Shown here: positions 1 to 64,000 of the stretch, piece after piece | Numbering within the stretch: position 1 is the first letter of the stretch | Layout of the letters: each line of letters begins with the position of its first letter | Assembly (NCBI GenBank): GCA_003389385.1 | Contig: QQVM01000017.1 | Coordinates: 136,443 to 200,442 of the forward strand | Origin: Bacteroidota bacterium | GTDB taxonomy: Bacteria; Bacteroidota; Bacteroidia; AKYH767-A; 2013-40CM-41-45 | Length of the DNA: 64,000 nucleotides | Reading direction: 5' to 3' | Notes under the pieces: model-generated | Databases searched by the model: none | What the model was told of the DNA's origin: nothing | What the model saw: only the letters and a program-made list of their open reading frames with translations | Made by a program: the position numbers and the translations under genes

Positions 1-702
1 GCCTAAGTAAAATTCGAATCCTGTTTTCTGCAAAACTTTTTGCAGTTCTTTTCCTAATGACAAATCCATACCTGCAATGATGGAATCCATAAACTCCACT
101 ACTGAAACTTTCGCACCCAATCGTGCATACACAGAGCCCAGCTCAAGACCAATCACTCCGCCGCCAATTACGATCAAGTGCTCGGGAATTTCATTCAGAT
201 TCAATGCTTCCGTGGATGTGATTATTCTTTTCTTATCTGCTTCAATGCCTTTCAGTGTCGCAGGTTTTGAACCTGTGGCTATAATAAACTTATCAGAATT
301 GATTTCTTCAGTCCCGCTTTTACCTTTGACTGAAATTTTCTTGTTGCTGAGAAATGATGCGTGACCGTAAATCACGTCGATCTTGTTTTTCTTCATCAGG
401 AATTTGATGCCTTCCACATTCTGTTTTACCACATCATCCTTTCTCGCAATCATCGATGTGATTTCTGCCTTCAGGCCGTCGATGGCAATTCCATGTGTTT
501 TAAAATTATGTTTTGCATTGTGATAATGTTCGGAAGAGTCGAGCAGAGCTTTGCTGGGAATGCAGCCTACATTCAGACAGGTACCTCCGAGGGAATCGTA
601 CCTTTCAACAATCGCGGTTTTCAATCCAAGCTGTGCGCAGCGTATCGCGGCGACATAGCCACCCGGACCTGAGCCAATTACTGTAACATCGTAGGTTTTC
701 AT
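1..702 (-). CDS. lpdA: Dihydrolipoyl dehydrogenase, N-terminal half (runs off window)
   Basis: This is the FAD-dependent E3 subunit of 2-oxoacid dehydrogenase complexes, which reoxidises lipoamide with NAD. The visible 234 residues start MKTYDVTVIGSGPGG, with the FAD-binding GSGPGG at residues 10-15. The redox disulfide GGTCLNVGCIPSK gives Cys42 and Cys47. The second dinucleotide motif (IGGGVIGLELG) lies near the visible end and would bind NAD. The frame is open to base 1, so roughly the C-terminal half (dimer interface and His-Glu dyad) is outside the window; full proteins are about 465 residues. The ATG at 702 is the only sensible start. It lies 67 bases downstream of lnt on the same strand, with its own promoter-like box between them. 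Identification is firm; which complex it serves cannot be told. Confidence 0.95.
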   Translation of the reverse strand, partial: MKTYDVTVIGSGPGGYVAAIRCAQLGLKTAIVERYDSLGGTCLNVGCIPSKALLDSSEHYHNAKHNFKTHGIAIDGLKAEITSMIARKDDVVKQNVEGIKFLMKKNKIDVIYGHASFLSNKKISVKGKSGTEEINSDKFIIATGSKPATLKGIEADKKRIITSTEALNLNEIPEHLIVIGGGVIGLELGSVYARLGAKVSVVEFMDSIIAGMDLSLGKELQKVLQKTGFEFYLG

Positions 703-744
703 GTGAAAATGATGAGGGTGAAAAATTCCGGAAAAGCCGGGCCG

Positions 745-752
745 CAAAGATA
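745..752 (-). promoter_or_regulatory. Bacteroidota -7 box upstream of lpdA
   Basis: The minus strand reads TATCTTTG, an exact match to the Bacteroidota -7 consensus TAnnTTTG, 43 bases before the lpdA start codon. No clear -33 TTTG is seen at the usual distance, so this is a partial promoter match. Confidence 0.4.
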
Positions 753-769
753 ATAATTGAGCTTGGAAA

Positions 770-2392
770 CTATTTATGGATCATTTTCTTTATCAGCATG
801 AAAGTCAGCATACAAATACTTACAAAAGCGGCGATAAAACCAAGGTAGTTGCCGTATCGTGCATAAAATGTGATATTGTTATTCCTGTATACAGTTCCCT
901 TGATGGCATCTTCTTCCCACCATTTAGTGCGGCTGACAATTTCACCTTTTTGGTTGATAAAACAAGATATTCCGGTATTGGCTGATCTTGCAATGCTTTT
1001 CCTGAATTCTATCGCTCTTAATCGTGCATAATGCATGTGTTGTTTGTATCCGGCTGTATTGCCCCACCATCCGTCATTCGTAACGATTACAAGAAATTCC
1101 GCACCCTTTCTTATGTATGCTGACATGAAACCTCCATATACAGATTCATAACAAATAGCAGGGGCAATTTTTACATGGTCTTGCGTAATGAAATTTCTTC
1201 TGTCATTCTGCATTCCCAGGCTTCCTGATGTGCCACCAAGTTCTATTGCATAGTCTTCAAGGAAACCGAATATTGCCGGATATGGCATCTTTTCAACTCC
1301 AGGCACCAGCCTTGATTTGTGATATACCTGGATGCTGTCGGTTTTTCGTATCATCAAGGCCGAATTATAGACGTCAAAATGGTCCTCTGAATATCTGAAT
1401 TTTCTTGCTGTGTGAGAAAGTTCGCTGCCTTTGGGATAATGCCTGAATGCCGTAAATCCTGTCAGGAGATTAAGCTTCGGATACGCGTTCAACCATGATT
1501 TGATTTGCAAAATATCGCGGTGAATGTAGAGTTCCTCCAGCCAGATGCCGTCAGGCAATGCTGTTTCAGGAAATACCAGCAAGCTTGTTCCTGAGTCAAC
1601 TACAGTAGAAGAAAGCCTTAGCATACCTGCAAGTTGTTCGGAACCTGTTCCCTTGAACTTTTCATTGTAGGGGTCAACGTTAGGCTGTACAATGCAAACT
1701 TCCATCGGTATGCCGGTATCGCCTCGCCTTGTCAATAGTTGCTTTGAAACAAAAACCGGAGCAAAAAGCAGAATGACCGTGACAGATGCAAGGATGAGGG
1801 AATTCATTTGCCTGAGACGGATGATGAGGTCACGCTTGATCAGATTTTTAAAAAGCTGGAAGATTAACAGGTTTAATGCCAAAACCCAGATGCTTCCACC
1901 CAAAACACCTGTGTATTCATACCACTGAACCCATTCGGTCATATCGGCAAATACATTTCCGAGTGTAAGCCAGGGCCATGAGATTTCCCAATTCATGTGA
2001 AGGAACTCGAAGGAAATCCAGTATACTATCAGTGAGATATAACCAACTGCGGTGCCGTATCGTTTTCGCGTGGAGAAATACAGTTGCCAGATTACAGCCA
2101 TGAAAAAACTGTTTAATCCGATGGCCACAATGCTTCCTACAGCTGAGGAATTCCAAATCCACCATGTGGTGAGGAAATTCCATGTGAGCATGCCCAGGTA
2201 ATAATAAAGGAACATGATCTTTCTCTTTCCTGAAGATTTTTTTTCAAGAAAGCGCTCCTCAAGCCACAGCAAGGGTGTCAGAGCAATAAAAATCAATGCA
2301 GGCATTCCTCGTTCAGGCCATGAAGCCCAAAGGAGTATTCCGCTGAGAAGGGATAGGAGAGAATAGAAAAACGCCTTCTTGAATGATTTCAT
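770..2392 (-). CDS. lnt: Apolipoprotein N-acyltransferase
   Basis: Inner-membrane enzyme that adds the third acyl chain to lipoprotein N-termini, using phospholipid as donor. About 540 residues. Hydrophobic helices fill the first ~215 residues, followed by a carbon-nitrogen hydrolase domain. Counting from the ATG at 2392, the family's Glu-Lys-Cys triad is visible: E276 in LLVFPETALPD, K359 in YHKSRLVPG and C414 in APAICYES. A TTG four codons upstream (2404) is possible but ATG 2392 is preferred. It ends in TAG, which matters for reading the purL TAG as a true stop. A final hydrophobic helix near the C terminus fits the family topology. Downstream is lpdA, which has its own promoter-like box. 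Confidence 0.93.
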   Translation of the reverse strand: MKSFKKAFFYSLLSLLSGILLWASWPERGMPALIFIALTPLLWLEERFLEKKSSGKRKIMFLYYYLGMLTWNFLTTWWIWNSSAVGSIVAIGLNSFFMAVIWQLYFSTRKRYGTAVGYISLIVYWISFEFLHMNWEISWPWLTLGNVFADMTEWVQWYEYTGVLGGSIWVLALNLLIFQLFKNLIKRDLIIRLRQMNSLILASVTVILLFAPVFVSKQLLTRRGDTGIPMEVCIVQPNVDPYNEKFKGTGSEQLAGMLRLSSTVVDSGTSLLVFPETALPDGIWLEELYIHRDILQIKSWLNAYPKLNLLTGFTAFRHYPKGSELSHTARKFRYSEDHFDVYNSALMIRKTDSIQVYHKSRLVPGVEKMPYPAIFGFLEDYAIELGGTSGSLGMQNDRRNFITQDHVKIAPAICYESVYGGFMSAYIRKGAEFLVIVTNDGWWGNTAGYKQHMHYARLRAIEFRKSIARSANTGISCFINQKGEIVSRTKWWEEDAIKGTVYRNNNITFYARYGNYLGFIAAFVSICMLTFMLIKKMIHK

Positions 2393-2597
2393 ATTGCCTC
2401 GCAAGATTGCTAAAAAATCCTGAGAAAAAAATCTCAGCTTTCATCATTTTCCAATGAAATGACAATAATTATTTTTCAAATACAATCCGGATTCAAAACG
2501 ATAGTTTTAGTCTTTATTAAAAAACTTAAAATGGGCTTAGGATGAATTATAAATCATAAGGATTTAAAATAAATCCTGTTCCTCACAGTAAAGGGAA

Positions 2598-3371
2598 TTA
2601 CTCCATTTGATTTTTATGGATATAAGATGTGTTGGCTTGGGCCAATGGGGTGACTACAATATCATTCAGCACAACGTGTGGAGGTCTTGTTGCGGCGAAG
2701 TAAGCGATGTCAGCAATATCCTCGGCATGCAGAGGTGTGTATCCTGAATAAGCTTTCTTGGCTCTTTCGGCATCCCCTCTGAATCTTACCAGTGAAAATT
2801 CTGTTTCAGCTGCTCCAGGATCAATAGAAGTGACTTTGATTCCATGTTCTAATAAGTCTATTCTCATGCTTTTTGTGAGAGCGTCTACTGCATGTTTGGT
2901 AGCGCAGTACACATTTCCACGTGAATACGCTTCTTTGCCTGCTATCGAACTCATGTTGATTATCAGTCCCTGCTTTTTCTGAATCATCAGCGGCATCACC
3001 ATTCTGGAAACGTATAGAAGTCCCTTGATATTGGTGTCTATCATCACCTCCCAGTCATCAATATCCCCCTCTTGTATGGTAGATAGTCCGGATGCTAATC
3101 CGGCATTGTTGACCAGAACGTCAATGCTCTTCCAGTCGTGCGGAAGATTTTGAATCGCATTCATCACTTCCACACGGTTTCTTACATCAAATGGCAGGGA
3201 CATTACCCTTATGCCAAACTGCTCAATGAGATCCTGTTCTATTCTGCTAAGGCGATCTCGTCTTCTTCCATTCAAAATAATGTCCCATCCGTGTGCCGCG
3301 AATTTGTATGCAATGGCTTTCCCAAATCCGGCTGTTGCTCCGGTGATAAAAATGATTTTCCTATGTATCAT
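2598..3371 (-). CDS. Short-chain dehydrogenase/reductase, YdfG-like
   Basis: A 257-residue classical SDR oxidoreductase that uses NAD(P) to oxidise or reduce a hydroxyl/keto group. The cofactor motif TGATAGFG is at residues 10-17, the NNAG motif at 88-91, and the catalytic set is Asn114, Ser142, Tyr155 and Lys159 (YCATK). The Arg-rich stretch NGRRRDR at 34-40, right after the second beta strand, is the kind seen with NADP-preferring enzymes. It resembles the YdfG group (3-hydroxy acid/serine dehydrogenase), but substrate is not decided by sequence. Its start is 12 bases after the stop of the upstream permease, so the two are probably one operon and may act on an imported amino acid (inference). 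Confidence 0.88.
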   Translation of the reverse strand: MIHRKIIFITGATAGFGKAIAYKFAAHGWDIILNGRRRDRLSRIEQDLIEQFGIRVMSLPFDVRNRVEVMNAIQNLPHDWKSIDVLVNNAGLASGLSTIQEGDIDDWEVMIDTNIKGLLYVSRMVMPLMIQKKQGLIINMSSIAGKEAYSRGNVYCATKHAVDALTKSMRIDLLEHGIKVTSIDPGAAETEFSLVRFRGDAERAKKAYSGYTPLHAEDIADIAYFAATRPPHVVLNDIVVTPLAQANTSYIHKNQME

Positions 3372-3383
3372 GAAAATATGCTT

Positions 3384-5306
3384 TTATACCTGGTTCCGAA
3401 GTTTACTGTTTTTGTATGAATATCCGAAATAAATCACAAGTCCTGCCACAAGCCAGATGCCGAATCCGGTCCAATTGGAAACATCCAATTCACTCATCAT
3501 GTACAGACAGGACACCAGTCCGAGTAATGGAATCAGGGATAGTTTTCTTTTAATGGCCTGATAAGTCAGATATAAGCAGCTTATCAGGAAAATCCAAAAT
3601 GGAATTTTATGCTTGAACACATCCCAGCCCTCTTCCATTTTTGTTTCCTGTCTGACCGGAAGTGCTTGCAAAACTTCACTGTATTTTTCCGGACTGAGAG
3701 AGTTCAGATATAATTCCAGATCCTCATTTTGCGACAGGAAGCCATTCGGATCTGTCAGTTCTACATGTTCGGCAGCAGCTTTGATTTCGGAAGTTTCCAG
3801 CTTGCCAATCAGTGTCACAGCATCCACCTGTGCAGGATCATTGCTGAAAAATCGATTTACGTTTTCTCTGTTGTACTGCATGCTTAGTACCAACGCAACA
3901 ACGAGCATTACAGGGAAAATATATCTGGAATTTATATAAGGAGTTTTAAATTTTCCCTGAGGAGGATTGGGCAGTGTCTGCAGTCGCAGAACTCCAGCGC
4001 AAACCACTACAAATGCGAAAAGTGTTCCTATGCTTACCAGATCAGTAACAATGGTGATGTTCATGAAAAGCGCGGGCACGGCTGTCACTACCCCGGTGAT
4101 TATCGTGGCAAAGCCAGGTGTCTTGTAGCGAGGATGGATAGATGCGAATTTTTTCGGTAACAATCCGTCCCTGCTCATGCTCATCCAGATTCTTGGTTGT
4201 CCGAGAGCAAAAACCAGAAGTACACTTGCCATGGCGACGATGGCACTTAGCGCGATGATTCCGGAAATCCATGTAAGGTCCAGTTTGGCAAATACGTAAG
4301 CAAGCGGATCTCCTACTGCAAGTTCACTGTAATGGATCATCCCGGTGAGCACAAGGGCTACTCCAATATAAAGGACAGTGCAAATCAATATGGACCACAT
4401 CATTCCTCTTGGCAGATCTCTTTGCGGATTTTTGCATTCTTCAGCTGTAGTGCTGATTGCGTCAAAGCCGATGTATGCAAAGAAAACTGCACTGACTCCC
4501 TTGAGCACTCCGGTGATTCCGTTTGGCATGAATGGATTCCAGTTTTCAGTGTTCACGTAAAAAGCACCGACAATAATGACGAAAATTACAACTGCAACTT
4601 TGATGACTACCATTGCATTGCTGGCGTTTCGGGATTCTTTTATTCCTTTGTAAACAAGCCATGTAATAAAAATGATGATGAGAAGCGCGGGAATATCGGC
4701 TACCAGATGAAGTCCGCCCAGTGTGGGAGCATTGCTCCAGGCTGTATGAGCTTCCTGCAAAGCTGGGCTGAGATTTTCAAAACTCTTTCCACTCAGCATC
4801 AGTGATTCTGCCTGCTTAAATCCATTCATTGCGGTCAGAAAATCCATGCTCATCCATGCAGGCACCTGAATCCCGTTGGTTACCAGAAGCCCTGTCAGGT
4901 AATCGGACCATGAAATCGCCACGGTGATATTTCCGATCGCGTATTCCATGATGAGAGCCCAGCCGATTATCCAGGCTAATAGCTCTCCGAAGGCAACGTA
5001 ACTGTATGTATATGCGCTACCTGAAACCGGTACAAGTGAAGCGAATTCCGCATACGCAAATGCAGCGAAACCGCAGGCAAGTGCAGTGAACAGAAAAAGA
5101 AATACAACTCCTGGACCTCCGTTGGCGCTGGCATTGCCTATTGTGCTGAAAATTCCTGCACCTATAATGGCGGCAATTCCAAATGAAACCAGATCACGAA
5201 CTCCTAAATGGCGTGCAAGTTTAGATTCATTGTCTGATCCTGAACTGTCGCTGTCAGAACTTTGCTTTAATACTGATTCAATTGGTTTTTTCCGGAAGAG
5301 TTTCAT
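3384..5306 (-). CDS. APC-family amino acid permease
   Basis: A 640-residue polytopic inner-membrane transporter of the amino acid-polyamine-organocation superfamily, closest in appearance to the cationic amino acid transporter group. The first helix carries the substrate-binding pattern IGAGIFSTIG near residues 47-56. About a dozen hydrophobic segments follow, with GFDAISTTAEECKNPQRD matching the conserved TM6/loop region. Two polar inserts are unusual: one between early helices (around residues 150-195) and a charged stretch of roughly 90 residues before the last helices (around 490-580). Both would lie outside the membrane. It is transcribed ahead of the SDR gene with a 12-base gap. Substrate is not determinable. 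Confidence 0.88.
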   Translation of the reverse strand: MKLFRKKPIESVLKQSSDSDSSGSDNESKLARHLGVRDLVSFGIAAIIGAGIFSTIGNASANGGPGVVFLFLFTALACGFAAFAYAEFASLVPVSGSAYTYSYVAFGELLAWIIGWALIMEYAIGNITVAISWSDYLTGLLVTNGIQVPAWMSMDFLTAMNGFKQAESLMLSGKSFENLSPALQEAHTAWSNAPTLGGLHLVADIPALLIIIFITWLVYKGIKESRNASNAMVVIKVAVVIFVIIVGAFYVNTENWNPFMPNGITGVLKGVSAVFFAYIGFDAISTTAEECKNPQRDLPRGMMWSILICTVLYIGVALVLTGMIHYSELAVGDPLAYVFAKLDLTWISGIIALSAIVAMASVLLVFALGQPRIWMSMSRDGLLPKKFASIHPRYKTPGFATIITGVVTAVPALFMNITIVTDLVSIGTLFAFVVVCAGVLRLQTLPNPPQGKFKTPYINSRYIFPVMLVVALVLSMQYNRENVNRFFSNDPAQVDAVTLIGKLETSEIKAAAEHVELTDPNGFLSQNEDLELYLNSLSPEKYSEVLQALPVRQETKMEEGWDVFKHKIPFWIFLISCLYLTYQAIKRKLSLIPLLGLVSCLYMMSELDVSNWTGFGIWLVAGLVIYFGYSYKNSKLRNQV

Positions 5307-5367
5307 CAGTTGATTTTGCCTGCTTTATGGCAAAAATATAAATGCTTTTGAAAATGGCCAGTATTAT

Positions 5368-6690
5368 TCATTCTTGGCCAGGCGTAATTCTTCTAAATAA
5401 ACTATCAATCTTATTTCGGTCAATAAAATTGAGTAATGCGAAAATTAAAAATGGAATTGCAGGCGCTTTGTACCTGACAAGTGCACCAAGAATCGGAGTG
5501 ATGAGTCCGGACAAAATCAGCAGTCCTGCAGAAAAACCTATAGCAACTATTAAAAGTGGGTCATTGAGTTTTTTTCCCTTGAAAAACATAGCAGTCACTA
5601 AAATAAAAATCAAAACCATTATTGTTTCCAATGCTGAGAGGAGAATGAGCGGGTTTCCGCCTGTATCATGTAAAAATGGCCTGGTGAGCGAGTTTACAAA
5701 TGCCATTGGTGCATTGATAAAGATGCTTTTCAATCCTGGTTCAAGTTGAGGAATTTCAATCAGGCTTTTTGCCGATGTCAATTCGGCCAGTACGTGAAAA
5801 TTTCTCTGCTTCCAGTAAAGTATATCACTCACTTTGTATTCCGGAAGAAAGTAATGTATGTTGAAAAGGATAATAAAGAATATGATGGCAGAAGCAACAA
5901 AATAAACTATTGGGTATTTGTTTTCATTTTTCACAGAGAAATACCATGCCGGCAAAAGTGGAAGAAGTATTCCAAGTATGTAAATTTTTGTGAAAACCAA
6001 TATTGTTAGTGCACACAGGAACAGTAAAATTCTTCTTAATGTTATTTCTCCATTTATTATTTTATCAAATGAATAAATCAAAATGCCAAGTCCGGCCAGA
6101 ATTATTGAATCCTTGAGTAGTCCAGAGCCCCAGAACATCACGGATGGAGCCATAAACACACCAGTAAAGAGGAGCTTTTCTTTGTTGTGCATTGCTCTGG
6201 TGAATGCCCTGAACAATGCTGTTAGACCGGCGAATGAGAGCATGTTTACAAATACAACATGAACATAATAGTTTCCGAGAGAGAAAAACCGGAATAGAAC
6301 ATTCATCCTGATGATGGTCTTGTTGTCATTGTATAGTATATCAGTATTCAGCCATGCATTCATGCTTTCATAATAGTGCCTCAATTCAGGAGAACCTGCT
6401 CCGATGCCGCTGAACATTCTGATGAAATCTCCCGGCCTGCTGAAAAGGGAATTGAAAATAATTCCGCTGTCATCAAAAAACTTCCATGTGTCTGCTGTAC
6501 TTTTGTCTGTATAATGGTATGTGTAAAGCAGTCCAAGCAAAATTCCTGCTGTAACTTTCATCAGGAAAACGCTTTCTACCCAAAAGCCTGACACGCCTTT
6601 CAGCCTGAAAAAGGAGGATTTTCTGATAAGAAACAAAAAGAGTGCACTGTATGCTATAACCAGTAACCACTCCGTAATGTCTTGTTGCAT
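5368..6690 (-). CDS. Polytopic membrane protein, possible EpsG/polysaccharide polymerase-like
   Basis: A 440-residue integral membrane protein with about ten hydrophobic helices and a soluble loop near residues 65-130. The run MAPSVMFWGSGLLKDS, just after the middle of the first half, resembles a segment common in EpsG-like and O-antigen polymerase-like proteins of Bacteroidota, followed by helices and short basic loops. No catalytic motif can be assigned, so a role in surface polysaccharide assembly is only a suggestion. The start ATG is clear. It is transcribed divergently from purL across 117 AT-rich bases, and 61 bases separate its stop from the permease gene, which could continue the same transcript. 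Confidence 0.6.
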   Translation of the reverse strand: MQQDITEWLLVIAYSALFLFLIRKSSFFRLKGVSGFWVESVFLMKVTAGILLGLLYTYHYTDKSTADTWKFFDDSGIIFNSLFSRPGDFIRMFSGIGAGSPELRHYYESMNAWLNTDILYNDNKTIIRMNVLFRFFSLGNYYVHVVFVNMLSFAGLTALFRAFTRAMHNKEKLLFTGVFMAPSVMFWGSGLLKDSIILAGLGILIYSFDKIINGEITLRRILLFLCALTILVFTKIYILGILLPLLPAWYFSVKNENKYPIVYFVASAIIFFIILFNIHYFLPEYKVSDILYWKQRNFHVLAELTSAKSLIEIPQLEPGLKSIFINAPMAFVNSLTRPFLHDTGGNPLILLSALETIMVLIFILVTAMFFKGKKLNDPLLIVAIGFSAGLLILSGLITPILGALVRYKAPAIPFLIFALLNFIDRNKIDSLFRRITPGQE

Positions 6691-6807
6691 TTATGGTAAC
6701 ATTTACTTAGCTGAAAAGAAAGCGAATCTTTTAATCCTGTTTCAAAATTAGGCAAATAAATTATCCGTATTTTCGCGGTATAAATTTCTAATCAAATATA
6801 AATCACA

Positions 6808-9036
6808 ATGTCAGAAGTAATGGAACCGGTTGTGTCTGTGGAAACTGCAAAGTCTCTCGGCCTTCTGGAAGAGGAGTATGAGCAAATTAAAAAATATCTG
6901 GGACGTAATCCCAACTTCACTGAACTCAGTGTTTACAGTGTCATGTGGAGCGAACATTGCTCTTAGAAAAACTCAATTGTTTGGCTGAAAACCCTGCCGA
7001 AGGATGGTCCGCACATGCTTGCGGAAGCAGGTCAGGAGAATGCAGGTTTGGTAGATATCGGGGACGGACTTGCCTGTGCATTTAAAATAGAATCTCATAA
7101 TCATCCCTCAGCAATTGAACCTTATCAGGGGGCTGCTACAGGAGTAGGCGGAATCAATCGTGATATATTTACAATGGGTGCAAGGCCGGTTGCACAGCTC
7201 AACTCTTTAAGATTTGGTAATCTCTCATCAGATAAAAATAAAGCACTTCTCAGAGGTGTGGTTAAAGGCATAGGTGATTACGGTAATGCATTCGGAGTTC
7301 CGACTGTTGGCGGAGAAGTGTTTTTCGACGATTGCTATAACGTGAATCCTCTGGTTAATGCAATGTCTGCAGGTATTGTTGAGACTGGCAAGACTGTTTC
7401 TGCAATTTCCTACGGACTTGGTAACCCTGTATTCATTGTAGGCTCTTCAACAGGAAAGGACGGAATCCATGGAGCTACATTCGCATCAGGTGACCTTCAC
7501 GAAGATTCCGCGGATGACCTTCCTTCAGTACAGGTTGGTGATCCCTTCACTGAAAAACTTCTGCTCGAAGCTTCACTTGAGGTGATAAAAACCGGAGCAA
7601 TTGTCGGAATGCAGGACATGGGTGCTGCAGGTATTATATGCTCCACTTCTGAAATGTCAGCAAAAGGAAAGCATGGTATGATCATTCATCTGGATCGTGT
7701 TCCAACGCGACAGCAAAATATGCAGGCATGGGAAATTCTGCTAAGTGAATCACAGGAAAGAATGCTGCTGGTGGTCAAGAAGGGGAAAGAGGCTGAAGTG
7801 AAAAAAGTTTTTGAAAAATGGGATCTGAACTGTGTACACATTGGTGATGTGACTACTGGCAATCAGCTTAAGTTTTATATGGATCGCGAACTGGTTGCTG
7901 ATGTTCCTGCAGAATCTCTCGTTCTTGGCGGAGGTGCTCCGGTTTATAACCGTGAATACAGCGTTCCTGCCTATTACAAGGAGAACAAGCGCTTCAGCAT
8001 TGATAATGTTTCAGAACCCGAAGATCTCAAAGAAGTCGCTCGTTTTCTTTTGTCACATCCCAATATTGCTTCCAAGCGCTGGATTTATAATCAGTACGAT
8101 TCTATGGTTGGGACTGTGAACATGAGCACCAATAAGCCCTCGGATGCAGCGGTTATTAATATTAAAGGCACAGACAAGGCAATTGCATTGACTGTTGACT
8201 GCAATTCACGATATGTGCATGCGGATCCGGAGCAGGGTTGTGCTATAGCGGTTGCTGAAGCGTCTCGCAATATTGTTTGCAGCGGCGCTGAGCCTTCTGC
8301 TATTACCAATTGCCTGAATTTCGGAAATCCGTATAACAAGGAGGTGTATTGGCAATTTGTACAGTCGATTAAAGGAATGGGTAAGGCTTGCCGGAAATTC
8401 CAGACTCCTGTTACCGGTGGCAATGTCAGCTTTTATAACCAAAGTTCTTTTGAAGGACCCGTATTTCCGACTCCTACTATTGGTATGCTTGGGGTATTGA
8501 AATCAAAGTCCTCTTTTACCGGTCTGGCTTTTCGTAAGGCAGGAGATCATATCTTCCTCATCGGTGAATCTGTCAATGATATCTCGTCATCTGAATACCT
8601 CTATAGCTGGCATAAGATCAAAAAGTCTCCCGCTCCTCATTTTGATTTGGATGTTGAATTCAAAAATCAACAAGTCGTCAAAGACGCGATTAAAAAAGGA
8701 CTTGTCTGTTCTGCACACGATGTGAGTGACGGTGGCCTATTCGTTACGCTGGCTGAATCTGCAATGGCGAGTGATCTTGGATTTTCCATAGAAACGGATT
8801 TTGACTGCAGACCTGATGCATTTCTCTTCGGAGAAGCTCAGAGCAGGATGGTGCTGTCGGTATCTGAAGATAAACTCGATGACTTCGTAAACCTGCTTGT
8901 GGCATCTGATGTTGAGTTTTCAAATCTTGGAACCGTTACAGATGGAGAAGTGTTGATCGACGATGAAAGCTTCGGACATATTCGCGAACTGAAATCCATT
9001 TATGAGAATTCTATTGGTGATCTGATGGCGCATTAA
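6808..9036 (+). CDS. purL: Phosphoribosylformylglycinamidine synthase PurL, interrupted by in-frame TAG at codon 53
   Basis: The large subunit of FGAM synthase, the fourth step of purine biosynthesis, converts FGAR to FGAM with ATP. The full frame from ATG 6808 would give 742 residues, normal for small-type PurL. The N-terminal catalytic motif reads VMWSEHCS, then TAG at 6964-6966, then [15 protein letters not shown]. Homologues read SEHCSYK here, so the stop replaces a conserved Tyr codon next to the conserved His. Everything downstream is intact, including [21 protein letters not shown] and the second half ending before a strong terminator. A restart at 7015 would lose the first 69 residues and the catalytic His. 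A one-base change from TAC/TAT explains it: sequencing error or true nonsense mutation. TAG is a normal stop elsewhere in the window. Confidence 0.9.
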
Positions 9037-9063
9037 GCTAAGACTAAATGCTTAATCATAATT

Positions 9064-9102
9064 ATCACCACATAGGAAATCCTTGTGGTGATTTTTTTTT
9101 TT
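9064..9102 (+). terminator. Rho-independent terminator after purL
   Basis: A perfect 9-bp stem (ATCACCACA at 9064-9072 with TGTGGTGAT at 9084-9092) is followed directly by an uninterrupted T run. It ends the purL transcript and separates it from the beta-propeller gene that starts 27 bases later. Confidence 0.92.
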
Positions 9103-9128
9103 AAATTCAAATTCAAACGAAAATAAAA

Positions 9129-12014
9129 ATGAAGCAATTCGGTTTTCTGGTGACCTTACTCTCAGTCATCTTCAATGCCACATTATCCGGAGCCCAGGAT
9201 GCTATTCTTCCCACAGCTGCTAAAGACAGATTAGATGGCCTTTCAAGGCATCGCGAATTAAGGAAAGAATCCTGGTTCATGAATGTTCCTTTCAGAAATA
9301 TCGGCCCGACAATAATGAGCGGACGTGTCACTGATATCGAAGTGAATCCTGAGAATCCGGCTGAATTCTATGTAGCTTATGCCTCAGGAGGTTTATGGCA
9401 TACAGTCAGTAACGGACAATCGTTCATTCCTTTGTTTGACTACGAAGATGCGATGACAATGGGGAATATAGCTGTCAACTGGAAGACTCGCGACATATGG
9501 GTGGGCACAGGTGAAGTAAACAGCAGCAGAAGTTCTTATTCAGGTACCGGTGTTTATCTGAGTAGTGATAGCGGAAAGACATGGACAAATACAGGCTTAC
9601 ACGAATCTCATCACATTGGAAAGATATTATTGCATCCGGGCAATCCGGATGTGGCATGGGTCGCAGTCATGGGTCACCTGTATTCTCCGAATCCTGAACG
9701 CGGCGTTTACAAAACCATTGATAAAGGAAGATCCTGGCAGCATGTACTTCAATTTGACGAAAATACAGGAGCAGTGAGCATGGACCTCGATCCGTCAAAT
9801 CCTGATGTAATCTATGCTTCGGCATGGCATCGTGAAAGAAGAGCATGGAATTTTGTAGAAGGAGGTAAGTCAGGCGGAATTTTCAAGTCTACAGATGGCG
9901 GTTCCAGCTGGACAAAGCTTACAGTTGAAGGATCAGGTTTTCATGCGGGCGAAGGAACGGGTAGAATTGGTATCGCTGTTCATCCGCTTTCATCAAATAT
10001 TATTTATGCAGTATTGGATAATCAAAACAAAAGAAACATAGAAGATAAGAAAGACACTTCGATGTTGGATGTTTCCGACATTAAAAAAATGAGCAAGAGC
10101 GAATTTTTAAATGTACCTGAAAAAAAGCTTTCAGCATTTATAAAAAGTAAAGGGTTTCCTGAAAAGTATTCTGCTGAAAAAATTAAAGAGCTGATAAAAA
10201 CAGATTCAATCAAAGTCAAGGATGTTCTGAATTATCTTAATGATGCAAATAATTCACTTTTTGATACTCCTGTTATTGGTGCTGAAATCTACAAGAGCAG
10301 CGATGGTGGAAAAACCTGGAACAAAACACATGACACCTATCTCAAAAACCTCTTTTATACATACGGATATTATTTTGGTAAGATTTACACAGCTGCAAGC
10401 GATACCAATACCGTAGTTGTTTGCGGTGTTCCTCTTATACTTTCTTCTGATGGGGGAAAATCATTTGTAACAATAGATGGCGATAATACACACGGAGACC
10501 ATCATGCAGTATGGATCAATCCTAAGAATAAGAATCATATGATTATCGGAAATGATGGCGGAGTAAATATCACATATGATTCAGGGAGAAATTGGTTTAA
10601 GGCAAATACTCCTCCGGTTGGCCAGTTTTACTCGCTTGCAGTGGATATGGACGAGCCTTACAATGTTTATGGTGGCTTGCAGGATAACGGCGTCTGGACT
10701 GGATCTTCAGCGAATGAAAATGAGGTTTCGTGGCATCAGTACGGTCAGTATCCTTATCGACACATCATGGGTGGTGACGGAATGCAGGTGCAGGTAGACT
10801 ACAGAGATAACAAGACAGTTTATACAGGATTTCAGTTCGGAAATTATTACAGACTTGACAAGAACAAAGTTCACTCAGCTGAATCAATTAAACCTGAAAA
10901 TGACATCGGCGAAGAGAATTACCGATTCAACTGGCAAAGCCCGATTCATCTGAGCAGGCACAATCAGGATATCCTTTATTTCGGTTCCAATAAGTTCCAT
11001 CGTTCCATGAACAAAGGAAAAAATATGCTTACACTTTCGAATGATCTTACAAACAATGATAAAACAGGAGATGTACCTTTCAATACAATCACATGCATAG
11101 CGGAGTCGCCCATGCGATTCGGACTTGTCTATGTCGGGACTGATGACGGTCTTGCCTGGATCAGCCGTGATGCCGGGTATACCTGGTCTGCAATTTCCGA
11201 TTCGCTTCCGGATGCTTTGTACGTAAGCAGAATTGTACCGTCTTCTCATTACATCGGCAGAGTTTACCTAAGTATGAACGGTTACAGGAATGATCATTTC
11301 AATGCTTATTTGTTTGTATCAGATAACAATGGAGAATCTTGGCAAAGCATTGCAGACGGCTTGCCACCAGAACCCATTAATGTTATATGTGAAGATCCTG
11401 CTAATGAATATATTCTCTTTGTTGGTACCGATAACGGATTGTATTGTTCCCTTAACCGCGGTAAAAAGTGGATGAGCATGAACGGGAAAATTCCCCGTGC
11501 ACCTGTGCATGACTTAATTATTCATCCAAGGGAAGCGGATCTGATTGTGGCTACTCACGGCAGAAGCATTTACATAGCTCCGCTGAGAGAAATCAGAGCT
11601 TTGCATGACTCTGTCATTGAGTCGGGTTTTTCTGTGTTGGGTATCTCGGCTCCTCCTTTCAGTAAAAGATGGGGAAGTGCAAGAAACGTATTTGCTGATC
11701 CGGTGATTCCCCAAAGCTCACTCGAGTACTTCACCACTGAACCTGGCGAATGCAAAATCAGAATCCTGTCTCATAAAAAGCTTGAACTTGCCAATTTGCA
11801 GGATACTGCTGAAGCGGGAATCAATTATACTTCAGTTCCTCTGCGAATTGAAAATAAAGTGCTGACTGCCTTCAACAGACATGCTGAAGTGAAGGCCATT
11901 GCAGCAGATGACGGAAATTTTTACCTGACTCCCGGTAAATACATTTTGGAAATCACTTCCTTATCTGGAGTAAAGCGAGAAAAGCAATTCGAAATCAGGA
12001 AACGTGATGAATAA
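9129..12014 (+). CDS. Secreted sortilin/VPS10-like beta-propeller protein (BNR repeats)
   Basis: A 961-residue exported protein with a signal peptide of about 22 residues (MKQFGFLVTLLSVIFNATLSG). The body carries repeated Asp-box/BNR-type motifs such as SSDSGKTW, KSTDGGSSWTK, KSSDGGKTWNK and SDNNGESWQS. These are typical of the large two-propeller proteins annotated as glycosyl hydrolase, sortilin or xyloglucanase-like. A charged Lys/Ser-rich insert lies near residues 300-365. The C-terminal ~120 residues look like a beta-sandwich and end without a recognisable T9SS sorting motif. No catalytic residues can be assigned, so enzyme activity is unproven. The stop abuts the stop of the next gene on the other strand with no spacer. 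The preceding terminator suggests its own promoter. Confidence 0.8.
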   Translation: MKQFGFLVTLLSVIFNATLSGAQDAILPTAAKDRLDGLSRHRELRKESWFMNVPFRNIGPTIMSGRVTDIEVNPENPAEFYVAYASGGLWHTVSNGQSFIPLFDYEDAMTMGNIAVNWKTRDIWVGTGEVNSSRSSYSGTGVYLSSDSGKTWTNTGLHESHHIGKILLHPGNPDVAWVAVMGHLYSPNPERGVYKTIDKGRSWQHVLQFDENTGAVSMDLDPSNPDVIYASAWHRERRAWNFVEGGKSGGIFKSTDGGSSWTKLTVEGSGFHAGEGTGRIGIAVHPLSSNIIYAVLDNQNKRNIEDKKDTSMLDVSDIKKMSKSEFLNVPEKKLSAFIKSKGFPEKYSAEKIKELIKTDSIKVKDVLNYLNDANNSLFDTPVIGAEIYKSSDGGKTWNKTHDTYLKNLFYTYGYYFGKIYTAASDTNTVVVCGVPLILSSDGGKSFVTIDGDNTHGDHHAVWINPKNKNHMIIGNDGGVNITYDSGRNWFKANTPPVGQFYSLAVDMDEPYNVYGGLQDNGVWTGSSANENEVSWHQYGQYPYRHIMGGDGMQVQVDYRDNKTVYTGFQFGNYYRLDKNKVHSAESIKPENDIGEENYRFNWQSPIHLSRHNQDILYFGSNKFHRSMNKGKNMLTLSNDLTNNDKTGDVPFNTITCIAESPMRFGLVYVGTDDGLAWISRDAGYTWSAISDSLPDALYVSRIVPSSHYIGRVYLSMNGYRNDHFNAYLFVSDNNGESWQSIADGLPPEPINVICEDPANEYILFVGTDNGLYCSLNRGKKWMSMNGKIPRAPVHDLIIHPREADLIVATHGRSIYIAPLREIRALHDSVIESGFSVLGISAPPFSKRWGSARNVFADPVIPQSSLEYFTTEPGECKIRILSHKKLELANLQDTAEAGINYTSVPLRIENKVLTAFNRHAEVKAIAADDGNFYLTPGKYILEITSLSGVKREKQFEIRKRDE

Positions 12015-13475
12015 TTATTCGGTTTTTGGCTGAGCCGCTTTGGTTTTTTCCTGGTGATGAATGAAGTCTCTGACTTTTTCCGCATCAAGTCTTTTTGCAA
12101 GAATTCTTTTTTCTTCATCAAGCAGATAAATCACAGGAGTGGAGTATATATCGTAATAGTTTCTAAAGCCTGTGTTATTGTAAAGGTCTGATACATTAAT
12201 CCACTTTAAATTATTATCACGTACATAATTCTTCCACAAATCAATGTCAGATTCGATTCCTACGGCGAATACTTCCACCTTGAGACCTGCGGCTCTGGAG
12301 CTGTCATAAAAGTGAACAAGTTTTGGCATTTCCTGCTTGCAGTGTCCGCATGTAGGATCCCAAAACATCAGAATGGTGTATTTTGCTTTTACACCATACA
12401 GGCTTTGCATTTTCATTCCTGTATCAGGCATATTCAGATTGTAAGCCTTCTGTCCAAGGATGTTCGGTTTGATCTTTTCAACTCTCTCATGAATTTTTGC
12501 TTGCAGCGTAGAGTCCGCCCAGAATGCTTCTTTTGTCAGGTAATACCTTTCAGCAATATGCACGAACACTTTGTCATAGCCCATTATTTTTGATGTCTCA
12601 TACTGATTTGCCAGTGTCGCTACACAGTATTTAAAAACCTCTTTGTTGGCCCTCGCTCTGTTGATGATTGTGTCGACCGATACTATGATTGAATCAGGAA
12701 GCGGTACGGTGAGTTGTTCAAGATAAGTTTTAATTTTTCCGTGGAAGATAGGAGTTCGGAGCAGTCTCTCATCGCTGAAATCAAGATTGTCAAAAAAGTG
12801 CTTCTTGTAATAATTGAAATATTTCTGTTGATATGTTGAATCTGATACATTCCCTTTTTCGTCCCTTTGAGGAGCAGGAAATTCCGGCTCAGACATTGCC
12901 CGGATAATGTTTGCCATAAATGTTTTCGGATGATCATTGACAATTTTCATCCTGTATTGCTTGACTTCTTTATCAAGAGAAGAAATTTCTTCCCTTATTG
13001 AATCAGCAAGCGCTTTATTGTCTCCTGCAGCATCAAGCTTTGCTTTCAGCTCTTGTGATTTTTGTGCTTTTTCAATCACAAAGCGCTGATGATCATTGAA
13101 GAGTTTATTTTCCAGTGAACCGGTCACTTTCATCTTCCCTATGAAATCGTTAGTATCTGTTTCAAGTGAAAACTTCTGCTCATTCACAACCATTTCAAAA
13201 TAGGTCTTGCTGGGCATTACAACCAGATAGATGCCTCCCGGCAGAGAATCTTTACCTTTAAATACAGCCCAACCGTTAGCATCTACCTTTACAGTATCCC
13301 TTACATATTGTTTGTCACCATAATGATTGCCCAAATAACAGATTGTGTCTTTCAGGCCGATGATTCTGACTTTAATTTCGTATCCGTTTCCTGCGACAGG
13401 ATTAACCAGCGCATTCAACGAAAACAGCACAAAAAGAATTGCAATATTCAGTACTCCGTATTTTTTTGCTTTCAT
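12015..13475 (-). CDS. TlpA/ResA-like thiol-disulfide oxidoreductase with N-terminal DUF4369-like region
   Basis: A 486-residue exported protein with a C-terminal thioredoxin fold. From ATG 13475 it begins MKAKKYGVLNIAILFVLFSL, a clear signal peptide; longer starts up to 13622 would bury it, so 13475 is chosen. The N-terminal ~120 residues form a beta-rich region like the DUF4369 domain common ahead of thioredoxins in Bacteroidota. Next comes a charged helical linker, then the redox motif DPTCGHCKQEMPK (CGHC) followed by the cis-Pro region STPVIYLLD. Expected role: periplasmic disulfide reduction or cytochrome maturation-type chemistry; the partner is unknown. Its stop codon directly abuts the stop of the convergent beta-propeller gene. 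Confidence 0.85.
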   Translation of the reverse strand: MKAKKYGVLNIAILFVLFSLNALVNPVAGNGYEIKVRIIGLKDTICYLGNHYGDKQYVRDTVKVDANGWAVFKGKDSLPGGIYLVVMPSKTYFEMVVNEQKFSLETDTNDFIGKMKVTGSLENKLFNDHQRFVIEKAQKSQELKAKLDAAGDNKALADSIREEISSLDKEVKQYRMKIVNDHPKTFMANIIRAMSEPEFPAPQRDEKGNVSDSTYQQKYFNYYKKHFFDNLDFSDERLLRTPIFHGKIKTYLEQLTVPLPDSIIVSVDTIINRARANKEVFKYCVATLANQYETSKIMGYDKVFVHIAERYYLTKEAFWADSTLQAKIHERVEKIKPNILGQKAYNLNMPDTGMKMQSLYGVKAKYTILMFWDPTCGHCKQEMPKLVHFYDSSRAAGLKVEVFAVGIESDIDLWKNYVRDNNLKWINVSDLYNNTGFRNYYDIYSTPVIYLLDEEKRILAKRLDAEKVRDFIHHQEKTKAAQPKTE

Positions 13476-13640
13476 AATTGGATTGACTCTGTATAACGCC
13501 GTTTTATGTGGTAAAATTAATATATGAGTATGAGAATTCATGAAGGATTCATTAATCATGTGAGCAAAATCCTTCAAATTGTACTGAAAATCAAATTGCT
13601 TCGGCCTCTTGGCAATAATCAATCCATTTGTATTCCAAAT

Positions 13641-13664
13641 AAAAAACGCTGTCCGGGACAGCGT
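13641..13664 (-). terminator. Rho-independent terminator after hppD
   Basis: On the minus strand the inverted repeat ACGCTGTCC / GGACAGCGT, centred on one base, is followed by a T run (the plus-strand A run begins at 13641). It lies 7 bases beyond the hppD stop codon. Confidence 0.85.
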
Positions 13665-13670
13665 AAATAA

Positions 13671-14765
13671 TTACAGGTTGCCTCTCAGGGCTTGTTCTCT
13701 TTCGATTGCTTCGAACAATGCCTTGAAATTTCCCTTTCCAAATGATGTAGCGCCTTTTCTTTGGATTATTTCGAAAAACAGGGTTGGCCTGTCTTCGACT
13801 GGTTTAGTGAAAATCTGCAGCAGATAACCTTCATCATCTCTGTCAACCAGGATGCCTAGTTTCCTAAGTGAATCGACGTCTTCATCAATTTTACCGACTC
13901 TTTCTTCAAGTTCATCATAGTAAGTGGAAGGAACTCTTAGAAAATCTACTCCGTTTTCCTGCAATTTTGAAACAGTGCGGATGACATCATTCGTGATCAC
14001 TGCTATGTGTTGAACCCCTGGTCCTCTGTAGTATTCCAGATACTCGTCAATCTGAGATTTTTTCTTTCCTTCGGCTGGTTCGTTGATCGGAAATTTAACA
14101 TAACCATTGCCGTTGGAAACTACTTTGCTCATCAACGCGGAATATTCTGTGGAGATGTCTTTGTCATCAAAAGTGATGATCATTTTAAAGCCCATCACAT
14201 CCTCGTAAAACTTCACCCACTCATTCATTTTTCCCAATTCTACATTGCCAACGCAATGATCGATGTATTCGAGCCCAACTGGATCAACTTTGAAATTTGA
14301 TTTAGCAGGAACGAAGCCGGGCATAAATGCGCCTTTATAATTTTTTCTCTCAACAAAAGTGTGCAAAGTGTCTCCGTATGTAAGGATGCTTGCGGTTTTC
14401 ACTTCGCCGTCTTTGTCAGTAAGGGTTTTTGGAGCTGTATGTTGTTTCGCACCACGTGACATGGTTTCATAAAAGGACTTTTCAGCGTCATCGACAAGCA
14501 GTGCAAGCACCTTTACTCCATCTCCATGTTTCCTCACATGTTCTGAAATTTCCGTATCAGGGAAAAGAGAAGTAGTAAATACAAATTTAATTTTCCCCTG
14601 CGCCAATACATATGATGCTTTGTCTCTTACACCAGTTTCTGGACCGGAATAGGCGATCAGGTTGAACCCGAATGCTTTTTGATAATAATACGCGGCCTGC
14701 TTGGCATTGCCAACCCAGAACTCAACGTGATCAGTACCAAGTAATGGAAGAAAATCAGCTGCCAT
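13671..14765 (-). CDS. hppD: 4-Hydroxyphenylpyruvate dioxygenase
   Basis: Fe(II)-dependent dioxygenase that converts 4-hydroxyphenylpyruvate to homogentisate in tyrosine catabolism. At 364 residues it is the family's usual length. Two vicinal-oxygen-chelate halves are present. The 2-His-1-Glu iron site is readable as His170 (YIDHCVGNV), His253 (GVQHIAVIT) and Glu332 (LFFEIIQRKG). The C-terminal gating region follows the Glu. The start MAADFLPLLG is the only nearby ATG. It has its own terminator, and 76 bases separate its start from the yidC stop upstream. No homogentisate dioxygenase or fumarylacetoacetase is seen nearby, so the rest of the pathway is elsewhere. Confidence 0.96.
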   Translation of the reverse strand: MAADFLPLLGTDHVEFWVGNAKQAAYYYQKAFGFNLIAYSGPETGVRDKASYVLAQGKIKFVFTTSLFPDTEISEHVRKHGDGVKVLALLVDDAEKSFYETMSRGAKQHTAPKTLTDKDGEVKTASILTYGDTLHTFVERKNYKGAFMPGFVPAKSNFKVDPVGLEYIDHCVGNVELGKMNEWVKFYEDVMGFKMIITFDDKDISTEYSALMSKVVSNGNGYVKFPINEPAEGKKKSQIDEYLEYYRGPGVQHIAVITNDVIRTVSKLQENGVDFLRVPSTYYDELEERVGKIDEDVDSLRKLGILVDRDDEGYLLQIFTKPVEDRPTLFFEIIQRKGATSFGKGNFKALFEAIEREQALRGNL

Positions 14766-14841
14766 GGTAATTAGATATTTCTAGTATTGATTAATCAGGT
14801 ATAAATTTACTCAATATCGTACTCACAAGCAATGAGTTTAA

Positions 14842-16680
14842 TCACCTGCGAGGCGGCTTGAGCCCTCTTTCTTTGGCCATTGTTTCCAGTCTTGTCTGGA
14901 AAGCGGATTTTTTAACAGGTTTCTTCTTGTTTTCCTGTATCTGGCGATGGATCTTATCTTCATCAATAAAGAACTTAAACAGATACTGTTGGCCAAATCC
15001 GAATATATTGCTCAGGAAATAATAATAACTGAGTCCCGAAGAATAATTGTTGAAGAAGCCCAAGAAGAATATTGGCATGAGATACAACATCCATTTCATT
15101 TGCGGATTAGTTGCTGCGGTCATCTGCATGTTCATTCTTGTGTAGATGATGGTGGAAATGGTCATCAGTAAGGTGAAGAGACTGACATGCGCTCCGTAAA
15201 ACGGAATATGGAAAGGAAGGTCAAGTATGTTGTCGTAAGTGGATAGGTCGTCGGCCCACAAGAATGATTCCTGCCTCAGCTCAATTGAGGATGGGAAAAA
15301 GCGGAACATAGCAATAAGGATTGGTAGCTGCAACAGACCTGGAATGCAGCCTCCCAGAGGATTCACTCCAGCCTTTTTGTACAATCCCATCATTTCCTGC
15401 TGCTTCTTGAGAGGATCATCCTTGAACTTTTCATTGATCTCTGTCATTTCAGGCTGAAGAACTTTCATCTTCGCCTGTGATTTGAAAGAGCCGTAAGTTA
15501 ACGGAAGAAGGATTACTCGCACCAGGATTGTCAGAATCAGGATGATAATTCCGAAATTAAGGTTGAAGCTGTTGAGGTAATTGAATGTAGGGATGACCAG
15601 GAATTTGTTTACCCATCCGAATATCCCCCATCCTAATGGGATTAGCTTTTCAAGTTGCAAGTCCTCAATTTTCTTAAGTGTCTGGTAGTGGTTTGGTCCT
15701 GCATAAAAACGCATTCCATAGGTCTGAACCTCCTTGTGCTCATAAGGAAGAGCGAAAGATGCTGAAACATTTTTTACGTAGTCGCTCGATTTGTCAGTGA
15801 ACGTTTCAACAACTGGAGAATCGAATGTCTGATCGGCGATGAGCGCCACAGTAAAGAAGTGTTGCTTGAAGGCGATCCACTTCACCTTGGTTTTTAATGA
15901 TTGCTTTTCATCGCTGGTTTCTGAAATATAATCCACTTCATCATCTGCGAAGCGGTAATATATAGTAGCAGCTGCCCTTTCATTGTCAAGGTTATTCTCC
16001 TTCCTGATGAGCTTATCTTTCCAGTCGAGATTGATGTAATTGGTGTTTGCAGCGATGAGATCCTGCATTCCCACCACATTTATTCTGTAATCAATCAGGT
16101 AGGAGTCGTCTTTGAGAGAATACAGATACTCAAGGTATTTTCCCTCACCAGCTTGCAGTCGCATGCTGGCCCTTTTCTCTATTCCGCTTGTACCACTGGC
16201 ACTGAAATACAGATCCTGAGTGGAAATGATTCTGTTCCCTGCTGAAAGCGTCAAATTCCATTCCAATGAATCATACGACATGAGCTTCACCGGATGTCCA
16301 TCCCAGGTTTTGTAATTTTTCAGTTCGACACTGCGAATTCTTCCGCCTTTGGAGCTGATGTCAACTTTAATTAGATTATTTTCAAGGCTGATGATTTGTT
16401 CAATTCCTTCTGCAGCATCAGCGAAAGCTCCCAGTTCCTGCTTACGTTTTTCCAATAGCAAAGCTGTCTGATCAGCATCGTTTGGAAGTGTATCGGAAAA
16501 TTTTGCAGACTGGGCAAGCCTTAGAGCCTCAGCAGCTTCCCTTTCACGGTTAACTGCACTTATGGAGTCCTGCCTGTGTTTGATGGCAGCAAGCTCTTCC
16601 TGGCTTGGCTGTGTGTAAATGGTGTAGGCAACTATGAGAAGTCCTATGATTGAAAGACCTATTAACGAATTCCTGTCCAT
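14842..16680 (-). CDS. yidC: Membrane protein insertase YidC
   Basis: Inserts and folds inner-membrane proteins, alone or with SecYEG. A 612-residue protein of the Gram-negative architecture: an N-terminal helix (residues ~5-21, NSLIGLSIIGLLIVAYTIYT), a large periplasmic beta domain (to ~340), then the conserved five-helix insertase core. The core includes TYGSFKSQAKMKVLQPEM and GLYKKAGVNPLGGCIPGLLQLPI, the cytosolic coiled loop and the following helix. The C terminus is basic (KKKPVKKSAFQTRL...GLKPPRR), fitting ribosome contact. The start ATG at 16680 is clear. It is not next to rnpA/rpmH, which is common in Bacteroidota. A strong terminator at 16745-16776 isolates it from the upstream surface-protein gene. 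Confidence 0.96.
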   Translation of the reverse strand: MDRNSLIGLSIIGLLIVAYTIYTQPSQEELAAIKHRQDSISAVNREREAAEALRLAQSAKFSDTLPNDADQTALLLEKRKQELGAFADAAEGIEQIISLENNLIKVDISSKGGRIRSVELKNYKTWDGHPVKLMSYDSLEWNLTLSAGNRIISTQDLYFSASGTSGIEKRASMRLQAGEGKYLEYLYSLKDDSYLIDYRINVVGMQDLIAANTNYINLDWKDKLIRKENNLDNERAAATIYYRFADDEVDYISETSDEKQSLKTKVKWIAFKQHFFTVALIADQTFDSPVVETFTDKSSDYVKNVSASFALPYEHKEVQTYGMRFYAGPNHYQTLKKIEDLQLEKLIPLGWGIFGWVNKFLVIPTFNYLNSFNLNFGIIILILTILVRVILLPLTYGSFKSQAKMKVLQPEMTEINEKFKDDPLKKQQEMMGLYKKAGVNPLGGCIPGLLQLPILIAMFRFFPSSIELRQESFLWADDLSTYDNILDLPFHIPFYGAHVSLFTLLMTISTIIYTRMNMQMTAATNPQMKWMLYLMPIFFLGFFNNYSSGLSYYYFLSNIFGFGQQYLFKFFIDEDKIHRQIQENKKKPVKKSAFQTRLETMAKERGLKPPRR

Positions 16681-16744
16681 CGATTTTTAAAATGGATGGC
16701 AAAGATAAAAATTATTCGGAGCGGGTAGTGGAGGTAAAGGGTAT

Positions 16745-16776
16745 AAAAAAACCGGAACAAAAGGTTCCGGTTTTTT
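16745..16776 (-). terminator. Bidirectional-looking terminator after the first large T9SS gene
   Basis: The stem CCGGAAC (16752-16758) / GTTCCGG (16764-16770) has a five-base loop. It is flanked by an A run on the left and a T run on the right, so it can terminate on either strand. On the minus strand it follows the stop of the 1601-residue surface protein gene and precedes yidC. Confidence 0.88.
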
Positions 16777-16794
16777 ATTGTATCTGTTTCAGAA

Positions 16795-19700
16795 TCAGTT
16801 TTTCACAAATCTGATTTGCTTGCTTTCATCTGAGTGTTGATCATGTCTGTTAAGTTTGACATAATAGATGCCTTTAGAAAGGCCGCTGATATCCATACTT
16901 ACTGTGTTGTATCCTTCGTTGAGAATTACTAGTTCTTCCTTCACGACCCTTCCTGTGAAATCCACGAATTGAATGGACAATGATCCGGACTGTTCAAAGA
17001 ATGTGAGAGATATCGAACTAGTGGCCGGGTTAGGATATAACCTGATATCATCTCTGGTGCGCTTGCAGTTGATCACAATCACGTCAGAATATGAGAATTG
17101 TCCGTCTATGTCAACTTGCCTGAGACGGTAATATTGTTTACCGGTACACATATCAGAGTCGAGGAATTTGTATTCTCTTGTGGTTGTGCTGGTGCCGGCA
17201 CCAAAGCCATCCACTTTTCCAATTGTTTTAAAGTCTTCCCCATTACTGCTTCGTTCTATTTCGAAATAATCATTGTTGATTTCTGAAGCAGTGACCCATT
17301 TACAGAGTACACCATTGCCTTCCGGTTCTGCATCGAATGACAGCAATTCAATTGGAAGAGGCACATCCGACTGTACAGTGGCATATCTAAGATTAAAGCT
17401 GTGAGCGATGTTTGAAGGATTGTTGATATTCATCCTTTGAGTATTGGTAGGAGTAGAAGCGATTACACAACTTCCTATCAAATTCCAGGAGGCAGTAAGA
17501 GCAGGATTGGAAAGAGTGTCGGAAACAGCAACCGTCCATCCGTTACTGCCTGCACTATTAGTGAAATTGTTGTTTCTCAACGCAATGCTGTGAATTCCTC
17601 CAAAACTCGGCGACTGTCTTACGAAAGTCCAGAATCCATTGTTGAAGAACGGAAGTATGTCATAGGTTGCTACAATACATTCAGATGCTGTAGGACCTAA
17701 TGCCGGCCAAGCTGACCATGTAGTGAAGTAAGCAAGTAAATCAGGCATTACAGTGTTCGAGGTGAATGTTACAGTAGCAAGTTGGTATCCGCTGCCCGGT
17801 GCACCTTCTCCAACCGGGAAATCCCAGGCAATGCCAGTGACAATTGCACCGTTCCAAATCTTGCGTCTGAGTTTTCCATCCACGTAACTGTTATTGTTTC
17901 CGCCGATTATTGCTCCTGCATTACTGTACTTAACATTTACTTCCAGGTTTGCCAAAGATCGGGTAACGATTCGACCACCGGTTAAAGTCAGGAATGAATC
18001 AATGTCCATCTTACTCCAGTTACCGACTAGGTTCAGTGGTGTGGTTCCTGTTTTATTCATGAACACCCGATTCAGTGTGATGACACCGGAATTGTTGGTG
18101 AAATTCTGAACACCGGTACCGTTAAATTCAACCGTACTGCCGCCGATTCCAGTGAATGTGGTTCCACCCGCAGCATTCGTAAAGTTGCCGCCCACTCTTA
18201 AAATGCGTCCATTGATGTTAAATATACTTGTATTGTTCAAGGTTGTGAAGTTCTCCCTCACATCCACATTAGTGTTTGCCTGTACATTTCCTGCAGTCTT
18301 GTCGATCAGTAAATTTGCCAATGAATTAGTACCGGTTACACCTCCGTTGATGGTTTGGTTTTCTGTTCCAGTAAACCTGATGGTGCTTCCAGGTTCAGCA
18401 ATCAGTGTACCGAACACATTTAGATTTCCGCAGAGTGAAAGAGTCACTCCGCTCTTAATGCGCAGTGTGGCACCGGCGAATATTGTAAGATTATGTACAT
18501 TGGTGTTGACTGAAACTGTAGGCTGGTTGATTACGGATCCGCCAGTTACTACAAGGATATCCTTTGCACAGTCAATAGTGCTACAGCAAGTATAGTTGGC
18601 GCAATTCGAGAAGGTAGTATCGGCATTACCCTGCCATGTCAGGATCGCGTTTGATGGCTGAACAATATTTGATCCCATCCAGTCGATGGTAAATCCTACA
18701 GGTGTATGGTTCCAGTTTCTGAATGCAAGAACATAAGTACGTGGAGAACCGAAAGTTGTCGGAGGGCTCACTGCTCCTCCGCTTGGAGTGAACATTCCAG
18801 TTACACCTGCTCCTGTTGCACCGGAGTTGTTACAAACCACTGAAACGGTAGTGCGTATGTAATTGCATGGATCGGCCTGACCGGTTACATCCCAAAGTGC
18901 AAAGTCGAAATTCGCAAGTGGTGATGAAGTGTTAGGTGTAAGTTTGAACTGAAAGGAAGGTGGATTAACAGTGAATGTAAACCAGGTTCCGCTACGTTCG
19001 CCGCAAGAGAAACATCCCGGGTTACCAGTCTGGTCGCAGTAATTTCCTGTTCCTAAATATGGTGTATTCACAGTGAGTGCTGCGTTAGAGCAAACGTTTA
19101 TGGCTCCTGCACAATCCTGACCGTAGATTGGCGGATAAGTATTGTTACCATCAACTGCTGTGATAAAGAATGATCCTGTCTGGTCGTTTTTTCCATCCAC
19201 GGATATATACACGGTTGCTCCAGGAGTAAGTCCTGTCAGACGAAGTTCGGAGCCAAGGTCTCCTCCGCTACACGGACATCCTGGCGTAGAGTTGTCATTA
19301 CACCCAAGTTGTGTATAGGTTGTGGAAGCGCTGGCACATCCTGAAGCAAAAAGATATGCAGCTATTTGAGTGTCCGTAAGTGTTAAAACAGATGCTTTAA
19401 TGTTCAATCTGCCTGATGCAGGAACTACCGCAGTGAACCACACAGTATTTACTGATCCTGCGCCCCAGCATGTTCCCGGAGGAGGCTCACTGGCATTTCC
19501 GGCACAGGTATTATTTCCAAGAGTTGGAGAACCCATGGTAAGTGGTTGCGCGTTACATGGCAAATCATTAGTTGGAGCACAAGCACTGGAGATGCAAAGG
19601 TCGAATGTTCCTGTATTTGTTTGTCCTACACTCCAGATTCTGATATAATAAGTTACTCCATTAGTTACATTGAGCGTGGCACTTGGCATAAGCAAAGGAG

Positions 19701-21600
19701 CCGTATTGTCATCACATGCGAATAATGTCATCGCACCGCATGCGCCTGTATAAACTGCCATAGCAGCGTCTGTAATCGGATTGACTGAGCCAGGACGTGT
19801 ATTTACGAGTACACTGCCTGTGAAGCCTGCAGTGAATCTGAACCATACATCACCTGTTGCCCCGTTTACAAATGTCGGATCACAACTTGGAAGGGGAGGG
19901 AAAGGAGCATTTGTTGGTCTGGCACATTCGGTTGTCAGATTTGTCTGCCAGGTACAATTGACATTGATTCCGATTGTTCCGAGGTTACTCGCCATCGGAC
20001 AATCATCATAGGGGATAATTCCGGCAAGTTGAGTCATGCTGAAGTCAAAAGGCATAGACCCGCCTGCACTGTTGTTATCCACCAATATGTAGTATGTGGT
20101 TCCGCCAACAAGTGATATTGAATTAATAGTTGCACCGTTTGAAACTGCGGATGCTGTGGCTAAACACTGTGTGCCTCCGACATTCGGACATCCATTGTAT
20201 ACTCCGACAAAAGGAAAACTATTAGCACCTGTATTTGTCAACGATATTCTGACACACTGGTTAGCAGGTGGTGTGTAAGAGAAAACGTAATCCTGTCCAT
20301 TGGTATAAGCTGTCTGACACGGAGTTGCAGCACTGTCATAGTCATTTACATAGCCAGCCGTGTTAAATCCGGTATGAGTGTAAGGAAGTCCGCAAATTAC
20401 TGTAGAAGTTGCACAGGTAGCTCCGGTTCCAGGGCCAATAGAGATTGTGCCTTTGTCATTTGCGCAGATTTGAAATTTTCCATTCAGGTCACCGTCACCG
20501 GTAACTCTGACATAAAGCACTTCCGGAGTACACTGTGGCCTACCGTTTACTTCTACAACTCCCTTGCTGTTACTTGCGCCAAGGTTTGTTGTAGAACATC
20601 CAAGACTGTTTAATGTGGCGCAAGTTCCACTGTAAACCTGCACAGTGGTTCCTGCAAGTGGTGAGCAAGCTGGTGTATAATCGGTTGAAACTCTTATGTC
20701 TGTCATCCCAGCAGGCTTGGTAAATCTGAACCATACATCACGATTGTCGGCAGTACACATAGGAGGTGTTGCCCCGCTATTATTTGCCATGATATTGGAA
20801 AATGTTTGTGGAGAAACACATGATGCTGTAATGCTTCCCAAATCGTATGCGTTGCTGCAAATATTATTGAAGATTGTATTTGGAGTCCAGGTGATTAAAG
20901 TGTTGTTCGGTTTTGTTGTGTGATTGTTGTCTATGGTGCTGTCGATCTGTCCGGTTGTGAATGATGGTTTAACGGAATAATAGTCACCAGCACAAACCCC
21001 GGTGATTCCTATTGAAGCAGATGGTGTGGTAGGAGTATAAGCACCAAGGTAATTAAAGTCAATTACGCCATTAGCAAAAGTGAGTCTGGCTTCTATGACC
21101 AGTGTAGCGGATGCTGAACTAAACTGCCAGCGTGTTCCGTTCCATCGAACTGCCAAATGGGTGGCAGTAAGAGTGTATTGCACTGTGGACTGCAGATCAT
21201 CCCACAACGGCGCAATGATGGGAGTATTTGCAATTCCACTGCCGGCTGCCAGGCTATTGGCAGGAATTGAGCTGGGAATGGGAGAGGGGCCTACCGGCGC
21301 ATTGGTCAAAGCGATCCATCCGTTAGATGAAAGTACAAATCCTGAATATGTCTGACCAGCATATGGAAATGTCGGGCCTCCAAACGATATCACATTTGTT
21401 TGCGCGTCGTTCTGATTAATCAGTATGTTCGTTAGAGTGCCAAACCAGCCAGTATTATTATTTACTCCGGTGGTCATCAGGTAAGACAATCCACCGCTGG
21501 TTTGTGCCGAAACATTGCCACTGAGAATCAGTACAATTCCAAGTGTTAGCACTCTGCATAATGTTATCATGGTCATTTTTTTGATCATGTTTTCTTTCAT
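16795..21600 (-). CDS. Large T9SS-secreted surface protein, paralogue A
   Basis: A 1601-residue exported protein. ATG 21600 is preferred because a GGAG sits about 8 bases upstream and the signal peptide (through LSGNVSAQ) starts there; ATG 21630 is the alternative. After an N-terminal beta-sandwich come several Cys-rich beta domains that repeat DVWFRFT / YYIRI-like motifs (prepeptidase C-terminal-like). Next is a central beta-solenoid-like part (VHNLTIFAGATLRIKSG), a conserved YVDGKLRRKIW block, and a fibronectin-like domain (LLSFDAEPEGNGVLCKWVTA). It ends with a type A T9SS sorting domain (LYPNPATSS ... GIYYVKL). A surface adhesin or structural role is inferred. It is a tandem duplicate of the next gene upstream. 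Confidence 0.85.
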   Translation of the reverse strand: MKENMIKKMTMITLCRVLTLGIVLILSGNVSAQTSGGLSYLMTTGVNNNTGWFGTLTNILINQNDAQTNVISFGGPTFPYAGQTYSGFVLSSNGWIALTNAPVGPSPIPSSIPANSLAAGSGIANTPIIAPLWDDLQSTVQYTLTATHLAVRWNGTRWQFSSASATLVIEARLTFANGVIDFNYLGAYTPTTPSASIGITGVCAGDYYSVKPSFTTGQIDSTIDNNHTTKPNNTLITWTPNTIFNNICSNAYDLGSITASCVSPQTFSNIMANNSGATPPMCTADNRDVWFRFTKPAGMTDIRVSTDYTPACSPLAGTTVQVYSGTCATLNSLGCSTTNLGASNSKGVVEVNGRPQCTPEVLYVRVTGDGDLNGKFQICANDKGTISIGPGTGATCATSTVICGLPYTHTGFNTAGYVNDYDSAATPCQTAYTNGQDYVFSYTPPANQCVRISLTNTGANSFPFVGVYNGCPNVGGTQCLATASAVSNGATINSISLVGGTTYYILVDNNSAGGSMPFDFSMTQLAGIIPYDDCPMASNLGTIGINVNCTWQTNLTTECARPTNAPFPPLPSCDPTFVNGATGDVWFRFTAGFTGSVLVNTRPGSVNPITDAAMAVYTGACGAMTLFACDDNTAPLLMPSATLNVTNGVTYYIRIWSVGQTNTGTFDLCISSACAPTNDLPCNAQPLTMGSPTLGNNTCAGNASEPPPGTCWGAGSVNTVWFTAVVPASGRLNIKASVLTLTDTQIAAYLFASGCASASTTYTQLGCNDNSTPGCPCSGGDLGSELRLTGLTPGATVYISVDGKNDQTGSFFITAVDGNNTYPPIYGQDCAGAINVCSNAALTVNTPYLGTGNYCDQTGNPGCFSCGERSGTWFTFTVNPPSFQFKLTPNTSSPLANFDFALWDVTGQADPCNYIRTTVSVVCNNSGATGAGVTGMFTPSGGAVSPPTTFGSPRTYVLAFRNWNHTPVGFTIDWMGSNIVQPSNAILTWQGNADTTFSNCANYTCCSTIDCAKDILVVTGGSVINQPTVSVNTNVHNLTIFAGATLRIKSGVTLSLCGNLNVFGTLIAEPGSTIRFTGTENQTINGGVTGTNSLANLLIDKTAGNVQANTNVDVRENFTTLNNTSIFNINGRILRVGGNFTNAAGGTTFTGIGGSTVEFNGTGVQNFTNNSGVITLNRVFMNKTGTTPLNLVGNWSKMDIDSFLTLTGGRIVTRSLANLEVNVKYSNAGAIIGGNNNSYVDGKLRRKIWNGAIVTGIAWDFPVGEGAPGSGYQLATVTFTSNTVMPDLLAYFTTWSAWPALGPTASECIVATYDILPFFNNGFWTFVRQSPSFGGIHSIALRNNNFTNSAGSNGWTVAVSDTLSNPALTASWNLIGSCVIASTPTNTQRMNINNPSNIAHSFNLRYATVQSDVPLPIELLSFDAEPEGNGVLCKWVTASEINNDYFEIERSSNGEDFKTIGKVDGFGAGTSTTTREYKFLDSDMCTGKQYYRLRQVDIDGQFSYSDVIVINCKRTRDDIRLYPNPATSSISLTFFEQSGSLSIQFVDFTGRVVKEELVILNEGYNTVSMDISGLSKGIYYVKLNRHDQHSDESKQIRFVKN

Positions 21601-21715
21601 TTTAATTTCTCCGCAATTATCCGTTAGCATTATTTATTCCTTTCAAAATTACCAACATTCAGGCATATATGAAAATGTCTGAAATTGGCTTAATTTTCTA
21701 GAACGATCTCTTCGT

Positions 21716-24700
21716 TCAGTTTTTAATCATCCTCACAACCCGTTCAGGATGAGATGATGATTTTCCCTTGTCCTTGATCCTTACATAATACAATCCTGAT
21801 GAGAGATTGTTAATGCTCACATTGAGAGTATTGTACCCGCGTATTGCCTCGTGGATTTCTTCTTTGACTATTCTGCCAGTGTAATCCACAATCTGTATTG
21901 TGATGATTTCTTGCGATGTTTCATAGAACGTAATACTTACAGAATTGGATGCAGGATTAGGATAAAGTTTTATGTCGTCCCAGGTCTTTTTACAGTTAAC
22001 AGCAACTACATCTGAGAATGAAAATTCTCCGTTGATATCGACCTGTTTGAGCCTGTAGTAGGTGATGCCAGTGCATTGCTCCTTGTCGGTAAGACCGTAA
22101 TTTCTTACCGTAGTTGAAGTTCCTGCGCCGAATCCGTTCACAATACCGACAATCTCGAAACCGTCATAGCCGTTCAAGCTCTTTTCAACCTGAAAATAAT
22201 CGTTATTTGTTTCGGATGAAGTCACCCATTTGCACAGTACTTCATCTCCGACCGGATCTGCCGTAAATGAAAGAAGTGATATAGGTAAGACTTGCTGAAA
22301 TGTCTGGGCTGTAGCATAGTTTAGATTAAAGGCTGTATTAGATGCCGGCGGACTGTTCATCAGATTTCTGACTGTCATGGCGGCTGTGCTGGCTACCTGA
22401 CACACTCCGTTCAGATACCATGAAGGAGGCAATGAAGGATCTGACGGAAGATCTGCAACAGCGACGGTTGTGCGATTTCCTGGCATACCGACATTTGTAA
22501 CATTGTTGTTGTACAATGTAGTATTGTAAATGCCTCCTATCGGACTACCGGCTGGGCGCAATATGGTCCAGTAACCATTGTCAAATATAGGCATTGAGTC
22601 ATAAGTTGAAACTATACACTCGGTTGCTACAGGGCCAGATGCAGGTGGAGCACCAGGGAATGGAGTGAAGTAAGCTAAAAGATCACCAATGAGTGTTCCA
22701 GGAACTCCACTAGGTACACTGGCCGGGAAAGTAATATTAGCTCTTTGATATCCTTTAGCAACATGTCCGACAGGGAAATCATAGCTTCCAGTGATAGATG
22801 GACCAGAGCCGGTCCAGAGTTTTCTCCTGAGTTTGCCTTCCACGTAGCTATTATTATTGCCTGGAGTAACTGCAGCAGTCTGATTGTTTCTGACATTCAC
22901 TTCAAGGGCAGCAAGTGAAGTAGTGACGATTTTTCCTGTATTCAGAATCAAGAATGAGTCAATGTTCATGATGCTGTTGGCGCCAATTAAATTCACTGGT
23001 GTCGAACCTGTTTTATTCATTCTAACTCGGTTCAGTATAATTGAACCATTGGAATTTGTAAAAGTCTGCGCTCCTGTACCATTAAATTCCACAGTACTGT
23101 TAGCAATGCCGGTGAATGTTCCAATTCCGTTATTATTCGTGAAGTTTCCACCAGAATACATGGTTCTTCCGTTGATATTGAATACACTGGTGGCGCTTGA
23201 AGTAATGAAGTTCTCTCTTACCTCAATGTCTGTGTTTAATATTACACTTCCGCCGCCTTTTGTGACAGTCATGTTTGAAAAACCATTTGCACCAATAAGA
23301 GTTCCATTAACATTCTGCGTATTTACATCTATGAATTGAACAGTAGATCCCGGATCTGCAATCAGTGTTCCGTAGTTTGCAAAATTGCCACAGACAGATA
23401 ATGTGAATCCGGTAAGGATTCTGAGTGAAGCTCCCGCATTTATTGTCAAGTTCCGAACCGATCTGTTAGACGATACAACCGGTTGTCTGCCGTTTGCTGT
23501 CGGAACTATGATCGCATCCACTGCACAACTGGGTGAACTTACACAATCTCCCCAGTTGGTGTTTGTGCCGAAATTGGTGTCTGTGGTACCCGACCAGGTC
23601 AGTGTGCTTGGAGAACTTGATATGGGTGTGCCCATCCAGTCTAATGTATAACCTGCAGTGAGTGAACTGTTCCAGTTATTCAGAAGAAGCAGGAATGTTT
23701 GTGGAGTTGCACCTACAGTGATGGAGTTATCGAATCCAGTTCCTCCGCCTGTCCTGATGCCTGTTGATGCGAGTGCCCCAGCGTAATTACAACGGGTTGG
23801 TGATAAACTGGCTGTTTGAATCGCTGCACATGGATTTGACTGTCCGGTTACGTCCCAGACAATGAAATCAATATCCGCTGATGCGACAGTATTCACTGAA
23901 AATTGCACCACGCCTCCAGGGTTCACTGTAAACTGATACCAAACTGAATTTCGTTCACCGACTCCCCAACAAGTTCCTGTGCCACTAGGCATGTCGCAGA
24001 CGTTTCCAAAGTTCTGCCAACCCGGATCAGCAACAACAATGTTGCTTGAGTTACATACCTGAGTTGGGAAAGCGCAATCCTGCCCGGCAATTGGAGGGAA
24101 CTGGGTTTGCGTACCGTCCATGATCGTGATTTCAAAATTTCCTGTAGAGGAACCTCTTCCGTCAACAGCGACGAATAAGGTATCACCAGGTGTTAAACCA
24201 GTAACTGTCAGGTCAGAATAGAGGTTTATACCACCGCTGCACGCCGGTCCGTCATTGTTGCAACCACGGCTTACGAAAGTTGTAGCTGCATTGGCACAGC
24301 CAGCTGCAAAAGTGAATGCCTGTATCTGAGTATCAGTGAGTGATAGTGGGTGAGTGCGGATTTTTAGCTGGCCGCTTGCAGGAACAACAGCTTTATACCA
24401 TACCGTATTGATTGTACCTCCATCAGCTGGACATTGGGCCGAATTAGGTGGTTCATTAGTTGCGCTTGCACACAGGTTAGTACCTTGTACAGTTCCGCCC
24501 AGCGGTACAGTCACTGCTCCGCATGGTTGATCATTTGCAGGAACACATGCACTCGAAACACAAATGTTGAATGTTCCTGTTGTTTCAGGGTTTCTGGTCC
24601 AAACACGGATCCAATAGGTAGTTCCGCTAATTACAGGCAAGGAAAGACTAGGCATACCATTACTTGCTGAGTTGTCATCGCATGAATAGACTGAAGCCCA

Positions 24701-26566
24701 TGATCCGCAGCTTCCTCCGGCATATACTGCCATCGCTGCATCCGTTGTGAAATTGGATGAACCTCTCCTGGTGTTTATCAGAAGACTTCCTGTAAAGTTC
24801 GCCGTGAAGCGGAACCAGACATCCCCTGTTACATTGTTGATGAGCCCTCCGCAACTGGGCAATGGATAACCTGCTGCAGGTGAAGGCGTCATGCATTGTG
24901 TGGTATAATCGGCCGACCAGGTGCAGGCTTGTCCGTTATTGATTGTGCCAAGGTTAATTGCGTTCACGCAGTCGTCGTTCGCTCCTCCAATAGCTCCAAG
25001 GTTTGTTACACTGATGTCAAAAGGCATTGTGGAACTGGTACTTCCCCCATTATTATTGTTTGCAACTACGATGTAATAAGTGACTCCTCCTGTGAGTGTA
25101 GCTGAATTGATGGTGGCACCATTGGAATTTGCTGTAGCTGCACCCAGACAGGCTGCACCGCCTGAAGTAGGGCAGTTGTTCAATATGAAAACTCCGGGAT
25201 AGGAATTCAATCCTGTATTGGAAATCGCCACCCTGACACAGGTAGTAGTTGCCGGTGTGTAACTAAACACAAAATCATTTCCGTTCATAAACGGATTGAG
25301 GCAAGCCATTGTTGAGTCGTAATCATTGCCTGTACCACTTGTATTCAGACCGGTTGCACTGAACGGAAGTGAGCAAACAGGAATGGCGTTTCCGCAAACA
25401 CTTCCGGCTCCAGGTGCATAGGAAATAGTTCCTCTGTCCATTGCGCAGAGCATAAATCTTCCGCTGAGGTCACCATCGCCTGTGACGCGCACATACAAAA
25501 CTTCAGAGGTACACTGTGGCCTACCTAATACTTCAACTACACCCTTACTATTGCTGGCTCCCAGATTGCTGGTGGAGCATCCCAGACTGGTGAGTGCTCC
25601 GCAGGTTCCGCTGTAAACCTGTACTGTGGTTCCTGCTAAAGGATTACAGGCAGGAGTAAAGTCTGTGGAAACTCGTATGTCCGTGACACCGGCTGGTTTT
25701 GTAAACCTGAACCAAACATCCCGGTTGTCGGCAGTGCACATTGCCGGTGTTACTCCGCTGTTGCTGGCCATGATGTTCGAAAATGTGACAGGCGAAGAAC
25801 AACTTGATGCAGATATTACACCGAGATCTACCGAATTCACGCAGACATCATTGTATATTGTTGATGGTGTCCAGATGAAATTCAGATTCATAGGCTTGAC
25901 AGTAATGTTGTTGTCAACTGTACTGTCTATTTGTCCGCTGGTATAACTGGGTTTGACTGAGTAATAATCTCCGGCGCAAACGCCAGTGAGTCCCATTGAA
26001 GCTGATGGATTGAGCGGAGTAAATGCGGTATTGGCGAAGTTAAATTCAATAACACCAGTAGCAAAAGTAAGTCTGGCATCAATTACAGTAGTTGTTGCAC
26101 TTCCTACCTGCCAGCGTGTTCCATTCCACCTTACAGTCAGATTGGCGGCAGTGAGAGTATATTGTACTGTCGATTGAAGGTCATCCCACAAAGGAGCAAT
26201 GAGTGGTACTCCGGCCACACCACTCCCGGTGGCGAGGTTATTAGCAGGCAATGAAGTTGGGACTGGCGAAGGTGATGCAGCGGCAAGATTTGTTAATGCA
26301 ATCCAGCCATTTGATGATAATACAAAGCCAGAGTAGTTCTGTCCGGCATATGGAAATGTCGGACCGCCAAAAGAAATAACTGCGGTCTGAGCGTCATTTG
26401 CATTATTTAATCCGCTTAGAGTACCTGCAGTCCATCCTGCCTGATATGCACCAACGGTCATGGTATATGAAAGCCCGCTATTGAATTGCGCAGAGGCATG
26501 CATGGAAAACAGAATCAGCAGGCTCAGCCAAATTCCGTAAAGTTTTTTAGTAAAAGTCTTGGCCAT
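21716..26566 (-). CDS. Large T9SS-secreted surface protein, paralogue B
   Basis: A 1616-residue exported protein with a signal peptide MAKTFTKKLYGIWLSLLILF. Its domain order matches paralogue A throughout. It has an N-terminal domain with GGPTFPYAGQNYSGFVLSSN, and Cys-rich repeats with DVWFRFT. It also has the beta-solenoid-like part (RNLTINAGASLRILTG), YVEGKLRRKLW, LLSFTADPVGDEVLCKWVTS and a C-terminal type A sorting domain (LYPNPASNS ... GLYYVRI). Long identical stretches are visible at the N terminus and before the sorting domain, with more divergence in the central repeats. A short hairpin (21701-21717) lies in the 115-base gap before paralogue A, so co-transcription with partial attenuation is possible. 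Function is inferred as adhesin-like. Confidence 0.85.
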   Translation of the reverse strand: MAKTFTKKLYGIWLSLLILFSMHASAQFNSGLSYTMTVGAYQAGWTAGTLSGLNNANDAQTAVISFGGPTFPYAGQNYSGFVLSSNGWIALTNLAAASPSPVPTSLPANNLATGSGVAGVPLIAPLWDDLQSTVQYTLTAANLTVRWNGTRWQVGSATTTVIDARLTFATGVIEFNFANTAFTPLNPSASMGLTGVCAGDYYSVKPSYTSGQIDSTVDNNITVKPMNLNFIWTPSTIYNDVCVNSVDLGVISASSCSSPVTFSNIMASNSGVTPAMCTADNRDVWFRFTKPAGVTDIRVSTDFTPACNPLAGTTVQVYSGTCGALTSLGCSTSNLGASNSKGVVEVLGRPQCTSEVLYVRVTGDGDLSGRFMLCAMDRGTISYAPGAGSVCGNAIPVCSLPFSATGLNTSGTGNDYDSTMACLNPFMNGNDFVFSYTPATTTCVRVAISNTGLNSYPGVFILNNCPTSGGAACLGAATANSNGATINSATLTGGVTYYIVVANNNNGGSTSSTMPFDISVTNLGAIGGANDDCVNAINLGTINNGQACTWSADYTTQCMTPSPAAGYPLPSCGGLINNVTGDVWFRFTANFTGSLLINTRRGSSNFTTDAAMAVYAGGSCGSWASVYSCDDNSASNGMPSLSLPVISGTTYWIRVWTRNPETTGTFNICVSSACVPANDQPCGAVTVPLGGTVQGTNLCASATNEPPNSAQCPADGGTINTVWYKAVVPASGQLKIRTHPLSLTDTQIQAFTFAAGCANAATTFVSRGCNNDGPACSGGINLYSDLTVTGLTPGDTLFVAVDGRGSSTGNFEITIMDGTQTQFPPIAGQDCAFPTQVCNSSNIVVADPGWQNFGNVCDMPSGTGTCWGVGERNSVWYQFTVNPGGVVQFSVNTVASADIDFIVWDVTGQSNPCAAIQTASLSPTRCNYAGALASTGIRTGGGTGFDNSITVGATPQTFLLLLNNWNSSLTAGYTLDWMGTPISSSPSTLTWSGTTDTNFGTNTNWGDCVSSPSCAVDAIIVPTANGRQPVVSSNRSVRNLTINAGASLRILTGFTLSVCGNFANYGTLIADPGSTVQFIDVNTQNVNGTLIGANGFSNMTVTKGGGSVILNTDIEVRENFITSSATSVFNINGRTMYSGGNFTNNNGIGTFTGIANSTVEFNGTGAQTFTNSNGSIILNRVRMNKTGSTPVNLIGANSIMNIDSFLILNTGKIVTTSLAALEVNVRNNQTAAVTPGNNNSYVEGKLRRKLWTGSGPSITGSYDFPVGHVAKGYQRANITFPASVPSGVPGTLIGDLLAYFTPFPGAPPASGPVATECIVSTYDSMPIFDNGYWTILRPAGSPIGGIYNTTLYNNNVTNVGMPGNRTTVAVADLPSDPSLPPSWYLNGVCQVASTAAMTVRNLMNSPPASNTAFNLNYATAQTFQQVLPISLLSFTADPVGDEVLCKWVTSSETNNDYFQVEKSLNGYDGFEIVGIVNGFGAGTSTTVRNYGLTDKEQCTGITYYRLKQVDINGEFSFSDVVAVNCKKTWDDIKLYPNPASNSVSITFYETSQEIITIQIVDYTGRIVKEEIHEAIRGYNTLNVSINNLSSGLYYVRIKDKGKSSSHPERVVRMIKN

Positions 26567-26679
26567 TCTGGTTGGTTATGGTTTAGTTCGTTGTTACGCC
26601 TTGCTGGTCAAGGCTTTCAGGCCTTTCCAGTATTCAATTTCTTGCAACTGAAATGTGTCTTAAGCTATGGACACAATCA

Positions 26680-26727
26680 TTGCAACATAGCATCAAATTT
26701 GCTAAAAATTTTAGCATTTTGCAACAT
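26680..26727. repeat. Direct repeat TTGCAACAT x2 flanking an inverted repeat
   Basis: TTGCAACAT occurs at 26680-26688 and 26719-26727. Between them GCTAAAA-A-TTTTAGC (26701-26715) is a near-perfect inverted repeat. The arrangement sits upstream of paralogue B and looks like an operator, but no regulator can be named. On the minus strand the first repeat also gives TATGTTGC, a weak -7 box. Confidence 0.4.
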
Positions 26728-26827
26728 TCTGGGCTGTAATTATGCACCTTTCATGTAAACGTCAACTTTTATTGGGTGAAAGGCATTTTTCAATGGATAA
26801 AACAGCTTTTTTGTTAATATTTGAAGC

Positions 26828-26862
26828 TTTTTGCTCAGCTATTATTTGAAATACTATCTTGC
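26828..26862 (+). promoter_or_regulatory. Promoter-like boxes for the 342-residue T9SS gene
   Basis: TTTTTG (26828-26833), 21 bases, then TATCTTGC (26855-26862), similar to the Bacteroidota -33/-7 pattern but with one T missing in the -7 box. The same variant -7 (TACCTTGCAC) precedes the subtilase gene at 36384. Confidence 0.4.
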
Positions 26863-26890
26863 ACCGCTCAAAATAAAAAAAGCTATTCCG

Positions 26891-27919
26891 ATGACCAGAA
26901 AATTACTTGTTTTTATATGTGTTATTGCCTTATTGTCAGTAACATATGAATTGAAAGCACAGGCCACTGTCACCAGCACCAACATGCCAAATCCAGGAGA
27001 TCAGTTTTTCAACCAGATAATTCAGGATACAACATTGAGTCCCGGAATCAACGGTGCCAATGTGGTATGGGATTATTCATCTTATTTTATCAGCGTCAAC
27101 ACATTTAATGAATTTTACAGATCGCCGGTCGCTACTCCATACCAGGCAAATTATCCTGCTGCAAACCTTGCAGTGAATAATATTTCCGGCAGCAGCGATT
27201 ATGATTTTTATACGCGCTCTTCGTCGGCACTTGAGTACTGGGGCTCTGTGTTTCAGGGAAATGTTGTTTCGATCACAAACAATCAAAATGTCCTTACACT
27301 TCCTTTCAGTTACGGAAACACTGTGACCAATGCTCCCGTTACAGGAACTGCATTCAACAATTTGGTTACTCTTTCAGGTAGCATAAGCACTAACGCGGAT
27401 GCCTGGGGCACTCTGATCCTTTCAAATGGCACATACAGCAATGCCCTCAGGGTTACAATGAACATCAACCTGATAGGTGATTACGGTGGAGGTCCAACAG
27501 AGAGATACAATGTCACTAAGTATCTATGGTACATAGCTGGACAAAAAGCTCCGAAAATGCAAATCGTAATGATTGATATCGCTGGCGATTTGCAGACTTA
27601 TAAAAACAAAATGGTTCTGGTTTCTACCATCACGACTGGCATAAATGAAAATACAGCCGGCACAACCCTTAGTTTGTATCCAAATCCTTCATCCGAATTG
27701 ATTAATCTGGATTTCTCCAGTTCATTCGATGGTATCGCGGGGTATAGCATCTTTGACAACTGCGGAAGAGAAGTGAGAGTTGCCTCTGAACAAAAAGTGG
27801 CAGTGCGCGCAGGACGAGCTACTGTGAATATCAGCGGTCTTGCAGCGGGATCGTACAGGATTGCCTTGAATAGGGATGATGTATCAGTGTCGAGATCATT
27901 TGTAAAAATTCAGGACTAA
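26891..27919 (+). CDS. T9SS-secreted protein of unknown function
   Basis: A 342-residue exported protein. ATG 26891 gives a good signal peptide (MTRKLLVFICVIALLSVTYE); the longer frame from 26831 starts at TTG and would place 20 extra residues before it. The middle is a beta-rich region of about 230 residues with no motif I recognise (TYKNKMVLVST near its end). The C terminus is a type A T9SS sorting domain (LYPNPSSELINLDFSS ... GSYRIALNRDD). It should be exported across the outer membrane and attached or released. A strong terminator follows, and the gene is transcribed away from the two giant paralogues. Confidence 0.75.
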   Translation: MTRKLLVFICVIALLSVTYELKAQATVTSTNMPNPGDQFFNQIIQDTTLSPGINGANVVWDYSSYFISVNTFNEFYRSPVATPYQANYPAANLAVNNISGSSDYDFYTRSSSALEYWGSVFQGNVVSITNNQNVLTLPFSYGNTVTNAPVTGTAFNNLVTLSGSISTNADAWGTLILSNGTYSNALRVTMNINLIGDYGGGPTERYNVTKYLWYIAGQKAPKMQIVMIDIAGDLQTYKNKMVLVSTITTGINENTAGTTLSLYPNPSSELINLDFSSSFDGIAGYSIFDNCGREVRVASEQKVAVRAGRATVNISGLAAGSYRIALNRDDVSVSRSFVKIQD

Positions 27920-27939
27920 GTAAAAAATGCAGTAAGCAA

Positions 27940-27971
27940 AATGGTGAAGCTAACTGGCTTCACCATTTTTT

Positions 27972-27972
<1 letters not shown>
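27940..27972 (+). terminator. Rho-independent terminator between convergent genes
   Basis: An 11-bp perfect stem AATGGTGAAGC / GCTTCACCATT with a six-base loop is followed by a T run that overlaps the pyrG stop codon on the other strand. Confidence 0.92.
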
Positions 27973-29645
<1,673 letters not shown>

Positions 29646-29674
29646 TTAGAAAAGAACTCTGTCAACACGGGGTG

Positions 29675-29682
29675 CAAATTTA
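29675..29682 (-). promoter_or_regulatory. -7 box upstream of pyrG
   Basis: The minus strand reads TAAATTTG, an exact TAnnTTTG match 72 bases before the GTG start of pyrG. No convincing -33 element is seen. Confidence 0.35.
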
Positions 29683-29719
29683 TCAAATATTAACTCAGAA
29701 AAAAATGAATTGTGATAAT

Positions 29720-29727
29720 TACATTTG
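29720..29727 (+). promoter_or_regulatory. -7 box upstream of the PAP2 gene
   Basis: TACATTTG matches TAnnTTTG exactly, 15 bases before the ATG at 29743. If used, the leader would be very short. It argues for ATG 29743 over the TTG at 29725, which lies inside the box. Confidence 0.4.
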
Positions 29728-29742
29728 CATGTGCATCTAAAA

Positions 29743-30726
29743 ATGACAATTCAGGCAAAAACTATCTTTATTTTCTGCGCCCTTTGCCTGATTTCGTATT
29801 TTTCAAACGCAGGTATTGAATTGCCTTCGCATGAAAGCGATAATCATATTCGCAGGGAAAATCTTTTTTGGGAGCAATTCAAAAAAGACTCTTTATGGTC
29901 ATTGCGTTCCCGTAAGGGAGTTTTGCCAATGACAATTAACAATATGTGGATTCAGGCTGGGTCCCCATTAAGAATCACGGAACAATCCGCCTGGTTGCTG
30001 ATGCTTTCTTCCGGTATCACTGCAAGTGTATATTATTTTGATCAGGATATTGATGATGCGTTTCGTCCTCTAAGTGAAAACCATAAACTTGTCGGAGATC
30101 TCAGCCCGAAAATAACCCAGCTGGGAGAATATTGGGGTTATTCATTTTTAGCGATATCTGGTGTTTACAGTCTGGCTGCTAAAAACCATAAATTACTGCA
30201 TGCTTCAGTGCTTGCAGGAGAAGCAGCAATCACCGCAGGAATCTGGGCTAGGGTAGTTAAGGTGATGGCAGGAAGAATGCGGCCCGGAGCAACGTATAAT
30301 GACCGTGAATTCAACAGTGATCACTGGTTTGGTCCTTTTTCTGAATTTGATTCTGAATTAAAGAAGGGCAGGAGCAAAAATGCTTTCAGCTCATTTCCCA
30401 GCGGCCATACAACTGCCGCTTTCGCAATTTCAAGTGTATTTGCTGACCGCTATAAGGACAGGAAGGCCGTTCCCTGGATCGCTTATTCGCTCTCCGGTGT
30501 GGTTGCTGTCAGCAGAATGGTGGAGCATGAACATTGGGCTTCCGACTTGATTCCAGGCGCATTGATAGGTTATGCATGCGGACGACAAGTGGTGAAAAAT
30601 TACAAAAGGATATTTCCGGAGTATCGTGAAGAGTCATATAACAGAATGGTAAAGAAAAGAAATTACACGTTCAGCGTTATACCCTCAAGTTTCCAGGGCG
30701 GTATTACATGCCTGCTCGTATTCTGA
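29743..30726 (+). CDS. PAP2-family acid phosphatase/lipid phosphatase
   Basis: A 327-residue exported or membrane-attached phosphatase of the PAP2 superfamily. From ATG 29743 it starts MTIQAKTIFIFCALCLISYF, a signal peptide. The three family motifs are all present: KVMAGRMRPG (KxxxxxxRP), FPSGHTTAAFA (PSGH, with the active-site His) and SRMVEHEHWASD (SRxxxxxHxxxD, with the nucleophilic His). Hydrophobic segments surround the motifs, as in membrane PAP2 enzymes. The likely role is dephosphorylation of a lipid carrier or phospholipid, which is not decided by sequence. It is divergent from pyrG, with ytxJ 52 bases downstream on the same strand. Confidence 0.87.
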   Translation: MTIQAKTIFIFCALCLISYFSNAGIELPSHESDNHIRRENLFWEQFKKDSLWSLRSRKGVLPMTINNMWIQAGSPLRITEQSAWLLMLSSGITASVYYFDQDIDDAFRPLSENHKLVGDLSPKITQLGEYWGYSFLAISGVYSLAAKNHKLLHASVLAGEAAITAGIWARVVKVMAGRMRPGATYNDREFNSDHWFGPFSEFDSELKKGRSKNAFSSFPSGHTTAAFAISSVFADRYKDRKAVPWIAYSLSGVVAVSRMVEHEHWASDLIPGALIGYACGRQVVKNYKRIFPEYREESYNRMVKKRNYTFSVIPSSFQGGITCLLVF

Positions 30727-30778
30727 TCCTGAACAATTCATTACGAACTCCGTTTACATAATATACTATAATAAGAAT

Positions 30779-31114
30779 ATGAACTGGACCAACATTACTT
30801 CCCTGGAATCATTAAAGGATGCACTTGAAACCAGCTGGATTAAACCCGTTCTCCTGTTTAAGCACAGTACCCGCTGTTCAATCAGTACTGCTGCACTATC
30901 GAAACTGGAAAGAAACTGGCAAAATTCGACCGGCGTAGAAGCCTTCTTTATTGATTTGCTGGCCCACAGGGATGTTTCAAATGAAATTGAAAGAGTGACC
31001 GGATTGAAGCACGAGAGTCCTCAGGCAATTATAGTCCACAAAGGAGAAGTCCTGTACCATGCAACGCACAATGGAATTCTATTCCAGGAAATTCGCGAAA
31101 GTCTTCCCGGCTGA
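30779..31114 (+). CDS. ytxJ: YtxJ, bacillithiol-system monothiol protein
   Basis: A 111-residue thioredoxin-fold protein of the YtxJ/DUF2847 family, thought to act as a monothiol bacilliredoxin in organisms that make bacillithiol. The single reactive cysteine is Cys33 in KHSTRCSIS; the hallmark is Thr-Arg-Cys-x-Ile-Ser. The rest shows the expected alternating strands and helices (VEAFFIDLLAHRDVSNEI, ESPQAIIVHKGEVLYHATH). The ATG at 30779 fits known N termini (MNW...S.L..AL). It follows the PAP2 gene and converges with the TonB receptor gene, 18 bases apart. Confidence 0.88.
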   Translation: MNWTNITSLESLKDALETSWIKPVLLFKHSTRCSISTAALSKLERNWQNSTGVEAFFIDLLAHRDVSNEIERVTGLKHESPQAIIVHKGEVLYHATHNGILFQEIRESLPG

Positions 31115-31132
31115 GACGATGTTCAGTAAAAC

Positions 31133-33436
31133 TCAGAAAGAAAGTGTGATTCCTGCACTTGGCAGAACAGGCAGCTGATAAACTTTGGTGCCTGTAATCC
31201 TGTTCACATAGAATATATTTTGTCTGTCGTAAACATTAGTTACGCTCGTGACAATGTCAAGAGAAGAGTTTTTTCCAAGCTTGATATTTTTCTGCAATGA
31301 AAGATCCAGGCGGTGAAAATATGAAAGCCGTCCTCCGTTGAGATCCGCAAATTGCAATCCCAGGGCTCCGTTTTGATTCAGAAAATCAGTTCCGCTTCCG
31401 TTGCTGAAAATTATCTGCTCATAAAAGCTTTGGGTTTGTGTGAATGGGAATGGGGAGCCGAGATTGAATCTTCCGTTTGCCTGCCAGCTGTCGTTTTTCC
31501 CGAACTTATAACTAACTACCAGGTTTACATTGTTCCTTCTGTCGAAGCTGGGTTCATATTCGCGAATGCCGTCAAACCTGTCAGCATAAGCCAATGAATA
31601 TACAAGCCAGACATAAAGTCTTTTATAGTCGTAACGAAGAAGGAAGTCAAGTCCTGTAGCAGTTCCGGTTTCGATTATGAAATCTTTTTTCAGATAGTCG
31701 GGCTTATCGCTATGTTGTCCGTCGTCATTGTAAATTTTGTCGCGGTTGATGTTTTCTAGCTGAGTAAAATCTTTGAAGTAGCCTTCGATGTTGAGTGAAA
31801 TACGCCAGGGAAGATCAATTTCGATACCACCAACAAGATGTGTCGCTTTTTGAAGTCGTGAATCAACTTTTTCGCCATTGAATTCATCAGGCAATTCTTC
31901 TGATCCCGAGAGGAAGCCATAAAACAGATTCACTACATCCCTGTCAGATGTTGCAGCGAGCAAATTTTGACTGTAGAATCCGCCGGCAGCCTTCAGTCTG
32001 ATCCTGTCTGTCAAATTGATCTTTGCACCGATCCTTGGCTCTGCAGAAAATTCTGCAAGTGAAGAGTAGTAGTTAAAACGAACACCGGGCTCGACAACAA
32101 ATCTTCCTTTCACAAGCTTGTATTTCATGAAGGCTGCAAGCTCAGTAGTGTTTTCCTTTTGTCCGGATGTAGTGCCGAACAAATTTGAAAATCGATAGTC
32201 GGTTTTGAATCCAAGCATTTCGATTCCATAGATCAACTCGTTTTTACCAGGAAAATAGCTGAAGTTAAGTCCCACATTGAATCCGCCGATCTCACTGAAT
32301 CTTTCTCTTCCGTCTGGTTCGTCAAGTTCAATTCTGTAATTCGAGAATGCGAAATTCCCATCAATTAACACAGCGCTCGCTTCCGGTACCAGTACAAAGT
32401 TTGTTCCGGCTCCTCCGGATTTCCAGCCAAGTTTGGTGAAGCCAGGATAGTCTACTTCATCTCTGAAATTGAAACCGAAGATGTTCAGCTTGCTTCCCAA
32501 GCCACTGTTTAGAGAAACTTTTCCGTAGATGTCTGTAAAGGAGTAAGGAAGTCCTGTGGAGTCAAGGTGAGTATAAAGTGAGGTTGAGGTTTTATCCAGA
32601 TATGATTTTTTTCCCGTAACAATAAATGAAGAACTTCCTTCGCCGCTTTCTTTTTCTTTTTTAATCGGTCCTTCCAGAAGTACTTTTGATGTAAATGTAT
32701 TCGCAGAAACTTTTCCGCTCAGCCTTTTCTTGTTTCCGTCGCGTGTAGTGATATCCATGACGGAAGAAATTCTGTCACCGTATTCAGCATTGAATCCTCC
32801 TGTGTGCACATCCGCACCTCTGATCACATCTGCGTCGAAGACAGAATACAGTCCTATTGAGTGAAAAGGATTGTATATAACCATTCCATCCATCAGTACT
32901 TTATTTTGTATTGGCGTGCCGCCCCTGATGTACAGCTGTCCGCCCTGGTCACCTGAAAAGACTACGCCGGGTAATACCTGAAGATATTGGGCAAGATCAG
33001 GTTCGCCACCTATTGTTGGAATCTGGCGAATTTCTTTTGGTGTTATTTTATTAACCGAGATTCGTACATCGGTTTTTTTCTCTTCGCTTTCCGCACTTAC
33101 CAAAACTTCCCTGATGAGCACAGATGATTTTTGCAAAAAGAATTTTTTAGTGATGAGGTCACCTGCCTTAAGACTAATTTCCTGCTGGATAGAGTCATAT
33201 CCGATCGAAGTGATCAGCAGTGTATAAGTTCCGGGAGGCACTTTTGTAATTGCGAAATAGCCATCCAGATTAGTCTGTGCTCCGTAAGTTGTTCCTTTCA
33301 GGTAGACACTTGTATAAATTGAAGGTTCACTGTTTTCGGCTTCATACACAAAACCTCTTATATCTGCAGTTTGAGCATGAGCAATGCCAAATGAGGCTAT
33401 AATTAAAACAAACAAGACGGAAAAAATACGCGACAT
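31133..33436 (-). CDS. TonB-dependent outer-membrane receptor
   Basis: A 767-residue outer-membrane transporter or receptor. ATG 33436 gives the signal peptide (MSRIFSVLFVLIIASFGIAHA); the longer frame to 33487 would add 17 residues before it. After the signal comes a carboxypeptidase-regulatory-like beta domain (residues ~22-100, with GYFAITKVPPGTYTLLITSIGYD). The plug domain follows (PDLAQYLQVLPGVVFSGDQGGQLYIRGG) and then a 22-strand-type barrel rich in aromatic/Gly alternation, ending at ITLSF with a C-terminal Phe. No SusD partner lies next to it, so it is probably a stand-alone receptor; the ligand is unknown. A -7-like box precedes it. Confidence 0.9.
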   Translation of the reverse strand: MSRIFSVLFVLIIASFGIAHAQTADIRGFVYEAENSEPSIYTSVYLKGTTYGAQTNLDGYFAITKVPPGTYTLLITSIGYDSIQQEISLKAGDLITKKFFLQKSSVLIREVLVSAESEEKKTDVRISVNKITPKEIRQIPTIGGEPDLAQYLQVLPGVVFSGDQGGQLYIRGGTPIQNKVLMDGMVIYNPFHSIGLYSVFDADVIRGADVHTGGFNAEYGDRISSVMDITTRDGNKKRLSGKVSANTFTSKVLLEGPIKKEKESGEGSSSFIVTGKKSYLDKTSTSLYTHLDSTGLPYSFTDIYGKVSLNSGLGSKLNIFGFNFRDEVDYPGFTKLGWKSGGAGTNFVLVPEASAVLIDGNFAFSNYRIELDEPDGRERFSEIGGFNVGLNFSYFPGKNELIYGIEMLGFKTDYRFSNLFGTTSGQKENTTELAAFMKYKLVKGRFVVEPGVRFNYYSSLAEFSAEPRIGAKINLTDRIRLKAAGGFYSQNLLAATSDRDVVNLFYGFLSGSEELPDEFNGEKVDSRLQKATHLVGGIEIDLPWRISLNIEGYFKDFTQLENINRDKIYNDDGQHSDKPDYLKKDFIIETGTATGLDFLLRYDYKRLYVWLVYSLAYADRFDGIREYEPSFDRRNNVNLVVSYKFGKNDSWQANGRFNLGSPFPFTQTQSFYEQIIFSNGSGTDFLNQNGALGLQFADLNGGRLSYFHRLDLSLQKNIKLGKNSSLDIVTSVTNVYDRQNIFYVNRITGTKVYQLPVLPSAGITLSF

Positions 33437-33464
33437 AAGGATGATAAGAGAGAATGGAGAATGG

Positions 33465-33472
33465 CAAATGTA
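33465..33472 (-). promoter_or_regulatory. -7 box upstream of the TonB receptor gene
   Basis: The minus strand reads TACATTTG, an exact TAnnTTTG match 28 bases before the chosen ATG at 33436. It supports that start, because the alternative at 33487 would lie upstream of the box. A second identical box is at 33499-33506. Confidence 0.38.
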
Positions 33473-33554
33473 TACATTGTCCCTCAAAGAAATTCAGGCA
33501 AATGTAAAAAAACAGCGTCCAAAATTCAGTTATTAACTTTGTGCAGATTGTGCA

Positions 33555-33962
33555 TTATTCGCCGGCCATTTTCAATAGTAACTTGAAATCTTTTTCTTCT
33601 ATCGGCATGACTGAAAGGCGGCTTATTTTAATCAGAGGGATTTCACTGAGCTTCGGTTCTTTTTTTATAGATGATAAATCGACAGGAGATTTCAGGAGTT
33701 TTCCCGCTTTTAATTTGACTGCAAGCCAGGTATCGCTGTCAGCAGTTGGATCGGGAAAATGTTCAGCTGTCACTGTAGCTAATCCCATGATTTTTGATTC
33801 TCCGCCACTGTGATAAACCAGCACGGTGTCGCCGCGTTTCATTTCGCGAAGGAAGTTTCTTGCCGCATAATTTCTGACACCGTCCCACTGTGTTTCCTTC
33901 TCTTTCAGCATGTCATGAAAAGAGAATGTATCAGGATCGGATTTAATCAGCCAGTACTTCAT
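33555..33962 (-). CDS. EVE domain-containing protein
   Basis: A 135-residue single-domain protein of the EVE (PUA-like/YTH-related) family. It starts MKYWLIKSDPDTFSF, the signature N terminus, and contains WDGVRNYAARNFLREMKRGD, then VLVYHSGGESKIMGLATVTAE, which forms the family's ligand pocket. EVE domains are thought to bind modified bases in nucleic acids; the cellular role of stand-alone EVE proteins is not settled. It is 28 bases downstream of holA on the same strand and may be co-transcribed with it. No restriction genes are adjacent except the lone HsdR-N-like protein beyond amn. Confidence 0.9.
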   Translation of the reverse strand: MKYWLIKSDPDTFSFHDMLKEKETQWDGVRNYAARNFLREMKRGDTVLVYHSGGESKIMGLATVTAEHFPDPTADSDTWLAVKLKAGKLLKSPVDLSSIKKEPKLSEIPLIKISRLSVMPIEEKDFKLLLKMAGE

Positions 33963-33990
33963 TGTTTAATTAGATGAAAAGAAGGCTCAA

Positions 33991-35052
33991 TTAGTTGAGG
34001 ATTTTTGAAACAAGTTCTTTCAACAATTGTCCGGAATCAGCACTTAAATTATTAACTCCTTTGCTTCTGTTGTCATATTCACGGAGGAATGCGATGTTTC
34101 GCATACATTCTTCTCTTGAGTATGATCTCGCCGAAGTCTCATAATCATTGACAAAAAATGGATGAATGCCTAATGCTTTTGCAACTGAATCTTTGGAGCG
34201 GTCTGATAAAGTGTGATAGGTCAGAGTCTTGATGAAATAATTGCAAAGTTGCGGAAGTGTGAGTACAAGCGGACTGCTCTTGGGATTTTTATTGAAATAC
34301 TGCACAATCAGATTTGCTCTGTAAGCATTGCGTTTTCCCAATGCATCATTTAGCTCAAAAACATTGAACTCCTTGCTGAGTCCGATGTGTTCCTGAATAA
34401 GATTGCTTGTGATTTCATCCCCAGGTTTGAGATGGATTTTTAACTTCTCAATTTCATTGGAAATTTTACTCAAATCGTTTCCAAGGCAATCAGCAATCAA
34501 TTGAGTAGCCTTAGGGCCAATTTTATAACCCGAAGCGGAGATAAATGTCTGAATCCATCCCGGAATCTTATTATCATACAAACGTGCGCTTTCAAAATAT
34601 ACGCCGTGTTTGTTTAGCTCCTTGTAAAAACTTTTCCTTTTGTCAAGTGATTTATATTTATAGCAGAATACCAGAATAGTGCTTTGAGTAGGTTGCTTGA
34701 TGTATTCAAGTAACAGGTCCCGGTAGCTTTTCCCTTTATCTTTATCTTCTTCCTGCTTTTCAGATTCGCTTGCTTTGGAAATCAGCCCACGCATATCTTG
34801 CGCTTCTTTCACAATGACAACCTGGTAGTTCGACATCATTGGATAGCGGCGTGCATAGGATATCAGAGTAAGCACATCCAGATCTTTTCCGTAAACCACT
34901 GTCTGGTTAAATTCCTTTTCCCCCTCACTGAGAACTTCGTTTTCAATTTTATCAGCAATCAGGTCTATGTAATATGGCTCCTCACCGCATAAAAAATACA
35001 CGGGCGCATAAATTTTCTTTTTAAGATCAGCAGTTATTTGCTCGTAGGTCAT
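33991..35052 (-). CDS. holA: DNA polymerase III subunit delta
   Basis: The clamp-loader delta subunit, which opens the sliding clamp during replication. 353 residues, the family's length. It starts MTYEQITADLKKKIYAPVYF followed by LCGEEPYYIDLIAD, the characteristic N-terminal motif. Helical domain III lies at the C terminus (SSPLVLTLPQLCNYFIKTL). A charged linker EKQEEDKDKGKSYRDLLLEY sits near residues 95-115. Its start lies 7 bases after the amn stop on the same strand, indicating an operon amn-holA-EVE. Confidence 0.92.
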   Translation of the reverse strand: MTYEQITADLKKKIYAPVYFLCGEEPYYIDLIADKIENEVLSEGEKEFNQTVVYGKDLDVLTLISYARRYPMMSNYQVVIVKEAQDMRGLISKASESEKQEEDKDKGKSYRDLLLEYIKQPTQSTILVFCYKYKSLDKRKSFYKELNKHGVYFESARLYDNKIPGWIQTFISASGYKIGPKATQLIADCLGNDLSKISNEIEKLKIHLKPGDEITSNLIQEHIGLSKEFNVFELNDALGKRNAYRANLIVQYFNKNPKSSPLVLTLPQLCNYFIKTLTYHTLSDRSKDSVAKALGIHPFFVNDYETSARSYSREECMRNIAFLREYDNRSKGVNNLSADSGQLLKELVSKILN

Positions 35053-35059
35053 GAATAAC

Positions 35060-35830
35060 TCAGAATCTGAGGTGCTTAACTGTATGCCCGTTATTAATTA
35101 ACTCATTCAGTGCGGCAATGCCAATTTTTAAGTGATTGTCGACAAATTTCTTTGTCACTTTTTTATCACTTGCAGCTGTCTTTACTCCTGATGATATCAT
35201 CGGCTGATCACTCACCAGCAGAAGTGCTCCTGTTGGAATCTTATTGGAAAATCCGGCGCTGAACAAGGTTGCCGTTTCCATATCAATTGCCATGCATCTT
35301 ATTTCTTCCAGGTATTTTTTAAACTCCTTGTCATGCTCCCAAACCCTTCTGTTTGTTGTAAAAACTGTTCCAGTCCAATAGTCTTTATTAAAGTTTCTGA
35401 TTGTGGTTGAAACAGCTTTTTGAAGATTGAACGCAGGCAGCGCGGGAACTTCCTGGGGAAAATAATCATTTGAAGTACCTTCTCCTCTGATGCCTGCGAT
35501 AGGAAGAATCAGATCACCTACTTTATTTTTCTTTTTCAGTCCGCCACATTTTCCCAGGAAAAGCGCTGCTTTGGGCTTGATGGCAAAAAGAAGGTCCATG
35601 ATAAGGGCGGCATTCGGACTCCCTATACCAAAATTAATTATTGTCATTCCATTGCTTGTCGCATTGGGCATGGGTTTGTCGAGGCCGTTAACCGGAACAT
35701 TATTCCACTCCGAAAAGAGTTTTACATAATGATTGAAGTTTGTCAGCAGAATATATTTTCCAAAATCCGACAGTTTTGTGCCAGTATACCGTGGCAGCCA
35801 GTTTTCAACTATTTCATTTTTATTTTCCAT
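35060..35830 (-). CDS. amn: AMP nucleosidase
   Basis: Hydrolyses AMP to adenine and ribose 5-phosphate. The 256-residue protein belongs to the short Bacteroidota form of the phosphorylase-like fold. It starts MENKNEIVENWLPRYTGT. Motifs are IINFGIGSPNAALIMDLL, LFLGKCGGLKKKNKVGD (phosphate-site loop), AIDMETATLF (the conserved Met-Glu that contacts ribose) and LLLVSDQPM. It heads the probable operon with holA. The divergent HsdR-N-like gene starts 27 bases upstream, so the two share a very short control region. Confidence 0.92.
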   Translation of the reverse strand: MENKNEIVENWLPRYTGTKLSDFGKYILLTNFNHYVKLFSEWNNVPVNGLDKPMPNATSNGMTIINFGIGSPNAALIMDLLFAIKPKAALFLGKCGGLKKKNKVGDLILPIAGIRGEGTSNDYFPQEVPALPAFNLQKAVSTTIRNFNKDYWTGTVFTTNRRVWEHDKEFKKYLEEIRCMAIDMETATLFSAGFSNKIPTGALLLVSDQPMISSGVKTAASDKKVTKKFVDNHLKIGIAALNELINNGHTVKHLRF

Positions 35831-35857
35831 AAGGATATATTCGGGAAAAAATATCAG

Positions 35858-36322
35858 GTGAAGCTACCCAGATTGAACTTTCCAGATTACAATTTTACGC
35901 TTAATGCTGATAATTCTGAAGGTGAAGGAGCAAAAATTTTCGACATTATCAGGAAAAAGTTTGTTCAGCTGAGTCCTGAAGAGTGGGTCAGGCAGCATGC
36001 TCTTCATTACCTGGTGAAAGACAGAGGCTTTCCACCTTCACTGATTGCGGTGGAGAAAACAGTGAAGATCAACCGCATGGACAAAAGATTTGACATCCTG
36101 GCATATACAGCGTCAGCAAGTCCCTTGCTTTTAGGAGAATGCAAATCTCCTTATGTAAATATTGATCAGAAGGTTTTTGATCAGGCATCAAGGTATAATA
36201 TAGTACTTAATGCACCTTATTTTTTAATTACCAACGGTTTAGTCACAGTCTGGGCAAAAGTGAACCGGGAAAACATGGCATTTGAATACCTGGAATCGAT
36301 TCCGAGGTACGAAGATTTATAG
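35858..36322 (+). CDS. Stand-alone type I restriction HsdR N-terminal-like nuclease domain
   Basis: A 154-residue protein with a PD-(D/E)xK nuclease fold like the N-terminal domain of HsdR. The best start is GTG 35858, giving MKLPRLNFPDYNF; an open frame to 35729 overlaps amn antisense and is not used. EEWVRQHALHYLV (residues 41-53) is the conserved helix, then Asp79 (KRFDILAY) and Glu94-Cys-Lys96 (LLGECKSP) complete a D...ExK active site. No helicase, HsdM or HsdS genes are nearby, so it is not a restriction system. In Bacteroidota this gene is often found beside holA/amn (recalled synteny), which suggests a housekeeping DNA role. It ends in TAG. Confidence 0.82.
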   Translation: MKLPRLNFPDYNFTLNADNSEGEGAKIFDIIRKKFVQLSPEEWVRQHALHYLVKDRGFPPSLIAVEKTVKINRMDKRFDILAYTASASPLLLGECKSPYVNIDQKVFDQASRYNIVLNAPYFLITNGLVTVWAKVNRENMAFEYLESIPRYEDL

Positions 36323-36361
36323 AATCTGCATGTATTAAATTGCAATAGCTACAGGGCAGTG

Positions 36362-36391
36362 TTGCAGAGCCAAAATAACTGATTACCTTGC
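36362..36391 (+). promoter_or_regulatory. Promoter-like boxes for the subtilase gene
   Basis: TTG (36362-36364), 19 bases, then TACCTTGC (36384-36391), about 30 bases before the ATG. This resembles the Bacteroidota promoter with a one-base-shorter -7, and matches the box before the 26891 gene. Confidence 0.4.
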
Positions 36392-36420
36392 ACTTCAATA
36401 GCTAATCAATCACCAGAATC

Positions 36421-39291
36421 ATGAAGAATTTACGCTGCCGTCTGATCACGGTATTGGCCTTGTTTGCTTTTTCTTTTACTGCCATCGCTAAGAATCCAAA
36501 CAATTTAAATGCACATTCCGGAACATCTGAAGCCTCCACTCATTTCGGCGGTGCTTCTGTGAATCCCGGAAAAATAGTTGTAAAAGTTAAGCCCGAATTC
36601 AGAAGCCTTTGCTCAGACGGGGGAATACAGGATTCGAGATTTCATTCAGCACTTGCGCAATTGAACTCGCCTGTTATATCTAAAAAATTTCCCTCGAAAA
36701 CACAGCCTGAACAGGCATTGAATCGTCAGGGTAAAAAAACTACCGATTTGAGTCTGGTTTACCAGTTAAATTTTTCACCAGACACAGACATTCACAAAGC
36801 AATCATGCTGATGAAATATACAGGCTTATTTGTTTATGTAGAGCCTTTGTACAAACATCAAATGAGTTTTATTCCGAATGACCCAAGTGTGAGTACACAG
36901 ACTTTTCTGACAAGGATCAACGCTTACAATGCATGGGATATCACGCAAGGTGACACTAATGTTGTGATAGGTATTGTAGACAGCGGCACTGACTGGGATC
37001 ACCCGGATCTTCAGGGAAATATCAAATACAATTGGGCTGATCCGATTGATGGTGTCGACAATGACGCTGACGGATTCACCGATAATTTCAGAGGGTGGGA
37101 TGTTTCACACAATGACAACAACCCAATGGTTGTAAGCTCAACTCACGGATCGCATGTATCAGGTTGCGCAGCTGCAGTAACCAATAATGGTGTTGGTGTG
37201 GCTTCGCCTGGATTTAATTGCAAATTCCTGCCGGTAAAAAGTTCATTGGATGCAAGTACTTCTTCTATTGACGACGGATACGACGGTGTGATTTATGCAG
37301 CGGATCACGGTGCTCACATCATCAATTGCAGTTGGGGCAGGGGAGGCACGCCCAGTCAGTTCGAACAGGATATTATTGATCACGTAACCAATGATCTTGA
37401 TGTGCTGGTAATTGCTGCTGCAGGAAACGACGGCCAGGAAATTGAGCACTATCCAAGCAGTTATAAGAATGTGATATCTGTTGCATCCACAAGCAGTTCA
37501 GATTCAAAGTCAAGTTTTTCCAATTATGGTTTTGGCATTGATGTATGTGCGCCGGGAGGAAATATTTATTCTACGACATTCAACAATACATACGGCAACA
37601 GCAGCGGAACATCCATGTCAGCACCAATAGCAGCAGGCGGAGCGGGACTGATCAAGTCTATGTTCCCCGGTTTCAATGCTCTTCAGATAGGGCAGCAGTT
37701 GAGAGTGACCTGTGATAATATATATGGTGTAAGCGGAAATGCTGCATTCAACAATAAGCTTGGAAAAGGCAGAATCAATCTGTTTAAAGCAGTCACGGAT
37801 ACACTTTCACCCGGTGTGATTGTGGACGAACTTTATACTGAAGACGGAAATGACAATGTATTCATTGCAGGTGATACTTTGAGAATGACTGCGGTCTTTA
37901 AAAATCTCCTTCGCCCCACTGCGAACCTTAGCTGTTCACTTGTAAGCCAGTCATCATTCGTTCAGGTGATTAGTGCCAGTTTCAATGCGGGGGTAATTGG
38001 TACTATGGACACAGCATCAAATTATTCTTTGCCCTTTGTTGCTGTAATTAGTCCGAGCACACCAACTAATACGGTGGTAACATTCAGAATCATCATGTCT
38101 GATGGTTCCTGGTCTGACTTCTATGCATTCAAGACTACTGTGAATGTTGATTACATAAACATTGATGTGAATGATGTGGCTACAAGCATAACGAGCAAAG
38201 GACTTATAGGTTATAATGAATCAGGACAGGTACAGGGCATCGGGTTTAAGTATCTTGGCGGAACATCAATGCTTTATGAGATGGGACTCATGATAGGCGC
38301 GAGTGGTACTCAGGTTTCAGACAATATTAGGGCTGATGGTGCAGCATACGACAGTGATTTCAGCGCATTATTCAAAGTTGCAGAACAAAGTCCTGCTGTA
38401 ATTTCCGATTTCGATGCTGCAGGAACCTTCAATGACAATGGATCCACATCGACCAATCCATTGAATGTGCATGTAGCTCACAGAGCATTCGCCTGGACCA
38501 GTGCACTTGACAGGAAGTATATCATGGTTGAATACACAATCCGTAATAACAGTCCGGTTACATGGACGAACATGTACGCTGGATTATGCGCCGATTGGGA
38601 TATTATGAATTACGCTAACAACAAATGTTCCGTTGATAACACAAGAAGAATGGGATATGTTTGGAGCACTGATGCCGGTGGGCTTTACGGCGGAATCAAG
38701 TTGCTTTCCGGTGGCGGCTTCAGTCATTACGCAATTGACAATGTCAGCGGTGGAGGAGGACTAAACCTCTCAGACGGATTCAGCAATGCAGAGAAGTATC
38801 AGGCACTTTCTACATTCCGTGCAGATGCAGGAAATACATTGCCTGCAGGTAATGATGTAATCAACACAGTTTCTTCCGGTCCGTTTACACTGGCCAGCGG
38901 TGATTCGGTAGTAGTTGCATTTGCGCTCATCGCAGGAGAAGATCTAGCCATGATACAAGCCAGCGCAGATGCCGCACAATTAATGTATGATGCAATTTTT
39001 ACAGGTATCGAAAAATTAGGACCTGCAGCATCCAATTCGCTGGAGTCTTGCTATCCTAATCCTGCCATAGATTTCACCGTGATAGAATTTTCTGTTGTTA
39101 AATCCGGCATGACGGAATTGACAGTATATGACAATCTGGGCAATAAAGTAAAAACCCTGGTAAGTGAAAATTTGAATCAGGGAAGATATTCAGCCAGGAT
39201 GAATGTTTCTGAACTTCCGTCAGGTATTTATCATTACACCCTTACTTCCGGTGATTTCAGAAAAACTTCTTCATTCTCTGTAAGCAGATAA
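36421..39291 (+). CDS. T9SS-secreted subtilisin-like (S8) serine protease
   Basis: A 956-residue secreted protease. The signal peptide occupies residues ~1-23 and a propeptide-like region follows (to ~150). The S8 catalytic triad is complete: Asp187 in GIVDSGTDWDHPDL, His242 in STHGSHVSG and Ser398 in SSGTSMSAPIAAGG, with oxyanion Asn336 in AAGND. An EF-like acidic loop (DGVDNDADGFTDN) at 210-222 may bind calcium. After the protease comes a beta-rich region (~450-870) and a C-terminal type A T9SS sorting domain (CYPNPAIDFTVIEF ... GIYHYTL). The role is extracellular protein degradation or processing of surface proteins. A good terminator follows. Confidence 0.92.
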   Translation: MKNLRCRLITVLALFAFSFTAIAKNPNNLNAHSGTSEASTHFGGASVNPGKIVVKVKPEFRSLCSDGGIQDSRFHSALAQLNSPVISKKFPSKTQPEQALNRQGKKTTDLSLVYQLNFSPDTDIHKAIMLMKYTGLFVYVEPLYKHQMSFIPNDPSVSTQTFLTRINAYNAWDITQGDTNVVIGIVDSGTDWDHPDLQGNIKYNWADPIDGVDNDADGFTDNFRGWDVSHNDNNPMVVSSTHGSHVSGCAAAVTNNGVGVASPGFNCKFLPVKSSLDASTSSIDDGYDGVIYAADHGAHIINCSWGRGGTPSQFEQDIIDHVTNDLDVLVIAAAGNDGQEIEHYPSSYKNVISVASTSSSDSKSSFSNYGFGIDVCAPGGNIYSTTFNNTYGNSSGTSMSAPIAAGGAGLIKSMFPGFNALQIGQQLRVTCDNIYGVSGNAAFNNKLGKGRINLFKAVTDTLSPGVIVDELYTEDGNDNVFIAGDTLRMTAVFKNLLRPTANLSCSLVSQSSFVQVISASFNAGVIGTMDTASNYSLPFVAVISPSTPTNTVVTFRIIMSDGSWSDFYAFKTTVNVDYINIDVNDVATSITSKGLIGYNESGQVQGIGFKYLGGTSMLYEMGLMIGASGTQVSDNIRADGAAYDSDFSALFKVAEQSPAVISDFDAAGTFNDNGSTSTNPLNVHVAHRAFAWTSALDRKYIMVEYTIRNNSPVTWTNMYAGLCADWDIMNYANNKCSVDNTRRMGYVWSTDAGGLYGGIKLLSGGGFSHYAIDNVSGGGGLNLSDGFSNAEKYQALSTFRADAGNTLPAGNDVINTVSSGPFTLASGDSVVVAFALIAGEDLAMIQASADAAQLMYDAIFTGIEKLGPAASNSLESCYPNPAIDFTVIEFSVVKSGMTELTVYDNLGNKVKTLVSENLNQGRYSARMNVSELPSGIYHYTLTSGDFRKTSSFSVSR

Positions 39292-39315
39292 TGCACAAGT
39301 AATATTCAAAGAATC

Positions 39316-39348
39316 AGGCCTGTGCATAAACACGGGCCTTTTTCTTTT
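39316..39348 (+). terminator. Rho-independent terminator after the subtilase gene
   Basis: AGGCCTGTG (39316-39324) pairs with CACGGGCCT (39331-39339) with one G-U pair and a six-base loop, followed by a T-rich tail. Confidence 0.88.
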
Positions 39349-39418
39349 CAAGAATTTTATATAATTTTTATATTCTATTTGACGTTTAATTAACTTTACC
39401 ACACAATTAAGGAATATC

Positions 39419-39940
39419 ATGGAATTTAAAGATGTATTATCAGTGCCCGGCATGAGCGGGCTTTATAAGATTGTCGGAAACAATAAAAGCGGTTTCATAG
39501 TTGAATCGCTCATCGACGGAAAACGTTCGTTGATTAATTCAAGCCAACGAATCATGACTCTGATTGACATTGGAGTGTACAGCAGTGATGAAGAAATCCC
39601 ATTGCAAAAAGTTTTCAGCAGAATTGAATCATCCGGCAATGACAGTGAAATCAACATAAAAGCGAGCCCTGCGGATATTCGTTCATTATTTGCCAGGCTG
39701 ATTCCTGAGTATGATGCCGACAGGGTATATGATTCTGACATCAAAAAGATTTTCAGCTGGTACTTGCTTCTGAAGGGTAAAGTGGATTTCAACAAAGAAG
39801 TTGAATCCGGTGATGTGAACGAGGCAGTTGCAGCAAGTCAGAATGCGGAAAAGCACATTCCTAAGATCCACGAAGGTCACGGTCCGAAAGCTGACCAACA
39901 TGCCAAAACCACATCTGCCAGAACCAGGAAAAAAGTTTAA
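39419..39940 (+). CDS. DUF5606 family protein
   Basis: A 173-residue soluble protein. The N-terminal ~130 residues match the Bacteroidota-specific DUF5606 family: MEFKDVLSVPGMSGLYKIVG, then GFIVESLIDGKRSLI, and SDIKKIFSWYLLLKGKVDF at the end of the domain. The last 40 residues are a low-complexity tail rich in Lys, His and Ala with no fold expected. The family's function is unknown. It is 1 base upstream of the pepF start, so translation of the two is probably coupled, and no promoter is needed between them. Confidence 0.85.
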   Translation: MEFKDVLSVPGMSGLYKIVGNNKSGFIVESLIDGKRSLINSSQRIMTLIDIGVYSSDEEIPLQKVFSRIESSGNDSEINIKASPADIRSLFARLIPEYDADRVYDSDIKKIFSWYLLLKGKVDFNKEVESGDVNEAVAASQNAEKHIPKIHEGHGPKADQHAKTTSARTRKKV

Positions 39941-39941
39941 T

Positions 39942-41660
39942 ATGCAAAAAGAGCTTCAACTGCCAGAAAAGATCAGGAGGAAATTTGTACCTGAAAATCT
40001 CAATCTGGATTCCTGGGAGTCGCTGGAACCTTTTTACAAAGAATTGACAGAGCTAACTATTGACTCAATTCAGGAACTCAATGAATGGCTCGCGAAAGTC
40101 AGCGAACTGGAATCTGTTGTACAGGAACACATAGGATGGCTTTACATAAGAATGACCTGTGATACAAAGGATCAGGAAAAGACCAGGGCATACACATATT
40201 TTGTTGAGAACATACATCCTAAAATTGAGCCTTATGCAGACAAGCTGAATAAGAAGCTTTTCAATTGTTCCTTCAAAGAAAGCCTTGATAAAAAGTATGA
40301 ACTTGTGTTGAAGCAGGTGGAAAACTCGATTCGCATATTTCGTGAAGAGAATATCCCTCTAGTGTCGGAGATGACCTTACTCGAACAGAAATACGGTGAG
40401 ATTGCCGGTGCCATGTCGATTGAATGGGAAGGAAAGACGCTTACACTTCAACAGGCGGCACGTTTTATCCGCAATCCAGACAGAGAGATTCGTCGTAAAG
40501 CATATGAACTAATATCTGCAAGGAGACTTCAGGACAGAGAAAAACTTGATGAGCTGTTTGATAATCTGATTGCTCTGCGAGATAAAGTCTCGCACAATTC
40601 TGACTTTGAAAATTACCGCGACTATAAATTTGTGGAGCTTGACAGATTTGATTACTCTGCAGATGATTGTCTGAAATTTCATGAATCAGTGAAAGGATCT
40701 CTAGTTCCAATTCTTGAAAAAATTTCCGCCGAAAGGAAGAGTGCCATGAAACTTGAATCACTCAAGCCCTGGGATACTGAGGTTGATGTGTACGGAAGAG
40801 AAGATCTCAAGCCATTTGACGGCGGCAAGGAGTTGATGGATAAAACCATTGCCTGCTTCAATTCGATTGATCCGTATTTTGCGGAGGTTGCTTCGACCCT
40901 GAACGCAATGAATTTCATCGACCTTGATTCAAGAGTAGGCAAGGCTCCGGGTGGTTACAATTACCCATTATATGAATCGGGTGTGCCATTTATTTTCATG
41001 AATGCGAGCGGATCGTTTCGTGATGTCGTGACAATGGTTCATGAAGGCGGCCACGCAATTCATTCCATGCTCACGCGTGAGCTGGAATATGTGGGATTCA
41101 AAGAGCTTCCGTCTGAAATTGCTGAGCTCGCATCGATGGGGATGGAGCTTATTTCTATGGAGCACTGGGAACATTTTTTCGCTAATCCGGAAGAACTTAA
41201 AAGAGCAAGAAAAGAGCAGCTTGAAAATGTACTTGAAGCGCTGCCTTGGATTGCCTGCATAGATCATTTCCAGCACTGGCTGTATACAAATCCCGGCCAT
41301 ACACAGGAGGACCGCAATAATGCATGGCTGAAGATGTATAGTGAATTCAACGGATCTTCTGTGGACTGGAAAGGACATGAAAAGGCTCTGGAAGCAATGT
41401 GGCAGAAACAGCTTCATTTGTATGAAGTGCCCTTCTATTACATAGAGTACGGCATGGCACAGCTTGGAGCAATCGCACTCTGGAGGAATTATAAAAAGGA
41501 TCCAGCCAAAACGCTCAAGCAATACAAAGAAGCATTATCGCTGGGTTATACTTGTTCCATTCCTGAAGTTTATAAGACAGCCGGAATCAGATTTGACTTT
41601 TCTGCGGACTACATCCGTGAATTGGCTGATTTCACTTATGCTGAGTACCTGAAAGTGTAA
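39942..41660 (+). CDS. pepF: Oligoendopeptidase F (M3 family)
   Basis: A cytoplasmic zinc peptidase that cleaves short peptides. From ATG 39942 it has 572 residues, a typical M3B length. The open frame extends to 39828, but those residues overlap the DUF5606 gene and lack family similarity. The zinc site is HEGGH (His367, Glu368, His371) in VTMVHEGGHAIHSML, with the third ligand expected in the following ELPSEIAELASMGME helix. The C-terminal IEYGMAQLGAIALWRNY matches the family's conserved end. The gene starts immediately after the DUF5606 stop, forming a two-gene operon. Confidence 0.92.
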   Translation: MQKELQLPEKIRRKFVPENLNLDSWESLEPFYKELTELTIDSIQELNEWLAKVSELESVVQEHIGWLYIRMTCDTKDQEKTRAYTYFVENIHPKIEPYADKLNKKLFNCSFKESLDKKYELVLKQVENSIRIFREENIPLVSEMTLLEQKYGEIAGAMSIEWEGKTLTLQQAARFIRNPDREIRRKAYELISARRLQDREKLDELFDNLIALRDKVSHNSDFENYRDYKFVELDRFDYSADDCLKFHESVKGSLVPILEKISAERKSAMKLESLKPWDTEVDVYGREDLKPFDGGKELMDKTIACFNSIDPYFAEVASTLNAMNFIDLDSRVGKAPGGYNYPLYESGVPFIFMNASGSFRDVVTMVHEGGHAIHSMLTRELEYVGFKELPSEIAELASMGMELISMEHWEHFFANPEELKRARKEQLENVLEALPWIACIDHFQHWLYTNPGHTQEDRNNAWLKMYSEFNGSSVDWKGHEKALEAMWQKQLHLYEVPFYYIEYGMAQLGAIALWRNYKKDPAKTLKQYKEALSLGYTCSIPEVYKTAGIRFDFSADYIRELADFTYAEYLKV

Positions 41661-41938
41661 GATTATTGGCTAAATTTTCCGGCTTTTATGTGAAATTTTC
41701 CAGTACTCCGGAAAAGAAATGGAACCATGTATTCTAAAATCTATATTTTGAGAATTTCCGGGGGCATCCAATAAGACAAAAATTTTCTTCACCCGGCTGT
41801 TGATCAGAATCCTGGCCGCGGTTAATATTAATAAGCTGTAATATTCTGACCGCATTCGCATTGTCTGGAATGCACATTGTTAAAACATCTTAGGCATTCT
41901 TTGATATAAGGATTGAAGTATAAATGGCTTAATTCCGA
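41661..41938. other. Intergenic region with hairpins before the hybrid kinase
   Basis: 278 bases with no credible gene. Two inverted repeats are visible: TTTTCC ... GGAAAA (about 41696-41716) and GCGGT-t-AATATT ... AATATT-ctg-ACCGC (41818-41853). Neither is followed by a T run long enough for a clear terminator. The second could be a leader structure of the kinase mRNA or an operator. Confidence 0.4.
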
Positions 41939-44900
41939 TTGGATAAGAGGAAATCACATAAACGTAATTCTTCATCAGAGGAAGGCAGGAAGGTATTGTA
42001 CCGCCTTCTCCTGCTTGCTGTGGGTGTGGTGTACACACTTGTGTTCATTCTCGATTATTTGCTCCAGCTTCATTTCACCTTTTTCCTTTTGCTGAGTTTG
42101 TTTGGTTTTGTGATTCTCACTTTGTTTTACATGTGGATTAAAGTATCCAGATCTGAAGAAAGTTCGGATGATTTTCTGGAGGATGAAAATGCAGCAGTTA
42201 AGGAATCTGTGAAGGACCCTATGATGACGGTTCGAACTTCTGACGGGCTTGTCATAGACTGCAATGAGGAGTTGATGAGATTATTTGGCGCCACAGATAA
42301 ATCCGAAATTATCGGAACTGACCTGGGGCAGCTTATGTCAAAGCCCTGGAGTAATACACAGAGAAAAGAATTCAGGTCTCAGCTAAAGGCAAAGGGTAAT
42401 GCAGGAGCAATATCTTCCTTTGTAAGCCTTGATGGCAAGGTATTTCAGGCGATGATTTCTGTTTCAAGGAACGATGCTGATCCTGGAATCCTGCACGCAA
42501 GATTTTTCGAACTTTCCGGGGTGACTGATATCCATGTACCGGAGCCGTTGAAACAGAATCAATCAGAAGAGCATCAGGATTTGCTTGATGAAGGAATTGT
42601 TCCCATGGCCATGATAGGAATAGACTATCGTTTTGTCAGGGCGAATAAGCCGTTCTGCGATCTCTTGGGTTATGACGAGCACGAATTGAAAAGAATGAGC
42701 GTGCTGGATATATTCCTTCCGTCTGATAAGGATGATGAGCAGAAGAATCTTTCAGGAATTTTCAGCGGAGAAATTTCATTGCTAAAAAATGAAAAAAGAG
42801 TGGTGAGAAGAAACCGGGATGTAATCTGGGTCTCCGGAACTTCTTCATTAATCAGAGATTCGCAGGGCAGACCGAAATTTGTGATGAGTTTCGCTGAAAA
42901 CATCACGCAGAGAAAAATAAGTGAACAAAAACTCCTTAACAGGAAAAACAGACTTGCAGAATTGGTAAATGCCGGCAGTTCCGGAATTGTATCCGTTGAC
43001 AGGCATCATACTATATTATATATCAATGACCGTCTGCGTGAGTTATTGTTTGGTCTTACCGGTGTATTGATTGAACCTGGTTATAACCTGCTGGATATAT
43101 TGCCTGCAGCACATACGGATGATTACCTGCAATTGCATAAGAAAGCATTTGATTCAGGTGAAGCTCAAGTCCAGAAAAAGATAAATGTGTCTGGACGTGA
43201 CTTGTTTGTGGAAATTATTTTTTCCGGAATGAAGAATGAAAGTGGCCAGGTTAACAGTCTGACTTTGTTTGGACGTGATGTTACCGAACAAAAGAATGCG
43301 GAACTGGCGATCTTAAAAGAAAAAGAAGAAGCCCAAAAAGCAACAAAAGCCAAATCGGACTTTTTGGCCACCATGAGCCATGAAATTCGAACGCCTTTGA
43401 ATGGTGTGATTGGCATGGGAAGATTGCTGGGCCAGACAAATCTCAATCCCAAGCAAAAAGAATTTGTAGACTCACTGCTTTTAAGCGGAGAGGCATTACT
43501 GTCGGTGATTAATGATATTCTGGATTATTCAAAGATTGAATCTGAAAAGATGCAGCTTGAATACAAGCCAATGTCAGTAAGACGTTGTATAGAAGAAACA
43601 TTTGATTTGCTTGCCGGCAGAGCCATCGAAAAGAAACTGAGCCTTCAATTTGCAATTGACAGCAATGTGCCGACTTATATTCAGGGTGATTTAACGAGGA
43701 TGAGGCAGGTGCTGATGAACCTGGTTGGTAACGCAATCAAGTTCACCACTGCTGGAAGCATAAGCATCAGGGTTCATGCTTCCATGCTGAGGGACGGTAA
43801 ACATCAGCTGCATTTTGAGGTGGAAGATACCGGAATTGGTATCCCATCTGATAAAATTGGAAGCCTGTTTCAGACATTCTCACAGGTAGATTCCGGAACT
43901 GCGGCCAAGTATGAAGGTACTGGACTCGGACTGGCGATTTGTAAGAATCTTGTGACTATGATGGGAGGAAAAATCTGGGTTGTCAGTGAGCAAGGCAGAG
44001 GTTCAAACTTCCAGTTTACAATTATTACGGAGCAGGCCAAAGTACCTGAAGTGAAAAAGCAGTTCTTATCTGGGTCGCATAAGCTTGTGAATTCAAATGT
44101 GCTTATTATTGCAGATGAGAGAACAGAAGCTGAAACCTATGCTTCTTACTTTAAGCGCTGGAATATGAATCCTCACATTGCTTCTTCGGCGAAGGAAGCA
44201 ATGAGCAGGATTAATTCCGAAGTAACATTCCAACTCGTGATGATTGATGCTCAGATCCTGAGCCGAAGTCCGTTTGATTTAGCAATTGAAATCAGGGATT
44301 CATATTCGGAAGAGAAAGTTCCCCTTGTGCTTTTCAATGCTGAAAGCGAAGAGCAGATCGGGTATGATTATACAAGCAGGCTTTTTGCTGCAGTTATCCC
44401 TAAAAATCTTGACAGGTCAAAAGTTTTGGATATCCTCATCAGTGTATTCAGTGTTGAGGTTCACATTAAGAAAGAACATGAGAGAGGGCTTGGCACACTG
44501 CAGGAAAAAATTGCTTTAGAAATCCCGGCAAGGATTCTGATTGCTGAAGATAATCTAATCAATCAAAAACTGGTGCAAAACATTTTTGAAGGACTTGGAT
44601 ACAGGCCTGACATAGTATCGAACGGAAGAGAAGCATTGAACAAGATGCGAAGCAACGCTTATGATGTGGCATTCATGGATGTGCAGATGCCGGAGCTTGA
44701 CGGATTGGAGGCTACTCGTATGATGCTGAAGAGCCAGGAAATATCTCCCAAGCCTTATGTGATTGCGATGACAGCCTTTGCACTTGAAGGTGACCGTCAA
44801 AAATGCATTGATGCCGGCATGAACGATTATATCAGCAAGCCATTCCTCATAGAGGAAATTGTAGAAAAGCTGAGAAAGTGGAATGCATCTGTGCCATCAA

Positions 44901-45301
44901 CTACTTCGGCTAAAGCGGAAACCGGAGATGCCCCATCGAAAGTTCTTGAAGAGAAGACGCTGGGAAGATTAAAGGAGATGGCGGCAAGTGCCGACATGGA
45001 CTTCTTCGGTGAAGTGTTGAAGATGTATGTCAAGCAGGCCAGGGAAGTAATCGAAGCCATGATTAATGCTTGCAGAGAGGGGAAGTGGAAAGATATGAGT
45101 GATCTTGCTCACAAACTGAAAGGCTCTTCTCTGAATGTAGGTGCTTCGCTGGTGGCTGAAACATGCAAGGATATTGAAATCAAAGGGAAAAATAATCAGG
45201 CAATGAATTGCAGTGAGACTGAATCAAAGCTTAAAAAAGAATTCGAAGAGACAGTAAAAGCTTTATCAGGATATTACGGCAAAGACCTGACGGAAGATTA
45301 A
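41939..45301 (+). CDS. Hybrid sensor histidine kinase with PAS, two receiver and HPt domains
   Basis: A 1120-residue membrane-bound phosphorelay protein. The start appears to be TTG 41939, because the ATG at 41924 is followed by a stop after one codon. Order: two transmembrane helices (~20-67), three PAS domains (~92-190, ~212-325, ~335-450), HisKA with His481 (SDFLATMSHEIRTPLNG) and HATPase (NAIKF, DTGIGI, GTGLGLAI). Then come a divergent receiver (718-845, Asp770), a canonical receiver (865-980, Asp914, Lys967) and an HPt domain with His1058 (LAHKLKGSS). The first receiver lacks the usual acidic pair (IADER), so it may not be phosphorylated. There is no DNA-binding output domain. The stop overlaps the murB stop by 4 bases (TTAA). 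Confidence 0.92.
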   Translation: MDKRKSHKRNSSSEEGRKVLYRLLLLAVGVVYTLVFILDYLLQLHFTFFLLLSLFGFVILTLFYMWIKVSRSEESSDDFLEDENAAVKESVKDPMMTVRTSDGLVIDCNEELMRLFGATDKSEIIGTDLGQLMSKPWSNTQRKEFRSQLKAKGNAGAISSFVSLDGKVFQAMISVSRNDADPGILHARFFELSGVTDIHVPEPLKQNQSEEHQDLLDEGIVPMAMIGIDYRFVRANKPFCDLLGYDEHELKRMSVLDIFLPSDKDDEQKNLSGIFSGEISLLKNEKRVVRRNRDVIWVSGTSSLIRDSQGRPKFVMSFAENITQRKISEQKLLNRKNRLAELVNAGSSGIVSVDRHHTILYINDRLRELLFGLTGVLIEPGYNLLDILPAAHTDDYLQLHKKAFDSGEAQVQKKINVSGRDLFVEIIFSGMKNESGQVNSLTLFGRDVTEQKNAELAILKEKEEAQKATKAKSDFLATMSHEIRTPLNGVIGMGRLLGQTNLNPKQKEFVDSLLLSGEALLSVINDILDYSKIESEKMQLEYKPMSVRRCIEETFDLLAGRAIEKKLSLQFAIDSNVPTYIQGDLTRMRQVLMNLVGNAIKFTTAGSISIRVHASMLRDGKHQLHFEVEDTGIGIPSDKIGSLFQTFSQVDSGTAAKYEGTGLGLAICKNLVTMMGGKIWVVSEQGRGSNFQFTIITEQAKVPEVKKQFLSGSHKLVNSNVLIIADERTEAETYASYFKRWNMNPHIASSAKEAMSRINSEVTFQLVMIDAQILSRSPFDLAIEIRDSYSEEKVPLVLFNAESEEQIGYDYTSRLFAAVIPKNLDRSKVLDILISVFSVEVHIKKEHERGLGTLQEKIALEIPARILIAEDNLINQKLVQNIFEGLGYRPDIVSNGREALNKMRSNAYDVAFMDVQMPELDGLEATRMMLKSQEISPKPYVIAMTAFALEGDRQKCIDAGMNDYISKPFLIEEIVEKLRKWNASVPSTTSAKAETGDAPSKVLEEKTLGRLKEMAASADMDFFGEVLKMYVKQAREVIEAMINACREGKWKDMSDLAHKLKGSSLNVGASLVAETCKDIEIKGKNNQAMNCSETESKLKKEFEETVKALSGYYGKDLTED

Positions 45302-46323
45302 ATTACGTTCACTTCTTTTTCCAGAAGAATTCCGAATTTTTCGTGAACACTTTCAATAACCTTGTCAGCATGCATTATCAATTCTTCTCCGCTGGCACCT
45401 CCGTAGTTCACCAGTACCAGTGCCTGTTTTGCATGCATTCCCACCTGGCCTGAGCGAATTCCTTTCCAACCGCACTTTTCAATCAGCCATCCGGCAGCAA
45501 TTTTAATCATGCCTGTACTGGTTTTATAGGCCACAATTTCCGGGTGTTTCGCTTTCAGTTCTTCGAAATAACTTTCAGCGATTTCAGGATTTTTGAAAAA
45601 GCTGCCTGCATTGCCTATTTCAGCAGGATCAGGAAGCTTGCTTTTTCTGATGTTTATTACAGCGTTACTTATATCCCTGATGCCTGGAGATTTCACACCC
45701 ATTCGTGACAATTCTTCTTCTATTGCCCCGTATGAAGTATTCAGGACATGCTGCTTATTCAGTCGAAGTGTGATGCTGATAATGGCATAGTGATTTTTCT
45801 CTTCGCCTTTGAATATGCTGTCGCGGTATGCAAATCTGCATTCGTCATAGGTGAATATCCTCCTGCTTCCGTCTTCCAAATCCATGGCTTCAAGCTCAGT
45901 AAAAACATCTTTAAGCTCCACTCCGTATGCTCCAATATTCTGTATCGGAGCTGCCCCGACACAGCCGGGTATAAGCGATAGATTTTCAATTCCGCCAAGG
46001 TTCTGATCCAGGCACCAAAGCACGAAGTCGTGCCATACCTCTCCTGATGAAGCTTTCACGTAAGCGTAATTGTCATCCTCGCTTAAAATTTCAATGCCCT
46101 TGGTTTTGATGTGAATTACGATGCCCGGATAGTCGGAACTGAAGAGCATATTGCTGCCTCCGCCCAGAATTAATTTCTGAGGGTAGGATTTGCTGCCGTT
46201 CAGGAGAAATTTCTTTAGATCCTGCGGCTGGTGAATTTCAATGTAATACCTGCATCTGGCGTCCACGCCAAAGGTGTTCAGGGTTTTCAGTGAATAATTT
46301 TCCAGTATGCTTGATGTCGTCAC
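45298..46323 (-). CDS. murB: UDP-N-acetylenolpyruvoylglucosamine reductase
   Basis: FAD enzyme that makes UDP-N-acetylmuramic acid, the second committed step of peptidoglycan synthesis. 341 residues, the long E. coli-like type. It begins with NYSLKTLNTFGVDARCRYY, the standard N terminus, followed by the FAD motif ILGGGSNMLFS and LSLIPGCVGAAPIQNIGAYGVE. Catalytic residues sit in FAYRDSIFK and GNAGSFFKNPE. The start is GTG at 46323, consistent with the family's N-terminal length. It converges on the hybrid kinase with overlapping stop codons. The 243 bases upstream hold a candidate small RNA on the plus strand. Confidence 0.95.
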   Translation of the reverse strand: MTTSSILENYSLKTLNTFGVDARCRYYIEIHQPQDLKKFLLNGSKSYPQKLILGGGSNMLFSSDYPGIVIHIKTKGIEILSEDDNYAYVKASSGEVWHDFVLWCLDQNLGGIENLSLIPGCVGAAPIQNIGAYGVELKDVFTELEAMDLEDGSRRIFTYDECRFAYRDSIFKGEEKNHYAIISITLRLNKQHVLNTSYGAIEEELSRMGVKSPGIRDISNAVINIRKSKLPDPAEIGNAGSFFKNPEIAESYFEELKAKHPEIVAYKTSTGMIKIAAGWLIEKCGWKGIRSGQVGMHAKQALVLVNYGGASGEELIMHADKVIESVHEKFGILLEKEVNVI

Positions 46324-46387
46324 GCTGCTAAAATAATTCCGGCTAATATCCGGATTCTCTTTACTCTATAAATTTTTTAAACAGATA

Positions 46388-46566
46388 CTCACAGGCTAAT
46401 CTGTGGTGTTCACCAAGTAGGAAAGGGCAAGTGCTTAAAAATATTGATATTCGAAATCCTCCGGCATATTTTCATGATCTCATGGTTTAGTTTTTGGTTA
46501 AACAACCGAAAGGTTCGTTGAGTTAAGCTCGAAGCAGCAGTCCTGCGACTGCTGCTTTCGTTTTTA
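46388..46566 (+). ncRNA. Candidate small RNA, 3' end in a strong hairpin
   Basis: A 243-base gap (46324-46566) between murB and a minus-strand barrel gene carries a series of short stems on the plus strand. They are CACAG/CTGTG (46390-46405), GGTG/CACC (46405-46414), AACC-GAAA-GGTT with a GNRA loop (46504-46515), and a 10-bp terminator stem with T tail. No plus-strand gene upstream would need this terminator. The 5' end is a guess and no known RNA family was recognised. The alternative is that the last stem only protects the minus-strand mRNA end. Confidence 0.3.
46532..46565 (+). terminator. Strong hairpin with plus-strand T tail
   Basis: AAGCAGCAGT (46532-46541) pairs perfectly with ACTGCTGCTT (46548-46557); the plus strand continues TCGTTTTT. 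On the minus strand it follows the stop of the barrel gene by about 10 bases but lacks a T tail, so it may mark transcript ends on both strands. Confidence 0.65.
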
Positions 46567-47166
46567 TTAAAACTTTACCTGTAATCCGACTCCTACCGAA
46601 GCCCCGTTCAGGTACAGCTCATAATCGTGGAGTTTTCCATTAGTGTCTTCAATTCTTCCGTCCTTATACCGTAGCTGATTGTACGCAAGATGAGCGAAGA
46701 ATCCAATGTGTTCCCAGGGGAAAAAATTAGCAGCGACATCGACCTGAAAATGTGCACCGTCCCCTTTGAACTGTTCTTGATTGATTTTATTGTCATACTT
46801 GAATCCGGATAAACCGTATTTAATTCCAATGTGAATATTGAAATTTTCAGTTCTGAGAAAATGATAATTGAGCATTAGGCTTGCGTCAAAATTCGATGCG
46901 GTGGATGTGTCTTCATTACTGAAGTATTTATTCGGCCGAAACTGAATCCCTGCGCCAATATTATCTGTGAGTCCGTATTCCACACCAATCGGAATCACAG
47001 TGCTCAGTGCACCATCCGTATTTTTTATCGCGTTTACCGGATCTTCAGCCACGGTTCCGTACATGCCAAGATCTATACCTGCACTGATGATAATATTGCC
47101 TTTTTCAAAACTTTGGGAATTGGCAATGGCCGGGAACAACAATACCAGGAGAATAAAGCGTTTCAT
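46567..47166 (-). CDS. Small outer-membrane beta-barrel protein
   Basis: A 199-residue exported protein. From ATG 47166 it starts MKRFILLVLLFPAIANSQ, a good signal peptide; the longer frame to 47202 is not used. The rest is a series of amphipathic strands with Gly and aromatic residues (ISAGIDLGMYG, YGLTDNIGAGIQFRP, IHIGIKYGLSGFKY, IGFFAHLAYNQLRY, GASVGVGLQVKF) that ends in Phe, as for an 8-strand OmpX/OmpW-type barrel. No ligand or enzyme motif is visible. It is divergent from gmhA. Confidence 0.75.
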   Translation of the reverse strand: MKRFILLVLLFPAIANSQSFEKGNIIISAGIDLGMYGTVAEDPVNAIKNTDGALSTVIPIGVEYGLTDNIGAGIQFRPNKYFSNEDTSTASNFDASLMLNYHFLRTENFNIHIGIKYGLSGFKYDNKINQEQFKGDGAHFQVDVAANFFPWEHIGFFAHLAYNQLRYKDGRIEDTNGKLHDYELYLNGASVGVGLQVKF

Positions 47167-47267
47167 AAAATAAGTTGATTCAATGAGTATATTTGATAGC
47201 ACAAGATAAGAAATAGAATTATTTACATTCTAAATCATACCTTCGGCTTCAAAATTAATATCCGCGT

Positions 47268-47849
47268 ATGAACAGAACGGAACAGATTGAAAAAAATTTA
47301 ATTGAGGCGCAAACCTCCCTTGACAATTTTTTAAAGGACAAAAATAATATCAGTCGAATTGCTTCTGCTGCCGGAATAATGATTGATTCCCTGGGCAATG
47401 GAGGAAAATTAATTTCATGCGGCAACGGTGGAAGCATGTGTGATGCTATGCATTTTGCAGAAGAGCTTAGTGGAAGGTTCAGGGATGATCGTCCCGCCCT
47501 CGCTGCAATTTCCATTTCTGATCCGTCACATATTACATGTGTTGCGAATGATTACGGCGTTGAGTTTATCTTTTCAAGATTTATTGATGCACACGGCAGA
47601 CCCGGTGATGTTTTGTTGGCTATTTCCACCAGCGGCAATTCGCCTAATGTTGTTGCAGCGGCCGAATCTGCCAAAGCGAAAGGAATGAAAATTGTGGGGC
47701 TCACAGGAAAAAGCGGAGGTGCACTGGCTGAAATTTGCGATGTGGAGATCAGGGCGCCACATTCAGATTACGCTGACAGGGCTCAGGAGATTCACATAAA
47801 AGTGATACACTCTTTAATTCACTGCATAGAAGCTGAGTTGAAAAAATAA
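47268..47849 (+). CDS. gmhA: Phosphoheptose (sedoheptulose 7-phosphate) isomerase
   Basis: Converts D-sedoheptulose 7-phosphate to D-glycero-D-manno-heptose 7-phosphate, the first step to the LPS core heptose. The 193-residue SIS-domain protein matches GmhA along its length. It has [21 protein letters not shown] with the phosphate-binding [19 protein letters not shown] with the second sugar-phosphate loop, and a C-terminal [15 protein letters not shown] helix with conserved His residues. The ATG at 47268 is clear. yifB starts 57 bases later on the same strand, so the two could share a transcript. A weak -7 box (TACCTTCG) lies about 25 bases upstream of the ATG. Confidence 0.92.
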
Positions 47850-47906
47850 TCCAATTACAGAGGAGAATAAACCAGGTGCTTTGCGCCCAGATATACTATT
47901 GCCATT

Positions 47907-48962
47907 ATGCTGGTAAAAACTTTCGGCAGCGCCGTTTTCGGAATTAATGCTACCATTATTACAGTTGAAGTCAATCTCAGCAGCGGAGTAAATTACATTT
48001 TAGTCGGATTGCCTGACAACGCTGTAAGAGAAAGCCAGAAGAGAATTGTTGCGGCTTTGAAAAATTGCAATTACTCGTATCCAAAGAGGGAGATTACTGT
48101 GAACATGGCCCCTGCTGACATCAGGAAGGAAGGTTCTTCTTATGACCTGAGTATAGCCATTGGAATTTTGGCTGCGAGCGCCCAGATCAAGGATGATGAG
48201 CTGGATCGCTATGTAATTATGGGAGAGTTGTCGCTCGATGGAACACTTCAACCGGTAAAGGGTGTGCTTCCCATAGCAATTCAGGCAAAAAAAGATGGTT
48301 TTAAAGGGCTTATTCTGCCAATGCAAAATGCCGCAGAAGCAGGAATAGTGAATGGCATTGATGTCTTCGGCATGGAAAAAATTTCTGAAGTAGTGGATTT
48401 TTTCAATGGGGAAAATCACCCTGCGCCGGTGGTGGTTGATGCAGCCGCTGAGTTCAGAAACAACCAGGATAAAACGGAGTTTGATTTTTCTGATGTACGC
48501 GGACAGGAAAATATAAAAAGGGCCATGGAAGTGGCAGCGGCAGGCGGGCATAATATCATTTTGATTGGCCCTCCGGGTGCGGGTAAAACTATGTTGGCAA
48601 GACGTCTTCCGGGCATACTTCCGCCTCTGACTTTGGATGAGGCTCTTGAAACGACAAAGATTCATTCTGTAGCCGGTAAGCTTGGAAAAGATTGTTCATT
48701 GGTTTCTGTACGTCCGTTCAGGGCGCCGCACCATACGATTTCCGACGTGGCCCTGGTAGGAGGCGGAGGTTTTCCTCAGCCTGGCGAGATCTCCCTTGCG
48801 CACAATGGCGTATTGTTCCTCGATGAATTGCCTGAGTTCAAACGAACAGTGCTTGAAGTGATGCGACAGCCACTTGAGGAAAGGACTGTTACAATCTCCC
48901 GGGCTCGCTTTTCAATCGAGTATCCGGCAAGTTTTATGCTCGTGTCTTCCATGAATCCTTGA
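47907..48962 (+). CDS. yifB: YifB/ComM-family Mg-chelatase-like AAA ATPase, truncated at the 3' end
   Basis: YifB/ComM proteins are hexameric AAA+ ATPases; ComM promotes branch migration during natural transformation. The N-terminal Lon-like domain ([15 protein letters not shown]) is followed by Walker A GPPGAGKT (221-228) and Walker B VLFLDE (302-307). The frame ends after residue 351 at SSMNP-stop, exactly where the family continues with the conserved CPCG zinc-binding stretch. About 155 residues, including the C-terminal Mg-chelatase domain and sensor region, are absent. Sequence after the stop is unrelated and leads into accessory genes, so the gene is broken by an insertion, rearrangement or assembly join, not by a point mutation. 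The 3' part is not in this window. Confidence 0.9.
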
Positions 48963-48968
48963 CGTTGC
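48955..48968. other. Junction between yifB and accessory DNA
   Basis: Family similarity is clear through the codons for Met-Asn-Pro (AATCCT), and the next bases TGACGTTG no longer follow YifB. The break lies within a few bases of 48960. No terminal inverted repeat, target duplication or integrase site can be recognised because the other end is outside the window or not identifiable. Confidence 0.55.
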
Positions 48969-49026
48969 GTTGGCCTTTTGGAAATTCGAAATTCGAATAA
49001 AAAGGCAGATTACCCAGAAATTCAAG

Positions 49027-49389
49027 ATGAACCCTAAGACACTTGGAGACCACATCCGTAGGAAACGAATAATGCTCAATCAGCTTCAAAAAGATGTTGC
49101 AGATTGTTTGCAAGTTTCAGAGGATACAATAACCGGATGGGAAAATAATCGAACACAGCCTATGATCCATAACTACCCAAGTATTATAAAATATCTCGGG
49201 TACATGCCAATTTTAGTAAACCAAGATTCCATAGGAGGAAGAATATTTCATTATCGGTGCATCAATGGGATCAATCAGAAAAAGTTGGCGAAACTTGTCA
49301 ACGTGGAAGCTTCAACTGTGGCAAGTTGGGAGAAGGGTGAATTTAAGCCGAATCCAAGGGCATTAAAAAGGCTATTGAAGCTTCTTTAA
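49027..49389 (+). CDS. XRE-type protein with two helix-turn-helix domains
   Basis: A 120-residue DNA-binding protein made of two HTH_3-like units. The first (~residues 4-58) has TLGDHIRRKRIMLNQLQKDV, then VSEDTITGWENNRT with the recognition helix. The second (~68-118) has INQKKLAKLVNVEASTVASW. The TLGDHIRRKR type is frequent in mobile or accessory regions of many phyla (recalled, not searched). ATG 49027 is chosen; the frame is open upstream to a TTG at 48970, next to the yifB break, and the upstream residues could be a remnant of a longer protein. It is the first gene of the accessory region, about 65 bases from the junction. Confidence 0.8.
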   Translation: MNPKTLGDHIRRKRIMLNQLQKDVADCLQVSEDTITGWENNRTQPMIHNYPSIIKYLGYMPILVNQDSIGGRIFHYRCINGINQKKLAKLVNVEASTVASWEKGEFKPNPRALKRLLKLL

Positions 49390-49509
49390 GGAAATTGTAA
49401 AACTTTGTGAATTCATCCTGCAATTGACTTATAATACGTATATTTAGTTAGTAAAGGCTCCAAGCACGAAGTTTGGAGTAAAACAAATACTGGAAAGGAG
49501 AATGGAAAA

Positions 49510-49722
49510 ATGACACCAGGTGAAAATTCAACCAGTGGAAATGAATGGAGTAAAATTGAAAGCCAAAATTTCCATGAAGACGGTGATAGGGGTGCCTCAA
49601 TTCAATCAGACAGGTATTCTGGAGAAAAAGGTTCCAGTGAAAAGGAACAAGAGTATTCCGGAAGAAGTCTTGATAAAGGTACAACCTACGAAGGTGGGCA
49701 TGGTAAGGGTTATAAAAAATAA
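49510..49722 (+). CDS. Small hydrophilic ORF of unknown function
   Basis: A 70-residue Gly/Ser/Glu-rich polypeptide (MTPGENSTSGNEW ... GGHGKGYKK). An AAGGAG lies about 9 bases before its ATG, a rare good Shine-Dalgarno site for this genome, and a strong terminator follows the stop. Low complexity means no fold can be predicted. An overlapping frame, 49520-49729 (GTG start), also looks protein-like (VPQFNQTGILEKKVPVKR), so which frame is real is uncertain. A three-codon ORF (ATG GAA AAA TGA at 49502) precedes it, between the ribosome site and the start. A CTCCAA/TTGGAG hairpin lies about 35 bases upstream. Confidence 0.4.
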   Translation: MTPGENSTSGNEWSKIESQNFHEDGDRGASIQSDRYSGEKGSSEKEQEYSGRSLDKGTTYEGGHGKGYKK

Positions 49723-49740
49723 TTTCTGACCTTGTCTAAA

Positions 49741-49775
49741 AAAAGGGGGTGTGTTTACACTCCCTTTTGCTTTTT
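49741..49775 (+). terminator. Rho-independent terminator after the small ORF
   Basis: AAAAGGGGGTGT (49741-49752) pairs with ACACTCCCTTTT (49757-49768) with one G-T pair and a four-base loop, then GCTTTTT. Its position supports a real transcript ending just before the 144-residue gene. Confidence 0.85.
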
Positions 49776-49790
49776 ATATACTTTAAGTAT

Positions 49791-50225
49791 ATGCTTACTG
49801 TCGATAGTCAAAAAATAAACGCATCTTTACTCAAGAAGATAAGATTTTACCTTGAAAAGGATGAGTTAAATCAGCTCTTGGTGTTTCTTTCTTCCCCACA
49901 AAATTACAACGAAGGTCACTGGTTATTGGGAATTGTTGCTTCACTTACTGAACCAGACCTACCTGATAATCTTAGAAAAGCAAAATTGTTTTTACTAAAA
50001 AGAATTATAAGTATATGTGAATTATTAATTGCAAACAAGCAAGAATTCAACTTTATCACTGCCTTTAGATCAATTGAGGAATCTGATCTATCTCCGGCTA
50101 TACAAAATATCAAAGACTACCTATTTGGAACTATAAGCTTAATCCGGAGTATAGATGTAGCTGAATATGATTTTAGTAATGAAGAAACAAATCAACTCAA
50201 TATTCTAATTTTTAGTAGTCTTTAG
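49791..50225 (+). CDS. Unknown 144-residue helical protein
   Basis: No family recognised. From ATG 49791 the protein starts MLTVDSQKINASLLKKIRFY and is predicted by eye to be almost all alpha-helical and soluble, with Leu/Ile-rich amphipathic stretches (LNQLLVFLSSPQNY, LLGIVASLTEPDLP, AKLFLLKRIISICELLIA). An open extension to 49749 has a hydrophobic start (MCLHSLLLFIYFKY) but overlaps the terminator stem, so it is rejected. It ends in TAG, 41 bases before the convergent ATPase gene. Codon use is AT-rich. It could be an accessory or immunity-type protein, which is a guess. Confidence 0.55.
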   Translation: MLTVDSQKINASLLKKIRFYLEKDELNQLLVFLSSPQNYNEGHWLLGIVASLTEPDLPDNLRKAKLFLLKRIISICELLIANKQEFNFITAFRSIEESDLSPAIQNIKDYLFGTISLIRSIDVAEYDFSNEETNQLNILIFSSL

Positions 50226-50251
50226 ATTTTAACTTGAACAATGGAAAATGG

Positions 50252-50265
50252 GTAAACTAGTTTAC
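50252..50265. repeat. 14-base palindrome between convergent genes
   Basis: GTAAACTAGTTTAC is a perfect palindrome in the 41-base gap, ending just before the ATPase stop codon. No T tail follows, so it is a weak candidate for a terminator or protein-binding site. Confidence 0.4.
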
Positions 50266-50266
50266 A

Positions 50267-53200
50267 CTACGGCTTTGGCTTGTAGATCACCTTTTTAATT
50301 TCTTCTTTCTTCTTTTTAATTTCTTCAGGTGGTAATGGGTTATATTCTACTTTCACTCTATACCCTTTGACTTTAACTTCTGTAGATGCTTCACTAGCAA
50401 TTTGCGAATCGAGGTATTGAAAAAAATATTCCGGTTCAAGGATTAGAATTTTTCCGCGAAGCGATTCGGGAAATGTTTCATCAACTTTTTTTCGAATTCT
50501 CTCAAGTGTTTTTTTGTTAGTGGAACACTCAAGCACTAAATCGTATCCAGCTTTAAGGCATTTCTCAATGTTATGTACTTCCCAATTATCGGTTGTTGTC
50601 ATACACACTTCACATGCAATACGTTTTCCATTCCGCTCAAGGCTTACATCCACTCTTCCATTACTTTCTTTAATGTGTTCTTCGACTGTTGCTTTGTACC
50701 CTCGCGCTTCAGCCATGCGCTTGATGAGCATCTGTAGGTATCGGTGTTCGCTTAATTCCTTTTGGCGCACCAATCCCGCAACCGTTTTTTCGACTTCAGT
50801 TTCCGGAACTTTATTTCTCTTTACCGAAACGGGCTTTTGAGTCTCAACCTCCGGTGTTATTTTTGTCGTTAGCGCAACTGTCGTTTGACTTTGTATTTCT
50901 TTATCGATTTTGTATTCAACGGTTGGTGTAACACTTAAAACTTTTGTTAGGTCTTCGATTTGATTTTTCGGAGTGCCATACTTTTCTCTCGATACATTTA
51001 TTACCTCATCACGTGTTCGTGAAGCAACAAAGTCATCCGACAATTCTGGGAATAGCACTTCAAGATTAAAATCGTATTCCGGCTTTTCGATGCGGCAGAT
51101 CGCTCTGCCTGTTTCCAGCCCTTGCAAGTCCCTCGCTTCAAAGTATGAGAATCCATCTTCGAATTTCTTTGCATCTGTGTCACCCAATCGGAAGCATACA
51201 CGCGTACCAGCATTTGAAATCACTGAACTTGCAAGTTCTGAGTCGGACTTCACAAGCTGTTGCATATCCTGATGCGCGAGGATAAGACCCAAGTGGTACT
51301 TCCTCGCACCTGAAAGAATTGAAGACATCGAAGGCGTGATGAAATACTGAAACTCATCTATGTAAAGGAAAAAGTCTTTCCGTTCCGCTTTGTTCACCGA
51401 TTGCCTCGCCATTGCGGCTTGATGAATTTTAGAAACAATGAATGATCCCAGAAGAAAGCTATTTTCTGCGCCAATTAGCCCTTGCGAGAGCTTAACCAGA
51501 ATAATTTTATCTTCATTCATTGCGGCTTCAAAATCGATGCTTTTTTTCTGCGCCACCATGTTCCGCACAAGCTTTGGCCTGAGAAACGTGTCGAGTCTTG
51601 TGAGGATCGGGCCGATAGAAGTGGACTTCACAATCGGAAACTCTTTCTCCCAATAGTATCGCACGTTAGTATCTGTGACAGATTTTAAAAAAATTTCTCT
51701 GAAGCTTTTTTCGATTAAAAATCGTCTCAAGTCAAAAAGTGTTCCACCATTTAAACTTTCCAGTAATGCAAGTATTGCATTTGAAAAAACGGAATTCATC
51801 TGATCTCCCCAGCTTGTCGAAAGTCTGCGGAAAACTCCGACCAAATCGGAAGCGAGAACTTCTTTTTCGATATCTGAATGTGCGGTGAGAATGTTCAGTC
51901 CAACAGGAAATTCGGAATCGGACGGATCAATGACAATAACATCTTTGTGCCTCTCAGAAGGAATGTTTCCGAGAATGGTTTCTATGAGATCGCCATGAGG
52001 ATCAAGAACGGCAATGCCATTGTTTAGATGTATGTCTTTTAGTATTAGATCGAGAATGAAGGTGGACTTACCTGTACCGGTCGCTCCAATTACGTGCATG
52101 TGCCGGAGACGCTGTTCATTCGAAATTGATACTTCGGTTGTCCTTCCATCATGAGTATTCAATCCAAGTATAAATGGGTGATTGTTTGTAACTGTCGGAG
52201 CACGTTTACTTTTACCTGTGTCCCGCTCAAGTTTGACTGAATGTATGGAGGTAGATGGAAAATGTGCGAGAGTTGAAAGTTCTTTTGCATTTATAAGCAT
52301 GCCCAATCTTCGGGATTGTCGTAAAAGAAAGTCTGAAATGAAGGTGTTAGCATCAATATTCTCAAGTGACAATGGTATAAGTTTGTTTAATCCAGACTCA
52401 GAAAACAATATCAAGTGATTAGAAACTCTATCAAGCAATCTTTCTGCTTCATAATTGTTGTCTGCAACGCAAAGTAGACGAATGACACAACTAAACAATG
52501 GTGAAGAAATTTTCTCTCTTGCTGCGGGGAGCATTTCGGGTGCATCCAAGAAGAAATCTCTTCCTTCACAATCAGTAACTGAGTTTATTATACTAGTGGT
52601 CCATGGATTTTCAGTAGCTTTAAATAGAATCTGAATGCAAACTTGTTCACCTTGTCTTAAATTGTCGAGTGTTCCAAAGAGTCCGGTGTACGGATCTATG
52701 TCAAAATTCTTCGGAACCAATAGCGGTCGCATGAACTCTTCTGCAAGACCAAAGTCTCTCCCAATAATTATTGAGTCGTCCGTAAGATTATTTAATAACA
52801 AATCGTTTTTTGTTTGGATGACTGCGGACGGGAAGAACGCTTTTACTTGTGCTTTTAAATGTGGAACATTGAATGTACTGCTGACAAATTGAATTCTGAT
52901 TAAAGTACACGTTGCAATAATTTCAAACGAAACATTACTCTCACCTAATGAGAGCAAGGTGAGCAATTGCTCCATTTGTGTTGCTGTGACCTTTTCTCCT
53001 TTGGGAAGAGAAACAGTCACTATCTCAAGAGGCGCATTGAGGTTATACAAAAAAGGTTCACGGACAAATACTTCTTTTTCCGGAACTTGCTTCTTTTTCT
53101 GTTTGAATAATTCTCCAAGATAACTGAAGAGCGTGTGACGTTTGCCATCGTCAACATACTCATTGTTATTGAACCTGAAAAAGAATGGCGCGAAAGGGGG

Positions 53201-53299
53201 CTCAAGGTCAACCGGTGACTCGTATAATTTCCAGCCACGTCCCCATGTTTCCCACTCATAGAATTGTCGAGTGAGTGCTTCGATTTGAGACTCTGCCAT
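50267..53299 (-). CDS. VirD4/HerA-like DNA-translocase ATPase with C-terminal nuclease-like domain
   Basis: A 1010-residue cytoplasmic protein. The N-terminal ~390 residues are unassigned and beta/alpha mixed. The ATPase core has Walker A IGATGTGKSTF (405-413), VLDPHGDLIE with the coupling-protein Asp-Pro-His-Gly motif, VIDPSDSEFP, Walker B FFLYIDEFQY (645-651) and LAHQDMQQL, as in type IV secretion coupling proteins and DUF87/HerA ATPases. A Pro/Thr/Val linker leads to a C-terminal alpha/beta domain (~845-960) with GRVDVSLERNGKRIACEVC: Asp884 and Glu897 align with a PD-(D/E)xK core, but the Lys of ExK is Cys899, so nuclease activity is doubtful. No relaxase or mating-pair genes are nearby. 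It is 8 bases downstream of a membrane-anchored partner. Confidence 0.82.
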   Translation of the reverse strand: MAESQIEALTRQFYEWETWGRGWKLYESPVDLEPPFAPFFFRFNNNEYVDDGKRHTLFSYLGELFKQKKKQVPEKEVFVREPFLYNLNAPLEIVTVSLPKGEKVTATQMEQLLTLLSLGESNVSFEIIATCTLIRIQFVSSTFNVPHLKAQVKAFFPSAVIQTKNDLLLNNLTDDSIIIGRDFGLAEEFMRPLLVPKNFDIDPYTGLFGTLDNLRQGEQVCIQILFKATENPWTTSIINSVTDCEGRDFFLDAPEMLPAAREKISSPLFSCVIRLLCVADNNYEAERLLDRVSNHLILFSESGLNKLIPLSLENIDANTFISDFLLRQSRRLGMLINAKELSTLAHFPSTSIHSVKLERDTGKSKRAPTVTNNHPFILGLNTHDGRTTEVSISNEQRLRHMHVIGATGTGKSTFILDLILKDIHLNNGIAVLDPHGDLIETILGNIPSERHKDVIVIDPSDSEFPVGLNILTAHSDIEKEVLASDLVGVFRRLSTSWGDQMNSVFSNAILALLESLNGGTLFDLRRFLIEKSFREIFLKSVTDTNVRYYWEKEFPIVKSTSIGPILTRLDTFLRPKLVRNMVAQKKSIDFEAAMNEDKIILVKLSQGLIGAENSFLLGSFIVSKIHQAAMARQSVNKAERKDFFLYIDEFQYFITPSMSSILSGARKYHLGLILAHQDMQQLVKSDSELASSVISNAGTRVCFRLGDTDAKKFEDGFSYFEARDLQGLETGRAICRIEKPEYDFNLEVLFPELSDDFVASRTRDEVINVSREKYGTPKNQIEDLTKVLSVTPTVEYKIDKEIQSQTTVALTTKITPEVETQKPVSVKRNKVPETEVEKTVAGLVRQKELSEHRYLQMLIKRMAEARGYKATVEEHIKESNGRVDVSLERNGKRIACEVCMTTTDNWEVHNIEKCLKAGYDLVLECSTNKKTLERIRKKVDETFPESLRGKILILEPEYFFQYLDSQIASEASTEVKVKGYRVKVEYNPLPPEEIKKKKEEIKKVIYKPKP

Positions 53300-53307
53300 T
53301 GCGAAAA

Positions 53308-53835
53308 CTATTTGGCATTAGTCGGCATTCGCTCCTGTTCGGTGAGTGCTCGCAATCCTTTAGCGGTTGTAATTTGATCAATAGCATCCATAACACTAAG
53401 TCGTACACTGCCTTTAAACATCGCCTCAGTATCCATTTGGAAAAATGTTTTCTTCTTCGAATTTTTTCCGAGAATGGTATTTAGTATCGGGATTCGTCCG
53501 ATGACACTTCGATCCGATTCACCAAGCCACCACGACACGAAAAAGTCTGTTCCAAATGGGGCAGCGCAAATGTCAAAGATGTACTCGTCACGGGAAATAC
53601 GTAAATACTCTCGTTTAGCGGAAATCAATCCAGTTTGATAGTGAGTAACTCTAGCTATTGAGATTCCTGGGATCTCATGTTTCTTAATTTCTTCTTCAAC
53701 TTTTTGATAAAATTCTTGTGTTGAAATTTTAAAGAATGAAAAGCTATGTTGCCATTTAGACAATGGAGTAATAGGGGTCTTCCAAATTGAATATATTATC
53801 AATCCGAGAATGATAATGATTATAATGTAAATCAT
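53308..53835 (-). CDS. Membrane-anchored partner of the VirD4-like ATPase
   Basis: A 175-residue protein with one N-terminal transmembrane helix (MIYIIIIIILGLIIYSIW) and a soluble domain of about 150 residues. The domain contains VEEEIKKHEIPGISIARVTH, EYLRISRDEYIFDICAAPFG and FFVSWWLGE, with no recognised motif. It ends in TAG 8 bases before the ATPase start, so the two are certainly one transcript and probably one complex, with this protein placing the ATPase at the inner membrane (inference). I know of no experimentally studied relative. The upstream 384 bases hold no gene, so its promoter should be there. Confidence 0.7.
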   Translation of the reverse strand: MIYIIIIIILGLIIYSIWKTPITPLSKWQHSFSFFKISTQEFYQKVEEEIKKHEIPGISIARVTHYQTGLISAKREYLRISRDEYIFDICAAPFGTDFFVSWWLGESDRSVIGRIPILNTILGKNSKKKTFFQMDTEAMFKGSVRLSVMDAIDQITTAKGLRALTEQERMPTNAK

Positions 53836-54219
53836 TTTTTTACTCTTTTAAATGTTACGGTTATCTTGTATGAGCAATCCGCGCATTAAAATTCTTTGTT
53901 AAAAATTTAACGTAATACTGCTTATAATTGTCTCACAATTCTAGTTGCAAAAAATATCATGAAGCATTGGCGGTTTTGGTAAATGCTGAGTTAGAGCTTG
54001 AATTTTCTAATTAATATGTCGAAGCATAAGCTGCATCCTCTCTTATCCTCTAATGGTCTTATCGTATCTATATGCATTATAACTTTAATCTCAATCAGTT
54101 CTTATCATATTTGATTGTTTTATTAATTATTTGTTCTTAATATGATGGATTTAATTTCTCATTACAAAATAACTATACAAATTTCTATTAGTTATTGAGG
54201 ATAGGAATTCAATTTTATA
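53836..54219. other. AT-rich intergenic region in the island
   Basis: 384 bases with no ORF of note on either strand and a marked rise in A+T compared with the ATPase gene. One inverted repeat GTTAAA-aa-TTTAAC (53898-53911) is visible, about 65 bases upstream of the membrane-partner gene. No exact TAnnTTTG box was found for that gene. Otherwise I see nothing in it. Confidence 0.5.
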
Positions 54220-56157
54220 TTAAATTAGTCGGTCAAACTTAATTGAAGAATAATCACTCAGTTCAATAATATCAAAACCTTCATCGGCTTTATTTAATGG
54301 ATCATATTTTGATAATCCTTTAAAGTTAAGTCGTGTTTTCTTTTCAATATGTTCAATTGACACTTGAAAGGTTTTAAACCGTCCATATTTAAAGTCAACT
54401 GTTTCTCCCAAATCACCAAGCAGATTATTTTGGCTGAGTAAATAACCGGTTGCCCATAGTTTTTTTCCGGTTACTATCACAATAACTTTCCAAAACTCTT
54501 TTGGAATAGGGACACCCCGATATATTTTATCTCTGTCAGTGAAAACGGGTCCGGTAAATACATTTACTTTAAATTCCATGTTTCTTGCATTGTCCAATAT
54601 GTAATTTTCAAGACCTTGCCAGGTTTGTTTGTTCTGATTCAAATCCTTGTGTTGTGGACAGCAATTTGTGTAATGAAAAGTATCTTCATTAGCAATTGAT
54701 GCTTCACTTCTCGTAGCACCCCATACAGGGTCTTCTCTTCTGGTCATATGGCCACGATCCAAATCATTTCCTTTATACAGTTTATTATCGATCTGATATT
54801 TGCTTGGTATTCGATTATCAATGTACCAAGTGTCATTTTTTCGAGGGATTTTATACCATTGTGAACCATTAATATTGCAAGCACTAAAAATTGGAAGTCG
54901 CCTGCTTTTGCTCATAACAACACTAAAATGTTCGTATTTTAATTCGTATTTATTCCTGTTAGTTCTGTGTTCCTTATCAAGTTCTACAACGTCATTTTTT
55001 AAAGTATAGCTTCTAAAATCTGGCAAAGGAACCTTAAAACCTGAGCCTAAATGCGAACCAATATATCCGGAAGGATCAGTCTTTCTTTTTGTCACAGAGC
55101 TTACCTTTTCTTTGACTGTATTGTAGGAGGTGCTTACGCTTTTTACTGCGTAAGATTTTTTAATGTTTTTGAGTAGGTCAATGATCGTATTAATCTTTAC
55201 TGCATAATTTGTTTGTTTGAATCGTCCTCCAAAATGTAATCCAACTGCTTGCCCGGATAAAATATCTACAATCGCTGAACCGGAATTTCCACCCAAAGTT
55301 GAGCAATCGTGATGAAAAATAAAATTTGATGCAGATTTACTATACATCATGATCTGACCTGGCTGTAATCTTTTGACATTGTAAATATCTCCAAATATTT
55401 TCTCCATTACTGATTCATCGTTTCTTCTTCCATCTCTAGCTGGATATCCGATAGTGCACACATAGTCATCTTTTTCAATTCCTTTGAGTTTTAAATTTAA
55501 AGGTTCGGGTAAATACTTAGATTTTTTAAGTTTAAGAAAAGCTACATCCGGAATTTTATCTCCTGGTTTTGAGATGTATAATATTTTTTCAATAAGATAT
55601 TCTAGAGGACTGGTGCTTTGTCTGTATTCTTCCCTAAAATCTACTTTTGCTTTTATGGTATCTCCATCTGGATTTACTTTAAATACAAATTGTTTTCCCT
55701 TACTAAAACCAAATTCCATTGCAACGTGCCTGTTTGTTACAATCACATCTTCAGTGATATGCCATCCTGTGCCTACCCATGGAAAATCCGGATGACCATG
55801 AAGTTCAATTCTGCCGACACCTTTTATAGCCTTTCTGATTAAATTTCTGGTTGGCATTAATCGAGCATTCCATTCATCACTTTCTGCAACTACAAAATCA
55901 TCCTTTTGAATGAGTAGAGCAGGACGTCCAAATTCTGCGATGATTGCTTCAGTATAAGGACGTGTTAATACACCATCCACATCTTTATTATCGACTGCAT
56001 CTTTGATTACATCACCAACTACACCCCACTGTTTCGATTTCACTGTACCACCGTAACGTTTTACCTTGTTTGAAATCTCGGACATAACAGGTATATCATT
56101 CATAAGAGATTCAATGTACTCCTGGTTCATTGATTTTTGTTTGTTAACAGTTGCCAT
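54220..56157 (-). CDS. Trypsin-like protease fused to DNA/RNA non-specific endonuclease
   Basis: A 645-residue protein with two complete enzyme domains. Residues ~110-335 are a trypsin-like serine protease: His144 (VTNRHVAME), Asp204 (KIPDVAFLKL) and Ser292 (LGGNSGSAIVD). Residues ~385-640 are a NUC1/EndoG-type endonuclease: the DRGH motif at 467-470 (DLDRGHMTRRED), metal-ligand Asn507 in HKDLNQNKQTW, and Glu517. No signal peptide or transmembrane helix is seen, so the nuclease would be cytoplasmic and must be held in check, possibly by the protease or by the first ~105 residues, which match no domain I know. Such fusions fit a toxin or defence effector (inference). It lies alone in AT-rich DNA, 123 bases from the next gene. 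Confidence 0.88.
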   Translation of the reverse strand: MATVNKQKSMNQEYIESLMNDIPVMSEISNKVKRYGGTVKSKQWGVVGDVIKDAVDNKDVDGVLTRPYTEAIIAEFGRPALLIQKDDFVVAESDEWNARLMPTRNLIRKAIKGVGRIELHGHPDFPWVGTGWHITEDVIVTNRHVAMEFGFSKGKQFVFKVNPDGDTIKAKVDFREEYRQSTSPLEYLIEKILYISKPGDKIPDVAFLKLKKSKYLPEPLNLKLKGIEKDDYVCTIGYPARDGRRNDESVMEKIFGDIYNVKRLQPGQIMMYSKSASNFIFHHDCSTLGGNSGSAIVDILSGQAVGLHFGGRFKQTNYAVKINTIIDLLKNIKKSYAVKSVSTSYNTVKEKVSSVTKRKTDPSGYIGSHLGSGFKVPLPDFRSYTLKNDVVELDKEHRTNRNKYELKYEHFSVVMSKSRRLPIFSACNINGSQWYKIPRKNDTWYIDNRIPSKYQIDNKLYKGNDLDRGHMTRREDPVWGATRSEASIANEDTFHYTNCCPQHKDLNQNKQTWQGLENYILDNARNMEFKVNVFTGPVFTDRDKIYRGVPIPKEFWKVIVIVTGKKLWATGYLLSQNNLLGDLGETVDFKYGRFKTFQVSIEHIEKKTRLNFKGLSKYDPLNKADEGFDIIELSDYSSIKFDRLI

Positions 56158-56280
56158 GACATTACTTTGTTTGAGCCTACTCTTCTTAGGATTTTCAGCT
56201 GCCTCCTGTATTTAATAGAATTAATATTTATTAATTTATCAATGTATTACTGTTTTATAGATTTCGAAAAACAAGTACAT

Positions 56281-57615
56281 TTAGTCTTTTTTAGATATCA
56301 GCGCATCTCCAACTTTTGATAAATTAATTGATTTCGTAATAAATAGGTTAAAATAAGGTTTTGCCTTGGCATAAACACCTTTAAACTCTCCTCCAACTCT
56401 CAACCCTAGATTATTTTCAGTAAACTGAAAATAAAAACTATAGAATCCATATTTAGTTGTCTTATCATCATGCCAGTACATTCCTAAAGGAGTAGATTTA
56501 ATAAAAACCTTGTAGTTTACACCGCTCATTGAATATTGGAAGGTTATGAAGCCCCAATATTTGTCTACAAAATCTTCTGTTGTTTGATCTAATGCTAAAA
56601 TTTTAGTATTTAATTCTGTTTTATTGATGTAAATAGTATCTGAAGCACTATTGGTATATGAATATTCTGTTATTGCTTTTCTTAACAACACTTCAAAATC
56701 AAAAGGTGTAACTGAAAAATATCGATTATGTTTTGGTTTTGAATTTAGATTAACACTAATTGTAATTGGAAGAGACATAACTAATCCATAATTATCAAAT
56801 CTCTTTGTTGTCTTTTGTGATCCAAATGTTCGATTTATACGTAAAGAGTCATTATTGTATATTGCTGATACCTTATAATATTCCTGCTCCGGTGTGGTTT
56901 GAATTAAAGTAGTGAATCTATTTTGATAGACAGCGCCATATATGCCAATCTTCTTAAAAGGCTTCCATGTCTTACTTTTAAATAATGAAGAGATGGTATC
57001 GAAAACAATCGGATCAAAAAAACTAATCCTGCCATAGAATGAAAGTTTATCAGCTCCATCAGCCAAATCTAGATTTGTACCAATAGCCAATGACACTTGA
57101 TCTGATGTGCTTTTTGTTTGCGAAACATTTTCCGATGTACCAGGTGATTCCGTGGATGAGATGGCCTGAACTATAATTGTACTCTGTATTTCATCGCTAT
57201 GTGAATTAGTAAAATGTTTTTTAACTGTAAATTTAAAAAGTTTGTTTTGATTATTATAGAATGTTGTATCAACTAAGACATACCCTCTAATAAATTTTGA
57301 AATTGTGTCATTTAAAATAAATTCTAGACTATCAATGGCAATCAGATCATTAAAAAGGATTAATTTCTTACTATCTGGAAATGTCAACGTATCAATAGTA
57401 ATTTTTAAAATAACATCTTTTATTGATGAGTTATTTAGTGGTTTAATTGCTTTTATAGGAATGTCAAAGTAATTCTTTGATTTATTATTCAATTCTAAAA
57501 CAAATTGGGTTGGTGCAATAACTATGGCTTTGCTTGAATCAACTTCAATACTCTTAGAGAATTTGAAAAAAATAATAAGTGGGAGGGTTAGTAATAGCTT
57601 AAAGCAGATATTCAT
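56281..57615 (-). CDS. Exported protein of unknown function
   Basis: A 444-residue protein with a signal peptide from ATG 57615 (MNICFKLLLTLPLIIFFKFS). The open frame to 57702 runs through the terminator hairpin of the upstream gene and is not used. An N-terminal beta domain (residues ~20-130, with FVLELNNKSKNYFDIPIKAI) looks Ig-like. A linker rich in Ser/Thr follows, then a region with alternating strands (GRISFFDPIVFD, GIYGAVYQNRFTTL, KYGFYSFYFQFTENNLGLRVGG) like an outer-membrane or beta-sandwich protein. No family was recognised. Base composition is AT-rich like its neighbours. It sits 123 bases upstream of the trypsin-endonuclease gene, with no sign of co-function beyond location. Confidence 0.6.
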   Translation of the reverse strand: MNICFKLLLTLPLIIFFKFSKSIEVDSSKAIVIAPTQFVLELNNKSKNYFDIPIKAIKPLNNSSIKDVILKITIDTLTFPDSKKLILFNDLIAIDSLEFILNDTISKFIRGYVLVDTTFYNNQNKLFKFTVKKHFTNSHSDEIQSTIIVQAISSTESPGTSENVSQTKSTSDQVSLAIGTNLDLADGADKLSFYGRISFFDPIVFDTISSLFKSKTWKPFKKIGIYGAVYQNRFTTLIQTTPEQEYYKVSAIYNNDSLRINRTFGSQKTTKRFDNYGLVMSLPITISVNLNSKPKHNRYFSVTPFDFEVLLRKAITEYSYTNSASDTIYINKTELNTKILALDQTTEDFVDKYWGFITFQYSMSGVNYKVFIKSTPLGMYWHDDKTTKYGFYSFYFQFTENNLGLRVGGEFKGVYAKAKPYFNLFITKSINLSKVGDALISKKD

Positions 57616-57650
57616 TTTATTACTATTTATTTGATTATTTATATGTTGTA

Positions 57651-57689
57651 AAAACAACCGGCACAGCCGTCTGCGTACGGCTGCACCGG
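57651..57689 (-). terminator. Terminator after the six-cysteine protein gene
   Basis: On the minus strand a 13-base arm CCGGTGCAGCCGT pairs with ACGGCTGTGCCGG (two internal mismatches, six-base loop) and is followed by TTGTTTTT. It lies about 70 bases past the stop of the 82-residue gene. Confidence 0.75.
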
Positions 57690-57757
57690 ATATTAATGAC
57701 AAAGAGATATTGATTTTATATGCATGAAAACAACTCTTAATTTGAATAATATTTGAC

Positions 57758-58006
57758 TTAATAAGTTTGATAAAGATGGCTTATACATCTTCTGCATACA
57801 GATCTTCCTATGGATGCACAGGAAGTTCTTGCCTGAGTTTCAGAATAGCATTCAAACAGATTGCCTGCATTTTCAGATTTACTCATTTTCTCGCATATAG
57901 ATAAGGATGCCGAGTCGCATTTGTTTGTAAGTGTTCTTTTGCTTACAAACAAGTGAAGTTCTTCAGTATCTTCTTTTTGTTTCAATGAATAGAGATCTGT
58001 ACTCAT
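57758..58006 (-). CDS. Small six-cysteine protein, possible modified-peptide precursor
   Basis: 82 residues, no family recognised. The N-terminal third is charged and helix-prone (MSTDLYSLKQKEDTEELHLF). The rest is rich in Ser, Thr and Cys, with six cysteines at 30, 38, 53, 63, 71 and 74, ending SIGRSVCRRCISHLYQTY. There is no signal peptide or GG cleavage site. A charged leader-like half plus a Cys/Ser/Thr core is what a ribosomal peptide precursor can look like, but no maturation enzyme lies nearby. Its final GRSVCRRC resembles GRPCPPDC near the end of the 106-residue protein. It follows the 36-residue ORF by 24 bases and ends at a terminator, so the pair is probably one short transcript. 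Confidence 0.55.
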   Translation of the reverse strand: MSTDLYSLKQKEDTEELHLFVSKRTLTNKCDSASLSICEKMSKSENAGNLFECYSETQARTSCASIGRSVCRRCISHLYQTY

Positions 58007-58030
58007 CAGTGTAATTCTAAATTCAGATAT

Positions 58031-58141
58031 TTAATCTTTAGCTGAGTCGTTTGCAATTCTCACATATGGGTTTACCTCCGGTTCCTTCTCTTCGGTTTTC
58101 CTTCTCGATATTGTTACTTTCTGTACGTTGATTGTTGTCAT
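58031..58141 (-). CDS. 36-residue small ORF
   Basis: ATG at 58141, stop at 58031. The peptide begins MTTINVQKVTISRRKTEEKE and ends YVRIANDSAKD; it is charged, with no cysteine and no signal. It lies 24 bases upstream of the six-cysteine gene on the same strand and 98 bases downstream of the 14-base box. Nothing like it is recognised. Support comes from position, a proper ATG and ordinary codons; it could still be a non-coding leader. Confidence 0.4.
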   Translation of the reverse strand: MTTINVQKVTISRRKTEEKEPEVNPYVRIANDSAKD

Positions 58142-58238
58142 GATGTACATTTTGTTTGATAGAATGAAAGGGTGCTACTTTTGCCGTGATGCGTAATTTT
58201 ACATGCAATGAAAAGCATTAAAATATTAAAAAACTATA

Positions 58239-58252
58239 GTACAAATACGGGA
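58239..58252 (-). promoter_or_regulatory. 14-base conserved box, copy 1
   Basis: The minus strand reads TCCCGTATTTGTAC, 98 bases before the 36-residue ORF start and downstream of the response-regulator gene. The identical 14-mer occurs at 60802-60815, both in non-coding DNA around the signalling module. It is a candidate binding site for the LuxR-type regulator (inference). Confidence 0.5.
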
Positions 58253-58339
58253 AATAAAGTCCTGAGAGAAAAGAAGCGAAAAATATTTAGCCAAAGCTTC
58301 TCTGATCTGACGAAGAAAAAATCTAAAAAAAGGAATATG

Positions 58340-59020
58340 TTAAATCTTTGGAAAAAGTTTGTTCTTAATAATTTCATCATCAAGTATGCCGTGTTCAATT
58401 GCATATTTTATAACCCCGGCTAGGTTTTTAGACTTTGAAAGGTTAGTTATTTCCTGCCGATATTCGTCAATTGTTCTTTTACTTAAATTCATGATGTCAG
58501 CAATCTCCTTTGAAGTTTTTTCATGACATAATAGGTAAATTATCTGGTTCAGTTTTTCTTCATGTGCAGTATATTTATTTTGCTTTTTATTTGGTCTATT
58601 TTCAGCAATATTTGTAAATACCAGAATTTGCTCTGAAAAGAATTTTCCGCCATTCATCACAGTTTCTAATGCTTTAATAATTTCTTCTGTTTCTGCATTC
58701 TTTAGTATGTACCCGGTAGCACCTTTTTGTATCATATCCAGTACATACCTCCGGTCTGAAAACATAGATAGTCCAATAACTTTGGATTTATATCGGTTCT
58801 TAATTATTTCAGTAGTAGCAATGCCGTCCATTGGTTGCATTCGAATATCCATTAATACTACATCAAAGTGGCGTGAACTTAAAATTTCTAATACTTCTTT
58901 TCCATTGGATGCCTGTTGAATTTCGCCTACAATATCAAGACTGTTTAATAAAGCAAACAATCCATGTCTGAATAATGGATGGTCATCCGCGATGATAACA
59001 CTGATTTTTTTCTTCTTCAT
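58340..59020 (-). CDS. NarL/LuxR-type response regulator
   Basis: A 226-residue two-component response regulator. The receiver domain (~5-120) has the acidic pair Asp12-Asp13 (IIADDHPLFRHG), phosphorylation site Asp58 (VVLMDIRMQPMDG) and Lys107 (GYILKNAE). The C-terminal LuxR helix-turn-helix (~150-215) has LLCHEKTSKEIADIMNLSKRTIDEYRQ, slightly unusual in reading DEY where many relatives read EVH/VHR. Its ATG overlaps the stop of the kinase gene by one base (TAATG), so the two are translationally coupled and form a cognate pair. The likely targets are genes near the 14-base boxes. Confidence 0.93.
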   Translation of the reverse strand: MKKKKISVIIADDHPLFRHGLFALLNSLDIVGEIQQASNGKEVLEILSSRHFDVVLMDIRMQPMDGIATTEIIKNRYKSKVIGLSMFSDRRYVLDMIQKGATGYILKNAETEEIIKALETVMNGGKFFSEQILVFTNIAENRPNKKQNKYTAHEEKLNQIIYLLCHEKTSKEIADIMNLSKRTIDEYRQEITNLSKSKNLAGVIKYAIEHGILDDEIIKNKLFPKI

Positions 59021-59766
59021 TAAATCCGAAATTCAAATTTAAAATATGCTCCCGTTTCGAATGAATCTGAAAACCGGATAATATTTCCATTTAAAAACTT
59101 AACCCTGTTAGAAATATTGGATAAACCCAGTCCGGCATTCTCGGCAACCTTGTTCTCAGATTTGCCGTTGTCGGAATATTCTAATTCAAGGATTGATGCA
59201 TTTTTAATCAGATTGATAGTTATTCTGTCACAGTTAGAGTGTTTAACAGAATTATTGATCAGCTCTGATACTATTCTGAAGATGCATATCTGAAAAGAGT
59301 CAGAGAATTGGTATTGATTGCAATTTTCATTGAATTGAAATTTTACATTTTTATGTTTTTCGAACAAAGAGATAGTTTCTTTTATACCTTCAACAAGACC
59401 AATTTTAGCCAACATTTGTGAAGATAGATTTCTGGAAGTAGTCCGAATATTGCTAATGACTTCATTCAATCCTTGCTTTATATCAATGAGATCCTGGCAT
59501 AAATCATTGTTGAGTTCTGATTCTATTTTCTGAATATTCAATTTGATTGCCGAAAGCCGAGGACCGATTTCATCATGCATATCTTCCGCAATTCTGTTTC
59601 TTTCGTATTCCTGAGTTGAAATCATAGTGTCCCTGATCTGAATTTCTCTTTCATTCCGGATTTTGATATTTCTAAAGAGTACACCCGTAAACAATGCAAT
59701 GAACAGGAGTGAACTGACTGAAAATATCAGGATTAATAGGATAAACTTTTCTTGGGTATGGAACAT
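59020..59766 (-). CDS. NarL-family sensor histidine kinase
   Basis: A 248-residue kinase with one N-terminal transmembrane helix (~8-33) and no extracellular sensor domain of its own. The HisKA_3 dimerisation domain has His64 in EDMHDEIGPRLSAIK. The HATPase part has ELINNSVKHS, LEYSDNGKS and AGLGLSNISNRVKFL. It overlaps the end of the polytopic membrane protein gene by 34 bases and shares a base with the response-regulator start. The sensing function is therefore probably supplied by the membrane protein (inference). This arrangement, a short kinase of the DesK/LiaS type beside a 7-helix protein, recurs in Bacteroidota (recalled, not searched). Confidence 0.92.
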   Translation of the reverse strand: MFHTQEKFILLILIFSVSSLLFIALFTGVLFRNIKIRNEREIQIRDTMISTQEYERNRIAEDMHDEIGPRLSAIKLNIQKIESELNNDLCQDLIDIKQGLNEVISNIRTTSRNLSSQMLAKIGLVEGIKETISLFEKHKNVKFQFNENCNQYQFSDSFQICIFRIVSELINNSVKHSNCDRITINLIKNASILELEYSDNGKSENKVAENAGLGLSNISNRVKFLNGNIIRFSDSFETGAYFKFEFRI

Positions 59767-60383
59767 ATAAAGCCGATTGAGAAAAATATATTTGTGATAA
59801 TAGCGATAATATTGTGTACTACCCAGGTTAATTGCATTCCCATTGTAGAATCATCAAATACCCATGTCGCAGTTGAGAATATAACCAATGTTAATCCGAA
59901 GTAAAATAATAAACCGGTTAAAATCCAAAATGTTGAATCTTTCAGAAGAGATTTTTGATAGCTAGAAGAGTAATTTAAGAGCGTTAGACCACAGCCAAGT
60001 ATCATTAAAGTTCCTTTGATGAATTTATCTCCTGAATTGAATTCAAAGAGGTTACTTAAATGAAAGTTAGAATAAATCCAAGTCATCATATAAGTTAAAA
60101 GTAGTCCTAAAAGTAAATATCTGAGTCTTCTTGAATCTGAAGTTTTGATTAGAAATGCGGTTATCAACACAGCTTCTGCTATTGTAAAAATATTTATTAA
60201 CCAGATATTATTTAAGTGATAATTGGCCAGTAGCCATAAACCAGATTCAGTAAGTAGGGATAAGATGATGTAATAAAAAAATAATTTTATTGACTTTGAG
60301 AAATGTCTATAGGCATAAATCCCGATCAGACCAGGAAGAAAAGCAACAGATAAATTCAGGTATTTTACTATTTCTTCCAGCAT
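59733..60383 (-). CDS. Polytopic membrane protein, probable sensor partner
   Basis: A 216-residue integral membrane protein with about seven hydrophobic helices and very short loops. It starts MLEEIVKYLNLSVAFLPGLI and ends IGFICSIPKKSLSY. Apart from one charged loop (NLFEFNSGDKFIKG), nothing soluble is present. No enzymatic motif is seen and no family can be named with confidence. It overlaps the sensor kinase gene by 34 bases, which strongly implies a joint complex. A GGGG/CCCC hairpin (60388-60404) lies just before its ATG and might limit translation. It is 50 bases downstream of the 106-residue protein gene. Confidence 0.75.
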   Translation of the reverse strand: MLEEIVKYLNLSVAFLPGLIGIYAYRHFSKSIKLFFYYIILSLLTESGLWLLANYHLNNIWLINIFTIAEAVLITAFLIKTSDSRRLRYLLLGLLLTYMMTWIYSNFHLSNLFEFNSGDKFIKGTLMILGCGLTLLNYSSSYQKSLLKDSTFWILTGLLFYFGLTLVIFSTATWVFDDSTMGMQLTWVVHNIIAIITNIFFSIGFICSIPKKSLSY

Positions 60384-60433
60384 ACTAGGGGTTATAGAAG
60401 CCCCAATTTATGCAGAAATTTCAATATTTAGAG

Positions 60434-60754
60434 CTAACTGTTTAGAATATTATCTCTCCCACAATCTGGTGGACAAGGTCTACCTAAATCTATACATACA
60501 TAGTCATCACCGATCTGGTCATCCTCATTTTCAAATACCCCTACTATCACTAAGCTTTGCTTGTTTTCCTTGTTTATTCCAAAGTAAGCTCTGATGCCAA
60601 CACTTCCCTCTTGATCGAGTAATTTGCGAATAGCATCTTTTCCAAAGAAGAGGCCTTTAATATCTCCTTCAGACATAGACTCACGGTATCTTTTTGTTTG
60701 ATCAGCTCCTTCTGCAAAGGAAATTTCATGATTTTCAGTTCCTGTAAATGACAT
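60434..60754 (-). CDS. 106-residue Bacteroidota small protein
   Basis: A soluble 106-residue protein starting MSFTGTENHEISFAEGADQT with a helix (TKRYRESM) and a middle GLFFGKDAIRKLLDQEGSVG, then two strands (GIRAYFGIN, SLVIVGVFENE). It ends IDLGRPCPPDCGRDNILNS with Cys87, Cys94 and Cys98. I recall similar unnamed proteins in Bacteroidota, usually ending in a PCPPxCG motif; function is unknown. It is the first gene of the signalling operon. It has an exact -7 box and a copy of the 14-base box upstream, so it may be autoregulated. Its start and stop (TAG) are unambiguous. Confidence 0.7.
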   Translation of the reverse strand: MSFTGTENHEISFAEGADQTKRYRESMSEGDIKGLFFGKDAIRKLLDQEGSVGIRAYFGINKENKQSLVIVGVFENEDDQIGDDYVCIDLGRPCPPDCGRDNILNS

Positions 60755-60772
60755 AATTTTTTAAGTTTTCCG

Positions 60773-60780
60773 CAAAGGTA
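60773..60780 (-). promoter_or_regulatory. -7 box for the signalling operon
   Basis: The minus strand reads TACCTTTG, an exact TAnnTTTG match 18 bases before the ATG of the 106-residue gene. The upstream TTTG spacing (15) is shorter than usual, and the 14-base box lies about 22-35 bases further upstream. Confidence 0.45.
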
Positions 60781-60801
60781 AATCTAAAATAAATACAAAA
60801 G

Positions 60802-60815
60802 TCCCGTATTTGTAC
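60802..60815 (+). promoter_or_regulatory. 14-base conserved box, copy 2
   Basis: TCCCGTATTTGTAC on the plus strand is identical to 58239-58252. It lies 113 bases before the plus-strand adhesin gene and in the divergent region of the 106-residue gene. A TAnnTTTG-like sequence (GAATTTTG) follows about 17 bases later, a spacing at which an activator bound here could contact polymerase. The right side also forms a CCCGTA-tttg-TACGGG hairpin. Confidence 0.5.
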
Positions 60816-60928
60816 GGGGAATTTTATTAAAGAATTTTGTTTATCTATGCAGATGAAATTAATAAGCATCTGTGACAATCTTTCAGAATCAATTTAAATC
60901 AAATTTAATTTTTAAAAAAACAATAAAC

Positions 60929-63900
60929 ATGAAGCTAAAATCTATCTCTTTAGTGTATTTACTTTTAATTTCTTTACTTACAGTACAAAACTGCTTTGCA
61001 TCTGGTACATCTTGTCCTAATAGTCATGCCGTTTCCATAGATACAAATGCAGTATATAATTCATTGAATTTACAAGATTCCGTATTTTGGTTTTCATTCA
61101 ATGGGAATAGAGATAGCTGTCGTTTTAGTATTAGAGAAAATATTAATAACATAAACGCGTTAGCAATTTATAAAATTGAGTTATTTAAAGGAAATTGCAC
61201 AAACTTAATTAGTATGGATTCCATTTTATTTAATGGAAATGACTCTTTAAATGAATATTATTTTAACTTTAGAAATATACAGCAAGGACAAAATTATTAC
61301 CTGATATTACATCGACTTTCAAATTCAAATTCTATAGCTGATTTTGAGATCTCTGATATTTCCATTCCATGTAATTCTTCTTGTGTAGCAAACTGCAATT
61401 TGATTGCTAATGGCGATTTTTCATTTTATACTACTGGCAGTATTACTAGCCCATTTAATCCTATTAATGGTCAGGTATGTTGTTGGACAGCAGCTTGGGG
61501 TACGCCACAAATACAAGAAATTTCTGGAAACAAATATGCAAGGCTATGGACACAATCCATCCAACCAATCTTTCCTGGCCCAATACTTCAATACGGTGAA
61601 GGCGTAATTACAAATACTCCAATTTCAATTTCTACAAATCATATTTATTTATTAAATTATTCCATAAAAGTTGAAAGTGCAAGTCCTGGCAATATAAACG
61701 GCCCTCCATTAGATCTATTTTTCATCGGTTTATTAGATAATGCTACTTCGGGCCTACCTACACCAACTTATAGTACTGGTGAGATTATTCCTACATTTAA
61801 TGGTGAAAATATCGATGTACAAACTAATTTAAATAATGTAAATTGGGAATCCAAAAGTGTATGTTTTTCACCTTTACAAAATTCTGATAGACTTTATTTT
61901 TACCCAAGGCATAATACATTTTATAGTTTAAGCTCCTTTCCGAATTATGTTAATGTAGATAATATAATGCTTTATCAGTTAGATTACAATGCTCAGATCA
62001 ATACTGCGTGTGGAAACAGTACAACAATTGGCCCTTGTGATATAAATGCAAATTCCGGTTTAAATCTTGTATCTTACCTGTGGTCTCCTGGGGGAGCAAC
62101 AACCGCACAAATTACAGTTAGTCCGACTTCTACCACCACTTACACTTTAACTACCCATGTTAATTCACCTCCCGCTACGGCCTCTTGTGATGTGATAAGT
62201 ACCTACATAGTAAATGTGAGTGGTGGTATTTCTGTGAACATTACTCCGAGCAATCCAGTGTTGACATGTTCAAATAGTTCAATCACTCTCAATGCAGGAA
62301 GCGGATTCACAAGTTATCAATGGTCAGGCCCGATTTCAGGAAGCTCTCAAACACTTAACGTTAATTTGCCTGGCGTTTATACAGTAATTGTTACATCGCC
62401 TACTTGCACTTCAAGTGCGAGTGTTACAGTTTTACAAAACAATTCATCGCCTTCGATTTCAATTTCATCCAGTTCAAATGATATTTGTAGTGGACAAAAC
62501 ACTGGTGTAATACTTACCGCTGATTGTCCTGATTGCAATTCTTTCATATGGAATTTATCTGGAATCCAGAATCAACAGATTACTGTTTATCCAACTACAT
62601 CAACAACTTATACGGTTACAGGTATAGCAGCCAATGGGTGTACATCTAGCGCATCAACTACAATTTCTGTATTTCCTTCGGGACTTACAACACCACAAAT
62701 TGTTGGCTCTACTTCTAACTGCGCCTCTGCACCAAATGCAACATTTCAATACATCAATGCAAATTGGCTTTCACAATATGATGGATATTATAATTGGACA
62801 TTATTCAATTCTTCCGGAGGTGATATAAGTTCTGCATTAGGTTATCCTACAAGTACAAATGAAATTGTTGAAATACATTGGCCAAATCCTAACCAGAGCG
62901 GAATATTAGTTTTGAACTTTGGTTTACCAGGGTGTCAAAAGTCTGATACAATTTACATTCAAGAATGTTGCGAGGAAGGTATAACTCAAGTCTTCTATGA
63001 TGGAAATACTGTGGATGATATGACTTCTGGGAATTCTATTACAGCTAATGATATTGTCATTAACGGCACATTCATTATTAACAGAGATTTTGCTTTTATC
63101 AATTGTCGTGATATTAGCTTTGCACCTGGCGCCAGACTATTAGTTAAATCCGGAATTGTTCTTACTATTGAGAATTCTGTATTAAGGCCCTTTGTTGAAT
63201 GTTGTAAAATGTGGAAGGGCATTTACGTTGAAACTAATGGCAAAATACTTTTTACTGGAAATGAAATACATCAGGCTGAACATGCAATTCATGTAGTGGA
63301 TAAATGCTCCTTTCTTATAAGAGATTCTGAATTTAAAAATAATTATGTTGGAATGTATGCAGGTGATATTGGCACTACGAGTGTAACCGGGTTAATTGAG
63401 AATACAAGATTTACTTCGATGCCATATAACTGTGAACCGGGTTTAGGTCAATATTATTATAATTTTGTAGACAGGTATCTTGGACAAAAAACAGCTACCG
63501 GAAATCGCCCATTTGCCGGAATAGAATTAAAAAATGTTTCTTATATAAGAATAGGTAATTCTTTAAATACACCAACTGGAAATATTAATTTTGATAATCT
63601 TTCAAACGGTATACTATCTGATAATTCAAATGTTTATATTGATAATTGTACATTTGACAAAATACTTCCTGTTTGGAATTATTCTAACTCATTGTTGAAC
63701 GTGAACGGATGCGCTGTTCGTTCAAACAGAAGTACAATTAATTTTACCGGCCTGGGTGGTTTATCTACATCTCCTCATACTATTAAAGAATGTCAATATG
63801 GAGTGGCATTATTATCCTTGTCTACAGGGCTAGTTCGGCAAGTTCATACGAATCCACTAACCAGATATGGGATATATGTTCGCTTTTCTAGAGATGTTCA

Positions 63901-64000
63901 AATTTTGAATAATTGTATCAATGCAATGTTCAAAGGAATATATACATACAATAATCCTAATATTAAATTGAACATTGAAGAAAACAAAATCAGTTTGAAT
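60929..64000 (+). CDS. Very large secreted adhesin-like protein, N-terminal 1024 residues (runs off window)
   Basis: The frame from ATG 60929 is open to the window end. It begins with a signal peptide (MKLKSISLVYLLLISLLTV ... CFAS). Domain order: a Cys-containing beta domain (~25-160), a carbohydrate-binding-like domain opening LIANGDFSFYTTGS (~165-350), and two or three Ig/PKD-like repeats (SSITLNAGSGFTSYQWSGP; TSTTTYTVTGIAANGC). Next is a right-handed beta-helix-like region with short turns (AGARLLVKSGIVLT-like, NKILFTGNEIHQAEHAIHV). The remainder, including any T9SS sorting domain, is outside. It is probably exported to the cell surface. DNA is AT-rich like the region to its left. It lies 113 bases downstream of the 14-base box and is divergent from the signalling operon. 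Confidence 0.8.
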   Translation, partial: MKLKSISLVYLLLISLLTVQNCFASGTSCPNSHAVSIDTNAVYNSLNLQDSVFWFSFNGNRDSCRFSIRENINNINALAIYKIELFKGNCTNLISMDSILFNGNDSLNEYYFNFRNIQQGQNYYLILHRLSNSNSIADFEISDISIPCNSSCVANCNLIANGDFSFYTTGSITSPFNPINGQVCCWTAAWGTPQIQEISGNKYARLWTQSIQPIFPGPILQYGEGVITNTPISISTNHIYLLNYSIKVESASPGNINGPPLDLFFIGLLDNATSGLPTPTYSTGEIIPTFNGENIDVQTNLNNVNWESKSVCFSPLQNSDRLYFYPRHNTFYSLSSFPNYVNVDNIMLYQLDYNAQINTACGNSTTIGPCDINANSGLNLVSYLWSPGGATTAQITVSPTSTTTYTLTTHVNSPPATASCDVISTYIVNVSGGISVNITPSNPVLTCSNSSITLNAGSGFTSYQWSGPISGSSQTLNVNLPGVYTVIVTSPTCTSSASVTVLQNNSSPSISISSSSNDICSGQNTGVILTADCPDCNSFIWNLSGIQNQQITVYPTTSTTYTVTGIAANGCTSSASTTISVFPSGLTTPQIVGSTSNCASAPNATFQYINANWLSQYDGYYNWTLFNSSGGDISSALGYPTSTNEIVEIHWPNPNQSGILVLNFGLPGCQKSDTIYIQECCEEGITQVFYDGNTVDDMTSGNSITANDIVINGTFIINRDFAFINCRDISFAPGARLLVKSGIVLTIENSVLRPFVECCKMWKGIYVETNGKILFTGNEIHQAEHAIHVVDKCSFLIRDSEFKNNYVGMYAGDIGTTSVTGLIENTRFTSMPYNCEPGLGQYYYNFVDRYLGQKTATGNRPFAGIELKNVSYIRIGNSLNTPTGNINFDNLSNGILSDNSNVYIDNCTFDKILPVWNYSNSLLNVNGCAVRSNRSTINFTGLGGLSTSPHTIKECQYGVALLSLSTGLVRQVHTNPLTRYGIYVRFSRDVQILNNCINAMFKGIYTYNNPNIKLNIEENKISLN

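Follow-up and report, generated by a model that had tools for sequence, protein, structure and literature searches.

A VirD4/TrwB-type ATPase with a nuclease-like tail and its small partner: a probable coupling-protein-like module of serine-integrase islands

The large ATPase P1 and its small partner P2 recur together in islands that encode a large serine integrase, and on balance we favour the view that the pair is a coupling-protein-like DNA-motor module of these islands, which would most likely be integrative mobilizable elements. In the 64-kb stretch of DNA analysed here (the window), both open reading frames were recovered with the positions and lengths given in an earlier note on this sequence, P2 lying upstream of P1 with 8 bases between the two genes.

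50267..53299, reverse strand: P1, ATPase of 1010 aa (open reading frame)
P1 residues 1-370: N-terminal domain, of which about 125-370 is common to Bacillota plasmid DUF87 ATPases (profile matches)
P1 residues 361-764: TrwB-like motor with all-alpha domain (Pfam, alignment of 48 homologues, VIA-align)
P1 residues about 838-972: predicted PD-(D/E)xK-like domain with H852, E873, D884, E897, N910 and K913
53308..53835, reverse strand: P2, partner protein of 175 aa (open reading frame)

We collected 67 homologous P1 loci, spread over Bacteroidota, Verrucomicrobiota, Acidobacteriota and others; cultured carriers of such loci are Chitinophagaceae LGM1, Pedobacter frigiditerrae, Niastella vici and Sediminibacterium ginsengisoli. 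P2 is present in 61 of the 67, as expected of the conserved two-gene pair that had been proposed, and four of the six loci without it are at contig ends. Of the 57 loci in which both genes were called, 55 have P2 immediately upstream of P1 (L027, L041, L043, L060 and L081, in which P1 is at a contig end or truncated, were left out of the upstream neighbourhood counts). A gene of the same integrase family as in our island occurs within 10 kb of P1 in 35/67 loci, at a median distance of 395 bp and in many loci directly downstream. Among 247 Bacteroidia genomes, the six that encode the ATPase are all among the seven that encode the integrase (hypergeometric 2.4e-11, a value not corrected for relatedness), and distance matrices correlate with r values of 0.71 for P1-integrase and 0.57 for P1-P2, neither of which was reached in any of 1000 shuffles. 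The pair stays constant across islands while the cargo varies. As P1 and P2 are almost always found together in mobile islands, they are probably part of island movement. P1 copies can also be clustered within about 70 kb, with three in genome G159 and two in G131.

The pair had been described as stand-alone, which did not hold: it is a core module of serine-integrase islands, and the copy studied here (source genome G000, contig C1) sits inside an island that splits the natural-transformation gene comM.

47907..48962, forward strand: N-terminal part of comM, 351 codons, cut at ...SSMNP
48960-48961: TG, left boundary of the island
48963..64000: part of the island within the window; it continues to about 227520 of G000:C1, for a total of about 42.1 kb
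48970..49389, forward strand: double-HTH (Cro/C1-like) gene at the left end of the island
54220..56157, reverse strand: fusion of a trypsin-like protease and a DNA/RNA non-specific endonuclease, adjoining the pair
C1:226045-227490, forward strand: large serine integrase of 481 aa, abutting the C-terminal half of comM
G000:C1:227.5-228.0k, outside the window: C-terminal half of comM, adjoining the integrase

The right end of the island lies 27 kb past the end of the window. comM is split in G000 and in G004; in nearly all the other relatives, among them G001 of the same genus, its length is about that of the intact gene. Joined island ends are present in the relative L013. The island has an integrase and clear ends at one particular site, comM, as expected of an integrative element. 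The islands as a whole are a scattered, multi-phylum mobile family, many of whose members are inserted in comM, and in other copies, too, a gene of the double-HTH family lies at the end next to comM. The protease-endonuclease fusion is variable cargo, not found in the regions flanking P1 at the 67 other loci; the island also holds Shedu (SduA 6.2e-62) and a prokaryotic STING-domain protein.

The motor of P1 matches the Pfam families TrwB_AAD_bind (1.9e-12), DUF87 (2.1e-6) and TraG-D_C (2.3e-5). TrwB_AAD_bind is matched by all 48 family members, and across the alignment of 48 homologues the residues of Walker A (K411 in P1) and Walker B show no or almost no variation. The AlphaFold model of P1 (pLDDT 86.8) was superposed on TrwB with VIA-align, giving a Z score of 31.2 over 363 residues of the motor with an rmsd of 3.3, and structure comparison placed P1 in the TrwB/VirB4-like fold class. 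The motor is an intact one with an all-alpha domain and stands closer to VirD4/TrwB than to HerA, which corrects the label "VirD4/HerA-like" of the earlier note. P1 thus shares its motor, all-alpha domain and Walker motifs with the VirD4 coupling protein TrwB of R388; in contrast to TrwB/VirD4, it lacks N-terminal membrane segments, begins with a 370-residue N-terminal domain, adds the PD-(D/E)xK-like C-terminal domain and has a separate small partner in P2. Hydropathy analysis predicted no transmembrane segment in P1 and marginal internal hydrophobic segments in 6/48 homologues. The N-terminal domain gave no meaningful match in a PDB profile search, and three P1 homologues matched HTH_17.

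P2 consists of a single N-terminal hydrophobic helix (residues 2-18) followed by a small alpha/beta domain. The single membrane helix noted earlier is therefore right for P2 itself and does not extend to the family as a constant, since a membrane helix is predicted in 37 of 49 homologues and in 12 none is. P2 had no match above noise in Pfam, NCBIfam, PADLOC or PHROG, and nothing meaningful in a PDB profile search. Fold comparison gave a weak and heterogeneous set of matches (KA1, TBP-like, DcrB/BamC-like, none with Z above 8.3), from which we drew no function.

The C-terminal domain of P1 was found in 66 of the 67 loci. In the AlphaFold model of whole P1, the order of secondary structure in the tail (H840-865, E869-875, E882-889, E892-898, H904-916, E921-925) is that of a predicted PD-(D/E)xK topology with an alpha-beta-beta-beta-alpha-beta core, which, with the Pfam matches of the motor, bears out the proposal that the ATPase is of VirD4 class and carries a nuclease-like tail. 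E873, D884 and E897 are invariant in 48/48 aligned sequences. Cys899 does occupy the position of the ExK lysine, as E897-V-C899, and the absence of that lysine is a family-wide substitution, with Ser in 27/48, Cys in 12/48 and no Lys among the residues listed at 899. Because Lys913 on the next helix is kept in 47/48 and the substitution at 899 is family-wide, the predicted nuclease site is not evidently dead, and on the model the tail may have nuclease activity. A PDB profile search with the domain gave no meaningful match, and other profile matches of the tails were weak (CoiA_nuc in 9/46, SfsA 6, Mrr_cat 4, PDDEXK_9 3, NERD 2) and mixed with unrelated families.

In line with the earlier note, the pair has no relaxase, VirB4 or further conjugation gene as a neighbour, whether in the window or in those stretches of the island beyond it that were examined. 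Profile searches of the whole source genome found neither a relaxase of the families PF03432 and PF13814 nor a VirB4 of PF19044, and no mating-pair apparatus of the island's own, such as would mark an ICE, was recognised; other mating-pair families were not recognised in the island ORFs examined, nor were other relaxase families in Pfam scans of selected island ORFs. The regular relaxase or mating-pair neighbours of an ordinary conjugation module are not seen in the wider set either: a PF13814 gene was found in the flanks of 3/67 loci, and no mating-pair gene was recognised among the genes scanned. The three flanks are those of the Verrucomicrobiota loci L053, L057 and L079, where the gene clusters with P1 and the integrase; the L057 and L079 clusters also hold a primase-like gene, and that of L079 an ArdC gene. 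Most Bacteroidota elements are without a recognised relaxase, and a PF03432 relaxase was found on the P1 contig within about 20 kb in G156 only. Set beside a coupling protein, P1 has the motor fold and Walker motifs and lacks N-terminal transmembrane segments and recognised relaxase or mating-pair genes. We counted the missing transmembrane segment, the absence of the tested relaxase and VirB4 families from the source genome, the want of a recognised relaxase in most Bacteroidota elements and the mad8 defence ATPase as closest PADLOC match against a coupling role.

The nearest relatives of P1 on Bacillota plasmids of conjugative type (Peribacillus, B. subtilis, S. clausii) are DUF87 ATPases homologous over about residues 125-757, thus sharing the motor and part of the N-terminal domain, with profile E values of 1.4e-8 to 3.2e-19. 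They differ in that profile searches found neither a nuclease-like C-terminal domain nor a P2, and in being plasmid-borne beside conjugal-transfer genes: in all four cases inspected a PF13814 gene lies directly downstream, followed by conjugal-transfer genes. An Embleya plasmid has the same order of ATPase and replication-relaxation gene. PF13814 (replication-relaxation) is the superfamily of MobC relaxases, and VirD4, MobC and a serine integrase together make up class 8 of the streptococcal IMEs (PMC5357655). The islands share the compact integrase plus VirD4-like plan of class 8, including PF13814 in the three Verrucomicrobiota cases, but are mostly without a relaxase gene, larger, cargo-rich and spread over several phyla, and their motor bears a nuclease-like domain. 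The ArdC gene and, in some islands, primase-like and MOBC-type relaxase genes suggest transfer, and the islands are probably mobilizable.

If the pair is such a module, the integrase would excise the island as a circle, P2 would hold P1 at the membrane, and P1 would act as the element's own coupling protein, pumping element DNA towards the recipient. The C-terminal domain of P1 may nick, trim or recognise this DNA, nicking and/or the envelope channel may be supplied by a helper element or by some component that escaped recognition, and the island would bring its anti-phage cargo along. A bolder version, to which we give only a small chance, makes P1 coupling protein and nicking enzyme in a single chain, its own PD-(D/E)xK domain replacing the relaxase and P2 serving as anchor in an undescribed transfer route. 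MOBC relaxases (TraX of pAD1, MobC of CloDF13) are related to restriction endonucleases (PMC12857230), with a PD-(D/E)xK-type catalytic domain in systems that use VirD4-like coupling proteins, whereas they are separate proteins with a winged HTH and the P1 tail is a domain on the motor. We tried the tail as a MOBC relaxase domain and rejected it, as profile comparison gave no support (hhalign probability with PF13814 of 2.8 at full length and 0.5 trimmed).

The pair could instead be one of the weapons of a defence island, loading invading phage or plasmid DNA at the membrane and pumping it into its own nuclease domain in the manner of HerA-nuclease systems. The motor-plus-nuclease architecture would suit this, as would the Shedu, STING-domain and protease-nuclease genes of the same island and the frequency of defence systems in comM-interrupting elements elsewhere (PMC11472951). 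P1 and a short paralogue also match mad8 of MADS, an ATPase of the same superfamily (E 2.4e-19 for P1, the closest PADLOC match), but the match covers the motor only and no other MADS component was present among the 14 island proteins scanned with PADLOC. Against defence, the pair is constant where cargo is variable, it tracks the integrase, its nearest Bacillota relatives belong to conjugation operons, next to a MOBC-type relaxase gene, and the motor fold is nearer TrwB than HerA. Defence has less support than transfer, and we consider it unlikely.

We regard as rather improbable an accessory role in maintenance or recombination, in which P1 would handle island DNA in an FtsK-like manner (excision, segregation, tandem-copy conflict) without intercellular transfer. 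The integrase gene that immediately follows the pair at many loci, the HTH_17 matches, the clustered copies in G159 and G131 and the absence of the tested relaxase and VirB4 families from the host genome are all compatible with it; P1 homologues in conjugation operons and the genes that suggest transfer speak against it, and serine integrases are not known to require a motor. A terminase-like motor loading island DNA into helper-phage particles is very improbable: an ATPase and a nuclease-like domain do share one chain and the motor residues have a weak PHROG terminase match (2e-9), but a pattern scan of IMG/VR viral contigs found no relative, phage records were matched by the ATPase core only, no capsid gene was recognised and the fold is TrwB/VirB4-like.

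P1-P2 can serve to mark a patchily distributed island family of several phyla that a relaxase-based search would miss, and the movement of islands in which neither a relaxase nor a mating pore is recognised becomes open to experiment. We found no description of this family in the literature searched, and no direct match in work on MADS mad8 or on comM/serine-integrase elements of Bacteroidota. Other comM-interrupting elements, AbaR among them, likewise insert in this gene and can bring defence genes with them, whereas AbaR is Tn7-like and the present islands rely on a large serine integrase with P1-P2 (PMC4774983, PMC11472951). Splitting of comM may lower natural transformation of the host while the island adds anti-phage genes, a combination that fits the intragenomic-conflict view (PMC4774983, PMC11472951). 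The island gene order relative to comM occurs in two orientations; a palindromic attachment core was considered as the cause and dropped, the shared core looking like TG.

The two genes of the earlier note, a small partner (P2) and a VirD4/TrwB-like ATPase with a nuclease-like C-terminal domain (P1), were recovered as it had described them, separated by 8 bp:

Window 53308-53835, minus strand: P2 (175 aa)
Window 50267-53299, minus strand: P1 (1010 aa)

P1 matched TrwB_AAD_bind (1.9e-12), DUF87 and TraG-D_C, with mad8 as its top PADLOC match (2.4e-19, motor residues 398-733); a family search with P2 gave no match above noise. P1 and P2 form a conserved pair. A scan of genome contigs yielded 67 P1 loci in Bacteroidota, Verrucomicrobiota, Acidobacteriota, Planctomycetes, Patescibacteria and one Desulforudis MAG, of which 61 contain P2 and 66 retain the P1 C-terminal domain. 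In the first-pass set of 57 loci, P1 had P2 as its immediate upstream neighbour in 55, mostly at a spacing of -4 to +23 bp.

The pair is not the stand-alone module that had been suggested, as it sits within an integrase island that splits comM. The first 351 codons of comM form the gene at window 47907-48962 (ending ...SSMNP), and the sole Mg_chelatase_C domain of the genome (G000), the C-terminal part of comM, is found at G000:C1:227682-227975, directly after a large serine integrase (481 aa, C1:226045-227490). The island therefore measures ~42.1 kb, from C1:185402 to ~227520. The N-terminal half of comM was matched in 37 of 41 genomes searched, and in 33 of these, including same-genus G001, the frame spans ~500 codons or more; it counts 363 in G000 and 355 in G004, and the matches in the remaining two genomes have frames of 307 and 429 codons. 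G004 carries related elements at the identical comM position (C-terminal comM end in locus L012, N-terminal end in L014), and on its contig L013 the integrase gene runs directly into the left-end HTH gene. This junction unites sequences resembling the right and left ends of the G000 island; L013 shows the ends joined, as they would be in a circle or between tandem copies.

A tblastn survey placed the same integrase family in the flanks of 35 of the 67 P1 loci, at a median distance to P1 of 395 bp; in 18 loci the flanks contain a comM half. Among 247 Bacteroidia genomes, P1 (E<=1e-150) occurred in six and the integrase (E<=1e-60) in seven, including all six P1 genomes, a co-occurrence with a chance of ~2.4e-11 if genomes are assumed independent. 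Distance correlations, from which shared host ancestry was not removed, gave r values of 0.71 for P1-integrase, 0.57 for P1-P2 and 0.91 for P1 with a short P1-like ATPase, and 0 of 1000 shuffles were as high. P1 copies and integrases cluster within ~70 kb in G159 (three copies, G159:C5:39472-111495) and G131 (two, G131:C1:834499-890533); stops were seen in the G131 P1 copies and in one integrase. Such arrays represent islands that are clustered or in tandem, some of them decaying.

The AlphaFold model of P1 (48 sequences, pLDDT 86.8) aligned with TrwB over residues 361-764 (Z 31.2) and, with a high rmsd, with the VirB4 protein TrwK over residues 85-772. By profile, residues ~125-370 are homologous to Bacillota plasmid DUF87 ATPases, and a profile search of these ATPases did not find the C-terminal domain. 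This tail has the modelled order alpha-beta-beta-beta-alpha-beta, and its weak Pfam matches, mixed with unrelated families, favour PD-(D/E)xK families, among them CoiA_nuc, SfsA, Mrr and NERD. H852, E873, D884 and E897 are invariant in 48/48 sequences, K913 and N910 are each found in 47/48, and position 899 is Ser in 27 and Cys in 12, with few others. Judging from its position, K913 may substitute for the ExK lysine. No membrane segment was predicted in P1; 37 of 49 P2 homologues have one or two, N-terminal or mid-protein, and 12 have none. The P2 model is confident (pLDDT 92.5), with weak fold matches.

In all four Bacillota plasmids inspected, a replication-relaxation gene comes directly after the P1-like ATPase, with conjugal-transfer genes beyond it; an Embleya plasmid has the ATPase and the replication-relaxation gene in the same order, which was absent from single Streptomyces, Bradyrhizobium and Thermococcus relatives. 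The replication-relaxation family PF13814 is regarded as the MobC relaxase superfamily in PMC5357655, and MOBC relaxases are related to restriction endonucleases (PMC12857230). A profile comparison of the P1 tail with PF13814 was negative. In three Verrucomicrobiota loci (L053, L057, L079), a PF13814 gene lies upstream of P1 in the same cluster and the tail is also present, and because the two coexist, simple replacement of the relaxase by the tail appears disfavoured. The whole G000 genome gave no match to PF13814, PF03432 (relaxase) or PF19044 (VirB4). PF03432 occurs in 19 of 38 P1-bearing genomes and, by the coordinates given, on the P1 contig in one case (G156, ~18 kb away), an approximate count because contig numbers could be matched for only part of the other loci.

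Element transfer is the most likely role of the pair, a reading we hold with some reserve, given its constant integrase association, the cargo near P1-P2, which varies from element to element, and a motor akin to the coupling-type ATPases encoded next to MOBC-type relaxase genes. Defence by the pair itself seems improbable, intracellular maintenance of the element is more doubtful still, and packaging is very unlikely. For element transfer, we infer that the coupling-protein-like motor would carry out actual DNA transfer, with a putative nuclease activity of the tail, a presumed P1-P2 contact and a presumptive source of the envelope channel.

The island cargo includes a CoiA-like protein, ArdC and RadC, together with the following genes (L009 and L010 are stretches of G000 contig C1):

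Window 54220-56157, minus strand: Trypsin_2 + Endonuclease_NS fusion (trypsin-like protease, DNA/RNA non-specific endonuclease), adjoining P2
L009:12315-17084, plus strand: beta-helix protein, 1589 aa, with Por secretion-system sorting domain, starting near window 60872 and interrupted by the window end
L010:1323-1919 (G000:C1:206322-206918), plus strand: prokaryotic STING-domain protein (PF20300, 3.3e-15)
L010:3764-5008 and 5271-6899 (G000:C1:208763-211898), minus and plus strands: short P1-like ATPase and second serine recombinase
L010:8993-10231, minus strand: anti-phage gene Shedu (SduA; PADLOC, 6.2e-62)
L010:14219-19207: MetRS-like protein (568 aa), unknown 316-aa protein, ThiF and YcaO

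The fusion looks like a protease-regulated nuclease effector, and the MetRS-like group is a possible peptide-modification cluster. No CD-NTase was recognised among the scanned neighbours of the STING-domain gene. The short ATPase (414 aa, motor only) is divergent from the serine recombinase, with RadC adjoining, and is possibly a second motor of P1 elements. Similar divergent pairs were observed in L013, L014, L018, L029 and L034; at six P1 loci, P2-P1 has the short ATPase immediately upstream.
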